Shown: one piece after another, positions 1 to 62,909 of the stretch | Numbering within the stretch: the stretch's first letter is position 1 | Layout of the letters: the number at the start of each line of letters is the position of its first letter | Assembly: GCA_027488855.1 (NCBI GenBank) | Contig: JAIYAV010000387.1 | Span: 1 to 62,909, forward strand | DNA: 62,909 nt | DNA from: Saprospiraceae bacterium | GTDB lineage: Bacteria; Bacteroidota; Bacteroidia; Chitinophagales; Saprospiraceae | Direction: 5' to 3' | Position numbers and translations under genes: made by a program | Notes under the pieces: generated by a model | Seen by the model: only the letters and a program-made list of their open reading frames with translations | The model's database searches: none | What the model was told of the DNA's origin: nothing

Positions 1-132
1 CAAAAGCGACATTTCTTTATCACAAAGGGAAAAAAGAGGACACAAAGGACACAAAGCGAAGCGTCGTCTACGTCTGACTCTGTGACCTTTGTGCTTCTTT
101 GTGCTTTCTTTGTGAAAATTATGTCGCTTTGG
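1..132. repeat. Inverted-repeat element, period-9 family, copy 1
   Basis: The outer ends caaaagcgacat (1-12) and atgtcgctttgg (121-132) are nearly perfect inverted copies. The arms contain CACAAAGGA-type units repeated about every 9 bp, and the centre carries an AGACG-TAGACG-like core in the opposite orientation to copies 2-4 (near 11.6, 32.7 and 34.9 kb). No reading frame is supported. It lies upstream of the OmpA-family gene and may begin before the window. Confidence 0.75.
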
Positions 133-215
133 AATTATTTTGAAAATTCGTGGTGACTCATGTTCCCAACATTAAGTAGGTAATTTTAATTAACTGGACT
201 TAAATTTTACCAATT

Positions 216-1928
216 ATGAAGCATTTATCGCTCTTTATCTGCCTTGTAATTACACAATGGCTAAACGCCCAGACCACCAATTTCTCTTACACGGTTTATT
301 TTAACTCCGATCAACACCAGCTTTCTGCTGAAGCCCAAAAAATTCTACTCCAGACACTCCACGACTTGAAAGGTGCGGAAACCTACCAACTCAAAATCCA
401 TGCTTTTACAGATGATGAAGGCAGCAATGCATACAACCAGGCATTGGGGCAACGACGAGCGGAAGCGGTTTTAGCTTACCTCGATAGTTTAGGTTTGGAA
501 ACTCAAAATGCAAAACTGAACAACTATGGCGAACAAAAAGCCCTTGTGGACAACGCTGTAGCGGAAAACCGCCCCAAAAACCGCCGGGTTGATGTATATA
601 TTCAGGCTGTTTTTAACGAAAATTTTCAAAGCTTATTAAGCAAGCTAAACCGCACCCAGACCTATTCTTATACCGTTTCCAGCACCAAATCCACCTGTTT
701 ACTCACACATCAAGGTACTCTTTTGATGATTCCCGCCCGTGCTTTTGTCAACTCCAACGGCAGCCCCGTTGATGAAGGAAAGGTAACTTTGAAAATTGAA
801 GAATACTATGGATTAAGTGACATGTTGATGGCGGGGTTGAGTACTTCTTCCAATCATAAATTGCTGGCTACCGGAGGGATGATTAACCTTACAGCAATGG
901 CAGAAGAGCAAGAACTTCAATTGGCCCCACAAAAGGAAATAGGGGTTGGAATGCCCATGCGGAAAGGTCAATTTGACCCAGCTATGGAGTTGTTCCTGGG
1001 AAATAAAGACCCTCATCATTCCGATCTCGTCAACTGGAATCCGACCCAACGCAAGGCAACTTCACTAATGAAAGCCTCGGCCAAAGATCGGCCAACGGAT
1101 GCCCTGGGCCAATTTGCCCTATTTAGAGAAACCGCCATCAATCAACTGGTAAAACAGCCAGTTCGGCCTAAGCTGAATACCCGTTCCAAAAGAACCATAC
1201 CACAAAAGCCACAACGTGAGGACATCGAAGTTCATTTAAATTTCTTTCAGAAAATCTTTATCAACAAGCAGAGGGTCGAAGCGCAAAAAGATCGGATTTA
1301 TGCCAAAGAAGTAAAAAACTACCAACGTAGCCTAAAATACTTCCGACGTGATAGCACCTCTTGGAAGAAGTATTTTCAGGATAGTTTGAATTATGTCAGA
1401 CTTTACCAGGAAGCCATCAATGGCGACCTTCAGAACTATCAAGCTGCACTGAATGAATCAAACTTTGCCGCAGCCAATCGGGCACAAGACCAAAAAAAGA
1501 TGCAAGAATTGTACGAAAAAGGGGTAAGCAGCGATGGCCAATTGTCGCAACAAACGCTGGATCGCTATTTCTTTGCCGTCAATCGCCTAGGCTGGATCAA
1601 TTGTGACAAATTCATGAATACGCCAGAAAACCAGTTGACCCAAATTGCCATTCAAGATAGTGATGCAAGTGAAGAACGTTTGATGTTGGTGTTTCCACAT
1701 CTGCCCAGCATTTTATCCGTCAAAAGTAAAACGGTACAGGGAGACTACCTCTCCGACAATATCCCGAAGGGAATGCCCGCCAAATTGATTGGCATCAAAG
1801 TAGACCAGGGTCGCTCAATGTTGGCAGTGAAGGACATCAAAGTAGGGGAGAGCAAACAAAGTTACAACCTGGTTTATCAACCCAAGAGTTTGAGAGAAAT
1901 CCAAAAAGTATTGGAAAGCATTGACTAG
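216..1928 (+). CDS. OmpA-family outer-membrane/periplasmic protein
   Basis: This is a 570-residue secreted protein. Residues 1-19 form a signal peptide ending LNAQ. Residues about 25-130 look like an OmpA peptidoglycan-binding domain, with the typical pattern of a YTVYFNSDQ start, a central GQRRAEAVLAYL helix and a final NRPKNRRVDVYI segment. OmpA domains bind the peptide of peptidoglycan and anchor envelope proteins. The domain is N-terminal here, whereas it is usually C-terminal. The remaining 440 residues include a beta-rich stretch (about 160-260, TLLMIPARAF...GKVTLKIEEYY) and a long charged helical stretch (about 330-450), neither of which I can assign. It is followed by a strong hairpin at 2021-2063. 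The OmpA domain is well supported; the rest is of unknown function. Confidence 0.85.
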   Translation: MKHLSLFICLVITQWLNAQTTNFSYTVYFNSDQHQLSAEAQKILLQTLHDLKGAETYQLKIHAFTDDEGSNAYNQALGQRRAEAVLAYLDSLGLETQNAKLNNYGEQKALVDNAVAENRPKNRRVDVYIQAVFNENFQSLLSKLNRTQTYSYTVSSTKSTCLLTHQGTLLMIPARAFVNSNGSPVDEGKVTLKIEEYYGLSDMLMAGLSTSSNHKLLATGGMINLTAMAEEQELQLAPQKEIGVGMPMRKGQFDPAMELFLGNKDPHHSDLVNWNPTQRKATSLMKASAKDRPTDALGQFALFRETAINQLVKQPVRPKLNTRSKRTIPQKPQREDIEVHLNFFQKIFINKQRVEAQKDRIYAKEVKNYQRSLKYFRRDSTSWKKYFQDSLNYVRLYQEAINGDLQNYQAALNESNFAAANRAQDQKKMQELYEKGVSSDGQLSQQTLDRYFFAVNRLGWINCDKFMNTPENQLTQIAIQDSDASEERLMLVFPHLPSILSVKSKTVQGDYLSDNIPKGMPAKLIGIKVDQGRSMLAVKDIKVGESKQSYNLVYQPKSLREIQKVLESID

Positions 1929-2020
1929 ACAGAGAAATAGAGAAGAAGACTTTTTTCAAAAAAAATCGCATCAAGCACCTGAAATTTCTTTCAAAAAACC
2001 TAATATTGACAAGTAATGTA

Positions 2021-2063
2021 AGCACTTGGCCGGGAGCTAAAAAGCAACTCCCGACCAAGTGCT
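2021..2063. terminator. 15-bp hairpin between OmpA gene and SDR start
   Basis: GCACTTGGCCGGGAG (2022-2036) pairs with CTCCCGACCAAGTGC (2048-2062) with one mismatch and an 11-nt loop; the flanking A/T extends the stem. It lies 93 bp after the OmpA-family stop and only 15 bp before the SDR GTG codon. It can be a terminator (no long T run, only TAAAATCA follows) or a structure in the SDR leader. Confidence 0.6.
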
Positions 2064-2078
2064 AAAATCAGATCGCGC

Positions 2079-2897
2079 GTGAAAGATTTTACTAAAAAAG
2101 TAGCCGTCATCACCGGAGCAGGTTCGGGGATGGGCCGGGAATTGGCCATTCAGCTTGCTGCCGCTGGAGCAAGTGTTGTACTCAACGATTGGCATGAAGA
2201 AACCCTGCAAGAAACCGTTCAGCTCGTTGAAGCCCAAGGTGGGACAGTAGCTGGGCGTGCCTTTAGTGTAGCCGATCGTACGGAGATGTACCATTTCGCC
2301 CAGGAAACGGTGAACCGCTTTGGCGGCGTTGACATCGTCATCAACAACGCGGGGATTTCGCTCTTGCAGCAAAAAATCGAAAGTACCTCCTACGAGCTTT
2401 TTGAAAAAGTGATCAACATCAACATGTGGGGGGTGATTTATGGCTCCAAAGCCTTTATCCCCTTTTTAAAAGAAAGACCCGAAGCTGCACTGGTCAATGT
2501 TTCCAGCATTTTTGGCATTTCAGCCTACCCTGATCAAGGTGCCTACGTAACCGCCAAGTTTGCAGTGCGTGGATTTACCGAGGTGCTGCGCCAGGAATTG
2601 GCCAAAACGAGTGTAAGGGTAACTTGTGTACACCCAGGGGGGATCAAAACCAACATCATCCGCAACATTGACACCAATCAAACTGCACGCCTCAATAAAT
2701 TTTCGGACATCTTCGACCGCATGGCCAAAACCAGCGCTGCCGATGCCGCCAAACGCATCATCCTAGGCATTCAGCGCAAGGAAAAACGGGTCTTGGTTGG
2801 CAAAGACGCCCGCTACATGGACAGCATTGCCCGCCTGATGCCCAGCAATTACGAGGATACGATCATGAAAGGGTACGACATTGAAAAATTCAAATAA
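2079..2897 (+). CDS. SDR-family NAD(P)-dependent oxidoreductase
   Basis: This 272-residue protein is a classical short-chain dehydrogenase/reductase. The cofactor motif TGAGSGMG is at residues 12-19, NNAG at 89-92, and the catalytic set is N114, S142, Y156 and K160 (YVTAK). SDRs interconvert alcohols and carbonyl groups with NAD(P)H; the substrate cannot be told from sequence. The start is GTG, chosen because it gives the usual short lead (KKVAVITG) before the Rossmann motif. The aldehyde dehydrogenase gene begins 12 bp after its stop, so the two are probably one operon oxidising an alcohol through an aldehyde to an acid. That pathway is inference. Confidence 0.92.
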   Translation: MKDFTKKVAVITGAGSGMGRELAIQLAAAGASVVLNDWHEETLQETVQLVEAQGGTVAGRAFSVADRTEMYHFAQETVNRFGGVDIVINNAGISLLQQKIESTSYELFEKVININMWGVIYGSKAFIPFLKERPEAALVNVSSIFGISAYPDQGAYVTAKFAVRGFTEVLRQELAKTSVRVTCVHPGGIKTNIIRNIDTNQTARLNKFSDIFDRMAKTSAADAAKRIILGIQRKEKRVLVGKDARYMDSIARLMPSNYEDTIMKGYDIEKFK

Positions 2898-2909
2898 TTT
2901 CTGCATCAA

Positions 2910-4337
2910 ATGGACACCATCACCGCCAGCAAAATAGACATCCAAGCCCTTTTTGAAAAGCAACAACAATACGCTCCTGAGCTGGCCAACTCTAGTCCTG
3001 CTGAGCGCATCGACCGCCTGAATCGCCTCATCCGTTTTATGGACGACGAACAGGAAATGCAAGGGCTAAAGGATGCCCTTTATCAGGACTTCCGCAAGGC
3101 CGAAGTAGAGGTGATGTTGTCCGAAATCTCCGTCGTAAAAAGCCATGCCCTGCATGCCCGACGCGAGTTGCGCCGTTGGATGCGCCCGCATAAAGTGCCG
3201 ACTCCGCTTACTTTGTTGGGCACTACTTCTTACATCGAATACGAAGCCAAAGGAGTGAGCCTGATCATTTCTCCCTGGAATTACCCCTTCAATCTTACTT
3301 TTTCCCCGCTGGTTTATGCGATCGCCGCCGGGAATACGGCCATCATCAAACCCTCGGAATTGACTCCGCATACGGCTGCGTTTATGGCGCAGGCCATCAA
3401 AAAATTATTCCCTGAGGAAGAAGTTGCCTTATTGGAAGGGGATGCAAGTTTGGCTGCTGCTTTGTTGGAATTGCCTTTTGACCATATCTTTTTTACCGGA
3501 AGTCCGCAGATTGGCAAAGTCGTGATGGCTGCCGCTGCCAAAAATCTGGCCTCAGTGACCCTGGAACTAGGGGGGAAATCTCCGGCCATTCTGGACGAAT
3601 CCGCTGCCATTGATACATTGAGCTACAACCTGGCCTGGGGCAAATGCCTCAACAATGGCCAAACCTGCATCGCGCCTGATTATGCCTTGGTGCACAGTGC
3701 CAAAATGGACGCATTCGTCACTGCTTTTGAAAAATCCCTGAAGCGCCTCTATACAGATCCCACCACCCTGATCAACAATCCTGATTATTGCCGCATCGTC
3801 AACCAGCGGCATTACCAGCGTTTGCGGCGCTTGTACGATGATGCCATCGACAAAGGAGCGGTGGAGTTGCTGGGAGGTACCTGGAACGAAGCCGAATTGT
3901 TTGTGCCACCGACCCTCCTGGGCAATATCAGCGACGACATGTCGATTATGGAGGAGGAAATATTCGGGCCAATCCTGCCCGTTTTACCCTTTTCGAGCCC
4001 CGAGGAGGCTGTCAAAATCATCCGCAAACGGCCAAAACCACTCTCCTTGTACATAGGAGCACGCAATCGACGCTTTATCAACTACATCATGGCCAACACT
4101 TCGGCGGGTGGTACAGTGATCAATGACTACATGTTGGGTTTCGGGAACCCGAATCTACCTTTTGGTGGGGTGAACAACAGTGGGATTGGAAAATACATGG
4201 GCTTTCACGGCTTTGTCGCTTTTTCGAATGAGAAGGCGGTGGTGAAACGGAATTTTGGGACACTAAGTGTGTTGTTCCCGCCTTATACACCAAAGGTCAG
4301 GGCTTTGATGGCATTCGTGCAGAAGAGGTTACTATAG
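2910..4337 (+). CDS. Aldehyde dehydrogenase (ALDH3-like)
   Basis: This 475-residue NAD(P)-dependent aldehyde dehydrogenase has all the family signatures: PWNYPF with the oxyanion Asn at N124, KPSE at 147-150, FTGS at 195-198, general base E219 in LELGG, nucleophile C253 in NNGQTC, and the EEEIFGP segment near residue 350. The absence of an N-terminal extension and the short length resemble the ALDH3 fatty-aldehyde class, which oxidises medium to long aldehydes. It sits 12 bp behind the SDR gene and is probably co-transcribed with it. The gene ends directly at the left arm of a heptad inverted repeat (from about 4337). Confidence 0.93.
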   Translation: MDTITASKIDIQALFEKQQQYAPELANSSPAERIDRLNRLIRFMDDEQEMQGLKDALYQDFRKAEVEVMLSEISVVKSHALHARRELRRWMRPHKVPTPLTLLGTTSYIEYEAKGVSLIISPWNYPFNLTFSPLVYAIAAGNTAIIKPSELTPHTAAFMAQAIKKLFPEEEVALLEGDASLAAALLELPFDHIFFTGSPQIGKVVMAAAAKNLASVTLELGGKSPAILDESAAIDTLSYNLAWGKCLNNGQTCIAPDYALVHSAKMDAFVTAFEKSLKRLYTDPTTLINNPDYCRIVNQRHYQRLRRLYDDAIDKGAVELLGGTWNEAELFVPPTLLGNISDDMSIMEEEIFGPILPVLPFSSPEEAVKIIRKRPKPLSLYIGARNRRFINYIMANTSAGGTVINDYMLGFGNPNLPFGGVNNSGIGKYMGFHGFVAFSNEKAVVKRNFGTLSVLFPPYTPKVRALMAFVQKRLL

Positions 4338-4533
4338 AAAGTGAAAAGTGAAAAATGAAAAATGAAAAGCGAAAAGTGCACCTCCTTCTCCAATCCAAAC
4401 TTTTATGCAAATAAATCGCATAAAACAGTTGAAAAACTATTGGTGTACTTACTTTTCATTTTTCATTTTTCATTTTTCATTTTTCATTTTTCATTTTTCA
4501 TTTTTCATTTTTCATTTTTCATTTTTCATTTTA
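4337..4533. repeat. Heptad inverted repeat (GTGAAAA / CATTTTT array)
   Basis: After the aldehyde dehydrogenase stop comes a left arm of about five degenerate GTGAAAA/ATGAAAA units (4337-4377). At 4457-4533 there are eleven successive CATTTTT units in exact 7-bp phase, the inverted equivalent. The inner ends gtgcacc (near 4376) and ggtgtac (4442) also pair. The array runs into the stop codon (4531-4533) of the convergent T9SS gene. Phe/His/Ser-rich reading frames here are only translations of the repeat. Confidence 0.85.
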
Positions 4534-6564
4534 TTCCACCAGCAACTTCTCCGTCCAACTCAATTCCGGCAGTTTTACCCTGACCAGATACACTCCTTTT
4601 TGAAGGTGATCTACCGACAGTTTGTTTTGGTTGATGCCTGGTACCATTTGCACCGATAAACTTTTGCTGACTTCGCGGCCACTCAGGTCAAATACCTGAA
4701 TCAGGGCTTGACCAGTTTGGGTTGATTCGAATTCCAGGAAAGTTTCGCCCCGACTTGGGTTGGGATACAAGCGGGGTTGCAACAGCTGCTTAGGTTGCTC
4801 AATCGTAGCAATTTCGGCGCTGGTAAAGCCAAAAACTTTTACCAATTGACAGGTAGTAGCCGTTCCACAAGGACTGGTCACCGTCAAACAAATGCGCTGC
4901 GGGCCATTGGGTAAATTGACGGTATCTACTGCGGCACTGGTCACCAGGCCACTGCCAAAGTCCCAGGTATAAGTGGCACTATCTTGGGCTTGTGCGGTCA
5001 CAATTACCCGGCTACCATTTTTGCTGACCGTAAAGTTCGCATTGGGTTTGGAGCAAGCTCCACCTTGGGTGAGCAATACCGTTTGGGTTTCGCTGCCACA
5101 AGTGAAAGTGAGAATTTCCTGGCGGCTGCCGGGGTCGTCCTTACGAATGACACTTACTTTGGTGCTGCCATTGCCAGTTCCTGTTCGAGGCGACAGTTCT
5201 ACCCAACTTACCGTTGGTTCGCTACTCCAGGCTTTGGAAGCTTTGATGGTCAGGGTTTTAGGGGCTCCATTGCCAGTAAAGTCCAGTACATTGGGCACTA
5301 CACTCAGGTTGCAGGGTACGGGGTCACAGTTGAAACTGATGTGGTAATTGCCCTGGGTCATCGCCATGCGGGCATCCACCACTACGTAATAAGTACCAGC
5401 AGGTAAGTCTTGGAGGATGGTGCGGCGATTGCTGCCAGTGCCAGATTCCGGGCTTCTGCCCAAACAGAATGGCGCTTCAACGGTATTGATGGTTTGGTTT
5501 ACATCTGAGCAAATCTCACCTTTGACCAGCGTCAAATTCATGTCCTGACCAGGAGTGAGGATGTTCATTTCTACAAACAACTTGCTGGCTTTGTCTAATT
5601 TGATCTTGTACACCCGGTCGTTGCCTTCTGAATCAAATACCCCAGAACCACAAGTGTAACGCCATACGTCGTTGCGGCCACCAATGGTGCTTTGGTTTTG
5701 TAGTTTTTCACCACATTTGACAGTAAGGGCTTTGCCGCAAAGGTCCTGGAAGCCACATTCTACGTTCAGGGTAAAGCGACCCCGGTCGTAATTGGTTTCG
5801 CCGTCGATGACCACCAGGTAGGTTCCCGCCTCCAGTTTGGCAACGATTTTTCTCTCTTTGTGGTTGTCTTGTGGAATCCAGGCCTGGGTGATGCAATCCT
5901 TTTTGTCCACCTTGTAATAAGGCTTTTTAGGATCACAAACATCTCTGATCAAGAACATGTCCAGATCGATCCAGTTGTCCAGGATTTTCATGTCCAGGCG
6001 AACTTCCGAGTATTCGCTGACCTCCAGGCGATAGACCTTTTCGCCACTGTACAAATCCGATTCGTAGCCGGAGCAATTGTACAAAGTGAGGCGGTTGGGC
6101 TCCAGATTGTTGTTGGCGCTGATGTTGCTGCCACAGGAAATCGTGGGAATGTTGATGTCACAAATGGTGCCCTGTGCTGATGCAGCTTGAACTTGGAAGC
6201 ATTGGCTATCCGTGGTGTTGACATTCAGTCCGCCATAAAACTTCAGGCAATAATTTCCTGGGTAGTTCAGCCCTTGAAAAGTACGGGTGAAGGTAAAGGG
6301 CGTGGTCACCTGTGCACAAGGTCCGGCACTTTGGATCACATTGAAATAGAGATTGAGGTTGTTCCCCGCCGAAACTGTGGCCCCTTGATAGCTCAGGCTG
6401 TAACAGGCATTGGGAAAATCTCCTTTTAGTTTAACAGTGAAAGCTTGACCTGCAACGGGTTGTGCTGGGTCAATTTCAATGTCACGAATCGTTTGGGCGC
6501 TCAGCCAACTGAGGCTAAACAGGAAGCACACGAAGGTGAACAGGGTAGATAGTTTGTTCCGCAT
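4531..6564 (-). CDS. T9SS type A cargo with PPC-like, BACON and PKD domains
   Basis: This is a 677-residue secreted protein. The start is the Met at 6564, which opens a signal peptide (MRNKLSTLF...SWLSAQ); the longer frame to 6681 crosses a canonical promoter at 6609-6640. In order it has an N-terminal beta domain, two pre-peptidase-C-like beta domains (each with KLEAGTYLVVIDG or LPAGTYYVVVDA), a BACON-like domain (VPNVLDFTGNG...TFTCGSETQTVLL), a PKD-like domain (NFTVSKNG...TYTWDFGSG) and a type A T9SS sorting domain (LYPNPSRGE...KGVYLVRV...EKLLVE). There is no catalytic domain, so a surface adhesion or carbohydrate-binding role is plausible. It is probably monocistronic. Its stop codon abuts the CATTTTT array. 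Confidence 0.88.
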   Translation of the reverse strand: MRNKLSTLFTFVCFLFSLSWLSAQTIRDIEIDPAQPVAGQAFTVKLKGDFPNACYSLSYQGATVSAGNNLNLYFNVIQSAGPCAQVTTPFTFTRTFQGLNYPGNYCLKFYGGLNVNTTDSQCFQVQAASAQGTICDINIPTISCGSNISANNNLEPNRLTLYNCSGYESDLYSGEKVYRLEVSEYSEVRLDMKILDNWIDLDMFLIRDVCDPKKPYYKVDKKDCITQAWIPQDNHKERKIVAKLEAGTYLVVIDGETNYDRGRFTLNVECGFQDLCGKALTVKCGEKLQNQSTIGGRNDVWRYTCGSGVFDSEGNDRVYKIKLDKASKLFVEMNILTPGQDMNLTLVKGEICSDVNQTINTVEAPFCLGRSPESGTGSNRRTILQDLPAGTYYVVVDARMAMTQGNYHISFNCDPVPCNLSVVPNVLDFTGNGAPKTLTIKASKAWSSEPTVSWVELSPRTGTGNGSTKVSVIRKDDPGSRQEILTFTCGSETQTVLLTQGGACSKPNANFTVSKNGSRVIVTAQAQDSATYTWDFGSGLVTSAAVDTVNLPNGPQRICLTVTSPCGTATTCQLVKVFGFTSAEIATIEQPKQLLQPRLYPNPSRGETFLEFESTQTGQALIQVFDLSGREVSKSLSVQMVPGINQNKLSVDHLQKGVYLVRVKLPELSWTEKLLVE

Positions 6565-6608
6565 TTTATAAAATTTGGTGATTAGTATGGCTGCGGAGGG
6601 ATGCGGCA

Positions 6609-6640
6609 CAAATATAGAATATTCTGCGATGCATACCAAT
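6609..6640 (-). promoter_or_regulatory. Bacteroidota promoter (TTG-20-TATATTTG) for the 6564 gene
   Basis: On the minus strand a -33 TTG (complement of 6637-6639) is followed by exactly 20 nt and the -7 box TATATTTG (complement of 6609-6616). Transcription would begin near 6603, 39 nt before the chosen ATG. This fits the known Bacteroidota sigma-factor consensus and fixes the gene start. Confidence 0.75.
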
Positions 6641-6759
6641 GCCGCGAAAGTCTTTTGTTTGACAAAATAAGACGGGCACAACGAGGAAAGGGTTTGGAGT
6701 TAGTCTTGGTTTTTCAGGAAGAATAATTTCCGACTTCGTCGGGTTTTCATATGTGCATC

Positions 6760-6902
6760 ATTCCTGAGATGTCCCTGAGATATCCCTGAGATGTCTTAGA
6801 TGGTTCAATTAAAATTGTCTAATTGGTAAAAAAGAGAATTTTTCGTGCGGCTACGCCGCTTGTTTTTTCACCATTTAAGACATCTAAGAGACACCTCAGG
6901 GG
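6760..6902. repeat. Imperfect inverted repeat with CCTGAGATGT units
   Basis: Three direct copies of a CCTGAGATgT-type decamer (about 6763-6793) end in cttagatgg. An inverted partner (ttaagacatct...acacctcagg) lies at about 6877-6900, with a small cggctacgccg hairpin inside. The rest of the 360-bp gap between the T9SS gene and dapF holds only the promoter at 6609-6640; no gene is visible. Confidence 0.55.
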
Positions 6903-6923
6903 TATTCATTTTCGGCTGCTAGG

Positions 6924-7709
6924 CTATATTTCCCCTTCAAAAACCAGCTTTGCCGGGCCACACAACCACACATCCGTAAAACCCTGCTCAGTCGCCGTGA
7001 AACGGATCGCCATTTCACCACCTTTCACTTTAATCGGCACTTCACTTGATCCCAGCGCTCCACCTTTTTTCAAGTGGTAGGCCAGCGCAGCAGCGGTTAC
7101 TCCCGTACCACAAGCCAGGGTTTCATCCTCCACGCCGCGCTCGTAGGTCGCAATGCTGAGGCCCTGCTCAGTGATTTGGGTGAAATTCACATTGGTGCCT
7201 TCTGCCCGAAAACGATCGTTGTACCGAATCGCCCGACCCGCTTGCACCACATCAACATCGCCCACTTCTTCCACAAAAGCAATATAGTGGGGTGACCCAG
7301 TATTGAGGTAGTAAAAATCGCTGCCCTCTTCTACATGTGTCACATCGATCATTTTTAGTTCCACCCATTCCGGATTATTGATCACGGCATCGTGGGGGCC
7401 ATCTACCGCCAGAAAGTGGCAAGTATTCCCAATGGCACCCAATTGATGGGCAAAAGCCACCGTACAACGCCCACCATTGCCACACATGCTGCCTTCTCGG
7501 CCATCGGCATTGAAATAAACCATTTCAAAATCGTAGTCAGGGTGGTTTTGTAGCAAAATCAATCCATCGGCACCGATGCCAAAACGACGATGACAAAGTT
7601 GTTCTACCAAAGCCTGGTCTTCGCGTGCGATCCACTGCTGATCGCGCTGGTCGATCATGATAAAATCATTTCCAGCCCCCTGGTATTTGTGAAATGGTAT
7701 GCCTTGCAT
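6924..7709 (-). CDS. dapF: Diaminopimelate epimerase
   Basis: DapF interconverts LL- and meso-diaminopimelate, the last epimerisation before meso-DAP enters lysine synthesis and peptidoglycan. This 261-residue protein has the N-terminal signature KYQGAGNDF and the two catalytic cysteines in their family motifs, C76 in MCGNGGRC and C200 in ACGTG (numbered from the Met at 7709). The ERGVEDET segment just before the second Cys is also typical. An upstream Met at 7718 would add three residues; I prefer 7709 because family members start two to four residues before the first beta strand. It is divergent from the Do protease gene and appears monocistronic. Confidence 0.95.
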   Translation of the reverse strand: MQGIPFHKYQGAGNDFIMIDQRDQQWIAREDQALVEQLCHRRFGIGADGLILLQNHPDYDFEMVYFNADGREGSMCGNGGRCTVAFAHQLGAIGNTCHFLAVDGPHDAVINNPEWVELKMIDVTHVEEGSDFYYLNTGSPHYIAFVEEVGDVDVVQAGRAIRYNDRFRAEGTNVNFTQITEQGLSIATYERGVEDETLACGTGVTAAALAYHLKKGGALGSSEVPIKVKGGEMAIRFTATEQGFTDVWLCGPAKLVFEGEI

Positions 7710-7852
7710 ATTGCACATTTATTTTTCTCGTTCTTTTATAAGGTGCTAAATTTTGTAAAAGTTGCAAAAGTTGCTAAAATGTTAGATTTTGCAAAGTGTA
7801 GCCACTTAGTAATGGGGTAAAAATAAGTTATCGCCCCTTATAAAATCACCAC

Positions 7853-9316
7853 ATGTTGAAAAAATATCTTCCGACTGTACTGGCTTCCTTGTGTAGCGCC
7901 TTGTTGGCAGTCGCCATTTATCGTTTGCTGGAAAAACCTCGGGAAGTCATTATACGTGAACCCAATGCCACATCGTACTTGTCGCGTAATGTAGCACAGG
8001 ATGGGATTACCACGGGTAATGCGCCAAGAACCCTCTCGGCAGCACCTACTGAATTCACCAAAGCAGCAGGTATTGCCACGCCTGGGGTGGTGAATATTCA
8101 AAGTGTGAATACAGGTGGTGGGGATGGTTTATCCTTTGACGATTTGTTCGGTCGCGAGCGGCATCCTCAACGGGGTGCTTCTGGTTCGGGGGTGATCATT
8201 TCCAAAGACGGTTACATCGTGACCAATCACCACGTGGTGGCAGATGGAGATAAAATCAGCGTTTCATTCAGCAACAACCGTGAACTGAGCGCTACCCTGA
8301 TCGGCAGCGACCCTTCCACGGATTTGGCACTGATTAAAGTAGAAGCGGACAATCTGCCATTTTTGACCTTTGGCAATTCCGATTCGGTACAGGTAGGGGA
8401 GTGGGTACTTGCCGTAGGCAATCCCTTTGATTTGGAGTCCACGGTGACCGCCGGCATTGTTAGCGCCAAAGGCCGCAGCATTGATGTACTGGATGCCCAG
8501 GATAAAATCGAATCTTTTATTCAGACCGACGCTGCCGTCAATCCTGGCAACAGCGGCGGCGCGCTGGTTAACACCGAAGGTGAACTCATTGGCATCAATA
8601 CCGCCATTTTAACCCAATCCGGGCAATATGAAGGTTATTCTTTTGCCGTACCCGCAAACCTGGCACGCAAGGTCATCGGCGATTTAAAAAACTACGGCAT
8701 CGTGCAACGCGGGCTCATTGGCATCCGAATTGAAGATGTCAACAGCGAACTAGCCAAGGACCTGGGGCTCAACAACGTTGAAGGCGTACACATCACCGGG
8801 GTAACGCCGGGTAGTGGTGCCGCCGATGCAGGATTGCGCAGAGACGATGTCATTTTGCGGGTAAATGGAGTAAAAACGGCCACCATGCCCGAATTGCAGG
8901 AACAAGTAGGCCGGTATTCTCCGGGCAATGTACTCAAAGTGGAATACGTTCGCAATGGCAAAAAATCAGTGGCGAAAGTAACCCTCAAAAACCGCAGCAA
9001 CCGCACCAGTATCGTGAAGGGCGATGATGTAAATTATTTGCAAAAACTCGGGATGGAAGTCCGCCCGTTGAGTGCGCGTGAGCGCAAAATCCTGAAATTG
9101 GATAAAGGAATAAAAGTGACCAGTGTGTTGCGCGGCAGCACCATTGATCGGACCAACCTCAAGCCCGATTTCATCATCACCGAAGTCAATGGACTTCGCG
9201 TTTCAACTGAAACTGATTTGGTGAACGCACTACAAAAGGCGGGCAAGGAAGTGAAATTGAAAGGGGTGTACGAAAACGTAGATGAGCCCTATTTTTATGT
9301 TTTTCACGCAAAATAA
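7853..9316 (+). CDS. Do-family serine endopeptidase (DegP/DegQ/HtrA)
   Basis: This is a 487-residue periplasmic quality-control protease. An N-terminal hydrophobic segment (about residues 5-24) is a signal peptide or anchor. The trypsin-like domain carries the complete triad H127 (TNHHVV), D157 (STDLALIKV) and S234 (NPGNSGGA). Two PDZ domains follow, roughly 275-370 (with GSGAADAGLRRDDVIL) and 390-485 (with RSTIDRTNLKPDFIITEVNG-like features). Family members form cage-like oligomers that degrade or refold misfolded envelope proteins. The next gene begins within 60 bp on the same strand, so read-through is possible. Confidence 0.95.
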   Translation: MLKKYLPTVLASLCSALLAVAIYRLLEKPREVIIREPNATSYLSRNVAQDGITTGNAPRTLSAAPTEFTKAAGIATPGVVNIQSVNTGGGDGLSFDDLFGRERHPQRGASGSGVIISKDGYIVTNHHVVADGDKISVSFSNNRELSATLIGSDPSTDLALIKVEADNLPFLTFGNSDSVQVGEWVLAVGNPFDLESTVTAGIVSAKGRSIDVLDAQDKIESFIQTDAAVNPGNSGGALVNTEGELIGINTAILTQSGQYEGYSFAVPANLARKVIGDLKNYGIVQRGLIGIRIEDVNSELAKDLGLNNVEGVHITGVTPGSGAADAGLRRDDVILRVNGVKTATMPELQEQVGRYSPGNVLKVEYVRNGKKSVAKVTLKNRSNRTSIVKGDDVNYLQKLGMEVRPLSARERKILKLDKGIKVTSVLRGSTIDRTNLKPDFIITEVNGLRVSTETDLVNALQKAGKEVKLKGVYENVDEPYFYVFHAK

Positions 9317-9370
9317 CTCATTATTCCCAAAAGCCTAATGAGCCTCGTGCTCATGCTAACACCATCCAAG

Positions 9371-10576
9371 ATGACCCAAAAACTTTACTTGAGCCTTTGT
9401 TTTGTTTGCCTGCTGTGCAGCACGCAAGCCCAAATTTCCTTGACGCGCAACGATTTTTCGGTTTCGAGCAATCGGGCCGATACCATCCTCACCCAGGGAA
9501 TGCAGCGCAAGGGGTTTCAATTGCCCAAAGGAGGGAACAACCAGTTTTGGGATTATTCTAGCTTGCAGGATTCCGCCGTGGCACCCAGTCGTTTTGTTAC
9601 TTCTGTTGAGAATCCTTTTGGCATCTTCCCCAATTCAACAGGTGTCTATACTGCCACCTATACCTTTGGCCCTTTTCGGGTCAACAACAACTACCAGTTC
9701 GAGCGCTATGCCGATGATGGCTACTCCATCCAGGGTACCATTTTTGCTGGAGGACGTTTTTCATTGCGGAGCTTTACTGGTTTTGCAACGGACTCAGTAG
9801 TGCTGTTCACCAAAGTGGACAATTACAGCAATAACCCGCTTTATTATTACAAATTCCCGCTCACGGCTACAAGCAAACAAACCTGGAGGTACCGCAATGT
9901 GATCAATTTTCAATTGACGGTTGCGCTGGTGGGTTTGACCCGTGCGCCCGGTCAAGTGGTCACCAACGAATTTAAACGCGACTCCACCATGGGCTGGGGT
10001 ACCTTGCGCATGCGCAACCCCAAGGGTGGCAGTGCGTTGGATTTTGCGGTGCTTTTGGTGGAAACGGCTGAGTTATCCAGGGATAGCTTCTACCTCTCAG
10101 GAGGGCCAGCTCCCGGCCTGCTGCTGGGGGCATTGGGCTTACAACAAAACGCAGTTCGTCGAAATACTTCTTATAATTTTTACGGCGCTCGGTTTGCCAC
10201 TGCTATCCTGAGCGCAACGGTGCGCAATGACACCCTGGCTCGGGTCACCCGCAGCATCAACCCCGTGCGTGGCTTGGTAACAGATTTGCCAGATGTGAAA
10301 GAATTGTCGGTACAAACAAAATTGTATCCCAATCCCAGCCCCGGTGAGTTCTACCTGGAATTTGACAAAACCGAAGCAGCCAATTGGGACCTCCTGATTT
10401 ACAACACGCAAGGCCAAATGGTCGGTTTGGAACGCATCAGCGCACCGAGTGGCCAAGTCAAACAGCACATCCAGCTCAAACCCACCCTGAGCAATGGCAC
10501 TTATTTTTACCATTTGCTGGATCAACGTTCTTTGATTCGCAGCAGCGGAAGCTTTTTGTTAGTGAAAAGTGAATAG
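9371..10576 (+). CDS. T9SS type A cargo, otherwise unknown
   Basis: This is a 401-residue secreted protein. The start chosen is the ATG at 9371, which opens a signal peptide (MTQKLYLSL...CSTQAQ); an earlier ATG at 9338 adds a polar lead. The C-terminal 80 residues are a type A T9SS sorting domain (LYPNPSPGEFYLEF...NGTYFYHLL...GSFLLVKSE). The middle is beta-rich with no domain I recognise. The last five sense codons (LVKSE) and the stop lie inside the left arm of a heptad inverted repeat, so the natural end of the sorting domain has probably been rewritten by the repeat. Confidence 0.85.
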   Translation: MTQKLYLSLCFVCLLCSTQAQISLTRNDFSVSSNRADTILTQGMQRKGFQLPKGGNNQFWDYSSLQDSAVAPSRFVTSVENPFGIFPNSTGVYTATYTFGPFRVNNNYQFERYADDGYSIQGTIFAGGRFSLRSFTGFATDSVVLFTKVDNYSNNPLYYYKFPLTATSKQTWRYRNVINFQLTVALVGLTRAPGQVVTNEFKRDSTMGWGTLRMRNPKGGSALDFAVLLVETAELSRDSFYLSGGPAPGLLLGALGLQQNAVRRNTSYNFYGARFATAILSATVRNDTLARVTRSINPVRGLVTDLPDVKELSVQTKLYPNPSPGEFYLEFDKTEAANWDLLIYNTQGQMVGLERISAPSGQVKQHIQLKPTLSNGTYFYHLLDQRSLIRSSGSFLLVKSE

Positions 10577-10695
10577 TGAAAAGTGAAAAATAACCTAAAC
10601 CCATAACCTAATTTTGATGTTTTCACCAAATCGTGCGCAGTGGAACAGTGATGGTGCAATTGCTTTTCACTTTTCACTAATCACTTTTCACTAAC
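10558..10695. repeat. Heptad inverted repeat (GTGAAAA family), copy 2
   Basis: The left arm 10558-10589 and right arm 10664-10695 are 32 bp each and complementary at 31 of 32 positions. Both are built from GTGAAAA-type heptads (TTTTCAC on the right). The spacer is 74 bp. The left arm contains the stop codon of the T9SS gene (10574-10576), and the right arm ends 9 bp before the next ATG (10705). The heptad matches the array at 4337-4533. Confidence 0.85.
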
Positions 10696-10704
10696 AAAAC
10701 CAAA

Positions 10705-11583
10705 ATGAACTACTTCATCCTCTCCTCCCTCTCGGTTATCATGAGTTTGCTGACGGTGTTTCAACCCATGCAGCGCCGGGTAGCCCTGGTCAATCCAATC
10801 GAGGCACCCATGCCGATGTGCCACAGCACTGGCGACGGTATGGCCGCTTTTGTTGATGATCCCAAGTTTGTAGCCTTGCATCCGGCACCACTGCCGCTGG
10901 ATTATGCCGAAATGGGCAGCAGTGTCAGCTTCAAAACGCCTGATGGGAAAACGGCAAACGGCTACATGATTAAGGCCAAGAAAAAATCGAACAAGTGGTT
11001 GTTTGTGTACCAGGAATGGTGGGGCATGAACGACTACATCAAGCGCCAATCGGATATTTTTTACAACGATTTGGGTGGCTCGGTCAACGTGATCGCGCTG
11101 GACATGTACGATGGCAAAGTGACTGCTGACCCCAAAGAGGCTGGGGCGTTCATGCGCGGCGTGCAGGAAGCTCGCCTGGAGAGCATCGTGAAAGGTGCGG
11201 TGATGATGGCGGGCAAAAAAGCCAAAATTGCCAATGTAGGCTGGTGCTTCGGCGGCGGCTGGTCCTTGAAGTCGGCCATCCTGGGCGGCAAACAAACGGT
11301 TGGTTCCGTGATGTACTACGGCATGCCTGTACAGGATGTGGAAAAACTCAAAACCTTGAACACCGATGTGTTGGGTCTTTTCGCCACCGAAGAATACATC
11401 TCCAAAAAAGTCATCGAAGACTTTGCTGCCAATATGAAAACGGCGGGTAAAAGTCTGACATACAAAATTTTCCCTGGCGTGCATGGTTTCTCCAATCCAA
11501 GTAACCCTAAATACGATGAGGCGCTGTCGAAAGAGGCGTATGGGATGGCAATTGGGTACTTGAAGCAGAAATTCGGGGTGTAA
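10705..11583 (+). CDS. Dienelactone-hydrolase-family protein
   Basis: This 292-residue alpha/beta hydrolase has a hydrophobic N-terminus (about residues 4-19) that may export or anchor it. The nucleophile is a cysteine, C181 in GWCFGGGWS, and H260 is in the PGVHGF motif. E104 in YQEWWG matches the glutamate that primes the thiolate in dienelactone hydrolases. The acid of the triad is normally Asp; here the equivalent position reads ATEE (E229/E230), so it appears to be Glu. Dienelactone hydrolases open lactone rings in aromatic degradation, but no such pathway genes are nearby, so the substrate is unknown. Confidence 0.85.
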   Translation: MNYFILSSLSVIMSLLTVFQPMQRRVALVNPIEAPMPMCHSTGDGMAAFVDDPKFVALHPAPLPLDYAEMGSSVSFKTPDGKTANGYMIKAKKKSNKWLFVYQEWWGMNDYIKRQSDIFYNDLGGSVNVIALDMYDGKVTADPKEAGAFMRGVQEARLESIVKGAVMMAGKKAKIANVGWCFGGGWSLKSAILGGKQTVGSVMYYGMPVQDVEKLKTLNTDVLGLFATEEYISKKVIEDFAANMKTAGKSLTYKIFPGVHGFSNPSNPKYDEALSKEAYGMAIGYLKQKFGV

Positions 11584-11596
11584 GGGCTCAGAGCTT

Positions 11597-11731
11597 GTTA
11601 CCACAGTGACATTTTGTAAACACAAAGAAAAAAAAGAGGACACAAAGGACACAGAGTTAGACGTTGACGGTCTTTGTGTCCTTTGTGCCCTCTTTTTTTT
11701 CTTTGTGATAAAAATATGTCGCTGTGGTAAC
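11597..11731. repeat. Inverted-repeat element, period-9 family, copy 2
   Basis: The ends gttaccacagtgacat (11597-11612) and atgtcgctgtggtaac (11716-11731) are inverted copies with one mismatch. The arms hold CACAAAGGA-type units, and the centre has TTAGACGTTGACG. The element lies between convergent genes (DLH stop at 11583, TlpA stop at 11756) and may act as a two-way terminator. Confidence 0.8.
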
Positions 11732-11755
11732 TGTAAAAAAAATGAGATCCTTGTG

Positions 11756-12973
11756 TCAATTCCCCCGAATAATCCCCTCAATTTTCTCCCAATTCCCTGC
11801 CGGATTCCCCGTCCAGCGCACCTTCATCTCTGAGTCAAGCAACACGGCATAAGGCACACTTTTTTTGGGGTTTAAAAAAGCCTTGAGTAAATTTCCTGCA
11901 TAGGCCTGGGGCCAATTCATGTTGTACTTTTTGATAAAACCTTCCACATGTTCGGCTCGATTGTCTCCACTGTTCAGGCTGATGACTTCCAACACCGCAG
12001 CATGTTCTTCCTGAAAAGCCCGCACTTTGGGCATTTCCCTCAGGCAAGGCCCACACCAGGTGCCCCACAAATCCAGGAGCAGAAACTTGCCCAGGTCTTT
12101 TTTGCTGTACAAATTCATCGGAGTTTTGGATTGGATGGGGTAAAATGAAAAATCAGGCGCGATCGGATTTTGTTCCAAAACTTTCCCTTGCAGGTGTTGA
12201 TTGAGTCGTTCATCGGCATACTGTAAACTGTCCAAGGTGCCAAAATCAAGACTGCGCAGGCGTGGCAAAATGGGGGCAATGGGGCCTGGAACAATCCGGC
12301 GCAGGATCCGCTCGGAACCCATGTTGGGTGAGGTATAGAGTGTTCTGAAGATCATACCTTGTGGCGCAAAAAGGGTGTTGAGGTGGTAGGGCAAAACTTG
12401 CTCCTTTGTATAAGGTATCTCTTCCGTGAGCCAATAAAGGTCCGTTCCGCCCAGTTCAGGATTTGAACTAGGAAGCTCATAGGCCATACACTTGTAACCC
12501 AGGATTTTTTCCTTCAACTTGGGCAAACGTTGGAGTTTTGAATAGTCCTTTTTGAACCAGGAACTGACTTTGATTTTATCCCGCCAGTTGGGGTCATCGG
12601 TATAATTTTCAAAAAGATCTTCAATTTCCTTGGTTTTGCCAAGAACCAATCGGCTTCCTTTCGCTAGGTTAATTACTTCTGCCTGAAATCCAGCTTGAAA
12701 ATCGATATTCGATATTGTGGTTTCGTTATTGTAATATTTTTCAGTCCAAACACTGTCGCCTTTGATGTAATAACGCAGGCGGAGTGAATCCGCACGGAAG
12801 GGCTTAATGGCTTCTTCAGACCAGCCAAGGTTTTTAAATCCTTCCAGGGTCTTTTTGTGGTATTCAGGGTCGTTTTTAAAAATGACGGTGTACTCCAAAA
12901 TACCCTCAAATGCCTGGGCACTCAAGCAATGGCTCAGCCCAATCATGATGCATACTATGGCTAAGGTTCTCAT
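11756..12973 (-). CDS. TlpA-type thioredoxin fused to a GLPGLI-like domain
   Basis: This is a 405-residue secreted protein with a signal peptide (residues 1-19, ending LSAQ). Residues about 20-260 resemble GLPGLI/DUF4412-like beta domains of Bacteroidota (FEGILEYTVIF...ILGYKCMAYEL...LYWLTEE). The C-terminal 120 residues are a thioredoxin fold with the redox motif WCGPC (C307, C310) and the cis-Pro near residue 374. TlpA proteins reduce or exchange disulfides in the periplasm, often in cytochrome c maturation. It is the second gene of a pair, 5 bp after the paralogue at 12979-14205, and the two are surely co-transcribed. The partner substrate is unknown. Confidence 0.85.
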   Translation of the reverse strand: MRTLAIVCIMIGLSHCLSAQAFEGILEYTVIFKNDPEYHKKTLEGFKNLGWSEEAIKPFRADSLRLRYYIKGDSVWTEKYYNNETTISNIDFQAGFQAEVINLAKGSRLVLGKTKEIEDLFENYTDDPNWRDKIKVSSWFKKDYSKLQRLPKLKEKILGYKCMAYELPSSNPELGGTDLYWLTEEIPYTKEQVLPYHLNTLFAPQGMIFRTLYTSPNMGSERILRRIVPGPIAPILPRLRSLDFGTLDSLQYADERLNQHLQGKVLEQNPIAPDFSFYPIQSKTPMNLYSKKDLGKFLLLDLWGTWCGPCLREMPKVRAFQEEHAAVLEVISLNSGDNRAEHVEGFIKKYNMNWPQAYAGNLLKAFLNPKKSVPYAVLLDSEMKVRWTGNPAGNWEKIEGIIRGN

Positions 12974-12978
12974 ATTGT

Positions 12979-14205
12979 TTATTTTAGTTTTTCTTCCAAA
13001 AAAGTGCGAATCTGCTCCAAGCTCAAATCTGGTTTACCCAGTTGTACAATCTTGCGATCCCGATCCAGGAGCAACATCGTCGGATAGGCTTGTTCGGTGT
13101 TGATCAGGTCGTGCAATTGGTGGGAGGCGAAACCTTGAGGCCAGCCAGGTTCATTTTTATCCAGTACTTTTTGCACCTTATTAAAATCGGTATCCGCATA
13201 ATTGAGGGATATGATTTGTAGACCGGGAAAATCATCCTTGAGTTTTTGTAGCTCAGGAAAGGCTTTGACGCAAGGGCCACACCAGGAAGCCCAAATGTCA
13301 ATCAAGGTATAGGCTGCTTTTGAACAAATGGAATCAACCGGAATGCTTCGACCCGCATCAATGGAGCGAAAGGCAAAACCGGGCAACAATTGCCCTTCGA
13401 TCAAACTATCCTTGCTCAGGGATTGGTTTTCGGGCAAATTGGCATAGGAGCGATTCAAGCCATTGTGGGTGGCCAAAAGTTCATTGATTTTTTGCTGGAT
13501 GGAAAAATGATCGAGTGAATCTATGCGTTTTAATTCCATGATTTCAGTGTGTTCAAACAGCTGAGTGGAATGGCTTGTAGATTTTACAATCAAATTTCCC
13601 CAGTAAAAAAAACGCCCTTGACCAGGTGGCAGTGGGAATTTAATCTTTTCAGCGGGCAGCATCCAATACCTGATTGAGAAATTGTACTGCGGGAAAAATT
13701 CATCCCAAACTTCACAAATATATTCACCAACTTTTTCCTTGTTCTTTACTTTTTTGATGTTTTCATTTTTTTTGCGCCAATCTTCAATAGTGATTAAACC
13801 TTTGCCTAAACTATTGTCAACCGTTTTTTGCATGATCCGGAGATCCATAAAACTGGTTTTACCATTTTTTAGGTTGATAAGTCCATTTTTTTCCCCAAAT
13901 GCGATGCCTACCTTATCTGAAAAAATGCCATCATGCCAAAGCAGGGTTAGCGTCGTGTCCGACTTTCGATAGATAATGCTTCGTGTTGAGTCTGCAAGCA
14001 TCGCAAAGATAACGTCCTCTCGACCTTCCCCATTGGGCAAGCCGGATTGAATTTTTTTTCTGAATTCTTCTTTTTCAGTTACCGAAGCAGCTTGGTTCCG
14101 TTCAGTGTATTCAAAAACAAAGGTCTTAGGCGATACCTGAGCGAGCCCAGTCTGTAAAATGCACAGTAGCATGCAGCAGCCTATAATTGTCTTATTTAAT
14201 TGCAT
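12979..14205 (-). CDS. TlpA-type thioredoxin fusion, paralogue of its neighbour
   Basis: This 408-residue secreted protein has the same plan as its downstream neighbour: a signal peptide (ending GLAQ at about residue 22), a GLPGLI-like N-terminal half (VGEYICEVWDEFFP...IRYWMLPAE) and a C-terminal TlpA thioredoxin domain with WCGPC at C309/C312 and cis-Pro near residue 375. The N-terminal halves are much more diverged than the thioredoxin halves, which suggests different client proteins but a shared electron donor (inference). It is first in the pair. No DsbD-like donor is encoded nearby. Confidence 0.85.
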   Translation of the reverse strand: MQLNKTIIGCCMLLCILQTGLAQVSPKTFVFEYTERNQAASVTEKEEFRKKIQSGLPNGEGREDVIFAMLADSTRSIIYRKSDTTLTLLWHDGIFSDKVGIAFGEKNGLINLKNGKTSFMDLRIMQKTVDNSLGKGLITIEDWRKKNENIKKVKNKEKVGEYICEVWDEFFPQYNFSIRYWMLPAEKIKFPLPPGQGRFFYWGNLIVKSTSHSTQLFEHTEIMELKRIDSLDHFSIQQKINELLATHNGLNRSYANLPENQSLSKDSLIEGQLLPGFAFRSIDAGRSIPVDSICSKAAYTLIDIWASWCGPCVKAFPELQKLKDDFPGLQIISLNYADTDFNKVQKVLDKNEPGWPQGFASHQLHDLINTEQAYPTMLLLDRDRKIVQLGKPDLSLEQIRTFLEEKLK

Positions 14206-14334
14206 GGCATTGAAGGTTAAGTGTTTGTTTTGATGTATATTGTTTTGGTGGTTAATTCAAAAATACCAAAAACAAAATACATTCGCAAGACTTAAACACT
14301 TCCCTCCAAATTTTTTAACATTTGTTTTGTGGCC

Positions 14335-16767
14335 TCACATCGGCTTCAGCACATAAGCCTTTCCCTTCTCCGTAGCAAAACTTAAAGACCCATCCTCCAG
14401 CAATTGAGTCTTGATTTTTTTCCCATTTTGGCTCACCTGAAAAGCACCTTTACCTGGCAGCACCCGGCATTCCAGACCTGCCTTCGACAAAACCCGCAAT
14501 TCCTGTACCTTCCCATTTTGCCACGTAAAATCCAATTGGAAACCGCCACGGGCGCAAACTCCTTCCATCCGGCCACTAGCCCAGGCCGTAGGCAAGGCAG
14601 GCAGGAGGTGAATCCGACCTTCGTGGGATTGCACCAGGGCTTCCACCACACCTGCCGCTACACCAAAAGAACCGTCCACCTGCATGGGGGTATAACATTT
14701 GGCAAAAAGCTGCGGATAAGCCTGGTCTTTCAGGTAGCCCTTGAAGATTTTTTCCAATCGATTGCCATCGTACAACCTGGCCCAAAGGCACATTTTCCAA
14801 GCACGCGACCAGCCAGAGGCTTCGTCTCCACGTTGTTCCAGCACTTTTTTGACTGGTTCCACCAAGTTCGGAGTGCGCCAGCTCGAAATCACCTTGCCTG
14901 GGTAAAGTCCGTAGAGGTGGGAATAATGGCGATGGGCTTTTTCCAATTGCCCCCAGTCTTCGGTCCATTCCTGCAAGGCACCATCTTTGCCGATCTGGGG
15001 CGGTGGGAGGCGTTTGCGGGCAGCGGCGACTTTGGCGGCAAATTCGGCATCTACTTGCAAAACCGCTGCTGCTTCCGTGTAGTAGCCAAACAGGTCGGCC
15101 AAAATTTGCATGTCGATCGAAGAGCCGTAACAAATGGTCGTGCCCGTCAGCATCATCCCGGTCACCTCATCGTAATAAGGTTGGTTACCAGGGCTGGCCG
15201 GAAAGTTTTCTGGGGAAGTGGAAGGATTGGTCACCAGCCACTTTTTATCCGGCGTTTCCACCAAAAAATCCATAAAAAACTGCACCGAACCTTGTAGCAA
15301 GGGGTAAACCTCCCGCAAATACTCCCGATCCTGGGTGAACAGGTAATGCTCCCACAAGTGGGTACACAGCCAGGCACCGCCCGTGGTGAAGGTACCCCAG
15401 GTGGGGCCGTCCATGGGGGCCGCGACACGCCAGAGGTCCGTGTTTTGGTGAAAGACCCAACCCCGACAGCCGTAATGTTCGCGAGCTACCTGGGTGCCTT
15501 GGTCCACCAGCTCTTTGACCATTTTGGTGAGTGGTTCCAGGCACTCGCCGAGGTTGCCCGTTTCGACGGGCCAGTAGTTCATCTCGGTGTTGATGTTGGT
15601 GGTGTATTTGGAGTCCCAGGCGGGATTCATGTCGTTGTTCCAGATGCCTTGTAGGTTGGCGGGTTGGGTGCCGGGGCGGGAGGAGGCGATCAGAAGGTAA
15701 CGGCCAAAATGGTAACACAAGGCGGCCAGACTGGGGTCGGGTGCGGTTTGAATGCTGAGCATCCGCTCGTTGGTGGGCAAAAAAGATTGCTGGGTATTTT
15801 CCAGTTGCAGGTTACTCCTTTGGAAGTATTGCTGGTGGTCTTTGAGGGCAGCGGCCTGGATTTGAGGGTAGGTTTTGCCTTGCAGGTTTTTCCACACCGC
15901 TTCTACCTTGGAATGTGGGTCGGCGCTGACGTCGTGGTAGTTGACAAAATTGGTGGCGGCGCTAAAGTAGAGGGTGACGGCCTGGGCATTTTCCACCCAA
16001 AGGTCGGCGTCGTCGGTGCGTACTGTTCCCCCTTCAGCGACTACTTTGAGTTGAGCTTCGAAGCGAATTTGCCCAGCAATGCCGAGGTAATCGGAGGATC
16101 GGCCTTTGAGCACGAGTCCATCCTGGCCATTGGGGTCCATGGTGAAATAATCGGTGCCATAGTTGGAATGGGCGGGATTGCGCACGCCACGCAGGTTGGC
16201 TTTAAAACTGATCTTTTGGTCGCTGGCCGTAATGCGCAACACCATCACCTGATCGGGGGCCGAAACAAAGGCTTCGCGGCGGTAAGTCACCTCTCCAATG
16301 CGGTAGGAAACGCCGCTGATGCCCGTTTGTAAATCCAGCCAGCGTTTGTACTCGCTCATCGTTCCGTTTTCGGGAAAAAAGAGGTGCAAATTGGCCAGGC
16401 TCTGGTATTTCTGCTGCTCTACCGGGTAACCCATCAGGCGGCGGCCAAAGAGGTTGTGCGCCTTGAGCATCTTGCCCGCAAAAACGAGTTGCTGGATTTC
16501 GGGTAAAACTGCAGCACCACCTTTGACCACAGTGGAATATGGCCCACCCGTCCAGTAGGTTTCTTCGTTGAGCTGGATGCGCTCCTCGCCGTTTTTACCA
16601 AAAACCATCGCACCAATGCGGCCGTTGCCGATGGGCAGGGCTTCTTCCCATTTTTGGGCCGGGGCGGTGTAGTAGAGGGTGGTGGCGGGGTTGAATTGGT
16701 CAGGGTTTTGGGCTATGCTGTGCGTAGCGAATAGCAGGAGCAGAAGGTAGATCAGCTTGTGACGCAT
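14335..16767 (-). CDS. GH95 family glycoside hydrolase (alpha-L-fucosidase type)
   Basis: This is an 810-residue enzyme with a signal peptide (residues 1-19, ending SIAQ). The N-terminal super-beta-sandwich has the family signature EALPIGNGRIGAMVFG and LNEETYWTGGP. The (alpha/alpha)6 catalytic domain carries the paired asparagines N391/N393 (TNINTEMNYW) that activate water in GH95, and the general acid in LQEWTED (E600) followed by HRHYSHLYGLYPG. GH95 enzymes cleave alpha-1,2-L-fucosidic bonds (some act on L-galactosides) by inversion. No SusC/SusD pair or other glycosidase is adjacent, so it is not in a typical polysaccharide utilisation locus. A possible -7 box lies at 16805-16812. Confidence 0.93.
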   Translation of the reverse strand: MRHKLIYLLLLLFATHSIAQNPDQFNPATTLYYTAPAQKWEEALPIGNGRIGAMVFGKNGEERIQLNEETYWTGGPYSTVVKGGAAVLPEIQQLVFAGKMLKAHNLFGRRLMGYPVEQQKYQSLANLHLFFPENGTMSEYKRWLDLQTGISGVSYRIGEVTYRREAFVSAPDQVMVLRITASDQKISFKANLRGVRNPAHSNYGTDYFTMDPNGQDGLVLKGRSSDYLGIAGQIRFEAQLKVVAEGGTVRTDDADLWVENAQAVTLYFSAATNFVNYHDVSADPHSKVEAVWKNLQGKTYPQIQAAALKDHQQYFQRSNLQLENTQQSFLPTNERMLSIQTAPDPSLAALCYHFGRYLLIASSRPGTQPANLQGIWNNDMNPAWDSKYTTNINTEMNYWPVETGNLGECLEPLTKMVKELVDQGTQVAREHYGCRGWVFHQNTDLWRVAAPMDGPTWGTFTTGGAWLCTHLWEHYLFTQDREYLREVYPLLQGSVQFFMDFLVETPDKKWLVTNPSTSPENFPASPGNQPYYDEVTGMMLTGTTICYGSSIDMQILADLFGYYTEAAAVLQVDAEFAAKVAAARKRLPPPQIGKDGALQEWTEDWGQLEKAHRHYSHLYGLYPGKVISSWRTPNLVEPVKKVLEQRGDEASGWSRAWKMCLWARLYDGNRLEKIFKGYLKDQAYPQLFAKCYTPMQVDGSFGVAAGVVEALVQSHEGRIHLLPALPTAWASGRMEGVCARGGFQLDFTWQNGKVQELRVLSKAGLECRVLPGKGAFQVSQNGKKIKTQLLEDGSLSFATEKGKAYVLKPM

Positions 16768-16804
16768 GTGTTTTGGTTTTGTAGGGCCTTCAAATGATGG
16801 TTTC

Positions 16805-16812
16805 CAAAGCTA
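16805..16812 (-). promoter_or_regulatory. -7 box TAGCTTTG upstream of GH95
   Basis: The minus strand reads TAGCTTTG, 38 nt before the GH95 ATG. It matches TAnnTTTG, but no TTG is found 20 nt upstream. The rest of the 228-bp divergent gap up to 16995 shows no other feature. Confidence 0.4.
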
Positions 16813-16994
16813 AGGAATTTTGGCTTTGGAGATACTTCCTTTGGAGATCTTTGTGAAGTTTGGACTTGGCGAGGATGTCTTTTGTATTTTAGGGGCTCAA
16901 TGAAATGGGGGGAATACTCAATGGATGAGGGTAAGGTATAAAGTGAAAAAAAATTGGATGGGAATAGCCGGAGTTTTATGGAAAAGAAAAGGAC

Positions 16995-18962
16995 ATGATT
17001 GGAATTAAGCTAAAATTGCTGGTTTTAGTCGGCTTGGGGATATTGCCGAACCTTATTTTTGCCCAAGCTGGAAAAGTATTCTGGCCGAAAGTAAATGTGC
17101 CTAACGAAGTTAAAGGGCGATGGCATTTTGCTGAAAAAGACTTCTGGCTGGATTTCCAAGAATTTGGAGTGGACCGCGACAACCAAACTTGGCCGTATCA
17201 AAAAATCCAAAAGCGGGGTGACACCCTTTGGGTAAGCATCACTTTCAGATTTCACGAAGAACCGGTTGATTTAGAAATTATCCCGATGGGTTATGATTCC
17301 CTCAAAATTCGTACTGATGCAATAGCCATTTTTTTGCCTACGATAACCGGGGATTTTCGCGATTTTATCGTTTTAAAACGTTGGAATAGCATCGCCCAAA
17401 CGCCTCAGGAGTTCTATGACCACGCATTAATGTGCAGTAAAGTCATTGCCACGCCAGCGCCTAAAGATTACCAAAAACACATTGGGACGCCGATAAAACA
17501 AATCAGCGGAGACTGGGTGTCTAAGGCGAAAAAGCTAAATTCCTTTCCCGATTCTCTCGTTGGAGTCTGGATGAGCAGTTCAAATGAAACACCTTCATCA
17601 GAGGGGAAAAGAATGGTTATTCACCCGGATGGAATCTTATTGAAAACTGACCAAGTTTTCTACATAGAATTTTATCGATTGAATAGCCTTTGGGAGGCAA
17701 ATGGACGCTTTACATTTTCAGGAGATGGAAACTCTCCGTTCAATACCTTTCTTCTCGAGTTGCGCAAAGATACTCTGATCTATCATTATATGAATTGGGG
17801 CTGGGGATTTGGCTTACCACCAATCATTTTTACCAAAAAACGACCTAACCAGAGTACTCATTTGCCGAAATATTTTCAAAAAACCTATTTGGGATTTTAT
17901 GGAGAAACTGGTGAGAAAAAACCGGTAATTTTGCACAATGACCACAAAATCAAGATGAATGCCCAGGCGCTTTTTTGGGAAGGCCATCGATTCAAAATCA
18001 AACGGGTGTATGAAAATCAATTCTTTCCCCAGCAAGGGGAAAATACCCAGAGCTATGATGTATTTGTAGAAGATCCAGTAACACATCAGGAAAAGATACT
18101 GGAGATTTTATACAGTAAGCCTCATCGAACCCACTTTCTTTATGCCTTTGATTTCCCGACGCAAGAGGCAGACAATACCATCTACAACCTCCCCTGGCAT
18201 TTTTATCTGCCCAAATCAGGTGCATTGACCGCCGAAGAAATCTTTTATTTTGCCATCGCTTCTGGAGCTACTCTTTTCCTGATGATTATTTTTCTCTTTC
18301 TCCGCAATCGCCGCATCCGCCGCCAACGCCAACAAGCCCAACTCGCCCTACGCGGCATCCGGGCCCAACTCAATCCCCATTTCCTCTTCAACGCCCTGGC
18401 CTCCATTCAATCCCTGGTCAATCGCAACGATCAGGAGGGGGCCAATCGTTACCTTAGTGGATTTTCCAAACTCTTGCGGCATACCCTGTACCATTCGGAG
18501 CAGGATTACATCAGTTTGGAAGAGGAGTTGGCGCACCTGCGGCAATATTGTGAATTGGAAGCCTTGCGCAGCCCTTTTGAGTACACCATCAAAGTGGCCG
18601 AAAACATTGATGTATTCAACACCGAGGTTCCGAGCATGTTGCTGCAACCTTATGTGGAAAATGCTATTTTGCACGGCTTGCGTGAGCATCCGGGGCAGCC
18701 TAAATTGGAAGTTTGGATTCACCAGCAGGGCAAAAACCTGCGTTGTGAAATCACTGACAATGGCCAGGGCATCAAGGCAAGTCAGGAGCAGAAAAAGAAT
18801 ACCCCTGACTTTGCTCCCAAACTACACGGCATGGGTCTGAGCGCGGAACGGATTCGTTTGTTGAATTTGCGCTTGCGCAAAAAAATCACCCTAGAAGTCA
18901 TTGATCGTCAGCAAAATGAAAAACAGCCCGGTACTCGTATCCTCATCAACATCCCCCAATAA
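16995..18962 (+). CDS. LytS-type sensor histidine kinase
   Basis: This 655-residue membrane kinase starts with a signal peptide (to about residue 23, LIFAQ) and has a large extracytoplasmic region (24-410) with no recognised domain. It then has one membrane span (about 415-435, followed by RNRRIRRQRQ) and a LytS/YehU-type kinase core: the phospho-acceptor box LNPHFLFNAL with H462, a QPYVENAILHG N-box, and the ATP-lid motifs TDNGQGI and HGMGLSAERI. It phosphorylates a LytTR response regulator, here the gene starting 9 bp downstream. The signal is unknown; the sensor resembles surface-exposed lipid or glycan sensors only in being beta-rich. Confidence 0.93.
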   Translation: MIGIKLKLLVLVGLGILPNLIFAQAGKVFWPKVNVPNEVKGRWHFAEKDFWLDFQEFGVDRDNQTWPYQKIQKRGDTLWVSITFRFHEEPVDLEIIPMGYDSLKIRTDAIAIFLPTITGDFRDFIVLKRWNSIAQTPQEFYDHALMCSKVIATPAPKDYQKHIGTPIKQISGDWVSKAKKLNSFPDSLVGVWMSSSNETPSSEGKRMVIHPDGILLKTDQVFYIEFYRLNSLWEANGRFTFSGDGNSPFNTFLLELRKDTLIYHYMNWGWGFGLPPIIFTKKRPNQSTHLPKYFQKTYLGFYGETGEKKPVILHNDHKIKMNAQALFWEGHRFKIKRVYENQFFPQQGENTQSYDVFVEDPVTHQEKILEILYSKPHRTHFLYAFDFPTQEADNTIYNLPWHFYLPKSGALTAEEIFYFAIASGATLFLMIIFLFLRNRRIRRQRQQAQLALRGIRAQLNPHFLFNALASIQSLVNRNDQEGANRYLSGFSKLLRHTLYHSEQDYISLEEELAHLRQYCELEALRSPFEYTIKVAENIDVFNTEVPSMLLQPYVENAILHGLREHPGQPKLEVWIHQQGKNLRCEITDNGQGIKASQEQKKNTPDFAPKLHGMGLSAERIRLLNLRLRKKITLEVIDRQQNEKQPGTRILINIPQ

Positions 18963-18971
18963 CCCAATACC

Positions 18972-19706
18972 ATGAAAGCCATTCTAGTCGACGATGAGCA
19001 GAATAATCTGGAAAACCTACGCCTGCTACTGGCCAAATACTGCCCCGAAGTGCAGGTGTTGGCGAAGGCAACTACGGTCGCAGAAGCCCTGGAGCACTTT
19101 CGAGCTTATCAACCCGAGCTGATTTTCCTCGACATCGAAATGCCCGGCGGCAATGGCTTTGAATTATTGGATGCTTTGAAGGGCTACAATTTTGAAGTCA
19201 TTTTTGTCACCGCGTTTGACCATTATTCCCTGCGGGCCATCAAATATTCGGCGCTAGATTACCTGCTCAAACCCCTGGATATTGCCGATTTGCAGGCTGC
19301 AGTGCGCAAAGCACGGGAGCGCCTGCAAGGGCGCAGTTTTCAGCAACAAATAGATGTACTGCTGAGCCACTTGGGGCAAAATCCCCGAGCGGCGCGGATT
19401 GCGCTACCATCTGCCGAGCGGATCGATTTTGTAGAAATTGCCCAAATCGCTTATTGCCAAGGCGACAGCAACTATACCCACGTTAAGGTTGGCGACCAGG
19501 CTCCTGTCTTGGTCGCCAAAACCTTAAAGGAGTTTGAAGAATTGCTTAGCCCGCACGGTTTTTTTCGCACCCACCAGTCCTGGTTGGTCAACCTGGATTT
19601 TGTGGTTTCCTTTGTGCGCAAGGACGGGGGCTATGCCCTGATGCGGGATGGGGCGCAAGTGCCAGTGGCGCAGCAGAAGCGGAAAGATTTTTTAGGAAAA
19701 ATTTGA
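18972..19706 (+). CDS. LytTR-family response regulator
   Basis: This 244-residue transcription factor pairs with the kinase gene ending 9 bp upstream. Residues 1-120 form a receiver domain with the acidic pair D7/D8, phospho-acceptor D54 in LIFLDIEMP and K109-region LLKPLD. Residues about 140-244 are a LytTR DNA-binding domain (ARIALPSAERIDFVEIAQIAYCQGDSNYTHV in outline, FFRTHQSWLVNL). LytTR regulators bind paired direct repeats upstream of targets. The targets cannot be identified here. Confidence 0.95.
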   Translation: MKAILVDDEQNNLENLRLLLAKYCPEVQVLAKATTVAEALEHFRAYQPELIFLDIEMPGGNGFELLDALKGYNFEVIFVTAFDHYSLRAIKYSALDYLLKPLDIADLQAAVRKARERLQGRSFQQQIDVLLSHLGQNPRAARIALPSAERIDFVEIAQIAYCQGDSNYTHVKVGDQAPVLVAKTLKEFEELLSPHGFFRTHQSWLVNLDFVVSFVRKDGGYALMRDGAQVPVAQQKRKDFLGKI

Positions 19707-19741
19707 AAAATATTTTGCGCCAAAAACTGTTTTGTATTTTT

Positions 19742-19957
19742 ACGTGAATTTTGAATTAATTATATTGAGAATCAATACTGTGCGACTTCTCCGAAGTCGT
19801 AAAAAACTCATTTGAAACATTTCTACAAATGTACGACTTCTACGAAGTCGATCTGATGACCTCGGAGAGGTCTCACATTTGTAGAAAATGGTGGTATTGA
19901 AGATTTTACGACTTCGTAGAAGTCGCACATTTTGCGCAGTTAATCCAAAATTCACGT
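19742..19957. repeat. 216-bp nested palindrome with CGACTTC/GAAGTCG hairpins
   Basis: The outer arms acgtgaattttgaattaa (19742-19759) and ttaatccaaaattcacgt (19940-19957) are inverted. Inside are tgcgacttctccgaagtcgt, the perfect palindrome cgacttctacgaagtcg, a gacctcggagaggtc hairpin, and acgacttcgtagaagtcgca. A further inverted pair is ctacaaatgt/acatttgtag. The element fills the gap between the LytTR regulator and the DUF2442 gene; no coding potential is credible. Confidence 0.8.
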
Positions 19958-19988
19958 TATTTTTAAAGAAAATGCAAGAACTATAAAC

Positions 19989-20270
19989 ATGATCCACCTC
20001 ATCAAATCAATCCTTCATGTAGAACCCTACACCATCACCGTCCGCTACAACACAGGCGAAATCCTCGCTATTCCCTTCAAAGAACGCCTCCAAACCTGGG
20101 CAACTACTCCCGATAGCCCCTTCACCCAATTGCTACAAGAAGATTATTTCACCCAGGTTCAACTTGACCCTGAGGCAGAAACCTTGGTTTGGCCCAATGG
20201 GCTGGATTTTTGCCCAGATACCCTTCACGAGTGGGCACTCGAAGCTGCTACGTCAGTTTCCACCATCTAA
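19989..20270 (+). CDS. DUF2442 domain protein
   Basis: This small protein of 93 residues matches the DUF2442 pattern: a beta-strand lead (VEPYTITVRYNTGEILAIPF), then LDPEAETLVWPNGLDFCPDTLHEWA near the end. DUF2442 proteins are small, often encoded beside DUF4160 or toxin-antitoxin-like partners, with no established function. Here it is alone, following the palindrome at 19742-19957, and its stop lies 2 bp from the stop of the convergent gene. Confidence 0.8.
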   Translation: MIHLIKSILHVEPYTITVRYNTGEILAIPFKERLQTWATTPDSPFTQLLQEDYFTQVQLDPEAETLVWPNGLDFCPDTLHEWALEAATSVSTI

Positions 20271-20272
20271 CC

Positions 20273-21787
20273 CTACCCCCGCCGTTTCCCCAAACTCCCC
20301 CAAACCATACCCCACAATTCTTCAAACGGAATCACTTCCACCTCATACCCTTGCGGACTCATCTGTAGCGGATATTGCTCCAATAATTTCAAATAACGTT
20401 CCGCCCGTGGCAGGACAGTTTGTGGATGAAAATGCGCCTTGGGAATTTGCAACAACAGCCGAATGAACACATTACAGCGGTAATTTTCATCCTGTTTCAG
20501 GTAGCGGCTGCAATACCGCTCGATGGCTTCCATGCGGCTGATCACGGCATCGTGGCGTTTTTGGGCGATGAGGAACAAAATCTGGATGATTAAAATGGGG
20601 ATGTTCATGCCTTTTTTATCCTTGGAAAAAATGGGCACCTCGTTGAGAAACTTGGTGAGTCGAAATTTGCTTGGCGCTGTAGTTGTGCTGGAGTGGAGTT
20701 TGCCAATAAACTGCAGGTATTCCAACCAGGCTTCATAAATTTTCCATTTTTCCATGGCTCGTTTGCCCAGCGAGTTGAATAGGGGATGGTTGGTGGCGTA
20801 TTGCCAAACCTGGTACGCCTCGGCATAATTGTGGGTGTGTAGTGCCAAAATCAGGCACAATTCGCGGTTTTTGAACCAATTGTAAGCCCCTTCTTTTTCC
20901 AGTTCCAGTGCTTTTTCCACTACTTTCCGTCCGGCAGGGTAATCTTTGAGCTGAATGTAACAAACCAGTTTTTGGTACAAAAAAGTCAAAAAGGCCGCTT
21001 TGGGCACAAACTCAATCGCCTTCAATGCGACCAACGCCTCATCACAAGCTTGCGCGGCCTCTTCGTAATTGACTTCGCCCATCAATGCCGCTACTTTGAG
21101 CAAATACACATGGCGCAAAAAATGGTAAGAACGATGCTGTTCCTGCAAAGGTGCCAATTGCTCATAATAGGCCCGGGCAGGCGAGGCTTCAGTTGCCGCA
21201 TTTTGATCAAACAAATGACTGTACACCAGGCGGATGTACAAGTCTTCGGCCAGGTTTTCACTTTGCCAAAGCTGGACGTATTGGTTGTGCAATTCGTCGT
21301 AATGTTTCAGTTTGCGGGCATCGGGTTGGCGGGTGGAATAATAAAGGCGCAGGATCTTGCTGATGTTGACCAGCAATTCGGAAAACTGATAGTATTGAGC
21401 ACGTTTGAAAATTTTGAGTGCCAAATCCACTGCTACTTTGCTGGCGCCTCGATTGAGCAGAATTTTTACGGCGGCCCATTCCTTGCAGCAGCTGATGTAG
21501 GCCCGATCCCAGTCGGAATAACCCGCTTGTTTGACGTCGATGAAAAAAATCGCGTTGACCAGGCGGTTTTTGAGCTGGTTTTTGAGTTTGCGGTAGGCGT
21601 GATCGGTAGGCGCGGCACTAAAGTAGTACTGTGCCGCCTCTTCATCGGTGCTGAACTCTCGTGAAGCAATTTTTACATAAAAGCTGTTGACCATTGAAAC
21701 GCGACCTTGCTCGGCTTGCCCTAGCAATTCAATGGATTTGAGTTTGTTGCGGCTGACCAGATCAACCAAATCCTGAATGATTTCCAT
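20273..21787 (-). CDS. Hypothetical TPR-like helical-repeat protein
   Basis: This 504-residue protein has no signal peptide or membrane span and is almost wholly alpha-helical, with helix pairs of TPR type (AAQACDEALVALKAIEF, AGRKVVEKALELEKEG, YAEAYQVWQYATNHPLF). I do not recognise the family and see no enzymatic motif; a cytoplasmic scaffold role is the most that can be inferred. It ends 2 bp from the convergent DUF2442 gene. The 566-bp gap upstream contains no gene, only a cctgtttgcagacagg hairpin (about 21820) and the GC-rich hairpin at 22060-22089. Confidence 0.75.
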   Translation of the reverse strand: MEIIQDLVDLVSRNKLKSIELLGQAEQGRVSMVNSFYVKIASREFSTDEEAAQYYFSAAPTDHAYRKLKNQLKNRLVNAIFFIDVKQAGYSDWDRAYISCCKEWAAVKILLNRGASKVAVDLALKIFKRAQYYQFSELLVNISKILRLYYSTRQPDARKLKHYDELHNQYVQLWQSENLAEDLYIRLVYSHLFDQNAATEASPARAYYEQLAPLQEQHRSYHFLRHVYLLKVAALMGEVNYEEAAQACDEALVALKAIEFVPKAAFLTFLYQKLVCYIQLKDYPAGRKVVEKALELEKEGAYNWFKNRELCLILALHTHNYAEAYQVWQYATNHPLFNSLGKRAMEKWKIYEAWLEYLQFIGKLHSSTTTAPSKFRLTKFLNEVPIFSKDKKGMNIPILIIQILFLIAQKRHDAVISRMEAIERYCSRYLKQDENYRCNVFIRLLLQIPKAHFHPQTVLPRAERYLKLLEQYPLQMSPQGYEVEVIPFEELWGMVWGSLGKRRG

Positions 21788-22059
21788 AATACTCTCATTG
21801 TTGAACGAACGGAGAAATGCCTGTTTGCAGACAGGTTGAGCGCAAATGGAAATTGTCTAATAAAAGGTTGTAGTTGGAAATTGTAATAAAGGCAAGCAAT
21901 TGATGCTTCAAATATTCTGGTTTTTTTTGAAAGAAGCAATAGCGAGTCAAAAAAAAAGCCCATCAAAGATGAGCCTGTACTTGCCTTACATAAAACTATT
22001 GTTTACACAACCTTTCTAATCGCTGGATTTTCAAATAAATGAGTCGCTTGGTAAAGCAG

Positions 22060-22089
22060 GGGAGAGGGGGACTGTGAACCCCCTCTCCC
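22060..22089. other. GC-rich hairpin in the 21.8-22.3 kb gap
   Basis: GGGAGAGGGGG (22060-22070) pairs perfectly with CCCCCTCTCCC (22079-22089) around an 8-nt loop. There is no T run on either strand, so it is not a standard terminator. The remainder of the 21788-22286 gap shows nothing I can assign. Confidence 0.5.
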
Positions 22090-22286
22090 TGTCTTGCTAA
22101 TCACCCTTCGTTAACAATGATCCTCTTTTATTAAAAATCATGGGTCAAAGATAGAGGGGTAGTAAGTGGCGTGCAGTACCAAAAGAATGCTTGACGTTCC
22201 AGCGCAGAATGGGTGGAAAAGTTGAATGGAGAGGTTGTAAATTGTTGATATTTAGGTGTTAATAAAAATACTCGCGTTGTAAAACA

Positions 22287-22323
22287 CGAAAGGCTGCTGT
22301 ACATTTTGCACAGCAGCCTTTCG
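22287..22323 (-). terminator. Intrinsic terminator of the 22354 lipoprotein gene
   Basis: CGAAAGGCTGCTGT (22287-22300) and ACAGCAGCCTTTCG (22310-22323) form a perfect 14-bp stem with a 9-nt loop, 30 bp after the minus-strand stop. The minus strand then reads TGTTTTAC. Confidence 0.8.
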
Positions 22324-22353
22324 TAGGAGCAGGTTAAAATCAGCAGATTTAAC

Positions 22354-22884
22354 TTAGTCTGCGATTCTTTTGTAATTGTCCGCCAGCGTAGTATTCACAT
22401 TGCAGAACAGCGACAACACAATCCAGTATTGATCACGGGTACCTTTTGAGCGCAGGGCGATATTGTCCTTATCGGTCAATTGCAGGAGCATCAGGGTGCG
22501 GTCAGCATCAGCCATGTCTTCCTTTTTTTCAATCGGAATTTCGATGCGGCCATTGCGGAAAAACCCAATGTCACTCATGCCACAAGAAGGACGGCCATCA
22601 TCCAAAGGATTACCTGTAATGTCAACTTTGACCCGATCAGGACCAGCATATTTGATGCTGATCTGTTTCCAGATGCCTTTGTCAGGATAGTTGGCGGTAA
22701 CGTAAGTGCCGTAAAGCTCCTGCATTTGCGCCGCTTTTTGGTAACTTTCTTCTTTCGGAGCGGCTGCTGGTGCAGCTTTTTCCGTGGTCAATTCTTCCGG
22801 TGCTGCTTCTTTTACGGTTTTATCGTTTTTACAGGCGCTCACTGCGGCCAACAAGAGCAGACTGAATGCAAACTTTTTGATCAT
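22354..22884 (-). CDS. Hypothetical lipoprotein
   Basis: This 176-residue lipoprotein has a type II signal peptide with lipobox LAAVSAC (C18). After the Cys comes a low-complexity linker rich in Ala, Glu, Pro and Lys (to about residue 50), then a compact globular domain (YGTYVTANYPDKGIWKQISIKY...DQYWIVLSLF) that I do not recognise. The leading KND after Cys is compatible with outer-membrane sorting. It has its own terminator at 22287-22323 and a -7 box at 22908-22915. A candidate small RNA lies just upstream. Confidence 0.8.
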   Translation of the reverse strand: MIKKFAFSLLLLAAVSACKNDKTVKEAAPEELTTEKAAPAAAPKEESYQKAAQMQELYGTYVTANYPDKGIWKQISIKYAGPDRVKVDITGNPLDDGRPSCGMSDIGFFRNGRIEIPIEKKEDMADADRTLMLLQLTDKDNIALRSKGTRDQYWIVLSLFCNVNTTLADNYKRIAD

Positions 22885-22907
22885 AGGATTATCGATTGGT
22901 TAGCGGG

Positions 22908-22915
22908 CAAAGGTA
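22908..22915 (-). promoter_or_regulatory. -7 box TACCTTTG for the 22884 gene
   Basis: The minus strand reads TACCTTTG, 23 nt before the ATG at 22884. It fits TAnnTTTG; there is no clear -33 TTG. Confidence 0.45.
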
Positions 22916-22948
22916 AAGAATAGACTTTAGCTATAATAGAATGGCCCT

Positions 22949-23050
22949 AAAAAAAGTAAAGCCGCAATCCGAAGATTGCAGCTTCCTTAACCTACATCAG
23001 ATCGCAAGCTCTTTACATAGATTCTGGGGAAAAAAAATTTCAGATCTGAT
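22949..23050 (-). ncRNA. Candidate small RNA or attenuated leader
   Basis: On the minus strand a TATCTTTG -7 box (complement of 23055-23062) lies 27 bp past the stop of the 23089 gene. About 100 nt downstream is a terminator-like hairpin (22959-22984, stem AAGCYGCAATC/GATTGCRGCTT around CGAA) followed by seven T residues (22949-22955). Inside, CATCAGATC (22995-23003) pairs with GATCTGATG (23043-23051). No small reading frame is evident. It could also be an attenuator of the 22354-22884 lipoprotein gene, which however has a closer -7 box. No -33 TTG is found at 20 nt. Confidence 0.45.
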
Positions 23051-23054
23051 GCCC

Positions 23055-23062
23055 CAAAGATA
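23055..23062 (-). promoter_or_regulatory. -7 box TATCTTTG in the 22.9-23.1 kb gap
   Basis: A perfect match to TAnnTTTG on the minus strand, the same octamer used before gatB, lpxD, hemC and the Rpn gene. It would start transcription near 23050, heading to the hairpin at 22959-22984. Confidence 0.5.
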
Positions 23063-23088
23063 GAACCTATGTATTAACGCAATATGAA

Positions 23089-23694
23089 TTATTTGCGAAT
23101 TGTTTTGAGATAAGCCTTGTCGCCAACATTCAGTACAACGGTGTACTCACCAGCAGGCAACTTGCTCAAGTTGTAACGTTTTTCCACCTTCACTACGTTG
23201 CGTACCTCATCTTCGTATACCAGAATACCTTCAGCATCCTCAATTCTGAGTTTCAAGGTAGTCAGTTGGTTGTTCAATAGGCTCACATCCAGCAATTGTC
23301 CGGCTGTCTTTACCATAGGAGCAAAAAACAGCTTCCGATCGTTGATGTTCAGGCTCAGGCCAGTTCTGGTGATTGAGATAGGTTGTTCGGTTTCACGAAG
23401 CCCGGTGCTCACCACTAGTTTGTACTTGCCATCAGACAATTCGTTCAGGTTCAAGACCCGTGCATATTCAGCGTTGGTGATTTCTTCTTCCAACAGAACC
23501 CCTTCCAGAGCACTTTCCAAGCGGATAGTGGTTGATCCTTTAAGGTTCTTCAGTACCAGACTTACTTTTTTCTCGCTTCCAATTGAATTGATGGAGATAA
23601 AAGGATTGTCGATTTTGGCTTGCATAGCTAATGGCAATACGAACAGAACCGAAAGCAATACAAGACGGGCGGTAGTTTTCAAAATGTCCTTCAT
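23089..23694 (-). CDS. Secreted protein with two sorting-domain-like beta repeats
   Basis: This 201-residue protein starts at the Met at 23694, which opens a signal peptide (MKDILKTTARLVLL...LAMQA); a longer frame to 23781 would add residues upstream of the -7 box. The mature part has two beta-sandwich repeats, each closing with a pattern seen in T9SS sorting domains: LNLNELSDGKYKLVVS and YNLSKLPAGEYTVVLNV, ending in AYLKTIRK. It lacks the YPNP opening of a real sorting domain and has no cargo domain. Function is unknown. Confidence 0.75.
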   Translation of the reverse strand: MKDILKTTARLVLLSVLFVLPLAMQAKIDNPFISINSIGSEKKVSLVLKNLKGSTTIRLESALEGVLLEEEITNAEYARVLNLNELSDGKYKLVVSTGLRETEQPISITRTGLSLNINDRKLFFAPMVKTAGQLLDVSLLNNQLTTLKLRIEDAEGILVYEDEVRNVVKVEKRYNLSKLPAGEYTVVLNVGDKAYLKTIRK

Positions 23695-23765
23695 AACAAC
23701 AGTTTTTGTGTTTACTAAAAAGTTTGGGTTAAAATCGAAAAGTTGTGTTTGGGTGCTTACAAGGA

Positions 23766-23773
23766 CAAAATTA
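23766..23773 (-). promoter_or_regulatory. -7 box TAATTTTG upstream of the 23694 gene
   Basis: The minus strand reads TAATTTTG, 71 nt before the ATG at 23694. The 23774-24060 remainder of this 423-bp gap is AT-rich with no gene or further signal that I can support. Confidence 0.4.
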
Positions 23774-24059
23774 CGCCACATTGGGTGGCCGCGCTACGCC
23801 AAAATTGATCTATTTTGATGCTATTTTACCCCAACTATTGGTGTGCCTATCTTTTATGGTTAATATTGGCGGTATTTTAGAATATAATTTTCCGTTTGGC
23901 TCGTTTCAGCTATAAAAATTCATGTAAAAGGGCCAGAAGCGACAAAAATTTTTTTTGGCTTAGTTTAAAAATGAAAAGAAGTTGAAAAAACGCCAGTTTT
24001 TGCAATAAAACATCATGTAGGGGGCGGTTTAAGGCTGTATAGCTAAAAATTTCTAGGAC

Positions 24060-24100
24060 AAAAAAGGTGAAAGCAGGCCAAGCCATACTTTCACCTTTTT
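24060..24100 (-). terminator. Intrinsic terminator of the M4 peptidase gene
   Basis: AAAAAGGTGAAAG (24061-24073) and CTTTCACCTTTTT (24088-24100) form a 13-bp stem just after the minus-strand stop at 24117; the minus strand continues into a T run. Confidence 0.8.
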
Positions 24101-24116
24101 CTTTTATACGTTCCTT

Positions 24117-27100
24117 TTACCATTTAACCAGCTTCCGAGTGGTGTTTTTTTGACCTGCACTGATGCGCAGTAGGTAATTTCCGGCGGGTAAATCTGCCAA
24201 ATCCAAACGTTGCTGCGTTTTTCCTGCACCTACCTGCCACTGATATTGGCGAATCGTGCGGCCAAAGAGGTCATGCACTTCCATGCGCAACGTTTGACTG
24301 TCGTTCAGTTCCAACTCTACCAGGGTTTGATCTCCAAATGGATTTGGATACACTTTGATCTTGGCTTCGGGCCAGGCTTCATCCCGATTGCTGCTCAAGA
24401 CCCGTTGGCCATTGGCAAACCAGGTACCCAATACATAACCCGCTTTAAAAATGCTAGGGCCGGCATTGGGCGTGAGTTTGTCAGCTTTGAGGGGCGCAAT
24501 GGCAATCACATCTTCGCCAGCGTTGTTTTGAGCATCAAAAATGATAAAGTCATCTTTGGTCGCATAATTGGGGAAACCAAGGGTGCTGTTTTCAAACACG
24601 GTACCAATGTCGCCCGTTTCCAAATTGGTGGTCAGTACTTCATAGTCGTCGGAATCATCCAGCTGACCATTGCCATTGTTGTCCACGATGTAATCGAAAG
24701 ACAATATATAAGGTGTGTTTTTGGAAAAACTGGGATTGCCGATGTTTTCGCCTTCCTCCAGACCAGTGAAGATTTTTTCAATTTTCCCATCCCCAAAGGT
24801 GTTGGTCTTCTTGTTCCAGGCATTCAGTAGGCCCATGTCCCAATAGTTGTAGGTCCCAAAACCACTGAGTGGCACTTCATTGTTGGCATCATACACCACG
24901 GTCTCACTATTGAGATCCCATTCCAAGGCGTCGCCACCTACAACATCCCCTGTAGTTACGCCCTCCGTGTAGGAAGGATTGTACAGTTCAAGATAACGGA
25001 TATTGTTGCTGGTTCTGGTCAAGTCGATGATGCCAATTTCGCCTTCCCGGCCAGTCACGAGGGCAGCCAGGCGCAAGCCATCTTTAGACAGGGCCACATT
25101 TTCCCAAATCCGGTTGTTGTTGAGTGTACCCGTATCGTACATGGCTTTGGCCCAATCGAACTCCAGGTATTTAAGCTGTTTGCGGCCATTGATGTAAATG
25201 ACCAGGCTGCCATCGTCAGCCACTGTTGGTTTGCGCAGTACCCCATTGGCGATAGGTAGTTCCAAAATGGTGCTTTTGTTGACATCAAAAACGCCTAAGC
25301 CACTGTTGTCCGCTTTTACGGCCAAGACAAATTGGGTGCCAGGGTTGAAACTCAAATCTTTGGGAGGTGCAGTCGGTACTCCTACCCGGATGCCGACGGT
25401 TTCAAAAGCTGATTCGGCTGCTTTGGCCATGGATTCCCCACCTTTTTCGCGGGCGGCACGCACAACAGCCAGGCGCGCATCCACAAAACGGGAGGAACGG
25501 GTGATGTAGTTGCTGAGGGCAGAATAATACACTTGTTCGGCCATTTCTTTGCCAACTTGGGTGGCAAAAAGGAAAAAGGCGCGATTCACAATGCCACTGT
25601 TGATGTGTACCCCACCATTGTCTTGGGTACCAGTATAACGCTCAGAATACTTGTCAGGCTGCCAACCTTCGTCATTTAAACTTGTCCCGCCATTGTGGGG
25701 ATTTGATAAATCGCGCAAGGCACCAGTGGGAAAAGCAGAGGGCAATACTACGTCTTCACCCATTTTCCAGTCATCGCGGTCGATCATGGCCCCAAAAATA
25801 TCGGCAAAGGATTCGTTGAGGGCGCCGGGTTCATTTTCGTATTCCAGGTTGGCGGTATGTTGAATGACGCCGTGGGTGATTTCATGCCCAGCTATGTCCA
25901 GGGCTTGCGCCAAACTGCGGACCGTAGGGCCACCATTGCCATAAAACATGGCGTCGCCATTCCAAAAGGCATTTTCCAGTGACGAACCATCATCATCTGG
26001 CATATTGACATAAGAACGAATGGTGCCTTTAGTGCCATTGATGGATTGGCGCCCAAAGGTCTTGCGGAAATAATCGTACACCACACCAGCATTGTAGTGG
26101 GCGCTCACGGCGTTGGGGGCGGTCCAGGTATTGTTGCCGCTGGTGAAAAAGTAGGAATCAAACTTGCCACCAGCTTTGATGGTATTGCGTACATCCAGGG
26201 TTACAATGGCACCATCGGGCTTTTGTGGTAAATCGGAACTGGCCAGGCTGAACATGTCCTTACTGGCATCCAACATAAAATAGGTGTTGCCAATCAGGTA
26301 AGTATTGATGCTGCGTTCTACCCCACCGAGGTCTTTGGCTTTGGCGGTGAATTTGCCGTCCAAAAGTGTAGGGCTGATACTTTGTTGGGCTTCCTCAATG
26401 CTTTCATGGGTATGAAAATGGGCCGGAGTGTTAGTCGTTTTGGCACGTTGGTGTTTCATCTTGCACAAGAGGGAATGACTTTTTAGCACCGCCCCACTTT
26501 CTGCATCGATAAAATAGGCCCAACGGGCGTGTAGATTGGGGGCAATTTCCAGGTACCAGCATAACTTTGGTACATCTTGCTCGGGGCCTGTGTGGAAAAT
26601 GACCAATTGTTTTTTGGCGATTTGTTCACCCACCATATCTATTTCAGCGGTGGAAAGGGAGTGCAGGGTTTCCTTTTTTTGTACATCGGCCAAAGCTGCC
26701 TGGATGGCACGGGGTGCATCCAGCCCAGGTTTTACTGAGCGCAGCGCCGGGGTAGGGTAGTAGCGACCATTGAAGAGGAGAATTTTCCCCTCTTTTTCGT
26801 GTAGGATGACTTCAGCTCCATACACTTCCACTCCCAGGTATTGCTGGCGAAAGCGCAGGTGGTTTTGTTTTTGCTCGTCGGTGGATTGACTGATCAGCAC
26901 AAATTCTTTCCCGGGAGCGGCAATGCGCAGGTCTTTACTGAAGTGATCGAGGTATTGAATGGCCCTTTGGCTATTGGGGGCATCGCGCAATTCGGGCAAA
27001 CCTTCTACTTCGCCTTCGATAAAAATGGGTAGGCCACTTTTTTCATCCTGTACCATCAGCGGGCCAGGAATGGGCTTGCGGAGGCTCAGCTTGGGTTTTG

Positions 27101-27293
27101 GTAAATTATTGTAGCTGATGCTGCTTGGATCAGGTGTATTGTTGTTTTGGGAAAAACGAGGTAGCGCCTTAATCGGTAGGTGGGTATTTTGCTCCTTTGG
27201 TCCAGCAGTAGTGCTGCGTTGGGGAATCGGTTTGTACTGTGCATGCACTTGCAAAAACAGTACAGCGCATAAAAGTGTTATGATTATTCTCAT
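24117..27293 (-). CDS. M4 family metallopeptidase, T9SS secreted
   Basis: This is a 1058-residue secreted protease. The start is the Met at 27293 opening a signal peptide (MRIIITLL...QVHAQ). Residues about 60-270 form an FTP/PepSY propeptide that keeps the enzyme inactive. The thermolysin-type domain follows with HEITH (H470, E471, H474) and the third zinc ligand E494 in NESFADIFG. Next come the C-terminal M4 subdomain (GVHINSGIVNRAFFL), a beta-propeller-like region (about 640-960) and a type A sorting domain (VYPNPFGDQ...LPAGNYLLRI...TRKLVKW). It probably degrades proteins outside the cell or on its surface. It has its own terminator; the MocA-like gene lies 48 bp upstream on the same strand. 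Confidence 0.93.
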   Translation of the reverse strand: MRIIITLLCAVLFLQVHAQYKPIPQRSTTAGPKEQNTHLPIKALPRFSQNNNTPDPSSISYNNLPKPKLSLRKPIPGPLMVQDEKSGLPIFIEGEVEGLPELRDAPNSQRAIQYLDHFSKDLRIAAPGKEFVLISQSTDEQKQNHLRFRQQYLGVEVYGAEVILHEKEGKILLFNGRYYPTPALRSVKPGLDAPRAIQAALADVQKKETLHSLSTAEIDMVGEQIAKKQLVIFHTGPEQDVPKLCWYLEIAPNLHARWAYFIDAESGAVLKSHSLLCKMKHQRAKTTNTPAHFHTHESIEEAQQSISPTLLDGKFTAKAKDLGGVERSINTYLIGNTYFMLDASKDMFSLASSDLPQKPDGAIVTLDVRNTIKAGGKFDSYFFTSGNNTWTAPNAVSAHYNAGVVYDYFRKTFGRQSINGTKGTIRSYVNMPDDDGSSLENAFWNGDAMFYGNGGPTVRSLAQALDIAGHEITHGVIQHTANLEYENEPGALNESFADIFGAMIDRDDWKMGEDVVLPSAFPTGALRDLSNPHNGGTSLNDEGWQPDKYSERYTGTQDNGGVHINSGIVNRAFFLFATQVGKEMAEQVYYSALSNYITRSSRFVDARLAVVRAAREKGGESMAKAAESAFETVGIRVGVPTAPPKDLSFNPGTQFVLAVKADNSGLGVFDVNKSTILELPIANGVLRKPTVADDGSLVIYINGRKQLKYLEFDWAKAMYDTGTLNNNRIWENVALSKDGLRLAALVTGREGEIGIIDLTRTSNNIRYLELYNPSYTEGVTTGDVVGGDALEWDLNSETVVYDANNEVPLSGFGTYNYWDMGLLNAWNKKTNTFGDGKIEKIFTGLEEGENIGNPSFSKNTPYILSFDYIVDNNGNGQLDDSDDYEVLTTNLETGDIGTVFENSTLGFPNYATKDDFIIFDAQNNAGEDVIAIAPLKADKLTPNAGPSIFKAGYVLGTWFANGQRVLSSNRDEAWPEAKIKVYPNPFGDQTLVELELNDSQTLRMEVHDLFGRTIRQYQWQVGAGKTQQRLDLADLPAGNYLLRISAGQKNTTRKLVKW

Positions 27294-27341
27294 CGTAGTG
27301 ATTTTGGAGAGGGAAGTTAGGGGAAATAAATAAACATTCAA

Positions 27342-27959
27342 CTACCCTGGGAAATTGATTTTTGTCAAAAAAGCAGCCCATTCCTCCGGTGTATCTAGAT
27401 CTAGCGCCCCTTCCGGAAAATCGAGTACAGCCGCCTCATGCAGGTGTTTTTGAATCAAAGCCTTGGCCCCTTGGGCACCGTGCAATGCTGCCAATTCCTC
27501 AAAAAGAGCTTGTGTAAACAAAGCTGGAACCCCCCAAGTATTCGTGTACCGGGAGACGACCAAGGGTGCCTGGCTTTGGCTTTGCAATTCCACCAAAGCA
27601 GTTAAAGTAGCCGCTTTCAACAAAGGTTGGTCACCAACCAAGATCAAAACCTGCTGGATCGAAGGGCTTTGTTGCAACAGATGGGCCAAACCAGTCGCGA
27701 TAGAGCTCCCCATCCCGGTAGACCAATCTGGATTGAATACCTGCAGTGTTTCCGTGCCTTGTAGTTCTGGTTCTATTTGTTCCCGATTTGCCCCGAGAAC
27801 CACCAGCACTGGCCGAAAATTTGTGCCCAGCGCGGTTTTTACTGCCCTTTGAATCAGGCTTTCGCCACCAATCCGCAGCAGTTGTTTGGCTTGCCCCATG
27901 CGGGTTGAGGCTCCAGCGGCTAGGATGATGATGCCAGTTTGTGGTTCAGCATTTTCCAT
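27342..27959 (-). CDS. MocA/MobA-like nucleotidyltransferase
   Basis: This 205-residue protein belongs to the NTP-transferase fold family of MocA, MobA and IspD. It has the nucleotide-binding loop LAAGASTRMGQAKQLL near the N-terminus (residues 13-28), NPDWSTGMGSSIATGL, and VGDQPLL with the metal-binding Asp. MocA transfers CMP to molybdopterin for molybdenum cofactors of the xanthine dehydrogenase family; other relatives act on sugars. No molybdoenzyme or cofactor gene is in the window, so the assignment stops at the family. It is 48 bp upstream of the M4 peptidase gene and may be co-transcribed. Confidence 0.85.
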   Translation of the reverse strand: MENAEPQTGIIILAAGASTRMGQAKQLLRIGGESLIQRAVKTALGTNFRPVLVVLGANREQIEPELQGTETLQVFNPDWSTGMGSSIATGLAHLLQQSPSIQQVLILVGDQPLLKAATLTALVELQSQSQAPLVVSRYTNTWGVPALFTQALFEELAALHGAQGAKALIQKHLHEAAVLDFPEGALDLDTPEEWAAFLTKINFPG

Positions 27960-28026
27960 ACAAATGAATTAAATATGTTGTCTTTACCTTAGTTCGACGC
28001 TTTTTTGCGTTATTTGGGGTAAATAT

Positions 28027-28054
28027 TAGACTTTATGACCAGAAATAAAGTCTA
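28027..28054. other. Hairpin in the leader of the T9SS plug gene
   Basis: TAGACTTTAT (28027-28036) pairs perfectly with ATAAAGTCTA (28045-28054) around an 8-nt loop, ending 15 bp before the ATG at 28070. It could be a leader structure or a dyad operator. Confidence 0.45.
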
Positions 28055-28069
28055 TTAACCCTGCTCAAT

Positions 28070-29461
28070 ATGTTGCGGTTTTTGATGCTCTCACTCTGTT
28101 GTGCTGTTGTATTGCTACAAAGCATCCATGCCCAGGACCAAGCCCTGCGTTACGAAGATTTTGTGTACAAGCCCCACATCAAATCGGTCAAATTTACACA
28201 AAAAGGCCTCTACCTTAGTCAACCCATCCTGGTATTGGATGGAAGTGACCTCCTTGAACTGGAGTTTGACGACATGGAAGCGGATAACAAATCCTACTAT
28301 TATCGCGTCATTCAGTGCGACATCAACTGGAAACCTACCCCCCTCTCTGAACTGGACTACATTGATGGCTACGCCAATGATTTGCTTCGAGAGTACCACA
28401 ATTCATTTAAAGCAACGACTTCTTTTTCCCATTACCGCCTTGTTTTGCCCAACGAAAATACCCGCATTACCCGTTCGGGCAATTACATTTTGCAGATTTA
28501 CGAAAACAGCAATAAAGAAGTGACCGTGCTGTCTCGGCGCTTCATCGTGCTGGAAAATAAGGTTTTTATCAATGCCAAATTGGTTCCACCTGCCGCAGTG
28601 GGCAAGTTCAAAACCCATCAGGAAATCGACTTCGAAGTAAGTGTTAACAAATTGCCCATTGGCAATATGCAGCAGGAAATCAAGGCCACCATTTTGCAAA
28701 ACAACCGTTGGGACAACGCGATAACCGGGGTAATCCCCAATTTTAACCGGGGCAACAACCTGGTATGGGATTACCAGGACAAGGTTGTTTTTCCCGCAGG
28801 AAAAGAATTCCGCTGGTTGGACATGCGCAGTTTGTTCATCTATGGTTCGCAGATTGCCACCATTAACCGTGTCAACAATCGGTATGAAATAATCATGAAG
28901 GAGGATCAGGTTTTTGAAAGTTCACAATATTTTCAAATTTTCGACCTCAACGGTGATTTTGTCATTGGCAATTCAGACCAGCGTGGCATGCGCCTCGACG
29001 AGAACCTGCAACGCCGCAACAATCAGGTAGAAGGTGCCAAACCAAGCCCCACCGACTGGCGAGATTTGGCCCAGGATGATGCCAACCACTTCAACAACGC
29101 GGTGGGGAGCGATTACGCGGAAGTACAGTTTTCGCTGAGTATGAACGAGCCCATGGAGAATCAGGATGTTTTCCTCGTTGGTCGTTTCAACGATTGGCAG
29201 ATGTTGCCCCAATACAAAATGAAATTCGACGATGTGTTACAGGCCTATACCGTACGTACGCCCCTCAAACAAGGCTACTACAATTATGCTTACGCAACCA
29301 AACCACGCAATATCAGCACCGCTCCCGCGAGCCTTAGTCCCATCGACGGCGATTGGTGGGAAACCGAAAATGTGTACACCATAATCATCTATTACCGAGC
29401 CTTCGGCGAACGCTACGATCGGGTCATTGGGATGGGTCAAGTGCAGTCTGGAATTCGTTGA
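28070..29461 (+). CDS. Type IX secretion system plug protein (DUF5103)
   Basis: This 463-residue protein with signal peptide (ending SIHAQ near residue 21) matches the DUF5103/T9SS plug family. It has an N-terminal beta domain (YKPHIKSVKFT, WKPTPLSELDYIDGYANDLLREYHNS, a highly typical segment) and a C-terminal CBM48/E-set-like domain (QDVFLVGRFNDWQ...YNYAYA). In the known system the plug occupies the periplasmic side of the SprA translocon when PorV and cargo are absent. It is thus machinery, complementing the T9SS cargo genes of this window. Its last codons are tandemly duplicated (29439-29482). Confidence 0.9.
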   Translation: MLRFLMLSLCCAVVLLQSIHAQDQALRYEDFVYKPHIKSVKFTQKGLYLSQPILVLDGSDLLELEFDDMEADNKSYYYRVIQCDINWKPTPLSELDYIDGYANDLLREYHNSFKATTSFSHYRLVLPNENTRITRSGNYILQIYENSNKEVTVLSRRFIVLENKVFINAKLVPPAAVGKFKTHQEIDFEVSVNKLPIGNMQQEIKATILQNNRWDNAITGVIPNFNRGNNLVWDYQDKVVFPAGKEFRWLDMRSLFIYGSQIATINRVNNRYEIIMKEDQVFESSQYFQIFDLNGDFVIGNSDQRGMRLDENLQRRNNQVEGAKPSPTDWRDLAQDDANHFNNAVGSDYAEVQFSLSMNEPMENQDVFLVGRFNDWQMLPQYKMKFDDVLQAYTVRTPLKQGYYNYAYATKPRNISTAPASLSPIDGDWWETENVYTIIIYYRAFGERYDRVIGMGQVQSGIR

Positions 29462-29482
29462 AGTGCAGTCCGAGATTCGTTG
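29439..29482 (+). repeat. 22-bp tandem duplication across the plug-gene stop
   Basis: Two adjacent 22-bp units (29439-29460 and 29461-29482) are identical at 19 positions. The first encodes the last residues (VQSGIR) and most of the stop codon; the second repeats them in the untranslated region. Confidence 0.75.
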
Positions 29483-29586
29483 AAATGTTACTTATCTAGA
29501 ATAACCGCCTTTTTATATAAAAAAATCTGCCTTTCGCGGGTGCTTTTCTAGTATTGCAGTGTGTTAAATTTTTTAAGAAAAGCATC

Positions 29587-31020
29587 ATGTCAAACTTCGC
29601 CAAACTAAACTTGGGTGTAATCCTAGGATTGCTGCTTTGTACAGGTCTAAACGCACAACAGCGTTGGAGCTTACAACAATGTGTGGAATATGCCACCAAA
29701 AACAGCATTTCCATCAAACAAGCCCAAAACCAAATCAATAACGCCTCCCTTGCGCTCAAGCAAAATCAGGCCAACCGGCTTCCACAAATTAACGCTTCGG
29801 TTGGTGGGAACATCCAGTTTGGTCGTACCATCGACCCTACGACCAACTCCTTTAATTCCCAAAACATCACCAGTAACAGTTTGTCCCTTTCAGGGGGCAT
29901 TCCCATATACAGCGGTGGCCAAATCAAAAACAGCATCATTCAAAGTCGCATCGACATGGAGGCCATTCGTTATGATGCTGCTACCACAACCAATACCCTG
30001 GCTTTAAACGTAGCCGCCAATTACCTGAATGTGCTTTTGGCTGAGGAGCAATTGGCCATTTCCCGAACTCAATTGGATCAATCGCGTTTGCAATTGGCAC
30101 AAACCGAAAAATTGATCGAGGCAGGTTCCCGCCCGCGCAATGAGCGCCTGGATGCCTTGTCTCAAGTTGCGTTGAATGAACAAACAGTGGTTAACGCTGA
30201 AAACCAGGTTACCTTGAATTACCTGGCACTCAAACAGCTGATGCTGCTCGATCCTGCTCAAGAATTGTTGATTGAGCGTCCGGAAATCACCATTCCGGCC
30301 AACGCAAATCCCGATGCTTTTGTGATTGAAGAAATTTACAATGGTGCCCTGGGCACTCAGCCACAAATTCAGGCGGGACTAAAACGCCGGGAAAGTGCCC
30401 TGATCGGCATTGATTTGGCCAGAGCAGGTATGCTGCCTTCTTTGTCCTTTTTTGGCAACCTGAATTCTTATGCGTCTAGCCGCGCTTATAATTACAGCTT
30501 CCAGAGTCAAAGAATCAGCCAAACCGCGTTTTTTAATGGTCAACCCGTTACCTTTGAGGTAGAATCCCAAATTCCAATCCAGTTGAACAAACAAGCCTGG
30601 ACGGACCAGATCAATCAGAACTTTGGTCAAAGCATTGGGATGCAGTTGTCGGTTCCTATTTTCAACAACAACCGCAACCGCATCAGTATGGAGCGGGCCA
30701 AAATCAATGTTGCTGGTGTTGACTTAACCAACGAACAAGCCAAGCAACAGCTGAAAACGGACATCCAAACGGCTATCGCCAATGCCCGCGCTGCTCGTCG
30801 CTCTTATATCGCAGCTCAAGCCGCCGAGGAAGCTTCCAGGCTGGCTTTTGAGAATGCCCAACAGCGCTTCGAAATTGGTGCAGCCAATCAACTGGATTTC
30901 AATACCGCACGCAACAACCTGTCCCGGGCTCAGATGGACCTGACCCGCGCCAAGTTCCAATACATCTTCAACCTCAAGCAGGTTGAATTCTACCAAGGCC
31001 GTCAAATCACCCTAAACTAA
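29587..31020 (+). CDS. TolC-family outer-membrane efflux protein
   Basis: This 477-residue protein starts at the ATG at 29587, which opens a signal peptide (MSNFAKLNLG...GLNAQ); a frame from 29554 adds a non-signal lead. It has the two tandem OEP repeats of TolC: WSLQQCVEYATKNSISIKQAQNQ at the first repeat, TNEQAKQQLKTDIQTAIANARAA and FEIGAANQLDFNTARNNLSRAQMDL at the second. TolC proteins form trimeric channels through the outer membrane and periplasm. The downstream HlyD-type adaptor at 31216 makes an efflux pair, but no pump gene follows. Confidence 0.93.
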   Translation: MSNFAKLNLGVILGLLLCTGLNAQQRWSLQQCVEYATKNSISIKQAQNQINNASLALKQNQANRLPQINASVGGNIQFGRTIDPTTNSFNSQNITSNSLSLSGGIPIYSGGQIKNSIIQSRIDMEAIRYDAATTTNTLALNVAANYLNVLLAEEQLAISRTQLDQSRLQLAQTEKLIEAGSRPRNERLDALSQVALNEQTVVNAENQVTLNYLALKQLMLLDPAQELLIERPEITIPANANPDAFVIEEIYNGALGTQPQIQAGLKRRESALIGIDLARAGMLPSLSFFGNLNSYASSRAYNYSFQSQRISQTAFFNGQPVTFEVESQIPIQLNKQAWTDQINQNFGQSIGMQLSVPIFNNNRNRISMERAKINVAGVDLTNEQAKQQLKTDIQTAIANARAARRSYIAAQAAEEASRLAFENAQQRFEIGAANQLDFNTARNNLSRAQMDLTRAKFQYIFNLKQVEFYQGRQITLN

Positions 31021-31025
31021 GGCAA

Positions 31026-31183
31026 CCCACGGTTTTAACCGTGGGAGCCACACATGCACCAACCCATGGCTTTAGCCGTGGGCCTGAATCAGGCAACCCA
31101 TGGCTTCAGCCGTGGGAGCCACCTATGCCCCAACCCACGAATTTATTCGTAGGACTAAAAAAAAAACCATGGCCTAGCCATGG
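31026..31183. repeat. Array of five 17-20 bp palindromes, about 35 bp apart
   Basis: Perfect or near-perfect dyads lie at 31026-31045 (CCCACGGTTTTAACCGTGGG), 31063-31082, 31097-31116, 31134-31153 and 31167-31183 (CCATGGCCTAGCCATGG). Their starts are 37, 34, 37 and 33 bp apart. Two spacers share gAGCCACnyATGCnCCAA; another is cctgaatcagg, itself a dyad. This resembles REP/BIME arrays. It sits between the TolC and HlyD-type genes; an ATG at 31180 inside the last palindrome is not the HlyD start. Confidence 0.85.
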
Positions 31184-31215
31184 AACAAGCACAACATCCT
31201 CAACAACGAAAAATC

Positions 31216-32634
31216 ATGGCAAAGAAAAAACGCAATAATTGGCTCATCTACGGATTAATCGCACTCTTGGTCGCACTGGTAGTTGTGGCAGCCATCCAAG
31301 CCCGTAATAAGCCCAAGGGTGAAAAAGTAACCGCTGAAAAAGCCGAATTGCGCACCATCGTGGAAGTAGTAGCCGCCAGTGGCAAAGTTTTCCCCCAAAC
31401 AGAAGTCAAAATCAGTTCCGACGTTTCAGGCGAAATTGTGGAATTGTATGTCAAAGAAGGCGACTCGGTGCGCATTGGTCAAGTGTTGGCCCGCATCGAC
31501 CCCGATGTGTACCAATCGCAGGTAGAACAAGGGATGGCCTCCCTCAATCAGGCCAAAGCGCAGGAAGCCAATGCCCGATCTCAAATTGAAAGCCAACGCG
31601 GCCAGAAAGAACAGATCCTGGCCAATCTGGAAAATGCGCGGGAAATCCACAAGCGCAATGAAAAATTGTACAAGAGTGGAGTGATTTCCGAGGCGGATTA
31701 TCAAACCTCCTTGTCCAACATGCGTGCTTTGGAAGCCAATGTTAAGGCATCTGACGCGGGCATTAAATCGGCACAGGAAAGCGCCAATGGGGCTCGTTTT
31801 TCGATTCAGAGCTCGGAAGCAACCCTCAAACAATTGCGCACCAGCCTCAAGCGGACCACCATTTATTCTCCTACCAATGGCATCATCTCGATGTTGAATG
31901 TGGAGAAAGGGGAACGGGTGGTAGGTACCATTCAAATGACCGGTACCGAAATGATGCGCATTGCCAACCTCAACAACATGGAGGTGCGCGTGGACGTAAC
32001 CGAAAACGACATTCCTCGGGTGAAACTGGGCGACTTGGTGGATGTAGAGGTAGACGCGTACATTGGCCGCAAGTTTGTAGGCCGGGTAACCGAAATCGCC
32101 AACTCCTCCTCCAATTCTGCTGCTGCCGCATTGACGAGTGATCAAATCACCAACTTTGAGGTGCGCATCGGCATTGACCCAAACTCCTATAAAGATTTGA
32201 TCGAACCTCGCAAACGTTATCCTTTCCGTCCGGGTATGTCGGCCTCAGTGGAGATCAATACCATGACCAAAAGCAACGTGCTGACCATCCCAATTCAAGC
32301 GGTAACCACCCGTGAAAAGGATGAAAACAAAAGCAAAGCCAAAGTGGTGCGCAACAGCAGTGGCGAAGATGAAGTCATCGAAGACATCAGCGACGACGAC
32401 CTCAAAGAAGTGGTTTTCATCATTGGCAAAGGGGATTCGGTGAGCATGGCTGAAATCAAAACTGGCATCCAGGATGATAATTACATTGAAGTGCTCGGTG
32501 GCATCAAGAAGGGTGATGAAGTGGTTTCTGGACCTTATTCTGTGGTTGCACGCAAGCTCAAGAAGGGAGATGTGGTGCGCAAGGTGAAAGAAGATGAACT
32601 CTTCTCGGATGGGAAGAAAAAGAAAGACGAATAA
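31216..32634 (+). CDS. HlyD/MacA-type periplasmic efflux adaptor
   Basis: This 472-residue membrane-fusion protein starts at the ATG at 31216, just before KKKRNNW and the single membrane anchor (about residues 8-28). It shows the first half-lipoyl motif (SSDVSGEIVELYVKEGDSV), a long coiled-coil hairpin (about 95-200), the second half-lipoyl (TTIYSPTNGIISMLNVEKGE), a beta-barrel, and a membrane-proximal domain interrupted by a very acidic stretch (GEDEVIEDISDDDLKE). Such adaptors join an inner-membrane pump to TolC. In most Bacteroidota MacB permease and ATPase genes follow; here the next feature is a repeat and then an unrelated gene. Confidence 0.92.
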   Translation: MAKKKRNNWLIYGLIALLVALVVVAAIQARNKPKGEKVTAEKAELRTIVEVVAASGKVFPQTEVKISSDVSGEIVELYVKEGDSVRIGQVLARIDPDVYQSQVEQGMASLNQAKAQEANARSQIESQRGQKEQILANLENAREIHKRNEKLYKSGVISEADYQTSLSNMRALEANVKASDAGIKSAQESANGARFSIQSSEATLKQLRTSLKRTTIYSPTNGIISMLNVEKGERVVGTIQMTGTEMMRIANLNNMEVRVDVTENDIPRVKLGDLVDVEVDAYIGRKFVGRVTEIANSSSNSAAAALTSDQITNFEVRIGIDPNSYKDLIEPRKRYPFRPGMSASVEINTMTKSNVLTIPIQAVTTREKDENKSKAKVVRNSSGEDEVIEDISDDDLKEVVFIIGKGDSVSMAEIKTGIQDDNYIEVLGGIKKGDEVVSGPYSVVARKLKKGDVVRKVKEDELFSDGKKKKDE

Positions 32635-32673
32635 GGAAAACAAGTAGTCACCTCAAGTTTTTCAAACATAGAG

Positions 32674-32790
32674 CCAAAGCGACATTTTTTAGCAAAAAGG
32701 ACGCAAAGGCAGCACAAAGGGCACAAAGGGCACAAAGTTAGACGTTGACGACGCTTTCTTCGTGCCCTTCGTGCTTTTGTTTTGAAGTTT
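32674..32790. repeat. Inverted-repeat element, period-9 family, copy 3
   Basis: The left end ccaaagcgacat (32674-32685) matches copy 1. CACAAAGGG units repeat at 9 bp, with central TTAGACGTTGACGACGC and a right arm rich in cgtgcccttcgtgc. The right terminal box is degraded (ttttgaagttt instead of atgtcgctttgg). It separates the HlyD-type gene from the TIGR04282-type gene. Confidence 0.75.
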
Positions 32791-32819
32791 AGGATGATTC
32801 ATCTGTATCTGAGTAATCT

Positions 32820-33398
32820 ATGAGTGTAATCATTTTTATCAAAAACCCGGCCCTGGGCAGAGTAAAAACCCGCCTTGCTGCCACGATCGGTGACGAAGCT
32901 GCTCTGGCCGTTTACCACAAACTCTCCCAACGCGCCCGCGAAGTGGCCCTGGCCCTGGATGTTCCTCGCCATTTGTTCTACAGTGATTTTATTGACGGCC
33001 ATGATGCCTGGGACGATACCCTTTTCATCAAAAAACAACAAGCAGGAGACGACCTGGGCGAACGGATGCATCTGGCCTTTGTCGATACGCTACAAACTTC
33101 TCATAAAGCCGTCATCATTGGCAGTGATTGCCCCTTGTTGACGCCCGAGATTGTACAATTGGCGCTCGATCAGCTGGAGGAGCATCCCTTCGTCCTGGGG
33201 CCGGCTCTGGATGGTGGCTATTATTTGCTGGGCATGCGTGAGCCTGTACCCGTGCTGTTTGAAAACATGGAATGGAGTACGGAAAATGTAGCCAAAATTA
33301 CCCTGGAGCGCATGGCTGAAAGTGGGGCTTCCTGTTATTTGTTGCCCGCATTGCCGGACATTGATGTGGAGGAAGATTGGAGGAAGTATGGGTGGTAG
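32820..33398 (+). CDS. TIGR04282-family transferase (DUF2064)
   Basis: This 192-residue glycosyltransferase-fold protein has the family features KNPALGRVKTRLAATIGDEAAL at residues 8-29, QQAGDDLGERM, IIGSDCPLLTPE with the DxD-like Asp, and ALDGGYYLLGM. Members are annotated as arsenosugar biosynthesis glycosyltransferases because some are encoded beside ArsM and ArsS. No arsenic gene is seen here, so only the family is certain. The stop lies 1 bp from the stop of the convergent gene at 33400. Confidence 0.88.
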   Translation: MSVIIFIKNPALGRVKTRLAATIGDEAALAVYHKLSQRAREVALALDVPRHLFYSDFIDGHDAWDDTLFIKKQQAGDDLGERMHLAFVDTLQTSHKAVIIGSDCPLLTPEIVQLALDQLEEHPFVLGPALDGGYYLLGMREPVPVLFENMEWSTENVAKITLERMAESGASCYLLPALPDIDVEEDWRKYGW

Positions 33399-33399
33399 A

Positions 33400-34257
33400 T
33401 TAAAACATCAACTTCCTTTCCTTCACCAAACCCAATTTCTTCCCTTTCATCCGAAACCAATATCCCCCCTTCGGCAGCCGATTGGTTTTGTACGAAAAAG
33501 TAAATGTATAAATGCCGGAACTGTACAGTTTATCCGTCATCAGGGCATCCACCTGTTGGCCTTCGGCGTTAAAAACAGCCAGAGTCAGGGAGTCATTTTC
33601 GGGTAGGGTAAACTCCCAATCCGCTTCAATCATCATCATGGGACGTTTGGCCATTTGCGGGCCGGGAGCAGCTTTGGCATATTCGGAGCGGTACCAGGGC
33701 ACGGGGCGGCCAGTCAATTGCGCCAGGAATTCAATGAGTTTTTTCGATTTTTCGGGTTGATTGCGGTCCCAAACTGCCGAGAGGTCGGCATTGTCGCTGA
33801 CGCTCCAAATGGCTTGTTGAGTCATGGGGTTTTTGTCCAAAAAATTGCGGTACAGGTAGGTGGCTACCTGGCTGAGTTTTTCATTGCTTTGGTTGACCAG
33901 TTGAAATACTGCGCCTTGGCCTGGGCCGCTGCGGTGCATTTCGCAACAATAGCCGACCAGTTTAAAACTGCGTTTTTGATTGGCGGCCAGAACGTATTCT
34001 TCATTGTCGACAACCAGTAAATCCTGCAAAGCAGTATCCTGGGATTGAAAGACCATGCCCGGCCCCAGGACAATGCGTAGCGCACGTTTGCCAACATTGG
34101 TAACGGTGGCTTGTAAAGATTCACCATCATGGCCACCCAAACCTTCGGCTTGCAAGGTGACCAAACCTTCTGAGAGGGCTTGAGACAACGTTTTACTTTG
34201 TGCAGTAAGGAATATAGGGCTGATCAGGAGGAGAAAAACAAAGGCTTGGCGCAGCAT
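33400..34257 (-). CDS. Secreted hypothetical protein with sorting-domain-like C-terminus
   Basis: This 285-residue protein has a signal peptide (ending FLTAQ near residue 20). Residues 25-120 form a beta domain with a CC pair (YCCEMHRSG) that I do not recognise. Residues about 205-285 look like a degenerate type IX sorting domain (WEFTLPENDSLTLAVFNAEGQQV...LPKGGYWFRMKG...KERKLMF) without YPNP. Its Met is 69 bp from the divergently transcribed DinB-family gene. Function unknown. Confidence 0.75.
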   Translation of the reverse strand: MLRQAFVFLLLISPIFLTAQSKTLSQALSEGLVTLQAEGLGGHDGESLQATVTNVGKRALRIVLGPGMVFQSQDTALQDLLVVDNEEYVLAANQKRSFKLVGYCCEMHRSGPGQGAVFQLVNQSNEKLSQVATYLYRNFLDKNPMTQQAIWSVSDNADLSAVWDRNQPEKSKKLIEFLAQLTGRPVPWYRSEYAKAAPGPQMAKRPMMMIEADWEFTLPENDSLTLAVFNAEGQQVDALMTDKLYSSGIYTFTFSYKTNRLPKGGYWFRMKGKKLGLVKERKLMF

Positions 34258-34326
34258 GTCTTATTTTTTTCCTGAAACGTCCATAAAAATCTCTTTATTT
34301 TGCTTCAACACATAAACACAAAAACC

Positions 34327-34845
34327 ATGCTTAAATCTGCACTACCCTTTTTGCCCGAGTACTTCGACCGCTACATCAATCAAACCGATGATACCAGCTT
34401 GCTCACCATGCTGGAGCGTGCTCAGGATGAATTACAAAACTTTGCCTGGGACAAACTGGAAGCGCTCGGTGATCGGGTATACGCCCCGGGAAAATGGACG
34501 GGTGCTGATGTATTGCAGCACTTGATCGACACGGAGCGCATCTTGACGTATCGGGCGCTGTGTATCGCCCGTGGTGAATTGGCCAATTTGCCCAGTTTTG
34601 AAGAAGACGATTACGCCGCGCATGCGCAGGGGAATCAACGCAGTTTGGAGGACTTAAAGGCCGAATTTTTGGCCTTGCGTACCGCTACACTGCACCTATT
34701 CCGCAGTTTTAGCGACTCCATGCTGCTGCGAATTGGTACCACCAGTGGGAAGCCTATGTCGACTTTGGCGTTGGGTTTTATCGTGGCTGGGCATCAGCGG
34801 CATCATTTTCGGGTTTTGGAGGAGCGGTACTGGCCGATACTTTAG
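34327..34845 (+). CDS. DinB-family protein
   Basis: This 172-residue protein has the DinB/YfiT-like four-helix bundle pattern: GKWTGADVLQHLIDTERI, with the first His ligand, and GHQRHHFRVLEERY, with two more His near the C-terminus, which together bind a divalent metal. Members include bacillithiol transferases and other metal-dependent thiol transferases, but most are uncharacterised. The start at 34327 was chosen over 34300 because the extra nine residues (MLQHINTKT) lie outside the conserved fold. The gene is followed by a period-9 repeat. Confidence 0.88.
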   Translation: MLKSALPFLPEYFDRYINQTDDTSLLTMLERAQDELQNFAWDKLEALGDRVYAPGKWTGADVLQHLIDTERILTYRALCIARGELANLPSFEEDDYAAHAQGNQRSLEDLKAEFLALRTATLHLFRSFSDSMLLRIGTTSGKPMSTLALGFIVAGHQRHHFRVLEERYWPIL

Positions 34846-34861
34846 GGCATCTTTGAGTATT

Positions 34862-34966
34862 CCCAAAGCGTCATTTTTTTATCGCCCCAAAGGCAGCACA
34901 AAGGACACAAAGATAGACGTTGACGTCGCTTTGTGTCCTTTGGTGCTTTTTCTAAAAGTTTGGGGG
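34862..34966. repeat. Inverted-repeat element, period-9 family, copy 4
   Basis: The left end cccaaagcgtcat (34862-34874), CACAAAGGA units, and the core GATAGACGTTGACGTCGC are followed by a right arm tttgtgtcctttgg. The right end aaaagtttggggg overlaps the last four codons and stop of the minus-strand OsmC gene (34952). It lies between convergent genes. Confidence 0.8.
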
Positions 34967-35389
34967 AATGTCTTTATCCGCTTTCATCTCTTTGGTATCA
35001 ATTTTCACTTCGTGGGTTAGTAAGCGGTGCACCGGGCACTTGTCGGCGATCTCCAACAAGCGTTGGGTTTGTTCTGCATCCAAGTTGCCATAAAATTGGA
35101 TTTCGCGCTGGATATGGGTGATCTGGGTGCCGCTGAGTTTTTCAACATGTAGGGATAAGCTCAACTCTATTTTTTCCAAATCCCAGGCTTTACGATCTGC
35201 GTACATGCGCACTGTTGCTGCGGTACAGGTAGCCAGGCCGGCCAGGATGAACTCGTAGGGGTCTGGCCCCAGGTTGCTGCCACCGGATGAGGGCGGCTCG
35301 TCACCGATCAGTTGATGGTCATCGGTTTGTAGGGTAGTTTTGTAGGTGTCGCGGCCAATACTGGCGTGGAGAATGGTGGGTTTTGACAT
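34952..35389 (-). CDS. OsmC-family protein
   Basis: This 145-residue protein matches the OsmC/Ohr fold: DEPPSSGGSNLGPDPYEFILAGLATCTAATVRMYA with the first conserved Cys, and IADKCPVHRLL with the second. The pair forms the redox centre with which Ohr and OsmC reduce organic hydroperoxides. The gene follows the OM-barrel gene at 35408-36601 by 18 bp on the same strand, but a shared function is not evident. Its 3' end lies inside a period-9 repeat. Confidence 0.9.
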   Translation of the reverse strand: MSKPTILHASIGRDTYKTTLQTDDHQLIGDEPPSSGGSNLGPDPYEFILAGLATCTAATVRMYADRKAWDLEKIELSLSLHVEKLSGTQITHIQREIQFYGNLDAEQTQRLLEIADKCPVHRLLTHEVKIDTKEMKADKDIPPNF

Positions 35390-35407
35390 AGATGCTAATT
35401 AGAAGAT

Positions 35408-36601
35408 TTACAATCGGATCAACCAAGCAAGTCCAAGTTGAAAATGTGATATCTTAAAAACTGTCTCACCTTGATTAATCGCACTGGAAGCAGTGACACT
35501 TGAATTGTTTTTAAAAATATTGGTGAAATAAGTATACAGCCCCTGAAATTGTAGCTGAGAACGTTCATTCATCTGTACATTAAGCCCTAACCCACCACCA
35601 AATCCAAAACCCAAGCCTTTGAATTTAACGTTAGGTTGGAGCTCAAATTCGGAGGGGGTAGCATTAAACATTTCCTCCTGGAACCTTCGGTTAAGTGGGA
35701 TACCGATATTTACCCCTGCCTGAACAAATGGGCTTATTTTTCCCGCCGAGAAATAATATTGTCCCGATAGTGGAATTTCGAGGTAACTAAAGTCAACTTT
35801 AATTTTGGAATAATTGGGTGAAAGTATGTCCCATACGTTGACTGAATCACTTTTGAAGGAACGCTTGAAGTACAAAAGCTCTGCTGTAGCTGACCAGTGT
35901 TCAGATACGCGAACCTGCAGTGCGAGACCAGGACTAATCGCAAGTTGCCCAATATATTGACCCTGACTGTAGTAAGTGGATTCGGATACCGAAGCATTGC
36001 CAAAATTGAGGCCTATTTTGGGGCCTATCAACCAACTGGCGGGGGTATCAGGCACATAAAGAGCTTGCGTTGGATCGTTAGGGTATTTACACTTAGCGTA
36101 ATTGGCCACAACTTGAATGAGGCTTGCTGTTTCAAACTTGGCGTCGGCAGGAGCTACAAAACCTTCACACTTGCGTTTGAGCAAGGTGAGTGTCCCCTCA
36201 AAGCTCGGGCTGCGGATGCCATTAAAAATCCCCCCTTCTTCCATAAAGTACAACCCCTCATCGGCAACACTTTGGTGCAAGCTGATTTTTCCCGTCAACA
36301 AAGTTTTTAACCAATGACAACGCTCTTGGGCGGTGTTTTGGGTGCAATGGGTGATGTAGCGCAAGGTTTCACCAAAACGAACTTCCTTGATGTCGCTGAA
36401 TTCCAAATACTCTGATTTGGTCACTTCATCCGGTTTGAAATAGACCCCTTTGGGTGCTCCGAGGTGAAACTGTCCCAGAACATAGCCCGTTTTTTGGATT
36501 CCGTTTTTAAGTAAAATTTCGCCCGCTTGGAATTTATTGCTTTGGGAAAAAGCTGAGGTCAGCAATAACAGGTTAAAAAGGGTGTAGAAAACGTAGCGCA
36601 T
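35408..36601 (-). CDS. Outer-membrane beta-barrel protein, paralogue of 47916-49109
   Basis: This 397-residue protein has a signal peptide (ending SAFSQ near residue 20). Residues 22-180 form a soluble beta domain (AGEILLKNGIQKTGYVLGQFHLGAPKGVYFKP, then a CTQNTAQERCHWLKTL pair of cysteines). Residues about 190-397 are a PorT/OmpW-like barrel with alternating strands (GPKIGLNFGNASV...GFGFGGGLGLNVQM...FQLGLAWLIRL). The same plan and many identical residues occur in the gene at 47916. Function is unknown. Confidence 0.82.
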   Translation of the reverse strand: MRYVFYTLFNLLLLTSAFSQSNKFQAGEILLKNGIQKTGYVLGQFHLGAPKGVYFKPDEVTKSEYLEFSDIKEVRFGETLRYITHCTQNTAQERCHWLKTLLTGKISLHQSVADEGLYFMEEGGIFNGIRSPSFEGTLTLLKRKCEGFVAPADAKFETASLIQVVANYAKCKYPNDPTQALYVPDTPASWLIGPKIGLNFGNASVSESTYYSQGQYIGQLAISPGLALQVRVSEHWSATAELLYFKRSFKSDSVNVWDILSPNYSKIKVDFSYLEIPLSGQYYFSAGKISPFVQAGVNIGIPLNRRFQEEMFNATPSEFELQPNVKFKGLGFGFGGGLGLNVQMNERSQLQFQGLYTYFTNIFKNNSSVTASSAINQGETVFKISHFQLGLAWLIRL

Positions 36602-36664
36602 GTTGTTTTGTTCTAATAAACGCCTTATCTTATTTCATGTTTTTATGTTGCTACAATATATTTT

Positions 36665-38629
36665 TTAGCGCAACAATTTCACTTCCCCCTTAAACTGTTT
36701 CCTCACCCCATCGGGGAATTCAATTTCTATTTCATACAAAAAAGTGCCCGCTGCACAACGTTGTCCGCGGAAAGTGCCATCCCAACCCTGGCTGGGATCA
36801 TTGATGGGGATGTCTTTTTTTTCAAAAATGAGATTGCCCCAACGATCTTTGATGTGCCATTGCACAATTTGGCCGCCATCTCGCCCTTGTACATAAAATT
36901 GGTCGTTGAGCTGGTCGCCATTGGGGCTGAAGGCATTGGGAATGTATACTTTGCGAACGGGTACTACCTCGATAAAGGCGCTGTCGAGGGCAGTGCAGCC
37001 CTGGGCATTGCGCACTTGGAGGTACACTTTTCCCGAGCTTAGGGCGCTTAGACTTGGACTCGCGCAGTCTTTACAACTCAACTCAAGTCCGGGGGTTACA
37101 GACCAGCTTTCCGTAAATGGACCTTTGCCCGTAGTATTATAAGCAAGTGTGCTTTGATCGCCAGATTCGAGGCGGTCTGGCGATTGGATGGTCGCCTTTA
37201 AAGCAGCAGGCCGCTCGCCAATGTCGATGGTATCCACATAATCTAGGCAAGGTGTTTTGGCTAATAAAGAATAACGGCCATTGCGGGTAGTCACCAGTGT
37301 TTTTCCGGTACTACCATCACTCCATTGGTAATTGAGTGCCTCAAGTGGGGCTTCCACGTAGGCCGTATCCCCATTGCAGGAAAAACGTAAATTGCTGCTC
37401 AGTTTTAAGGACTTGGGCTCAACCACATTGAAAAAAGCGGAATCACGCTCCTGGATGCTCAATAAATTGTCTGAAACGAGGGGTTCTCCGTACAAAGCGG
37501 GCAAAAACTGTAAGGCAGCTTGGGCACTGTATTTGCCGGGAGGTAAGTCATCCACCCAGGCTTTCAGGCGGATCGTATTGCTCTCCAGAAGCAAGTTCAT
37601 GTTGATGAGGCGAAAAACATTACTCCCTACTCCACCGATTATAGTGCTCAAGTTGGCTGAGTTTTTTTCGATGGCTCTGATGGTCACGCCAGCCGGTAAT
37701 GAATCCCTAAAAACCAAATCCTGCCAATTGGCCCCAGTGGCGTTAAAAAAGGTGTATTCGATGGTGATTTCTGAGCAAGGCAACACCTGGGTTGGCGTGA
37801 TTTTCATCCCAAAATCAAGAGAATAGGGGCAAGAACAGCCATCACTTTCTCTGCCTGGATAGCCTTTGCCCAAGGAACGCATTTTGCCGGTACGGCGATC
37901 GACATAAAAATGGGTTTGGGCGTCATCTTCATCAATGGGGTTGCCGTAAGCGTACAGGTTTCCGATTTTATCAAAGTACAGCGCAGATAAATACTCGCTG
38001 GTAACGGGATAATTAAAGGTGCTGACCAAGCCTCCACCCACGTCAACCAAACGTTTTCCTTTGGCATCAAAACTATAGGTCACACCCAATGAGGGGTGGG
38101 TAGCCAAATCATTGAGCCGAACGGGCAAAGCACTGATCAAAGCCTGGCTGGAAGCAAAATAAGGTGGCCCCTGGATATTGATGTTGTAGATGGTTTTATC
38201 AAACTGTGTAGCTGGGTCTCGGCCAATGATGCTTAAACTTCGCCCCAAAGGAGTTACGTGACCTGCGTGGTATTTTAGCTTGGTATCCAGATTGGCAGGA
38301 ACACCCAATACCTCAATTTGCCCTTTGCTGTCGATGCGCAACAAGTCATAGGTATCAAAATCCAGGGCGTAGAGGTATTGATCCGTTACACTGTAACCCA
38401 AGCAGGTGATTTTCCGCCGGGGCTCACTGAGTGGAATGATGCTTGCAATTATTTTTCCAGTACTGGCGTCAGGAACAAGGCGTTCCAACTGGCTGCCACC
38501 ACTGGTAAAGTTAACGAGGTAGAATGATCCGTCGCAGGGGAAGGTGTTTTGGCCCAGGCCCAGTAGAGGAATCAGGAGGGTGATGCTGAAAAAAAGTCTT
38601 GCCGCCGAGGCGCGTATATTTGCTATCAT
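36665..38629 (-). CDS. T9SS type B cargo with gliding-motility-associated C-terminus
   Basis: This 654-residue secreted protein has a signal peptide (to about residue 27). The N-terminal 270 residues form a beta-propeller-like domain of DUF6923 type (FYLVNFTSGGSQLERLVPD...YALDFDTYDLLRIDS). A DUF11-like domain (about 275-400), Ig-like repeats and a type B sorting domain follow (YIPNAFSPNGDQLNDQF...WGNLIFE...GTFLYEIEIE...FKGEVKLLR). Type B domains target T9SS cargo to the surface or medium without the usual cleavage. It may be an adhesin. The gap upstream (38630-39001) holds the nested cruciform at 38813-38986. Confidence 0.88.
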   Translation of the reverse strand: MIANIRASAARLFFSITLLIPLLGLGQNTFPCDGSFYLVNFTSGGSQLERLVPDASTGKIIASIIPLSEPRRKITCLGYSVTDQYLYALDFDTYDLLRIDSKGQIEVLGVPANLDTKLKYHAGHVTPLGRSLSIIGRDPATQFDKTIYNINIQGPPYFASSQALISALPVRLNDLATHPSLGVTYSFDAKGKRLVDVGGGLVSTFNYPVTSEYLSALYFDKIGNLYAYGNPIDEDDAQTHFYVDRRTGKMRSLGKGYPGRESDGCSCPYSLDFGMKITPTQVLPCSEITIEYTFFNATGANWQDLVFRDSLPAGVTIRAIEKNSANLSTIIGGVGSNVFRLINMNLLLESNTIRLKAWVDDLPPGKYSAQAALQFLPALYGEPLVSDNLLSIQERDSAFFNVVEPKSLKLSSNLRFSCNGDTAYVEAPLEALNYQWSDGSTGKTLVTTRNGRYSLLAKTPCLDYVDTIDIGERPAALKATIQSPDRLESGDQSTLAYNTTGKGPFTESWSVTPGLELSCKDCASPSLSALSSGKVYLQVRNAQGCTALDSAFIEVVPVRKVYIPNAFSPNGDQLNDQFYVQGRDGGQIVQWHIKDRWGNLIFEKKDIPINDPSQGWDGTFRGQRCAAGTFLYEIEIEFPDGVRKQFKGEVKLLR

Positions 38630-38812
38630 GGCGGAGTGGTTTGGTTAAGTGGCCGATTGAATCAATTGAGACCTAAAAATCAGCCATAGTCACTTTTTGC
38701 AAAGTTGCCAATTGCCCACAAATCTGGGTTGAATGCATAATTGTGCTGTTGCCTTAGAACCCCCGACGCTGGGAATGCGGCGATCGATTGGTTCTATTTT
38801 TTGCGCAACGGG

Positions 38813-38986
38813 AGCCCCACTAGGGGCGTGCTATGGGTAGAAAATGACGGCCCGATGTTTTCCAGAGTCCCGTCAGGGACGTGATGTGGGTCATAGCCAT
38901 CAAAATACCCACATCACGTCCCTGACGGGACTCTGGAAACTCCGGGAATCACAATTTACTACCCACATCACGCCCTTAACAGGGCT
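38813..38986. repeat. Nested inverted repeat with perfect 33-bp arms
   Basis: The inner arms 38859-38891 and 38907-38939 are perfect 33-bp inverted copies around a 15-nt loop. The outer arms 38813-38840 and 38959-38986 pair at 22 of 28 positions. Inner and outer arms are related: both contain a GGGcGTGaTgTGGGT-like core, so the element looks like two successive insertions of one unit. It occupies the gap between the VCBS operon end (39002) and the type B cargo gene. Confidence 0.88.
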
Positions 38987-39001
38987 TAAATTCTTTCCCC
39001 C

Positions 39002-42000
39002 CTACATTGGATTCCATTCAAACAATTGCAAAGGCTCATTGTTCCTGGCTACGAGTAGCACTTCTTTTCCTTTAACTTTGATGACTTGAAAATCGCGTAC
39101 TTCTCCTTCCAGGCGAAAACCTGACTGGCGGGTGGGAATAGATGCGAAACCACCCTTGCCATCACCCTTCAAAAAGAGCCCGTAGCTGGCATCAAATCTA
39201 CCAATTTCCGGCTTTACGCCATAAAAATTCCCACCGAGGATGATGTCCAACTTTTTATCGCCATCAAAATCCTTAATGCTGATGCCGAAATTGGGAGACA
39301 ATTGGGCCTCTACGGGCAATGGTTTTAAACTGAATTTGCCTTTCCCATCATTCATCAGCACACAGGTACGCATTTCCTTTGCTTCGTACTTCAAGGTGTT
39401 TTGCAATTGCATCGGCGTGAAAATGTTCTCGACCGTTTGCTCCGCAAAATCCTTGTATTTGAGGTAGCGCTTTTTGAGTTGGGGGATTTGTCCAACCAGA
39501 TCATGGCGTAGCAACAAAGGGTAGGTATCTTTGCCACTGAATACACTCGTTATTTGTTCAACCGTTCCGTTTTGGTCAAAATCGTTGACCTGCATGACCA
39601 CCGGATGCTCGGTATTGCCCCGAAAGCGGGAGTTTAACCCGTGATTGCCCAACACATAATCCTGATCGCCATCCCCATCCAAATCAGCCGATTCGATACA
39701 ATTCCACCAGCCCTGGGTATTGGCCAAACCAGCTTGTTCACTGATGTCGGTAAAAGTGCCTCGATCGTTGCGCAAGAGTTTAATTGGCATCCATTCTCCC
39801 ACGATGATCAAATCGGGATCCTGATCACCGTCAAAATCCGTCCATTGCACATCTTTGATCATCCCGATTTTTTGCAAGAAGGGGGCAACTTGTGGACTGG
39901 CGTCACTGAAATTGCCCTTGCCATCGTTGTTGAGGATGTAGCCGTTCATGGGTACTCCATAAACCATTGGGGCCAAGCGAGCGCCCACAAAAAGATCGAG
40001 GTCACCATCGCGGTCATAATCTGCGGCGTCTACGCAGGAAGTAGGCTCAAAGCGGAAGGTGGGCAAAATTTGGGGTGACTTACTGAAGGTGCCACTGCCG
40101 TTGTTGAGGTACAAACGGTCAATCAGGGCGGTGGAACTGGAAGGAAATTCATTGCCACCACTACACACGTACAAATCCTGATCCCCATCGCGGTCGGCGT
40201 CAAAAAACAAGGCTTCCTGGTCTTCACAAATCGCATCAGCCTGGAATAAGGCTTCATTGGTTGAAATGAAGGAGCCATCTGGTTTTTGTACAAACAATTT
40301 ACCCGCCTGATCTTTGGCACCACCGATGTAAAAATCCTCACGGCCATCACCATTGGCGTCTCCTTTGGCGATTTTGGGACCTTCCGTAGAGAGCATCAGG
40401 TACAACAAACGGTCGCGGTCAAAGTCGATAAAATTGTTTTCGATGTGGCGATAATTCACCCCGTTGAGTACGTTGAGCTCGCGGAACAATTTGGGACCAG
40501 GAATGGGTTTAGGGGGTGTCTGAAGTTTTGCTTCGGCTTGTTTGAGCTTCAGGGTTTGGTCGGCTTTGACCTGGGTCAGCAGCGTGCGTTTGCCGTTGGG
40601 CCAATCGACCAATACGGTGTCTACTGTTTTGATTTTTCCCAAACCAAAATTCGGGCGTGGATCCATTGTAGACTCAAAGCCCCGCATGGGCATTTGCTCC
40701 AGGTATTGAAGTTGGTCAGCATACTTCAGCGTAATCTTGGTGCCCAGGGCATAGGTGTTTTTTCCCTCACCACTCAATTCAAACTTGAGGTAATGGTGAT
40801 CCGGGTGGATTTTTTCAGCGTTGTTGCGGTATATGAAGGCGGGCATGTTGACATTGTTGGTCACCAAATCCAGGTCGCCATCATTGTCCAAATCCCCATA
40901 AGCCGAGCCATTGGAGTGGCTGGGTTTGCCTAAGCCCCACGCCTCGGCTTGGTTTTCAAATTTCAAACCGCCCTTATTTTGGAATGCATAACTGGGAATA
41001 GGCTCCACCGGAATGGAATCTACCAGTGCTTTAAAATTCACCCCACGGCGGGAAATGATGGACAGCTTGGTTTGTTCATCGGCAATAAAAGAAACGTAAT
41101 CCTGATCGGTCAAATCCTGATAAATGCCATTGGCTACAAAAATATCTTTCAGGCCGTCGTTGTCCATGTCCATGAACAAGGCACCCCAGCTCCAGTCAGT
41201 TGCTTCTACACCCGCCAAACGGCCTACGTCACTGAAGGTGCCATCGCCGTTGTTGATTTGCAGCATGTTGCGGGTGAACTGGTGCCAATAACCATTTTCA
41301 ACGTTGGAGCGGTAGTGATCCCAATTGTCGAATGTCGTTTTGGTTTTGAGCCGTCGATCGGTGCCCGGGAGCATATCGGTTACAAAAATATCGGGCAAGG
41401 CATCGTTGTTGATGTCGGCCATATCCGCGCCCATGGAAGCGGCACTGATGGAGCGCATGGATTGTTCCAGTACTTCGCTGAAACCACCTTGCTGGTTGTT
41501 GATGTAGAGGTAATCGCGTTCAAAAAAGTCGTTGGACACATAAATATCCTGCCAGCCGTCCTGGTTCACGTCCCCTACGGTCACACCAAGGCCAAAGCCA
41601 ATGATGCTGCCATAAATGCCGGCCTGTTCGCTGATGTCGACGAATTTTTCCCCATCGTTGCGGAAAAACTTGTGCCCGCCCAGGGGGTCGCGGGTGTTGC
41701 GCACCTGCTTGCGCAAGTTGAAACTGCCAATGGCTTGAAAGGAATTGTTCAACAAATACAGGTCGAGGTCGCCGTCTTTGTCATAATCAAAAAAAGCCGC
41801 GTGGGTAGAATAACCAGGGTCGGCGACGCCATATTCTTTGGCCATTTCTTTAAAAGTGCCGTCCTTTTGGTTGATAAACAGTTCGTTTTCCCGGTTGTCG
41901 CCTTTGACGTCGCCGGAATTGCATACGTAGATGTCCAACCAGCCGTCCCCGTTGACGTCGGCCATACTTACCCCAGTCGACCAGGCTTTGCGGCCATTCA

Positions 42001-42334
42001 CACCTGCCTTTTGGGTTACGTCCTCGAATTGCCAATTGCCTTTGTTGAGGTAGAGGCGATCCTCTTCCATATTGGCCGTGAAATAGATATCGATCAGGCC
42101 GTCATTGTTGACATCACCCAAGGCTACCCCGCCGCCATTGTAATAATTGCGGTAGGTATAGATGTTGAAGTCGTTGTCAAAATGCAGTTGATTGACAAAA
42201 TCTATGCCCGTTACGGTGCTGGGCATTTCGGAGAACAAGGTATCGGTTTTGACTTCCGAAGCCTGTTGCAATTCTTTTTTACACGCGCTCATCCCCAGCA
42301 TAAGGATGCAGCCCAAAAGGATATTTTGCTTCAT
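39002..42334 (-). CDS. VCBS/FG-GAP repeat lipoprotein with ASPIC/UnbV domain
   Basis: This 1110-residue lipoprotein starts at the Met at 42334, which opens a signal peptide with lipobox GMSAC; the longer frame would overlap the upstream gene by 66 bp. It has many FG-GAP/VCBS blades with calcium-type DxNxDG loops (GDVNNDGLIDIY, ADVNGDGWLDIY and others), an ASPIC/UnbV module near the middle (YLEQMPMRGFESTMDPRPNFGLG) and a second set of blades. Two beta-propellers are expected. Relatives in Bacteroidota are surface lipoproteins often found near SusC/SusD; there is none here. It is the last gene of a three-gene operon, 1 bp after the preceding stop. Confidence 0.9.
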   Translation of the reverse strand: MKQNILLGCILMLGMSACKKELQQASEVKTDTLFSEMPSTVTGIDFVNQLHFDNDFNIYTYRNYYNGGGVALGDVNNDGLIDIYFTANMEEDRLYLNKGNWQFEDVTQKAGVNGRKAWSTGVSMADVNGDGWLDIYVCNSGDVKGDNRENELFINQKDGTFKEMAKEYGVADPGYSTHAAFFDYDKDGDLDLYLLNNSFQAIGSFNLRKQVRNTRDPLGGHKFFRNDGEKFVDISEQAGIYGSIIGFGLGVTVGDVNQDGWQDIYVSNDFFERDYLYINNQQGGFSEVLEQSMRSISAASMGADMADINNDALPDIFVTDMLPGTDRRLKTKTTFDNWDHYRSNVENGYWHQFTRNMLQINNGDGTFSDVGRLAGVEATDWSWGALFMDMDNDGLKDIFVANGIYQDLTDQDYVSFIADEQTKLSIISRRGVNFKALVDSIPVEPIPSYAFQNKGGLKFENQAEAWGLGKPSHSNGSAYGDLDNDGDLDLVTNNVNMPAFIYRNNAEKIHPDHHYLKFELSGEGKNTYALGTKITLKYADQLQYLEQMPMRGFESTMDPRPNFGLGKIKTVDTVLVDWPNGKRTLLTQVKADQTLKLKQAEAKLQTPPKPIPGPKLFRELNVLNGVNYRHIENNFIDFDRDRLLYLMLSTEGPKIAKGDANGDGREDFYIGGAKDQAGKLFVQKPDGSFISTNEALFQADAICEDQEALFFDADRDGDQDLYVCSGGNEFPSSSTALIDRLYLNNGSGTFSKSPQILPTFRFEPTSCVDAADYDRDGDLDLFVGARLAPMVYGVPMNGYILNNDGKGNFSDASPQVAPFLQKIGMIKDVQWTDFDGDQDPDLIIVGEWMPIKLLRNDRGTFTDISEQAGLANTQGWWNCIESADLDGDGDQDYVLGNHGLNSRFRGNTEHPVVMQVNDFDQNGTVEQITSVFSGKDTYPLLLRHDLVGQIPQLKKRYLKYKDFAEQTVENIFTPMQLQNTLKYEAKEMRTCVLMNDGKGKFSLKPLPVEAQLSPNFGISIKDFDGDKKLDIILGGNFYGVKPEIGRFDASYGLFLKGDGKGGFASIPTRQSGFRLEGEVRDFQVIKVKGKEVLLVARNNEPLQLFEWNPM

Positions 42335-42335
42335 G

Positions 42336-42953
42336 TTATCGCGCGGTTTGCGAAGTCGTTTTTGGTCTGGCCGGAACGTTCTCAATGTCTTCCGCCTCAA
42401 TTGGATTGGTCAGATCGGTAAAGTTGGCTTTCACAAACTGATCGTCTTTGGCCCCAATCACAATTTGTCGATTTCCGTCAATTTTCACGTAAATCACCCC
42501 ACGTTCCTTGTCTTCCATTTTAATAAAACCTTTGCCATACCAGCGTTCAAAAATGGAGACCATTTTTGGGAGCAGTTTATCTGACCAAAACTGTTTGTTC
42601 CATGGCGACCAACCTCCATAGTGAAAATCTACGGGCATTTCGGCAATCTTATTTTCTTTAAAGTTGGGATAAAAATTCATGATGATCTGCGGGTCTTCAC
42701 CTTTGATGTAACATTGTACCCGTCGACCATCGCTGTTGTTGGTCAAAATACGTTGGCGATTCAAAGATAGGCAGCGGGCAAAAAAATCTTCGCTGGGCAT
42801 GCCCATATGAAAGCCCAAAAAGAGACTATCCTGGCGCACTCCACTAGCCAGTTCCCTGCTGCGCATTTTGTCGTATTCGGATTGGCAGCCGCTCATGATC
42901 AACACTGATCCTGCTAACATTAAACTCCAAAGGATCAAACCACTCTTTTTCAT
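42336..42953 (-). CDS. Hypothetical lipoprotein between two VCBS genes
   Basis: This 205-residue lipoprotein has lipobox MSGC (C23) after a hydrophobic segment. The mature domain (LFLGFHMGMPSEDFFARCLSLN...VKIDGNRQIVIGAKDDQFVKANFTDL) is not one I recognise. Its position is the clue: it lies 18 bp after one giant VCBS lipoprotein gene and its TAA is 1 bp from the ATG of the next, so all three are translated from one transcript and probably form one surface complex (inference). Confidence 0.8.
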   Translation of the reverse strand: MKKSGLILWSLMLAGSVLIMSGCQSEYDKMRSRELASGVRQDSLFLGFHMGMPSEDFFARCLSLNRQRILTNNSDGRRVQCYIKGEDPQIIMNFYPNFKENKIAEMPVDFHYGGWSPWNKQFWSDKLLPKMVSIFERWYGKGFIKMEDKERGVIYVKIDGNRQIVIGAKDDQFVKANFTDLTNPIEAEDIENVPARPKTTSQTAR

Positions 42954-42971
42954 AACTACTGTTTTTTAAAC

Positions 42972-45900
42972 TTAATATACAAAGGTTTCAACCCAATCGT
43001 CATTTTTGGCCACGACCAAAATTTTGCGCTGGCCCGATTTTACTGCCTCCACATCCCGTACTGCGCCTTTGAGCAAAAGTCCGGATTGTTTGGAGTTCAA
43101 AGGTGTAAATTTCCCTTTACCCAATCCCTTCAATACCAAACCATAACTCCCGGCATTGATGCCTAGTTCAGGTTTTGCCTGAAAAAAATTGCCAGCCAGC
43201 AAAATATCGACTATTCCGTCCCGATCCAAATCATCGGCCATTAAGCCATAAGTGGAGGAAATTTGAGCATCCACGGGCAAGGGCAATAAGCTGAACGTTC
43301 CTCTGCCATCGTTGATAGCCACGGAAGTTTGGGTCGTGTACACTTCCCATTTTACGGCGCTGAACAATGCTTCTGGTGGGAAAATATCCTGCATGGTCTG
43401 CCCCTGGTATTGGGCGTGTTTGAGGTATTTTTTGCGCAAGGAAGGGATTTGTTTGACCACATCGGGCAGCAAGGCAAAGGGATAAGCTTTTTCGCCTTCA
43501 AAAATGGTGATGAACTGCTCGACAGCCCCATTGCCATCAAAATCGTTGACGTACATGTTCAGCGGGTGTTTGGCATCTGCTTTGAGCCGGGTATTGCTGC
43601 CCAGATTGCCCAATAATAAATCCAGATCACCATCGCCATCTATGTCCGCAGGTTCGATGCAGGTCCAAAAACCATTGCTTTTGGCCAAACCCAATTCGTT
43701 GGTCATTTCTTTCAATAAACCCCGGTTGTTTTGAAATACCCGCACAGGCATCCAGGTGCCGGACACAACCAGATCAGGGTCGCGATCACCATCAATGTCG
43801 ACCCAGCGCCCATCGGTATAAAGGCCCGAGTTCAACAACTGTGGGGCAATTTGTGCAGTTGCATCGCTGAAATTCCCCCGGCCATCATTGCGCAACACGT
43901 AGCCATTCACCGGAGCTCCGTATTCAAAGGGGCGCAAACGTACGCCTACGAACAAATCCAGGTCACCATCTGCATCCACATCGGCTGCATCCACACAGGA
44001 AGTGCTTTCAAACTGGAAGGTGGGCAGAATTTGATTGGACTTGGTGAAATTGCCTCGCCCGTCGTTGAAATACAAACGATCGATTAGGGAGGAAGAGCTA
44101 TTGGGGAATTCGTAACCGCCACTACAAACGTACAAATCCTGGTCGCGATCGCCATCTGCATCAAAAAAGAGGGCGTCCATGTCTTCAGAAACCTTGTCGG
44201 CCTCCAAAGCTGGCTGGACGCTGCGGCGGAATTTTCCACCTGTTTGTTGTACAAAAATGGCCCCAGCCTGATCCTTGGCCCCACCGATAAACAGGTCTTC
44301 CAACCCATCGCCATTGACATCCCCTTTGGCCATGTGGGGGCCTTCGTACGACATCATCTGGTAAATCAGTCGATCGCGGTCAAAGTCGGAGAATTCATTT
44401 TCTTGATGCTTGAAACTCAAGGCATCCGCCACTTTGGAAATAAAAGGTTGGTAATGAGGTTCCGCGAGTGGGAACTGATCCAGGGTGGCATCCGCCTGCT
44501 TGAATTTGAGGCGTTGATTGGTTTTCAACTGGGTTTGCAAAGTATATCGTCCATTGGGCCAGGCAATGACTAAGGTGTCTATACTGGTCCAGCTGCCCAA
44601 GCCAAAATTGAGCCGATAATCCACCGAAGATTGGAAGCCACGCATGGGAAAAAGCTCCTGAAACAAGGTTTGGCCTTGGTGGCGAATGCTCACCTGTGCA
44701 CCAACAGCAAAGGGATTTTTGCCTTCACCTTGTAATTCCAGATTGAGGAAATTGGCCTTTTGTTTGCGTTGCACTTCGGCATTGTTGCGGAAAATGGAAG
44801 CGGGTTGGTTGATGTTGTTGACCACCAGATCCAGGTCCCCATCGTTGTCCAGGTCGCCGTAAGCCGAGCCATTGGAAAAACTGGGCTCGCCCAGGCCCCA
44901 TTCTGCGGCTTTGTTTTGAAAGGAAAAATTGCCTTGGTTGGCAAAAGCATAGTTGGGCACTGGCTCCGAAGGCATGGCATCCACCATTTTGGTGATTACC
45001 CCTTTCTTTTTTTGCATGAGCCCCTGCACATTGGAGGGGTCGGAATAAAAGTTGATGTAATCCTGATCGGTCAAATCGCGCAGGAGGCCATTGGCGACGA
45101 AGATGTCTTTTTGACCATCGTTATCCAGGTCGGTCATCAGTGCGCCCCAGCTCCAGTCGGTCGCAAAAACCCCAGCCATCCGCCCAATTTCACTAAAGGT
45201 GCCATCGCCATTGTTGCGCTGAAACACATTGCGGGTGAACTGGCGGTGGTAGCCATTGAGGACATTGCGCTGGTATTTGTTCCAGTCTTCAAAGTTGGTT
45301 TTGGTCTTCATGCGCGCTTCCGTTTCGGGAAGCATGTCCGTCACAAAGATTTCGGGGTAGCCGTCGTTGTTGACGTCGGCCATATCGGCCCCCATAGAGC
45401 TGAAGCTCAATTCCTGAATCCAGTCTACCAGTTCTTCGTGGTAAGTGCCGTTTTTCTGGTTGATGTACAGGTAGTCCCGTTCAAAAAAGTCGTTGGACAC
45501 GTAAATATCCGGCCAGCCATCGCGGTTCACATCGCCAATGGTCACGCCCAGGCCGAAACCAATCCTGCTGCCGTAGATGCCTGCTTCGGCACTCACATCT
45601 ACGAATTTGTTGTCGTCGTTGCGGTACAGTTTATTGCCCCCTTTGTTGTCCCGCACATTGCGCTGGCCTTTCACGAGGTCGTACCCACCGACCGATTTCA
45701 TAGAGTTGTTGAGCAGGTAACAGTCCAGGTCGCCATCGCGGTCGTAGTCGAAAAAAGCGGCATGGGAGGAAAGGCCCATATCGGCTAGGTTGTATTCTGC
45801 GGCTTTTTCCGTAAAAGTCAGGTCGCCATTGTTGATGAAGAGTTCGTTGTAGCGGCGGTTGCCACCGGGTTTGCCCGATTTACAAACATAGATGTCCAAC

Positions 45901-46298
45901 CAACCATCACCATTCACATCAGCCATGGCTACGCCGGAAGACCAGACGTTTTTGGTGCTGAGCCCGGCTTTGCGGGTAATGTCTTCAAACTGGAAGTTGC
46001 CCTTGTTCAGGTACAAGCGGTTGCTTTCAAAATTGGCACAAAAAAACACGTCAACCAGGCCGTCGTTGTTGATGTCGCCCAGCCCTACGCCGCCACCATT
46101 GAAAAAATTGCGGAAGGTGTATGGGTTGTACTCCTCGGTATACTGGATTTGATTGATGAAGTCGATGCCCGTGACGCTGGCAGGCAAGGTCGAAAAAAGG
46201 GTCTTGGCCGGGATTGCGCTCGAATCCTCGGCAGATTGATTACACCCACTGGCCATGAGCAAAATGATGGCAGTTGTTGTGATGGCTATCTGTTTCAT
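42972..46298 (-). CDS. VCBS/FG-GAP repeat lipoprotein with ASPIC/UnbV domain, first in operon
   Basis: This 1108-residue lipoprotein starts at the Met at 46298 (MKQIAITT...) with lipobox MASGC; the frame opens at 46310 with four extra residues. It shares the whole architecture and long identical stretches (MASGCNQ vs MSACKKE, FNGGGVGLGDINNDGL, VSNDFFERDYLYIN, ATDWSWGAL) with the gene at 39002-42334. The FG-GAP blades bear calcium-binding DxDxDG loops, and the ASPIC/UnbV module reads ELFPMRGFQSSVDYRLNFGLG. The two are tandem paralogues separated by a small lipoprotein gene. No enzyme motif is visible; adhesion, ligand capture or partner binding is likely. Confidence 0.9.
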   Translation of the reverse strand: MKQIAITTTAIILLMASGCNQSAEDSSAIPAKTLFSTLPASVTGIDFINQIQYTEEYNPYTFRNFFNGGGVGLGDINNDGLVDVFFCANFESNRLYLNKGNFQFEDITRKAGLSTKNVWSSGVAMADVNGDGWLDIYVCKSGKPGGNRRYNELFINNGDLTFTEKAAEYNLADMGLSSHAAFFDYDRDGDLDCYLLNNSMKSVGGYDLVKGQRNVRDNKGGNKLYRNDDNKFVDVSAEAGIYGSRIGFGLGVTIGDVNRDGWPDIYVSNDFFERDYLYINQKNGTYHEELVDWIQELSFSSMGADMADVNNDGYPEIFVTDMLPETEARMKTKTNFEDWNKYQRNVLNGYHRQFTRNVFQRNNGDGTFSEIGRMAGVFATDWSWGALMTDLDNDGQKDIFVANGLLRDLTDQDYINFYSDPSNVQGLMQKKKGVITKMVDAMPSEPVPNYAFANQGNFSFQNKAAEWGLGEPSFSNGSAYGDLDNDGDLDLVVNNINQPASIFRNNAEVQRKQKANFLNLELQGEGKNPFAVGAQVSIRHQGQTLFQELFPMRGFQSSVDYRLNFGLGSWTSIDTLVIAWPNGRYTLQTQLKTNQRLKFKQADATLDQFPLAEPHYQPFISKVADALSFKHQENEFSDFDRDRLIYQMMSYEGPHMAKGDVNGDGLEDLFIGGAKDQAGAIFVQQTGGKFRRSVQPALEADKVSEDMDALFFDADGDRDQDLYVCSGGYEFPNSSSSLIDRLYFNDGRGNFTKSNQILPTFQFESTSCVDAADVDADGDLDLFVGVRLRPFEYGAPVNGYVLRNDGRGNFSDATAQIAPQLLNSGLYTDGRWVDIDGDRDPDLVVSGTWMPVRVFQNNRGLLKEMTNELGLAKSNGFWTCIEPADIDGDGDLDLLLGNLGSNTRLKADAKHPLNMYVNDFDGNGAVEQFITIFEGEKAYPFALLPDVVKQIPSLRKKYLKHAQYQGQTMQDIFPPEALFSAVKWEVYTTQTSVAINDGRGTFSLLPLPVDAQISSTYGLMADDLDRDGIVDILLAGNFFQAKPELGINAGSYGLVLKGLGKGKFTPLNSKQSGLLLKGAVRDVEAVKSGQRKILVVAKNDDWVETFVY

Positions 46299-46467
46299 AC
46301 TGGAGGGCAAAGTTGGGAATTTTTTTTGGAAATGAGCGGAAAATGAAGGGTGAAGTTGGGGTGGCCCTACGTGGCCGCCCTCTACCAGATTGGGCTACCA
46401 TTTCCAGGGGACGAAGATGGAGTTTAAAGCCGCGAATTTGGGGTGGTCTAGAAGCGGGGAAAGTGGC

Positions 46468-46498
46468 TTGATTGGGACTGGGGAGGGTGGTAGTTTTG
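46468..46498 (+). promoter_or_regulatory. Promoter (TTG-20-TAGTTTTG) in the 46.3-46.7 kb gap
   Basis: TTG (46468-46470), a 20-nt spacer and TAGTTTTG (46491-46498) fit the Bacteroidota consensus on the plus strand. It would start a transcript near 46505 leading to the Rpn gene. The rest of 46299-46467 shows no feature. Confidence 0.5.
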
Positions 46499-46665
46499 TA
46501 AAAGAGATCAGGCAGAAAATAAACTTGACTGGTTTTTAAAAGACCAAGTCGCTTGGAATTAAAAAAAGCACTAACCAAAATCATTGACGATCAGCACTCT
46601 TTCTAGCGGGGTCTTAGGCTTCCAATCCATTCAAACATTTCGCCAAGCCCCTTTTAAACAAAAAA

Positions 46666-46696
46666 TTGCTCTAGTGAGCTGTGTTTTGTATCTTTG
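46666..46696 (+). promoter_or_regulatory. Promoter (TTG-20-TATCTTTG) of the Rpn-type nuclease gene
   Basis: TTG (46666-46668), a 20-nt spacer and TATCTTTG (46689-46696) form a canonical promoter. Transcription would begin near 46702, 14 nt before the ATG at 46716. This rules out the in-frame TTG at 46584 as the main start. Confidence 0.75.
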
Positions 46697-46715
46697 CCAA
46701 CAAAAGTTAGCAGGT

Positions 46716-47753
46716 ATGGCAGAGCCATTGTTCATCAATCCTTTTACCGATTTTGGGTTCAAAAAGATCTTTGGCGAGGAGCAAAACAAAGACTTACTGA
46801 TCGATTTTTTGAATGAACTGCTAGCCGCTCAAAACCAGCACATCAGCAATTTGGTCTTCAAAAAAAACGACCGTCTGGGCAGTGATGACCTGGATCGGAA
46901 AGTTGTATTTGACCTGTATTGCGAAAACGATCAGGGTGAAAAATTCACCGTCGAGTTACAAAAGGCCAAACAGTCATTTTTCAAAGATCGAATGTTGTAT
47001 TACAGCAGCTTTTCGGTACAGGAGCAGGGTCAGAAGGGCGATTGGAATTACCAACTCAAAGCCATTTACGTGATCGCCATCCTGGATTTTATCATGGATG
47101 AAGACAACAGCGACAAGATAGTCGTCAGCAAAAACAAGATGATGGACATAGAGCGCTACAAGGTTTTTTATGACAAATTGACCTTTGTGACCTTGCAGAT
47201 GCCCAATTTCACGAAAGAAGAACACGAACTGGAGAACAATTTTGATAAATGGCTGTACGTAATTAAAAATTTGCACAGACTGGATCATATTCCTGAAAAA
47301 ATCCAAGAGCGAGTATTTCAAAAATTGTTCAAAGTAGCTTCCTATACAGCCCTGAGTAAGGAAGAAAAGGCCAAATACGAAGACAGCTTGAAATATTACA
47401 ACGATTTGAAAAACTCCTTAGACACAGCCCAAGAAGATGGCTATCAAGAAGGATACCAGGAAGCACAGACCATATATGAAGCCAAATTGGATGTGGAAAA
47501 ACAACGGGTAGCGCAGGAAAAACAACGAGCAGAGCAGGAGAAACAACGAGCAGAGCAAGAAAAACAACGGGCAGAGCAAGAAAAACAACGGGCAGAGCAA
47601 GAAAAACAACGGGCAGAGCAACTGTACCAGGATAAGCTACAAACCCTACAACGTATGCGCCAGGCGGGCCTCTCAGATGCTGATATTTGCGCTTTTTTGA
47701 ACATTAGTTTCGAAGAATTGGAGGGAATGACGAATCTTTCGAGTGACGAATGA
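46716..47753 (+). CDS. Rpn-type PD-(D/E)XK nuclease/transposase-family protein
   Basis: This 345-residue protein matches the PD-(D/E)XK nuclease family transposases (Rpn/YhgA-like). It opens with the typical NPFTDFGFKKIFGEE and has the catalytic set D66 (KVVFDLYC), E80 and Q82 (TVELQKAK). Rpn proteins are DNA endonucleases tied to recombination and, in some cases, phage defence; they are spread as multigene families in Bacteroidota. The C-terminal part is a coiled coil of six nearly identical seven-residue repeats (EKQRAEQ, nucleotides about 47500-47625), then RMRQAGLSDADICAFLNIS, a short helix-turn-helix-like tail. The start rests on the promoter at 46666-46696. Confidence 0.88.
   Translation: MAEPLFINPFTDFGFKKIFGEEQNKDLLIDFLNELLAAQNQHISNLVFKKNDRLGSDDLDRKVVFDLYCENDQGEKFTVELQKAKQSFFKDRMLYYSSFSVQEQGQKGDWNYQLKAIYVIAILDFIMDEDNSDKIVVSKNKMMDIERYKVFYDKLTFVTLQMPNFTKEEHELENNFDKWLYVIKNLHRLDHIPEKIQERVFQKLFKVASYTALSKEEKAKYEDSLKYYNDLKNSLDTAQEDGYQEGYQEAQTIYEAKLDVEKQRVAQEKQRAEQEKQRAEQEKQRAEQEKQRAEQEKQRAEQLYQDKLQTLQRMRQAGLSDADICAFLNISFEELEGMTNLSSDE
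47500..47625 (+). repeat. 21-bp coding tandem repeat (EKQRAEQ)
   Basis: About six consecutive 21-bp units of form GAAAAACAACGGGCAGAGCA encode EKQRAEQ or EKQRVAQ. The last three are nearly identical in DNA, so copy number can change without a frameshift. Confidence 0.85.
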
Positions 47754-47915
47754 TGAATTCAGCGCCCTCCAGATGTGTTGGCAAACCTGCATCAATGGAG
47801 TTCGCTGTTGGCGCAAGAGTGTTGTAGGTAAGATGTCTCTGATTTGTCCCCCAGTTTTCTCTGCTCCAACGAATAACCAATGCGTTTAACTCAATCACCC
47901 CTTCAACACCCTGTA

Positions 47916-49109
47916 ATGAAACAACGAATATTTATTTCACTCTTAAGTACTTTCATAGGATTCACTTTCCTTGCACAAGCACAAACTCCAAAATTTCAAC
48001 CAGGGCGAATATTTTTAAAAACCGGAGAAGAAAAACAAGGATTGATCGCCGGAGAATTTCATTTGGCTCAACCAAAGGGAATATTCTTTAAGATACAAGG
48101 AACCTCAGAGGCCGCTTATGTCCCTTTCGAGCACATTCAATCCGTTCAATTGAAAGACGCTGAACATTACCAAACCTATTGCACAACAATGTATGGAGAA
48201 GAAAAATGCCTGTGGTTAGAAGTGCTGGTTAGGGGAAAAGCAAGCCTATACCTCAGCACCTCGGAAAGCAAAGTGTACTACTTCGAAACAAACAATGCAT
48301 TTACACTGATTCAATACAAAACCTTACCAGGACTTATCGCAGCGATGCAGCGCAATTGCCCTGAATTTAAAGCAGGCCAAAACAATGGACTGGACATCGC
48401 TTCAATGGTGAGTTTGGTCGTTAGATACAATGATTGCCTGGAAGCAGGAAATGAGCAGCAAATTTATTATCAGTCCAAGCGCCCAGAACTATTTTGGGGT
48501 CCCAAACTTGGACTAAATTTTGGGAGTGTTTTCGTCCTTGAAAACAATTATTATCAAATTGGTGAAGGCTATAGAGGCAATGTTTCTCCTGGTCCGGGGC
48601 TTGCCCTAAAATTACAGAGCAAGAACAAATGGTCGGCCTATGCCGAGCTAAGCTACCTCAACCGAACAATCACCGATGACACGTTTAACTTTGGTAGTAT
48701 TCTAAAACCTAATGTATTGACTCTTAAAGTGAAACTCAACTACCTCGAATTGCCGATAATGGTTCAATATCGCTTTTCGCGACAGGCGAAATACGGAGCC
48801 TTTGTTCAGGCAGGCGGGCAATTATTGATGCCTTTGTCCCGCAAATTTTATGGCTTGAAATTAGATGATCCTTCTCAAAAGGGTTCCCCACCACGAACTG
48901 CTAATTTCCTGGGCTGGGCTTTGGGTTGGGGTGGAGGAATTGGAGTGGATGCAAAAATTAGTTCCTCCATGAGATTTCAAGTTCTTGGGCAATATGCGCT
49001 GATAGACAATGAATTTCATAATTTTCTGGCCATCTATCCTGAGTCAATTATGAACTTTAATATTCACCGTTTTCAGGTTGGGGGGCAACTATTGTGGAGA
49101 ATTGAATGA
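47916..49109 (+). CDS. Outer-membrane beta-barrel protein, paralogue of 35408-36601
   Basis: This 397-residue protein starts at the ATG at 47916, opening a signal peptide (MKQRIFISLL...LAQAQ); an upstream ATG at 47880 adds a non-signal lead. It shares with the 35408-36601 gene the soluble N-terminal domain (FQPGRIFLKTGEEKQGLIAGEFHLAQPKGIFFK, YCTTMYGEEKCLWLEVL) and the C-terminal barrel (GPKLGLNFGSVF...GWALGWGGGIGVDA...FQVGGQLLWRIE). The 1:1 length match and intact frames suggest both are functional. Role unknown. Confidence 0.82.
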   Translation: MKQRIFISLLSTFIGFTFLAQAQTPKFQPGRIFLKTGEEKQGLIAGEFHLAQPKGIFFKIQGTSEAAYVPFEHIQSVQLKDAEHYQTYCTTMYGEEKCLWLEVLVRGKASLYLSTSESKVYYFETNNAFTLIQYKTLPGLIAAMQRNCPEFKAGQNNGLDIASMVSLVVRYNDCLEAGNEQQIYYQSKRPELFWGPKLGLNFGSVFVLENNYYQIGEGYRGNVSPGPGLALKLQSKNKWSAYAELSYLNRTITDDTFNFGSILKPNVLTLKVKLNYLELPIMVQYRFSRQAKYGAFVQAGGQLLMPLSRKFYGLKLDDPSQKGSPPRTANFLGWALGWGGGIGVDAKISSSMRFQVLGQYALIDNEFHNFLAIYPESIMNFNIHRFQVGGQLLWRIE

Positions 49110-49133
49110 TTTTAACTGTGGATTAAGGTTTGC

Positions 49134-51170
49134 CTACGCCCCCTGCGCATCCAACAACACCAAATCGTAGCCCTTCCCCTCTGGGCACTCCCGCAACTCC
49201 CCGCCATAACCCTCCACAAAAGTGCGGATGAGTTGCAAGTTCCAGTAGGGTTTATGGCTGGAAGCGTTAACCGCATGCGGGTATGGATCCGGTTGGCGGT
49301 CTATTTCTTCCACATCGGCAATGCGAATGTTAACCGAGGCTCCGTCACGCCAGGCACTCAAGATCACGGGTACTTCTTTTTTGCCGGGCCGTTGGGCCAC
49401 AATCAGGAGCAGGTTGCGCAGGATCATTTTGAGCATGGTTGGATCGCTGTACAAATCCAAATCGGTTGGAATATGGTACATGATCGGAACAAAGCTACCA
49501 TTGCTCAACAAGCGAATGCTTTTGAGGACCTCATCAATGAGGGATTTGAGCTGGAATTCCTGGCGCAAGGGCTGGTACTGCTGCATTTGCACCCGGGCGG
49601 TGAACAACAAATCTTCTAACAGTGTAATGGTTTGTACCGTTTGTTGTTGCAGTTGACTCAAAAAGCGCTCCTGGCAAGTATAAGGCGCGTTTGTGCTCCT
49701 ATCCAGGTTGGTCAGTACTCCTTGGATGGCCGCCAAGGGCGCCCGGAGTTCGGTAGCAAGGGCGCTAAACAACTGATCTTTAATCTGATTCAGGCTGTAC
49801 AATTCTTTGCGTTGGACTTCGATGGCCTTGCCTTTTTTAGTCAGGATTTTATTCACCACCTGGCGCTGCTGGTAAAGGAAGTAAATCCCCACACCAATCA
49901 ATAATGCCAATCCAATCGCAATACCCGTCACCCAACGGATCGACTTAGCCTGACTGATGCGGTCAGCATAAAAGCTACCCATGTTTTGTTGGGTCTCCAG
50001 AATTGAAAAAGCTTCCAGGCGCTCTGTAGATTGGATTTTAGTGTCTTCTGAAAAAATGCTATCGCTAAGCATTCGAGCCTGTTTCATGGCTTGAAGGCTG
50101 GCATCGTATTGTTTGAGTTGTTTTAGTACTTGTGCGTAAGTGATTAAGGATGAGGGGCGTAAGGACTGAATCCCCTTGTATGTGGTAATGTTCAACGCAT
50201 ATTTTGCATAGTATTCAGCTGAATCCAGTTGGTTGATGCTTAAAAAGATTTGTGCGAGGTTGCGGCTTGAGATGCATTGCACTTGAGCGTCGCGGTATTG
50301 GATGCTGAGCTGGCGGGCGCGACGGGCAAAGGGCAGGGCCTTTTGGGGTTCTTGTTCACTGAGGTAGAGTTCACTGAGACTGGCACAAATGCTGGAGGTA
50401 AAATAGTTCAATTGAAAAGGGTCAGATTTTTGAATGGCTTTTTGCAGGTAATCAATCGCCAGAATGGGCTGTTCTTTTTTGCGGTAAATGATGCCCAGGT
50501 TGTTGAGGGTCATTGCCTCGACCGTTGGAGAGCTGATCGAATGAAGCTCTTTGAGGTTGAGTTTTAGTAAAAATTCGGCTTTTTCAAATTGCTGGAGGTA
50601 GGTGTAACTCTCCGCTAAATTGGCTCGAGTATGGCACCTTAGATTTAGACCATCGGGGTTTTTTTTGCACAAATCGATTGCTTTATAAGCGTATTCCATC
50701 GAAGTTGCATAGTCTCCTTTGAGGGCAAAAACGTTGGCAATATTGGAATAATGCAGGGCGGTGAGGATGGGATGCTCTTCAATGTTGATCAGTTTACTGG
50801 CCTTTAGGTAGTCTTTAAGCGCCTGGTTGAGGTTTCCAACGTCGAAACTTTGGTTGCCTTTGTTGCCATATGCCCTGGACAAAAGTACATCATTGTGCAA
50901 TGCCTTGACCAGATTGAAGGCTTCATCATTGTAGACATAGCCCTGAATGGGCTCGGAATACATCAGTTGGTCGTGCAAATCCAGTAATACTGTAGCCCTT
51001 TGTTGTTTGATCTCAACTTGAGACAATTGTTGCTCCAGTTCAGCGCGTTTTTGGGGATCAAACGGGGTCAGTTGAGCATACCCGGTCTGTGTACACAGCA
51101 ATATCAACCCGCCCATCAGGGTAGGAAGATACAAATTTGACAAAGACAAGTAGCTTAAAATTTTCACCAA
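49134..51170 (-). CDS. TPR pseudo-histidine-kinase (catalytic motifs lost)
   Basis: This 678-residue protein has a signal peptide (to about residue 32), a TPR sensor region (about 60-400), one membrane span (about 413-433) and a kinase-like cytoplasmic part. Aligned to its neighbour, the phospho-acceptor His is T473 (ALATELRAPL against VISHDLRSPL). The N-box is RNLLLIVAQRP (second Asn lost, I590), the G1 box is DVEEID instead of DHGIGM (about 619), and the G2 lid is absent (about 635-647). The frame is otherwise intact over its full length, so it is maintained as a non-catalytic protein, perhaps a dominant partner or scaffold of the upstream kinase. It is co-directional, 37 bp after that gene. 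Confidence 0.88.
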   Translation of the reverse strand: MVKILSYLSLSNLYLPTLMGGLILLCTQTGYAQLTPFDPQKRAELEQQLSQVEIKQQRATVLLDLHDQLMYSEPIQGYVYNDEAFNLVKALHNDVLLSRAYGNKGNQSFDVGNLNQALKDYLKASKLINIEEHPILTALHYSNIANVFALKGDYATSMEYAYKAIDLCKKNPDGLNLRCHTRANLAESYTYLQQFEKAEFLLKLNLKELHSISSPTVEAMTLNNLGIIYRKKEQPILAIDYLQKAIQKSDPFQLNYFTSSICASLSELYLSEQEPQKALPFARRARQLSIQYRDAQVQCISSRNLAQIFLSINQLDSAEYYAKYALNITTYKGIQSLRPSSLITYAQVLKQLKQYDASLQAMKQARMLSDSIFSEDTKIQSTERLEAFSILETQQNMGSFYADRISQAKSIRWVTGIAIGLALLIGVGIYFLYQQRQVVNKILTKKGKAIEVQRKELYSLNQIKDQLFSALATELRAPLAAIQGVLTNLDRSTNAPYTCQERFLSQLQQQTVQTITLLEDLLFTARVQMQQYQPLRQEFQLKSLIDEVLKSIRLLSNGSFVPIMYHIPTDLDLYSDPTMLKMILRNLLLIVAQRPGKKEVPVILSAWRDGASVNIRIADVEEIDRQPDPYPHAVNASSHKPYWNLQLIRTFVEGYGGELRECPEGKGYDLVLLDAQGA

Positions 51171-51207
51171 AGTAATTTGTTTATTGTTTTGGGTTTAAGA
51201 AGATTGA

Positions 51208-53235
51208 TTATTCTCTTTGTAAAGGCAAGGTAATGGTAAATACACAACCTTGGTTCACACCAGCTTGTCCAATTAGTTTTCCGCCTTGGTTTTCAATGAA
51301 TTGCCTGACCAAAGATAAGCCCATTCCCGAGCCTACTTCCCCTTTGGTTCCAAAACGAGAAAGTTGGCCATTTAAGGCTTTATGGAGTTGTTCTTCATTC
51401 ATTCCAATACCATGGTCTTTGATTTGAATGGTGCAACCATTTTTTTCCTGATGTGCATGTACTTCAACCTCTTGCCCCGCATGGGAAAATTTGACAGCAT
51501 TGGCGATGATGTTGCGCAAGGCCATCCTGATCATACCAGGGTCGCTGTATAAGGTAAAACTAGGGCTGATTTCGTTTTTGATTCGAACTTCCTTTTCCGT
51601 AAAAATGAATTGAATGGACTCACTCAGGTCTTCTACAATTGGTTGCAATTTGAATTCTTCATTAACTGGCTGATAACTATTCATTTGAATCCGGGCCCAA
51701 TACAACAAATTCTCCAGCATTACACTGGTTTTTGCGGTTTGTTGATGGAGTAATTCCAACCAATGTTTTTGTTCGAGTGGTGAAAGATCCGGTTCATTCA
51801 AGGTATCCAATACTGCTTGAATGGCCCACAGTGGGGAGCGCAAATCGTGTGAGATCACTGCAAAGAGCTGGTCTTTTACCTGACTAAGTTGCTCCAATTG
51901 GTTCTTTTGAGACTCGATTTGGGTGTTTTGTATTTTCAACTGAAGATTGGCTTTTTGGCGAATCTTCACTTTAAACAGGTAATACAGGCTAATCAGCGCA
52001 GCCAAGAGCAAAGCGGAAAACATGCCACACCGAATGTAGCGCTCTCGGAGGAATTGTGCCTTAAAATGTTGATGTAGCTGTTTCTCCGCCCTGCGAATGG
52101 TCATTTCCTGGCGGAGCTTTTCCGCTTTCAAACGTTGGGCATTGGAGGCAATGTTGTCTTCGATGCGTTGAGCGTTCTCGAGAGCCAGAATTGCTGGATA
52201 AGCCCGATTTTGTTTGGTTAGAATGTCCCCCTGCTGGATCCAAATATCGCGCTCAGTGGTATCACGATTCTGATCTAGCGCGCTACTTAGCGCAATTGTA
52301 TTGTAGCTGAGTGCGGAGTCGAGTAGGTTTTCGGCGAGGTATGCTTTGGCCAATAAATAGTTGCTGAGGTTGATGCAATTAGAGTCGCGAAGTGTTTGGG
52401 CGATGGTTCTTTTTTTGAACGCAAAAAACTTTGCCTGACGGTAGTTTCCAAATTCCAGGCTGACCCGGCAGAGTTGATCCAGAATGGTCATTTCTAAAGC
52501 CGGCAGGTGTTGTTTGTCCGCAATCACTTGAGCTTGTTTGAGTACCTGGTTTGCCATCTCATATCGGTGCTGTTCCATATAGGTTTGCCCGATTAACCGC
52601 AGAATTTCGCATAAAACAGGCTGAGCGTTGTTTTTTTCGGCCAGGGTTTTGGCCTGACCTAAGTAGTTCAAAGCAGGATAATAACTGTTTGATTCCAAGT
52701 TGCAAAGCCCCAATTGTTCTAAAATCTGAAGTTGAATAGACCAGTCTTCTTGCGGGTATTTGTGTAGGATGTTTAACCCCACTAGGTAATAATCAATGGC
52801 TTTTTGGTGGTTCCATTGGTGGTGAAATATATCGCCCAAGGCTAAATAAATTTTACTTTGGGCCAGGTAATTTCGACTTTTTTTATATTCCTGAGCAGCT
52901 TTGAAGTAATTTCTGATGGCATTTTCGGGATCTTGGGTCAGGAAGGCAATTTTGCCCTTCAACTCATGGTATTTTCCCCAATACAAACCGTAGTTTGCTT
53001 TTTGAACTAAGGGCAGGACTGCCGCAAGTTCCTGGGTTGCCTCATGGGGTAAGCTATCAAGTTTTGCTTCAATGGAGGCCAACTGTGTTTTGATCATTTC
53101 ACCCCGAGAAGAGGAGGAAAACAAAAGGTCACGCAAGGTTTGGGCTTGTAAAGGCACTTTTAATGTGCTACAAGCAAGTCCAATAAGTCCCAAAACCATG
53201 TATTTGCTGGCATTACAACGCTGCAACCTTTTCAC
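51208..53235 (-). CDS. TPR sensor histidine kinase, intact
   Basis: This 675-residue hybrid has an N-terminal hydrophobic signal segment, a TPR sensor region (about 60-390), a membrane span (about 395-415, CGMFSALLLAALISLYYLF) and a HisKA/HATPase core. All motifs are present: H463 in ISHDLRSPL, RNIIANAVKFS, KDHGIGM, and GEVGSGMGLSLVRQF. TPR kinases of this kind sense through peptide or protein contacts outside the membrane. No response regulator is adjacent. It is the first of a two-gene operon with the degenerate paralogue downstream. Confidence 0.93.
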   Translation of the reverse strand: MKRLQRCNASKYMVLGLIGLACSTLKVPLQAQTLRDLLFSSSSRGEMIKTQLASIEAKLDSLPHEATQELAAVLPLVQKANYGLYWGKYHELKGKIAFLTQDPENAIRNYFKAAQEYKKSRNYLAQSKIYLALGDIFHHQWNHQKAIDYYLVGLNILHKYPQEDWSIQLQILEQLGLCNLESNSYYPALNYLGQAKTLAEKNNAQPVLCEILRLIGQTYMEQHRYEMANQVLKQAQVIADKQHLPALEMTILDQLCRVSLEFGNYRQAKFFAFKKRTIAQTLRDSNCINLSNYLLAKAYLAENLLDSALSYNTIALSSALDQNRDTTERDIWIQQGDILTKQNRAYPAILALENAQRIEDNIASNAQRLKAEKLRQEMTIRRAEKQLHQHFKAQFLRERYIRCGMFSALLLAALISLYYLFKVKIRQKANLQLKIQNTQIESQKNQLEQLSQVKDQLFAVISHDLRSPLWAIQAVLDTLNEPDLSPLEQKHWLELLHQQTAKTSVMLENLLYWARIQMNSYQPVNEEFKLQPIVEDLSESIQFIFTEKEVRIKNEISPSFTLYSDPGMIRMALRNIIANAVKFSHAGQEVEVHAHQEKNGCTIQIKDHGIGMNEEQLHKALNGQLSRFGTKGEVGSGMGLSLVRQFIENQGGKLIGQAGVNQGCVFTITLPLQRE

Positions 53236-53260
53236 ATTAATCTTGTTTTACCATTTGAAA

Positions 53261-53535
53261 TAAATTTGGAGGGGAAATCTTGCAAAAAAGCTTGCAACAA
53301 GAAGCAAAGGGCTTTAATAAAAAATAAGCCCTTTTGGTAAAGGATTTCCCTGAGTTAAATAAAACAGGTAAGCTTATATTCATTATCGATGTACCTTAGC
53401 GTTATCAAAAAGGAAATTCTCCTACTAATAAAGTAAACCTCAAAAGATATTGTGCGAAGCTAAAACATTTGCACGGAAAATTCAAGTATTACAGTGTTCT
53501 ATTGTTGGCGCCCTGCTTTCGGGGCGTTTTTTTTT
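53261..53535 (+). ncRNA. Possible small transcript ending at an orphan terminator
   Basis: A textbook plus-strand terminator lies at 53509-53535: CGCCC/GGGCG stem with an 8-nt loop, then nine T residues. The nearest plus-strand gene upstream ends at 49109, so something transcribed from this 405-bp gap probably uses it. TAAATTTG at 53261-53268 could be its -7 box (no TTG at 20 nt). A second hairpin (53306-53334, aaagggctt/aagcccttt) lies within. No reading frame or known RNA family is recognisable. Confidence 0.35.
53509..53535 (+). terminator. Orphan intrinsic terminator before gatB
   Basis: CGCCC (53509-53513) pairs with GGGCG (53522-53526), loop TGCTTTCG, followed by T9 (53527-53535). It ends 75 bp before the gatB promoter box. 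Confidence 0.7.
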
Positions 53536-53610
53536 ACTTGCAATGTAACAATATAAATACGATATTTCGCGCATTATCCTGCCTCTCTGGCTGCTTTACG
53601 CCGCTTTTGT

Positions 53611-53618
53611 TATCTTTG
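53611..53618 (+). promoter_or_regulatory. -7 box TATCTTTG of gatB
   Basis: TATCTTTG lies 22 nt before the gatB ATG, placing the transcript start near 53624. There is no TTG at the usual 20-nt distance. Confidence 0.6.
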
Positions 53619-53640
53619 CGCCGCGAAAACCAACTCAATC

Positions 53641-55089
53641 ATGGTGAACACCGTTTACGAAACCGTTGTCGGTTTAGAAGTACACGTCCAATTGGCGACG
53701 AACAGCAAGGCATTTTGTGCAGATGATGCCAGCTTTGGCGGTGAGCCCAATACCCAGGTCAGTGCTGTTTCGTTGGGGCATCCGGGTACTTTGCCCAAGG
53801 CCAATCGTCGGCAGATCGAATTGGCTGCTCGTCTTGGCTTAGCCTTAGGCTGTAGGATCAATGCGACCAATACCTTTGACCGCAAGAACTACTTCTACGC
53901 AGATTTGCCCAAGGGTTATCAAATTACCCAGGATAAACAGCCAATTTGTATCGGTGGGGCTTTGTCGATCAAACTGGGCAGTACCTGGAAATCGATCCGC
54001 ATCCACCACATCCACATGGAAGAAGACGCTGGTAAATCGATCCATACCCTCGCCCCACGGCATTCTTTCATCGATTTGAACCGCGCGGGTGTGCCTCTGC
54101 TGGAAATTGTAACCGAGCCCGACCTGCGTTCAGGCGAGGAGGTAGACGCCTTTATGACGGCCATGCGCCAGTTGGTGCGTTACTTGGAAGTATCCGATGG
54201 CAACATGGAGCAGGGTTCTTTGCGTTGTGACGTGAACATCTCCGTTCGGGAGCAGGGCAGCACAATTTTGAACGACCGCTGTGAAGTCAAAAACGTCAAC
54301 TCAATGAAATTTGCGCGTCAGGCCATTGATTATGAGGTGCGGCGGCAAATTGGATTGATGGAAAGCGGCCAGAAAGTCAAACAACAAACCCTCAATTTTG
54401 ATCCCAATACCGGGGTGACGTCGCCACTGCGTGAAAAAGAAGACGCACACGATTATCGCTATTTCCCTGAGCCGGATTTGCCCCCCATCGTGCTTTCAGA
54501 GGCTTATCTGAGTAAGGTTAAAAACGAATTGCCCCAACTTCCGGCGGCCTTGTATGAGACTTTGACGACCCAATACCAACTTTCCGATTACGATGCGAGC
54601 ATCCTGGTGGAGGAAAAGGCAATTGCTTTGTTTTACCTCAATTTGGTGCAGTACAGCCCAAATTACAAAGCTGCTGCGAATCTGGTGATCAACCGCATTT
54701 TGCCCTGGTGCCAGGAGCAAAAAACGTCCCTCACCCAATTTCCTCTGGCCGGGCCACAACTCGCTGCGTTAATTCAGTTGATTGAAGAGGGGAAAGTGAG
54801 CAATACGGCGGCTTATCAAAATCTTTTCCCTGCGATGTTGGCCAAACCAGGGCAGGAGCCCCTGGCATTGGCGGAATCGCTCAATTTGATTCAAACCTCC
54901 GATGGTGATTTTTTGCAAAAAATAGCTGCCGAAATCCTAGCTCAGTTTCCGGACAAAGTGAAGGAGTACCAAAAGGGCAAAAAAGGTTTGATTGGCTTCT
55001 TTATGGGTGAACTGATGAAACGGTCAAAGGGGAAAGCTGATCCGAAGGTGGCGACTGGGATTCTGGAAAATTTGCTAAAAGGAGGTTGA
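53641..55089 (+). CDS. gatB: Asp/Glu-tRNA amidotransferase subunit B
   Basis: GatB is the kinase-like subunit of GatCAB, which turns Glu-tRNA(Gln) or Asp-tRNA(Asn) into the cognate amidated tRNA in bacteria without the direct synthetase. This 482-residue protein has VGLEVHVQL near the N-terminus, the strongly conserved YFYADLPKGYQITQ, GAL-S segment and IHHIHMEEDAGK, plus the C-terminal YqeY-like tail with KGLIGFFMGELMK that contacts the tRNA elbow. Length fits the family. gatA and gatC are not adjacent, as in many Bacteroidota. It converges on the ABC ATPase gene across an octamer inverted repeat. Confidence 0.97.
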   Translation: MVNTVYETVVGLEVHVQLATNSKAFCADDASFGGEPNTQVSAVSLGHPGTLPKANRRQIELAARLGLALGCRINATNTFDRKNYFYADLPKGYQITQDKQPICIGGALSIKLGSTWKSIRIHHIHMEEDAGKSIHTLAPRHSFIDLNRAGVPLLEIVTEPDLRSGEEVDAFMTAMRQLVRYLEVSDGNMEQGSLRCDVNISVREQGSTILNDRCEVKNVNSMKFARQAIDYEVRRQIGLMESGQKVKQQTLNFDPNTGVTSPLREKEDAHDYRYFPEPDLPPIVLSEAYLSKVKNELPQLPAALYETLTTQYQLSDYDASILVEEKAIALFYLNLVQYSPNYKAAANLVINRILPWCQEQKTSLTQFPLAGPQLAALIQLIEEGKVSNTAAYQNLFPAMLAKPGQEPLALAESLNLIQTSDGDFLQKIAAEILAQFPDKVKEYQKGKKGLIGFFMGELMKRSKGKADPKVATGILENLLKGG

Positions 55090-55213
55090 GAAAGGTTGAG
55101 GCGTTGAGAAGTTTAGGCTCCGCAGCTTTTTTGATGTAGACCTTGTCTAAGTCGCTGCGGTAGCCTAAACTTCTCAACTTCTCAACTTCTCAACTTCTCA
55201 ACACCTCAACTTT
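55084..55213. repeat. Octamer inverted repeat (AACTTCTC family)
   Basis: GTTGAGAAGTTTAGGCT-ccgcagc (55103-55126) pairs with gctgcgg-tAGCCTAAACTTCTCAAC (55154-55178) with one inserted base. The right side continues with further AACTTCTC units at 8-bp phase to about 55190, then aacacctcaacttt pairs with aaaggttgaggcgtt at the left edge. It lies between the convergent gatB and ABC ATPase stops and can act as a two-way terminator. Confidence 0.85.
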
Positions 55214-55829
55214 TTTTGTAGTCCCGAATATCCACTTTCCCCTCACAAAATGCATAATCCGCTTCCACATTGGACGCCACCACAATGCTTCGCTGGCCGC
55301 CAAATTGAGTGATCAAATCAGCATACCAGGCGGTGCCCTGCGCGTCCAAATTGGTGGTGGGCTCATCCAAGAGTAGGAGAGGAGCTTCTGAACAAATGGC
55401 CAGTACCAGCTTGAGCCGCTGTTTCATGCCCGAAGAAAAATTGCGCACTTCATTGGTCCGCGAGCGCTCAAACCCCAATAAGCTGATGATGTCTTTGGTG
55501 CTGAGTTGTTGCTGGAAGGGTTTGAATTTGCGGTGAAAATCAATGGCTTCCTGCAGATTGAATTCCTCAATCAATTCAATGTAGGGCGCAGCATACGCCA
55601 ATTGGGTGTACACTTGATCGAGTACTATTTTTTGCCCCGCTACGCTAAAATCTACTTTACCTTTGGACGGAGTCAGGTGTCCACAAATCATCTTCAACAA
55701 AGTAGACTTACCCGAACCATTGGGACCAGTAATGGCAATACGACTGCCCGGCTCGATGAGCAGGTTCACGCCGCGCAGTACCCAGTCGCGGCGAAAACGT
55801 TTACCCACCTGATTAAGTTCAACCTTCAT
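55206..55829 (-). CDS. ABC transporter ATP-binding protein
   Basis: This 207-residue ATPase has Walker A GPNGSGKST (35-43), signature FSSGMKQR, Walker B LLLLDEPT and D-loop NLDAQG. The switch (H-loop) position reads VASNVEAD, with Asn where most ABC ATPases have His. No permease lies in the window. Its ATG lies 11 bp inside the end of lpxA, so it is translated with the lipid A genes; a role in lipid export is possible but unproven. The cargo is unknown. Confidence 0.88.
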   Translation of the reverse strand: MKVELNQVGKRFRRDWVLRGVNLLIEPGSRIAITGPNGSGKSTLLKMICGHLTPSKGKVDFSVAGQKIVLDQVYTQLAYAAPYIELIEEFNLQEAIDFHRKFKPFQQQLSTKDIISLLGFERSRTNEVRNFSSGMKQRLKLVLAICSEAPLLLLDEPTTNLDAQGTAWYADLITQFGGQRSIVVASNVEADYAFCEGKVDIRDYKKS

Positions 55830-56634
55830 TGGTCAGGGCACTGCCGTTGATGTGGCGCAAACCTTTCATGATTTCGGGCCGATTGCGCACAAAATCGAGG
55901 ATATAGCTGCGCTCTACCGTAGGTTCGACCTGCGCTTCGATGATCTCGATGGCGCGGCTTAGACGTACCCCTTTTACAAAAAGAATGCGGTAAATTTCGT
56001 GGATGTGGTTGATTTGCTCTTGCGTAAAATTGCGGCGTTGCAAACCAATGACGTTGACTCCGGCATAAGAAAGCGGCTCGCGGGCAGCCTTCACAAATGG
56101 CGGTACGTGCTTGCGTACCAGTGAGCCCCCTGCAATGAAACTATGTGCGCCAATGCGGGTGAATTGCTGTACGGCAACCAAGCCCTCCAGAATTGCCCAC
56201 TCGTCGATTTGAACATGGCCAGCCAGGTTGACATTATTGGCTAAAATGACGTGATCGCCCAAAATACAGTCGTGCGCAATGTGGGCATAGGCCATCACCA
56301 GGCAATGTTTGCCTACTTTGGTGCTTCCAGCAGCAGCGGTACCCCGATTGATCGTTACGAATTCCCGTATCGTGGAGTTGTCGCCAATGGTAGCGGTAGT
56401 GACTTCACCCTGAAACTTCAGGTCCTGAGGAATGCCTGAAATAACAGCCCCCGGAAAAATGCGGACATTGCTGCCAACACGAGCCCCATCGAAGATGGTT
56501 ACGTTTGGCCCAATCCAGGTATTGTCACCAATGACGACGTCTTTGTCGATGTAACAAAACGGGCTTATCGTTACATTGGACCCGATTTTGGCATCGGGGT
56601 GTACAGAAGAAAGGTGCAGCTGGTTCATCTTCAA
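55819..56634 (-). CDS. lpxA: UDP-GlcNAc acyltransferase
   Basis: LpxA performs the first step of lipid A synthesis, moving a 3-hydroxyacyl chain from ACP to the 3-OH of UDP-GlcNAc. This 271-residue protein has a left-handed beta-helix of hexapeptide repeats (IGSNVTISPF, VIGDNTWIGPNVTI) and the catalytic base H121 in YAHIAHDC, followed by the C-terminal helical cap (QINHIHEIYRILF). Its ATG overlaps the lpxC/fabZ stop (ATGA), so translation is coupled. It precedes the ABC ATPase gene with an 11-bp overlap. Confidence 0.96.
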   Translation of the reverse strand: MKMNQLHLSSVHPDAKIGSNVTISPFCYIDKDVVIGDNTWIGPNVTIFDGARVGSNVRIFPGAVISGIPQDLKFQGEVTTATIGDNSTIREFVTINRGTAAAGSTKVGKHCLVMAYAHIAHDCILGDHVILANNVNLAGHVQIDEWAILEGLVAVQQFTRIGAHSFIAGGSLVRKHVPPFVKAAREPLSYAGVNVIGLQRRNFTQEQINHIHEIYRILFVKGVRLSRAIEIIEAQVEPTVERSYILDFVRNRPEIMKGLRHINGSALTNEG

Positions 56635-58022
56635 GAGCGCTTGACGATTTGGGCGGTTAGACCCGCTTCCGAAACAATTTTATTGCCTACATAGATCGTT
56701 CCTTGCATTTGGCAAATCCCGCGACGAATGGGGGCTAAAAGCTCCATTTTGATCAACAGGGTGTCGCCAGGTACCACTTTAGACTTGAACTTTGCTTCTT
56801 CAATTTTGAGGAAGTAGGTGTCCCAGTTGCCAGGGTCTGCTACAGTCGACAAGGCCAATATCCCGCCCGTTTGGGCCATTGCCTCAATTTGTAGTACTCC
56901 AGGGAAAACAGGGTTGCCCGGAAAATGCCCTTGGAAAAATCCTTCGTTAAAAGTAACATTTTTTACACCAACAACGTGGCTTTCGGACAATTCAGTGATT
57001 TTGTCCACCAAAAGGAAGGGATAACGGTGAGGCAGCCAACTGGCTACTTTGACCGTATCAAACAAAGGTTCTTTATCAGGATCGTATTTGGGCTTTCCCT
57101 TGAGTTTGCGGTCTTCGATGTATTGCTTTTTGAGCAACTTGGTGAATTCGTAATTGGCGGTATGTCCCGGTTTGGTGGCTACAATTTTGCCTTTGATGGG
57201 TTTGCCCAGTAGTGAAACATCCCCAATAACATCGAGTAATTTATGGCGGGCAGGCTCATTTTTGAACTGCAACTGGACGGTATTGAGAATCCCTTCCTTG
57301 TCCACCTTGATGCTAGGTTTGCCCAGTTTGGTGGCCATATCGTCCAATTCCTCCTGGGTCACCGGGCGGTCGGCAATGACGATGGCATTGTCCAAATCGC
57401 CACCTTTGATCAGGTTTTGGCTAAACAGATTGTCCAACTCGTGAAGGAAAACAAAGGTACGACAGGGCGCAATTTCCTTTTCATAATCCTCCAGACTGTA
57501 CAATTGGGCGTATTGTTGACCCAATACTTTGGAGTTGAAATCAATCATGGTGATTACTTCAAATCCATCGTGGGGTAAGGCCATGAGTTCAGCTCCCGTG
57601 GCTTCGTCACGGTAAGTGATGGGCTCGGTGATTTCAAAATACTCCCGGTCGGCTTCTTGCTCTACAAGACCAGCTTCCCCCAGCGCTTTGACAAATTGGA
57701 AGGCGCTGCCATCCAGGATGGGAACTTCTGGTCCATCTATACCCATCAAAACGTTGTCGATACCCAGACCCACCAATGCCGATAGTACGTGCTCAATGGT
57801 ACTTACCTGGGCCTCATCCGACTTGATGGTCGTACCTCGTGTAGTGGAAATAACCCGGCTCACGTCCGCATTGACAAGGGGCTGACCCACTAAGTCAACT
57901 CTTTGAAATTTGTGCCCGTGGTTCTCCGGAGCTGGGTTAAAGGTCAAAGTCACAACTTTACCCGTGTGTAAGCCTACTCCACTGAGGGAGACGACTTTTT
58001 GAATGGTACGTTGTTTTTTCAT
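56631..58022 (-). CDS. lpxC: Bifunctional LpxC deacetylase/FabZ dehydratase
   Basis: This 463-residue fusion has an N-terminal LpxC (UDP-3-O-acyl-GlcNAc deacetylase, the committed lipid A step) and a C-terminal FabZ (3-hydroxyacyl-ACP dehydratase). LpxC motifs are SGVGLHTG, H78 in STIEHVLSAL, and the zinc/catalytic H260/D264 in HKLLDVIGD. FabZ begins near residue 325 with LPHRYPFLLVD and has H366 in GHFPGNP and E380 in QIEAMAQ. The fusion is a Bacteroidota trait and couples lipid A with fatty acid synthesis. A -7 box lies at 58049-58056. It is translationally coupled to lpxA by an ATGA overlap. Confidence 0.96.
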   Translation of the reverse strand: MKKQRTIQKVVSLSGVGLHTGKVVTLTFNPAPENHGHKFQRVDLVGQPLVNADVSRVISTTRGTTIKSDEAQVSTIEHVLSALVGLGIDNVLMGIDGPEVPILDGSAFQFVKALGEAGLVEQEADREYFEITEPITYRDEATGAELMALPHDGFEVITMIDFNSKVLGQQYAQLYSLEDYEKEIAPCRTFVFLHELDNLFSQNLIKGGDLDNAIVIADRPVTQEELDDMATKLGKPSIKVDKEGILNTVQLQFKNEPARHKLLDVIGDVSLLGKPIKGKIVATKPGHTANYEFTKLLKKQYIEDRKLKGKPKYDPDKEPLFDTVKVASWLPHRYPFLLVDKITELSESHVVGVKNVTFNEGFFQGHFPGNPVFPGVLQIEAMAQTGGILALSTVADPGNWDTYFLKIEEAKFKSKVVPGDTLLIKMELLAPIRRGICQMQGTIYVGNKIVSEAGLTAQIVKRS

Positions 58023-58048
58023 AATAAGTGTCTGCTGAGACGATTATG

Positions 58049-58056
58049 CAAAAGTA
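58049..58056 (-). promoter_or_regulatory. -7 box TACTTTTG of lpxC/fabZ
   Basis: The minus strand reads TACTTTTG, 27 nt before the lpxC ATG. It suggests that lpxC-lpxA-ABC can be transcribed apart from lpxD, whose stop is 83 bp upstream. Confidence 0.45.
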
Positions 58057-58105
58057 ATCGAATGATTTGCAATTGATCTACTGACATAGAAACGAGTCCT
58101 GGCAG

Positions 58106-59140
58106 TTAATCCTCCTTTTGATCCGCACGTTTTTCCAATTCATACAAACGTTTGGCCAAATCCGGGAGTTGCTTGAATATGGTATATGCACGAATAAATT
58201 GGTGATACTCGATAGCTGGATACCCAAACAAGGCTTGGTTGGGCTCTTTGACGTTGGAAGCCACCCCACTTTTGCCCTGTACACGGGTGCCATCGGCAAC
58301 TTTTAAATGTCCTGCAACGGCTACCTGACCACCAATCTGACAGTTTTTCCCAATTTTGGTACTCCCGGCCACTCCCGCCTGAGCGGCAATGACGGTATTT
58401 TCACCAATCACCACATTGTGGGCGATTTGAACCAGGTTATCCAATTTTACTCCTTGGTGAAGAATCGTAGAGCCGATTGAGGCGCGGTCTACGGTAGAAT
58501 TGGCCCCAATTTCTACATCATTTTCAATGACTACATTCCCCACGTGGTGGATTTTTTTGTAAGAACCATCTTCCTGGGGAGCATAACCAAAGCCGTCTGC
58601 ACCAATGACCACTCCAGGGTAAAAAGTACAACGATCCCCAATGACCGAGCCATGCAGGATTTTTACCCCAGAATGAAGTTGGCAATTGTCGCCAATTTTA
58701 GCGCCTCTGCCAATAAAAACATGGGAATCTATCCGCGCGTTGTCGCCAATGACGACATCTTCTTCAATGACGACAAACGGGCCAATGGAAATGTTTTGAC
58801 CATATTGGGTGTTTGTACCAATCAAACTTTGTGGATGGATTCCGCTTGATTTGGGTTGAACTGAGCCAAATTTTTCCAGCAATAGTGCAATGCTGGCATA
58901 AACGTCATCGACCCGAATCAAGGTAACATTGATGGGGGATTTGGGTTGAAAATCCCGACTGACCAGCACCGCACTGGCGGTGGTTGTGTACAAATAAGAC
59001 TCGTATTTGGCATTACCTAAAAAAGTAATGGCCCCTTCACCTCCTTCTTCAATTTTACCTGGACGGTTTACCCTAACCTCAGGGTCGCCTTCGATCGTTC
59101 CGTTGAGTACGTGAGCTAAATCCTTTACTGTAATTTCCAT
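58106..59140 (-). CDS. lpxD: UDP-3-O-acyl-glucosamine N-acyltransferase
   Basis: LpxD adds the N-linked 3-hydroxyacyl chain in the third step of lipid A synthesis. This 344-residue protein has the N-terminal uridine-binding domain (ALTFLGN-like GAITFLGNAKYESYL), a left-handed beta-helix of hexapeptides, GADGFGYAP, and catalytic H241 in QIAHNVVIG. The C-terminal tail (QFIRAYTIFKQLPDL) caps the helix. The ATG is five nt after a TATCTTTG -7 box, so the mRNA is probably leaderless. It diverges from hemC. Confidence 0.96.
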   Translation of the reverse strand: MEITVKDLAHVLNGTIEGDPEVRVNRPGKIEEGGEGAITFLGNAKYESYLYTTTASAVLVSRDFQPKSPINVTLIRVDDVYASIALLLEKFGSVQPKSSGIHPQSLIGTNTQYGQNISIGPFVVIEEDVVIGDNARIDSHVFIGRGAKIGDNCQLHSGVKILHGSVIGDRCTFYPGVVIGADGFGYAPQEDGSYKKIHHVGNVVIENDVEIGANSTVDRASIGSTILHQGVKLDNLVQIAHNVVIGENTVIAAQAGVAGSTKIGKNCQIGGQVAVAGHLKVADGTRVQGKSGVASNVKEPNQALFGYPAIEYHQFIRAYTIFKQLPDLAKRLYELEKRADQKED

Positions 59141-59145
59141 GGCCG

Positions 59146-59153
59146 CAAAGATA
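59146..59153 (-). promoter_or_regulatory. -7 box TATCTTTG of lpxD
   Basis: The minus-strand TATCTTTG ends five nt before the lpxD ATG (59140), which implies a leaderless or near-leaderless message. Confidence 0.6.
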
Positions 59154-59200
59154 GAAATTTATCGTTTATCCGTTCATCCCATAAACAATCATAAGTTTGC

Positions 59201-59208
59201 TATCTTTG
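59201..59208 (+). promoter_or_regulatory. -7 box TATCTTTG of hemC
   Basis: Plus-strand TATCTTTG, 20 nt before the TTG at 59229. With the lpxD box it makes a back-to-back promoter pair in the 88-bp gap. Confidence 0.6.
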
Positions 59209-59228
59209 GGGCAAAAAAAAACATTCCA

Positions 59229-60131
59229 TTGGACCGTATCATACGTATAGGCACCCGCGGTAGCAAATTGGCGCTGTGGCAAGCCGAATTCACTCAGGAA
59301 AAACTTCGCAAAGCTGGTTATGACTCCGAATTGGTGATCATAAAAACCACTGGCGACAATACCCAAGCACTCAATTTGAGTTTTGACAAAATTGAAGGCA
59401 AGGGCTTTTTTACCAAAGAAATTGAAGATGCACTCCTGCGGGGTGATGTGGACATGGCGGTGCATTCCATGAAGGACATGCCCACCAGTTCGCCCGAAGG
59501 ATTGGTGCTCACCGCCGTTTCTTACCGCGACGACCCCGCCGATTGGCTCTTGATTCGCAAAGAAAGCATCGAGGCGGGGCAATTGTTTCAGTTAAAACAA
59601 AACCCGGTAGTTGGTACTTCGTCAGCACGTAGGAAGGCCCAAATTCTGGACTTGCGTCCCGATGCAGAGCTCAAAGACATTCGGGGCAACGTACCTACCC
59701 GCGTCGACAAGTTGATGCAAGGCGAATTTGATGCCATCATGCTGGCCGCTGCCGGATTGAGCCGCCTGGAACTGGATTTGTCCGGGGTAGAAGTGATCAA
59801 ATTTGATCCCCGCGAATTTATTCCCGCACCAGCCCAAGGGGTTTTGGCTTACCAAACCTGCACCGAGGACAAAGCGATGCGCAAAATATTGCAGCACTTG
59901 CACCACTCCGAAGTAAGCACCGTCACCAACATCGAGCGCCGCATCCTGCAACTGATGGAAGGTGGCTGCCAAATGCCACTGGGAATTTATTGTGAACAGG
60001 ATAAGGCGGGCAATTTCCATGTGTGGGGCGCTAAAGCCGACGCCTGGAACGGACCTGTAAAAAAGGTACGGATGTCGTCGAGCACCAGTTATCAGCTGGC
60101 TGAAAAGGTGGCGGAGGAGTTGAAAAAATAG
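59229..60131 (+). CDS. hemC: Hydroxymethylbilane synthase
   Basis: HemC (porphobilinogen deaminase) joins four porphobilinogens into hydroxymethylbilane in the haem pathway. It has RIGTRGSKLALWQAE at the N-terminus, VHSMKDMP with the catalytic Asp, ARRKAQIL, the REFIPAPAQG segment, and C247 in EGGCQMPLG, which carries the dipyrromethane cofactor. The first in-frame ATG (59139) lies upstream of both the lpxD and hemC promoters and would add 30 non-conserved residues, so I chose TTG at 59229, which starts just before DRIIRIGTRG. The start codon is inference; the enzyme is certain. It heads hemC-hemD with a two-hairpin gap between them. Confidence 0.95.
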   Translation: MDRIIRIGTRGSKLALWQAEFTQEKLRKAGYDSELVIIKTTGDNTQALNLSFDKIEGKGFFTKEIEDALLRGDVDMAVHSMKDMPTSSPEGLVLTAVSYRDDPADWLLIRKESIEAGQLFQLKQNPVVGTSSARRKAQILDLRPDAELKDIRGNVPTRVDKLMQGEFDAIMLAAAGLSRLELDLSGVEVIKFDPREFIPAPAQGVLAYQTCTEDKAMRKILQHLHHSEVSTVTNIERRILQLMEGGCQMPLGIYCEQDKAGNFHVWGAKADAWNGPVKKVRMSSSTSYQLAEKVAEELKK

Positions 60132-60178
60132 GCTCGAAATAAGCTAAAAATCAAAGATTTGCGCATAAATCTAGAACC

Positions 60179-60268
60179 CCTCCCCGAAGGTTCCAAACCT
60201 TCGGGGAGGTAAAGCAGCGAAACAGTGCTTTGCTCGACCGACCCGAAAGTCTCAAACTTTCGGGTCGG
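60179..60268. repeat. Two perfect GC-rich hairpins between hemC and hemD
   Basis: CCTCCCCGAAGGTT/AACCTTCGGGGAGG (60179-60192/60196-60209) and CCGACCCGAAAGT/ACTTTCGGGTCGG (60238-60250/60256-60268) are perfect stems with 3- and 5-nt loops, with a weaker aaagca/tgcttt hairpin between. They resemble one another and the GAAG/CTTC hairpins of 19742-19957. No T run follows, so read-through into hemD is possible. Confidence 0.85.
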
Positions 60269-60316
60269 AATTTTAGATCGTGCATACTCCTAAAATCTCG
60301 GAACCTGGCTACCACC

Positions 60317-60994
60317 ATGCTCATTTTCATCTCCCGCGAGTTAACAGCAGACAGTCCCTTCTTCCACATTTTGCCTACGGATCAAGTTGAGGTCATTGGC
60401 GAATCGCTGGTGGCATTCAATGGAGTACCATTTACGGAACTGCCGGAAATTGACTGGTGCTTCTTTTCCAGTCGCAATGCCGTCAAGTTTTTTTTTCAGG
60501 GACTAAAAGCTGCTCGATTACAGGTGCCCGCCGGATTGAAGTGGGGAGTATTGGGTGAAGGCACCGCCAAAAGCCTGAAGGAACAGGGTTATGTAGCCGA
60601 TTTTGCAGGCAACGGAGAACCCCAAAGTGTGGGAGATGCGTTTGGCATTGTAGCCGCTGGCCAACGCGTTTTGTTTCCCCGGGCGGCTCAATCGCGGGAA
60701 AGCATTCAAAAAATATTGATTGGACTTGTAACCATTGTGGATTTGGTGGTTTATACCAATGCACCACGTACCGATTTTGAATTGCCTGGTGCTGATGTGT
60801 TGGTGTTTACCAGTCCGCTCAATGCGCAGGCTTATTTTGCTAAGTATGCGTGGGCTAATGGGCAAAAATTGGTAGCCATCGGACGGAGCACTGAGCAAGC
60901 GCTAAGGGATTTAGGATTTGAGGAAATACACACTGCTACAATCCCTTCAGAAGAAGTACTGGCCGAAATTTGTAAAACTCAATTGGCTTTATGA
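60317..60994 (+). CDS. hemD: Uroporphyrinogen-III synthase
   Basis: HemD closes and inverts ring D of hydroxymethylbilane to make uroporphyrinogen III. The 225-residue protein has the weakly conserved two-domain fold: ISRELTADSPFF at the start, DWCFFSSRNAVKFFF, VGD-like GDAFGIV, VVYTNAPRTDF, VLVFTSPLNAQAYF and IGRSTEQALRDLGF. The ATG at 60317 was chosen over 60230, which would place 29 non-family residues in the hairpin region. It lies 186 bp after hemC, and its stop overlaps the next ATG (60991). Confidence 0.9.
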   Translation: MLIFISRELTADSPFFHILPTDQVEVIGESLVAFNGVPFTELPEIDWCFFSSRNAVKFFFQGLKAARLQVPAGLKWGVLGEGTAKSLKEQGYVADFAGNGEPQSVGDAFGIVAAGQRVLFPRAAQSRESIQKILIGLVTIVDLVVYTNAPRTDFELPGADVLVFTSPLNAQAYFAKYAWANGQKLVAIGRSTEQALRDLGFEEIHTATIPSEEVLAEICKTQLAL

Positions 60995-61413
60995 ACAGCA
61001 AAATCACCCTGCTTTTTTGCACGATAGTTTTGACATTGGCGCTAAGCTGTCAATCAAAGAAGGCGGACTACAGCGATTTCAACCAATTTTACGAGCAATT
61101 TTTACAGGACTCCCTTTTTCAGGTTCAGCACATCAATTTCCCGCTTGATGGTTTGCCAGACAATGCCGTTGCTTATGGGGATACCTTGGGTAACTTTCGT
61201 TGGACGGCGGAAAATTGGCGCATGCACCACCCAATTGATTTTGAAAAGACAAAATTTGAACAAAATTTCCAAACTTTGGGTGATGAACTGATCATTGAAA
61301 ACGTCATTGATCCTGAGGCTGGTTATGGGATGCTGCGCCGTTGGGCAAAAATTGGTGGCGAATGGTCTTTGATTTATTATGTGGGCTTAAATCCCATTCA
61401 AGAAAAACAGTAG
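60991..61413 (+). CDS. DUF4348-type lipoprotein
   Basis: This 140-residue lipoprotein has lipobox LALSC (C20). The domain (DSLFQVQHINFPLDG...WRMHHPIDF...MLRRWAKIGGEWSLIYYVG) matches the DUF4348 pattern found in Bacteroidota; the function is unknown. Its ATG overlaps the hemD stop (ATGA), so it is translationally coupled to hemD, though no metabolic link is evident. Confidence 0.8.
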   Translation: MNSKITLLFCTIVLTLALSCQSKKADYSDFNQFYEQFLQDSLFQVQHINFPLDGLPDNAVAYGDTLGNFRWTAENWRMHHPIDFEKTKFEQNFQTLGDELIIENVIDPEAGYGMLRRWAKIGGEWSLIYYVGLNPIQEKQ

Positions 61414-61535
61414 AGGCAGATGGTCTTCTTTCTATCTCTACTACGGAATGGGACTGACACAACTGGAACCGGGAGAGAAACTAAGCGGGCGGTCAGTTGT
61501 TTGGTTAAAAAACAAGTGTAAAACTCATCAAAATC

Positions 61536-61811
61536 ATGCGACAAATCCGCGCCATTGAAGTATTGCTCATCGAAGTGATTTTTTACCTGGGACTATGGTT
61601 GCTCAACGATTATGTGGCCATGTACCTCAGCATGATCTTTGGCAGCATTTGTTTTTTCATTTTGCTGTTCACGGGTATTGCCGAGCTGTTGGAGCGCTCC
61701 AAAGTATCGCGGAAGTATTTCTGGTTCATGGCCATGTCGGCATTGGCACCGGTGGTGGCAGCGGCGATTTTCTTTTTGTTGGGTGGGGAAATGACGTGGA
61801 ATAAGCTGTGA
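61536..61811 (+). CDS. Small membrane protein, unknown
   Basis: This 91-residue protein has three predicted membrane spans (about 7-25, 28-48 and 63-83) joined by a short LLERSKVSRKY loop. No family is recognised. It ends at a terminator hairpin (61839-61878). Confidence 0.65.
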   Translation: MRQIRAIEVLLIEVIFYLGLWLLNDYVAMYLSMIFGSICFFILLFTGIAELLERSKVSRKYFWFMAMSALAPVVAAAIFFLLGGEMTWNKL

Positions 61812-61838
61812 TGCTTGGCAGTGGTGTGGTGAAAAAAC

Positions 61839-61878
61839 AGTGCCGCCCTTAGTCAATTGAATGGCTAAGGGCGGCACT
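61839..61878. terminator. Bidirectional terminator between convergent genes
   Basis: AGTGCCGCCCTTAG (61839-61852) and CTAAGGGCGGCACT (61865-61878) are perfect 14-bp arms around a 12-nt loop. The minus strand continues into six T residues; the plus side has a shorter T-rich tail. Confidence 0.85.
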
Positions 61879-61900
61879 AGTATTGATGCTTCAGATTTGC

Positions 61901-62909
61901 TTATTCCAGAATCACCATCTTTTTGGTTGCGGTAAATTCAGTTGTCTCCAAAGTATAGTACAAGACCCCACTGGCTCCCAACTGGCTCTTCTTCAAGCTC
62001 ACCTGGTTGTTGCCCTTGGCATAATTGCCTTCTACTTTATAGACCAAGGCTCCCTTCACATCTCTGATTGTTAGGGTCGCTTTCGTCGCCTTCGGCAAAC
62101 TAAATCCAATCAGCGTTTCATTGCTGAAGGGGTTCGGAGTGTTCTGACGTAGCTCATAGGCTTCATTGGCCTGGATGCCCTCGAAGTTCAAGGCGATACC
62201 CAGGTTCTCATTGTTCTGATCGTATGCCTCGGGGGATACTACCCGATTCAAACTCAGGGCGCTGCTCAATTGGGCGTCTGCTTTCGCACGGAGTACCAGC
62301 GTGAACAAAGCCCCTGGCTCGTATTTGCTGTTCCAAGAAGTAGTGATGAAGCCCTCATTTTTGAACACACCAAAGTTCTCGGCCTTGGCCACGCCGTATT
62401 CGATGTCCAACAACTCCACCTTGCTTTGATCCAGGTTCAGTGCAAACTGATAACCCTGGATGTTCTGCAAGTCTTCAGCCGTGAAGGTTACTTTGTATTC
62501 ATTCCCTGATTTTAGGTTCTGCTCCAAAGTCTTGAGTTTGAACTGGCCATTCGTGCGGATCTCAGCACTTACTGCACCGTTCACACTCGCGCTCGCGTTC
62601 ACATCCCCGATCTTGATGGCTACAAAGTTAGCCGTCATGTTCGTGGTGATGTCGTTCATGCTCACCACTTCCGGGAAGCTTGCTGACCATGGGTTGCTGG
62701 CATTCGGGAACTTGTAAGCAGCATCAATGAATCTCCAAGAGGTATTGTTGGCAAAATGCGTGTCGATGTTCAAAATCAACTTGCGAATCTGGATCAGGTC
62801 CAGGGTCGAGATCGACTTGGAGTTGTTCGCATCTGCCGCAATCATCTTGTAAGGACTGTTCAAGGCTTGTACACCCAAAATGTGCTTCTGGATCAGTACC
62901 AAATCGAAG
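61901..62909 (-). CDS. T9SS type A cargo with dockerin- and cohesin-like modules, partial
   Basis: The reading frame is open to the window end, so only the C-terminal 335 or so residues are visible. They start with two dockerin-type calcium helices (DLVLIQKHILGV, then DANNSKSISTLDLIQIRKLILNI), then a cohesin-like beta domain (EYKVTFTAEDLQNIQGYQFALNLDQSKVELLDI), and end in a type A T9SS sorting domain (NTPNPFSNETLIGFSLPKATKATLTIRD...SGVLYYTLETTEFTATKKMVIL). The TTG at 62902 is not the start; the coding strand continues past it. The cargo N-terminus, and thus function, lies outside the window. Confidence 0.85.
   Translation of the reverse strand, partial: FDLVLIQKHILGVQALNSPYKMIAADANNSKSISTLDLIQIRKLILNIDTHFANNTSWRFIDAAYKFPNASNPWSASFPEVVSMNDITTNMTANFVAIKIGDVNASASVNGAVSAEIRTNGQFKLKTLEQNLKSGNEYKVTFTAEDLQNIQGYQFALNLDQSKVELLDIEYGVAKAENFGVFKNEGFITTSWNSKYEPGALFTLVLRAKADAQLSSALSLNRVVSPEAYDQNNENLGIALNFEGIQANEAYELRQNTPNPFSNETLIGFSLPKATKATLTIRDVKGALVYKVEGNYAKGNNQVSLKKSQLGASGVLYYTLETTEFTATKKMVILE

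Follow-up and report, generated by a model that had tools for sequence, protein, structure and literature searches.

Palindromes with tandem-repeat arms behind genes of a Saprospiraceae genome and its relatives: inverted centres, nesting and family replacement

The genome from which the window analysed here was taken (the window being the whole stretch of 62,909 nt) carries a numerous class of extragenic palindromes whose arms are arrays of one short unit, and comparison with related species suggests that such a hairpin at a gene end can outlive its own sequence. The same comparison supports two further steps. Arms appear to swap sequence, so that the centre inverts and some substitutions and unit changes reach both arms, and palindromes seem to settle within one another, at the loop or axis, which would lead to nests, arm remnants and the replacement of one family by another. 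The element class is real, is broader than first described and is explained in part by known processes. The full explanation, which joins extragenic palindromes at gene 3' ends, arm exchange, loop nesting and family replacement, has in our judgement an even chance of being correct. Family swapping at orthologous sites and nesting, both beyond the reach of an annotation made from the window alone, are, we think, the more surprising parts.

The host genome (G000; 8.37 Mb in 422 contigs) was compared with four genomes of the same genus (G001 to G004). We take the host to be a member of the Haliscomenobacter group, a filamentous sludge bacterium. Protein identity to related records was 92% for a Saprospiraceae MAG and 90% for a Chitinophagales MAG. 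G002, presumably Haliscomenobacter hydrossis DSM 1100, has a chromosome of 8,371,686 bp and an assembly in 4 contigs.

The first-pass annotation had listed seven elements in the window as inverted repeats with arms of period 7, 8 or 9. All seven were found where it had placed them, and a further palindrome of period 11 was absent from its list. The RNA fold z-scores of all window elements were computed against dinucleotide shuffles. The features, none with an assigned strand, are:

3..132, palindrome of period 9 (CACAAAGGA) with AAAGCGACAT ends, at the contig end; fold z -7.4
4338..4378, left arm of the 4337-4533 element, period 7 (AAAGTGA/AAAATGA), about 5.9 copies by TRF
4453..4532, right arm of the 4337-4533 element, period 7 (TTTTCAT), 11.4 perfect copies by TRF
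6763..6901, palindrome of period 11 (CCTGAGATGTC); fold z -6.2
10554..10699, palindrome of period 7 (AGTGAAA) with the stop codon of ORF 9338-10576 inside; fold z -8.8
11597..11731, palindrome of period 9, the most regular copy, with ends GTTACCACAGTGACAT / ATGTCGCTGTGGTAAC; fold z -14.0
32674..32790, palindrome of period 9; fold z -3.1, the weakest, with 1 of 200 shuffles folding equally well
34862..34966, palindrome of period 9; fold z -5.2
55084..55213, palindrome of period 8 (GTTGAGAA) with a long inner stem; fold z -11.7

The elements had been described as sharing a single design, and this holds: many unrelated unit sequences have a common architecture and position. The expanded arm reported for the 4337-4533 element (fold z -10.0) is borne out by the TRF counts of TTTTCAT and AAAGTGA; its left arm begins directly past the stop of ORF 2910-4337 and its right arm extends into the stop of ORF 4531-6681 on the minus strand. 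The remark that elements touch stop codons is likewise confirmed by the element at 10558, which contains the last codons and the stop of ORF 9338-10576, and the wider sample agrees. Here, the palindrome encodes the final residues and the stop of the upstream ORF (10556-10576). The orthologs in G001 and G004 carry the unit AGCGAAA in both arms around a recognisably related middle and, as judged by eye, likewise encode the gene end with this other unit; in the corresponding gap of G002 no element was detected, and the gene ends differently there. A position mostly between convergent genes was a fair description, since the elements at 4337, 11597, 34862 and 55084 lie in convergent gaps, the one at 32674 in a co-directional gap and the one at 1-132 at the contig end. 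The 10558 gap is co-directional if ORF 10705-11583 on the plus strand, which aligns to G002 end to end, is the gene; the longest-ORF rule picked an overlapping minus-strand ORF and so mislabelled the gap at 10577 as convergent.

Other repeats were seen along the way. A 37-nt unit that includes CCATGGCTTTAGCCGTGG is repeated about three times in tandem between two co-directional ORFs at 31023-31137, and a 21-nt repeat (GAAAAACAACGGGCAGAGCAA) occurs six times at 47496-47621, within ORF 46584-47753. A palindrome of about 215 bp and of GTGCGACTTCTCCGAAGTCG type at 19742-19957 has more than 20 similar copies in G004 and was not at the same gap in G001 or G004; similar palindromes adjoin Y1 transposase genes (L173, L181), and it may be a true REP/BIME of a RAYT. 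Two other palindromic insertions, for each of which G001 and G004 have a clean empty site, lie at 38813-38986 of the window and at 12205-12365 of L078; the latter looks like an ordinary MITE.

The abundance of the elements was assessed in a G000 sample of 458,876 bp, consisting of the window and 20 other stretches that were selected in part for their hits. A palindrome score threshold of 44 was used here and in the location, Y1-locus and G002 counts. Among the 90 strong palindromes, 44 had an array of period 6-12 in at least one arm and 27 had one in both arms, compared to 46 and 3 of 900 after the arms had been shuffled. Tandem arms are therefore present beyond chance. Periods 7, 8 and 9 predominate, and the highly diverse units fall into at least 10 families. 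The automatic family labels are coarse, as the GTGAAAA pattern also fires within period-9 elements, and the list of compound elements that they yield is not the count of nests given below. In fourteen 20-kb stretches of G002 (280 kb), spread along the chromosome and picked without regard to hits, 35 of 71 palindromes had tandem arms, which by extrapolation gives about 1,000 tandem-arm elements per G002 chromosome. Genome-wide, the copies are thus anything but few. Tandem arms were also found in 10 of 15 palindromes in G004 and 2 of 5 in G003 (100 kb each), in 2 of 7 in 120 kb of G072 (one of its six stretches being chosen for a hit), and in none of 1 in 50 kb of E. coli.

Matches to the period-9 element are numerous in G000, G001, G002 and G004 and absent from G003; outside the genus, one weak match each was found in 2 of 35 genomes. 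Copies similar to the element at 3..132 are 76-96% identical to it elsewhere in its own genome and 87-96% in G001. A generic tandem-palindrome pattern (GTTGANNN) matched 4 of 395 genomes of the phylum (66 times in G000, 58 in G072 and once in each of two others), and its reversed control matched none of the 395. The architecture thus occurs sporadically, and in some genomes in large numbers. G072, an order mate from another family with a single contig of 5.08 Mb, uses units such as GTTGATTG in its 58 matches; they extend the architecture beyond the family, whether by independent origin or by transfer. In a plasmid collection, one CACAGATT element matched two plasmids of Haliscomenobacter hydrossis and one of Bacteroides finegoldii, and no match was obtained with the single GTTGAG, period-9 and CGCGGAT elements searched.

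The elements are placed behind genes. With gene calls from a simple longest-ORF rule that is wrong in places, the G000 sample had 16 tandem-arm elements in 50 convergent gaps, 23 in 176 co-directional gaps and none in 56 divergent gaps, with 5 unassigned, and under the same rule G002 had 8 in 34, 20 in 108 and 1 in 35, respectively, with 6 in ORFs or at edges. In G000, 31 of the 39 gap-located elements lie at most 30 bp from a stop. A stable hairpin behind the gene is a trait shared with intrinsic terminators. The T fraction after the stems is 0.34 compared to 0.30 in the background (55 element sides), and as this T-tract signal is weak, we do not claim intrinsic termination. An Rfam scan of the window revealed no family at the gathering threshold.

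The orthologous gaps were compared by mapping positions 1-20000 and 31000-50999 of the window together with L060, L063, L075, L077 and L078 to the relatives (L037, a duplicate of L042, was left out of the gap tables). At a palindrome score of 40 (window 36), non-divergent gaps with a tandem palindrome in both genomes, in G000 only, in G004 only or in neither numbered 14/4/5/23 (p=0.00014); a stricter run at 44 (window 36) and with L077 omitted gave 12/5/5/20 (p=0.0016). Tandem co-occupancy was not significant in G001 (5/8/2/15, p=0.19) or G002 (6/3/5/12, p=0.10), and counting any palindrome gave p=0.0003 for G004, 0.011 for G001 and 0.051 for G002; G000, G001 and G004 are fragmented assemblies in all of these comparisons.

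Co-occupied gaps often hold different families. By a score rule applied to tandem and other palindromes alike, the family was shared in 10 of 19 comparisons with G004, 3 of 10 with G001 and 1 of 8 with G002, so that 23 of 37 differ, although inspection by eye suggests a relationship in two of the differing G004 rows and in one from G001, and one G002 row is borderline under the rule. Between G000 and G004, another family is present in 7-9 of the 19 co-occupied gaps; in the 14 gaps that are tandem on both sides, 7 differ by the rule, one of these being related by eye. At L078:10845, for example, GTTGAG occurs in G000 and G001, GTTCC in G004 and GTTCG in G002. The gap at 6763-6901 has a CTTAGGTG-type palindrome in G001 and G004, with no palindrome detected in G002; in the gap of the 32674 element, the palindrome of G001 and G004 is of the GTTGAG family and that of G002 of the CGAGTGA family; and the gap of the 34862 element has a GTTCC palindrome in G004. 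The period-9 element at L060:16524 corresponds to a plain hairpin at the same place in G001 and G004, while at 24061 of the window a plain hairpin in G000 corresponds to a GTTGAG element in G001.

Palindromes were also found within palindromes, with only three cases of nesting at a loop or axis. Two involve a family with AAACATGAGTCATCCCGAATTTT-like ends (17 hits of 109 to 272 bp; one hit, at 39853 of the window, lies within an ORF, has poor ends and is probably due to chance). At L063:3127-3397, such an element lies at the centre of a palindrome of period 9, the G004 ortholog of which has the same period and no nested element, and at L061:15852-16123 it lies at the axis of a GTTGAG palindrome. 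In the third case, at L204:15974-16273 of G002, the outer palindrome has CGCGGAT arms and AAAGCGACA-type ends and encloses a CACAAATT palindrome, a free copy of which, with 92% identity, lies about 4.7 kb away. Relative to two free CGCGGAT elements, the outer palindrome lacks no more than about 11-15 nt, at the loop. We rejected a reading of this case as a triple nest, because the free CGCGGAT element L199:14980 bears similar AAGCGACA ends. That element (14980-15105 of L199, G002) joins AAGCGACA ends to CGCGGAT arms; in G000 such ends accompany CACAAAG arms. Remnants of outer arms beside new elements were recognised by eye, as GGTTGAG to the left of a period-9 element at L075:18408 and, in G001, as TCAGCA at L060:5475 and GTTCC stumps at L078:1967. 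The nests and stumps together indicate a path for the swaps, namely insertion into the loop followed by loss of the outer arms.

On the sequence evidence, the proposed arm exchange is best shown by the centre flips. The centre was inverted between species at four clear sites and one ambiguous site out of 13. These 13 sites have the same family, by our own reading, in at least two genomes; at some of them (e.g., 6773 of the window and L063:5490) one or more partners were not flagged as tandem by the automatic rule. The non-tandem REP L060:8467, L063:8162 (where only the ends are shared) and L077:6500 were excluded. The clear flips have score gains of 28-54.5, and their cores match as follows:

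L075:8735, direct 20/31, flipped 28/31
L075:16304, 18-nt core, direct 14, flipped 18
L075:18408, 17-nt core, direct 11, flipped 17
L078:4752, direct 33/47, flipped 44/47

Best-of-many flip scoring is unreliable for unrelated pairs, which gain up to +25, and we accepted only gains of at least 28 together with a check of core identity. L078:10845 (gain +36) was demoted to ambiguous, as its cores match at 25/55 either way, a pattern that could reflect loss of opposite core halves. Smaller gains of +13.5 to +15.5 occur in the related pairs 6773 of the window (G000 with G001/G004), L075:16304 (G000 with G002) and L063:8162 (G000 with G004). In six unflipped control pairs, the direct match was better in five and tied in one. 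Chloroplast hairpins reportedly undergo "minute inversions" (attributed to Kelchner and Wendel). A sequence-specific invertase is unlikely, because the four clear flips span three unit families; inversion of the centre between species calls for exchange between the arms.

Paired changes may point in the same direction. We followed 707 Watson-Crick pairs over 18 comparisons, which share sites, are thus not all independent and include one non-tandem REP; 134 further pairs were lost to gaps. Of the 707 pairs followed, 655 were unchanged, 43 were changed on one side and nine on both, seven of the latter being compensated, compared to 1.3 double changes and 0.4 compensated ones expected under independence. 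When partners were slid by 3-5 columns, two-sided changes amounted to 32/5,055 or 0.63%, compared to the 1.27% observed, and so their excess is only about twofold. Compensation, rather than the excess of double changes, is the stronger part of this signal. The suggestion made from the window alone, that the arms could lengthen by slippage and correct one another, finds partial support in the unit change in both arms at 10558, in the compensation in seven of nine two-sided changes and in the inverted centres; the 43 one-sided changes, however, mean that correction is incomplete.

We propose that arm exchange might occur by template switching of the DNA polymerase, together with slippage, at hairpins extruded during replication. 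Nesting could arise if some families prefer hairpin loops, the then redundant outer arms being lost afterwards. The sites would persist if a hairpin is tolerated or of use at the end of a gene (for termination or protection of the 3' end) but not in a promoter.

Ordinary MITEs are a possible though less than probable alternative. Each unit family would then be one MITE, moved in trans by a transposase with a preference for palindromes or gene 3' ends as targets, and the tandem structure and matching of the arms would be incidental to the terminal inverted repeats (TIRs). Conserved ends and many copies are indeed features of the period-9 and CATGAGTC elements; positions 1-157 of the window share up to 95-96% identity with their copies in G001, while aligned genes are about 85-90% identical; there is an empty site at L060:16524; and REP palindromes are known targets of IS elements (PMC1525189). 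The MITE-like ends of the period-9 family indicate that part of the element set is, as far as its sequence tells, a known kind of mobile repeat. The ends of the GTTCC, GTTCG and GTGAAAA elements, however, are the repeats themselves. By eye, no direct target duplication flanks the CATGAGTC-type elements, although A/T-rich flanks could hide one, and no autonomous copy, sought as a pair of CATGAGTC-type TIRs 300-3500 bp apart, was present in the sampled fraction of each genome. No mobilising enzyme for the elements was found in the DNA sampled. Moreover, MITEs by themselves leave unexplained the tandem arms in at least 10 families, the flipped centres and the change of unit in both arms at an orthologous site.

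A bolder version of the template-switching proposal, which we consider improbable, dispenses with a transposase: replication forks stalled at one hairpin would take the loop of a second as their template and go back once it was copied, and one process would account for all features. If this were true, hairpins behind genes would be self-propagating by-products of replication, and slippage plus switching from arm to arm and from hairpin to hairpin would make the tandem arms, their matching, the flips, the nests and the swaps.

It is more doubtful still that the elements are terminator hairpins under selection alone, with families and flips resulting from recombination of intergenic alleles between strains. 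Their position behind genes agrees with this, as does the occurrence of a plain hairpin instead of a tandem element at L060:16524 (G001, G004) and at 24061 of the window. Selection for pairing alone, however, neither inverts a loop nor puts one family into the loop of another, and the T-tracts are weak.

Assembly artefacts, i.e. contigs ending in repeats and loops inserted backwards, are a very unlikely source of these patterns. Several contigs do end in CATTTTT arrays, and G001 and G004 are fragmented, but every flipped pair has at least one partner with exact arms of at most 21 nt (range 16-37), within reach of ordinary reads, and the abundance and one nest are also found in G002 with its 4 contigs. 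The least credible reading, REP/REPIN elements moved by RAYT (Y1) transposases, has in its favour 40 Y1_Tnp matches (13 in G000, 3 in G001, 7 in G002, 9 in G003, 6 in G004 and 2 in G072) and is not supported, as tandem-arm palindromes do not flank the Y1 genes examined (0 of 27 palindromes at 30 of the 40 loci, compared to 44/90 in the genome sample) and G003 has 9 Y1 matches yet no period-9 match.

If arm exchange, nesting and replacement act as we propose, these genomes address an open question, namely how perfect stems arise and remain matched. With about 1,000 elements by extrapolation, many of them orthologous, in species that are about 75-90% identical in aligned DNA, rates of template switching could become measurable in a bacterium. 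The data also suggest that a gene can retain the hairpin at its 3' end even as one hairpin sequence gives way to another; annotation of terminators or repeats by sequence would miss such cases.

Our literature search, mostly of open-access texts, revealed no account of these Haliscomenobacter elements or of tandem-arm palindromes that flip, nest and swap genome-wide. Among dispersed short repeats, the STRR heptamers of cyanobacteria are intergenic 7-nt arrays. The G-rich heptamers of Xanthomonas and Nostoc also form dispersed intergenic arrays, some in inverted pairs (PMC4692102); unlike the elements studied here, they are not described as swapping families, flipping or nesting in the accessible part of that paper. 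Like REP, BIME and REPIN sequences, the elements are extragenic palindromes in many copies, and mobile elements that insert into palindromes are known (PMC1525189). They differ from them in having arms made of tandem arrays and in showing no link to the Y1 loci examined. BrickBuilt of Porphyromonas gingivalis is a minisatellite in a MITE, with a 23-nt unit in a single array and 19 copies in one strain (PMC4596501). It is similar in being an intergenic element of the Bacteroidota with small inverted ends and internal tandem repeats, whereas in our elements each arm is an array and the whole element a hairpin.

The marks of template switching between inverted repeats are homogenization of the arms and inversion of the spacer (PMC8604942), and stems made or mended in this way are described for yeast coding genes and RNA genes (PMC8604942, PMC8794818). 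Spacer inversion between relatives was found here as well (four clear sites and one ambiguous site of 13), in this case in dispersed, nested, extragenic palindromes of bacteria, unlike the cases in those texts.

The closest precedent is the P6b stem of the trnL(UAA) group I intron of Nostoc, which consists of Class I (TDNGATT) or Class II (NNTGAGT) heptamer repeats, varies in length by whole units, and in which Class I replaced Class II repeatedly at one site (PMC4476775). The first-pass annotation knew of no described family with this structure; this holds only in part, since the Nostoc stem is a single-locus precedent and a MITE with tandem repeats was already known (PMC4476775, PMC4596501). 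As in P6b, both sides of the stem are tandem repeats (in 27 of 90 palindromes here), and unrelated motifs replace each other at one site. Unlike P6b, with one intron locus and two motifs, the elements described here occupy many intergenic sites, belong to at least 10 families with periods of about 7-11, and flip and nest. They thus offer a genome-wide parallel to the puzzling replacements in the Nostoc P6b stem.
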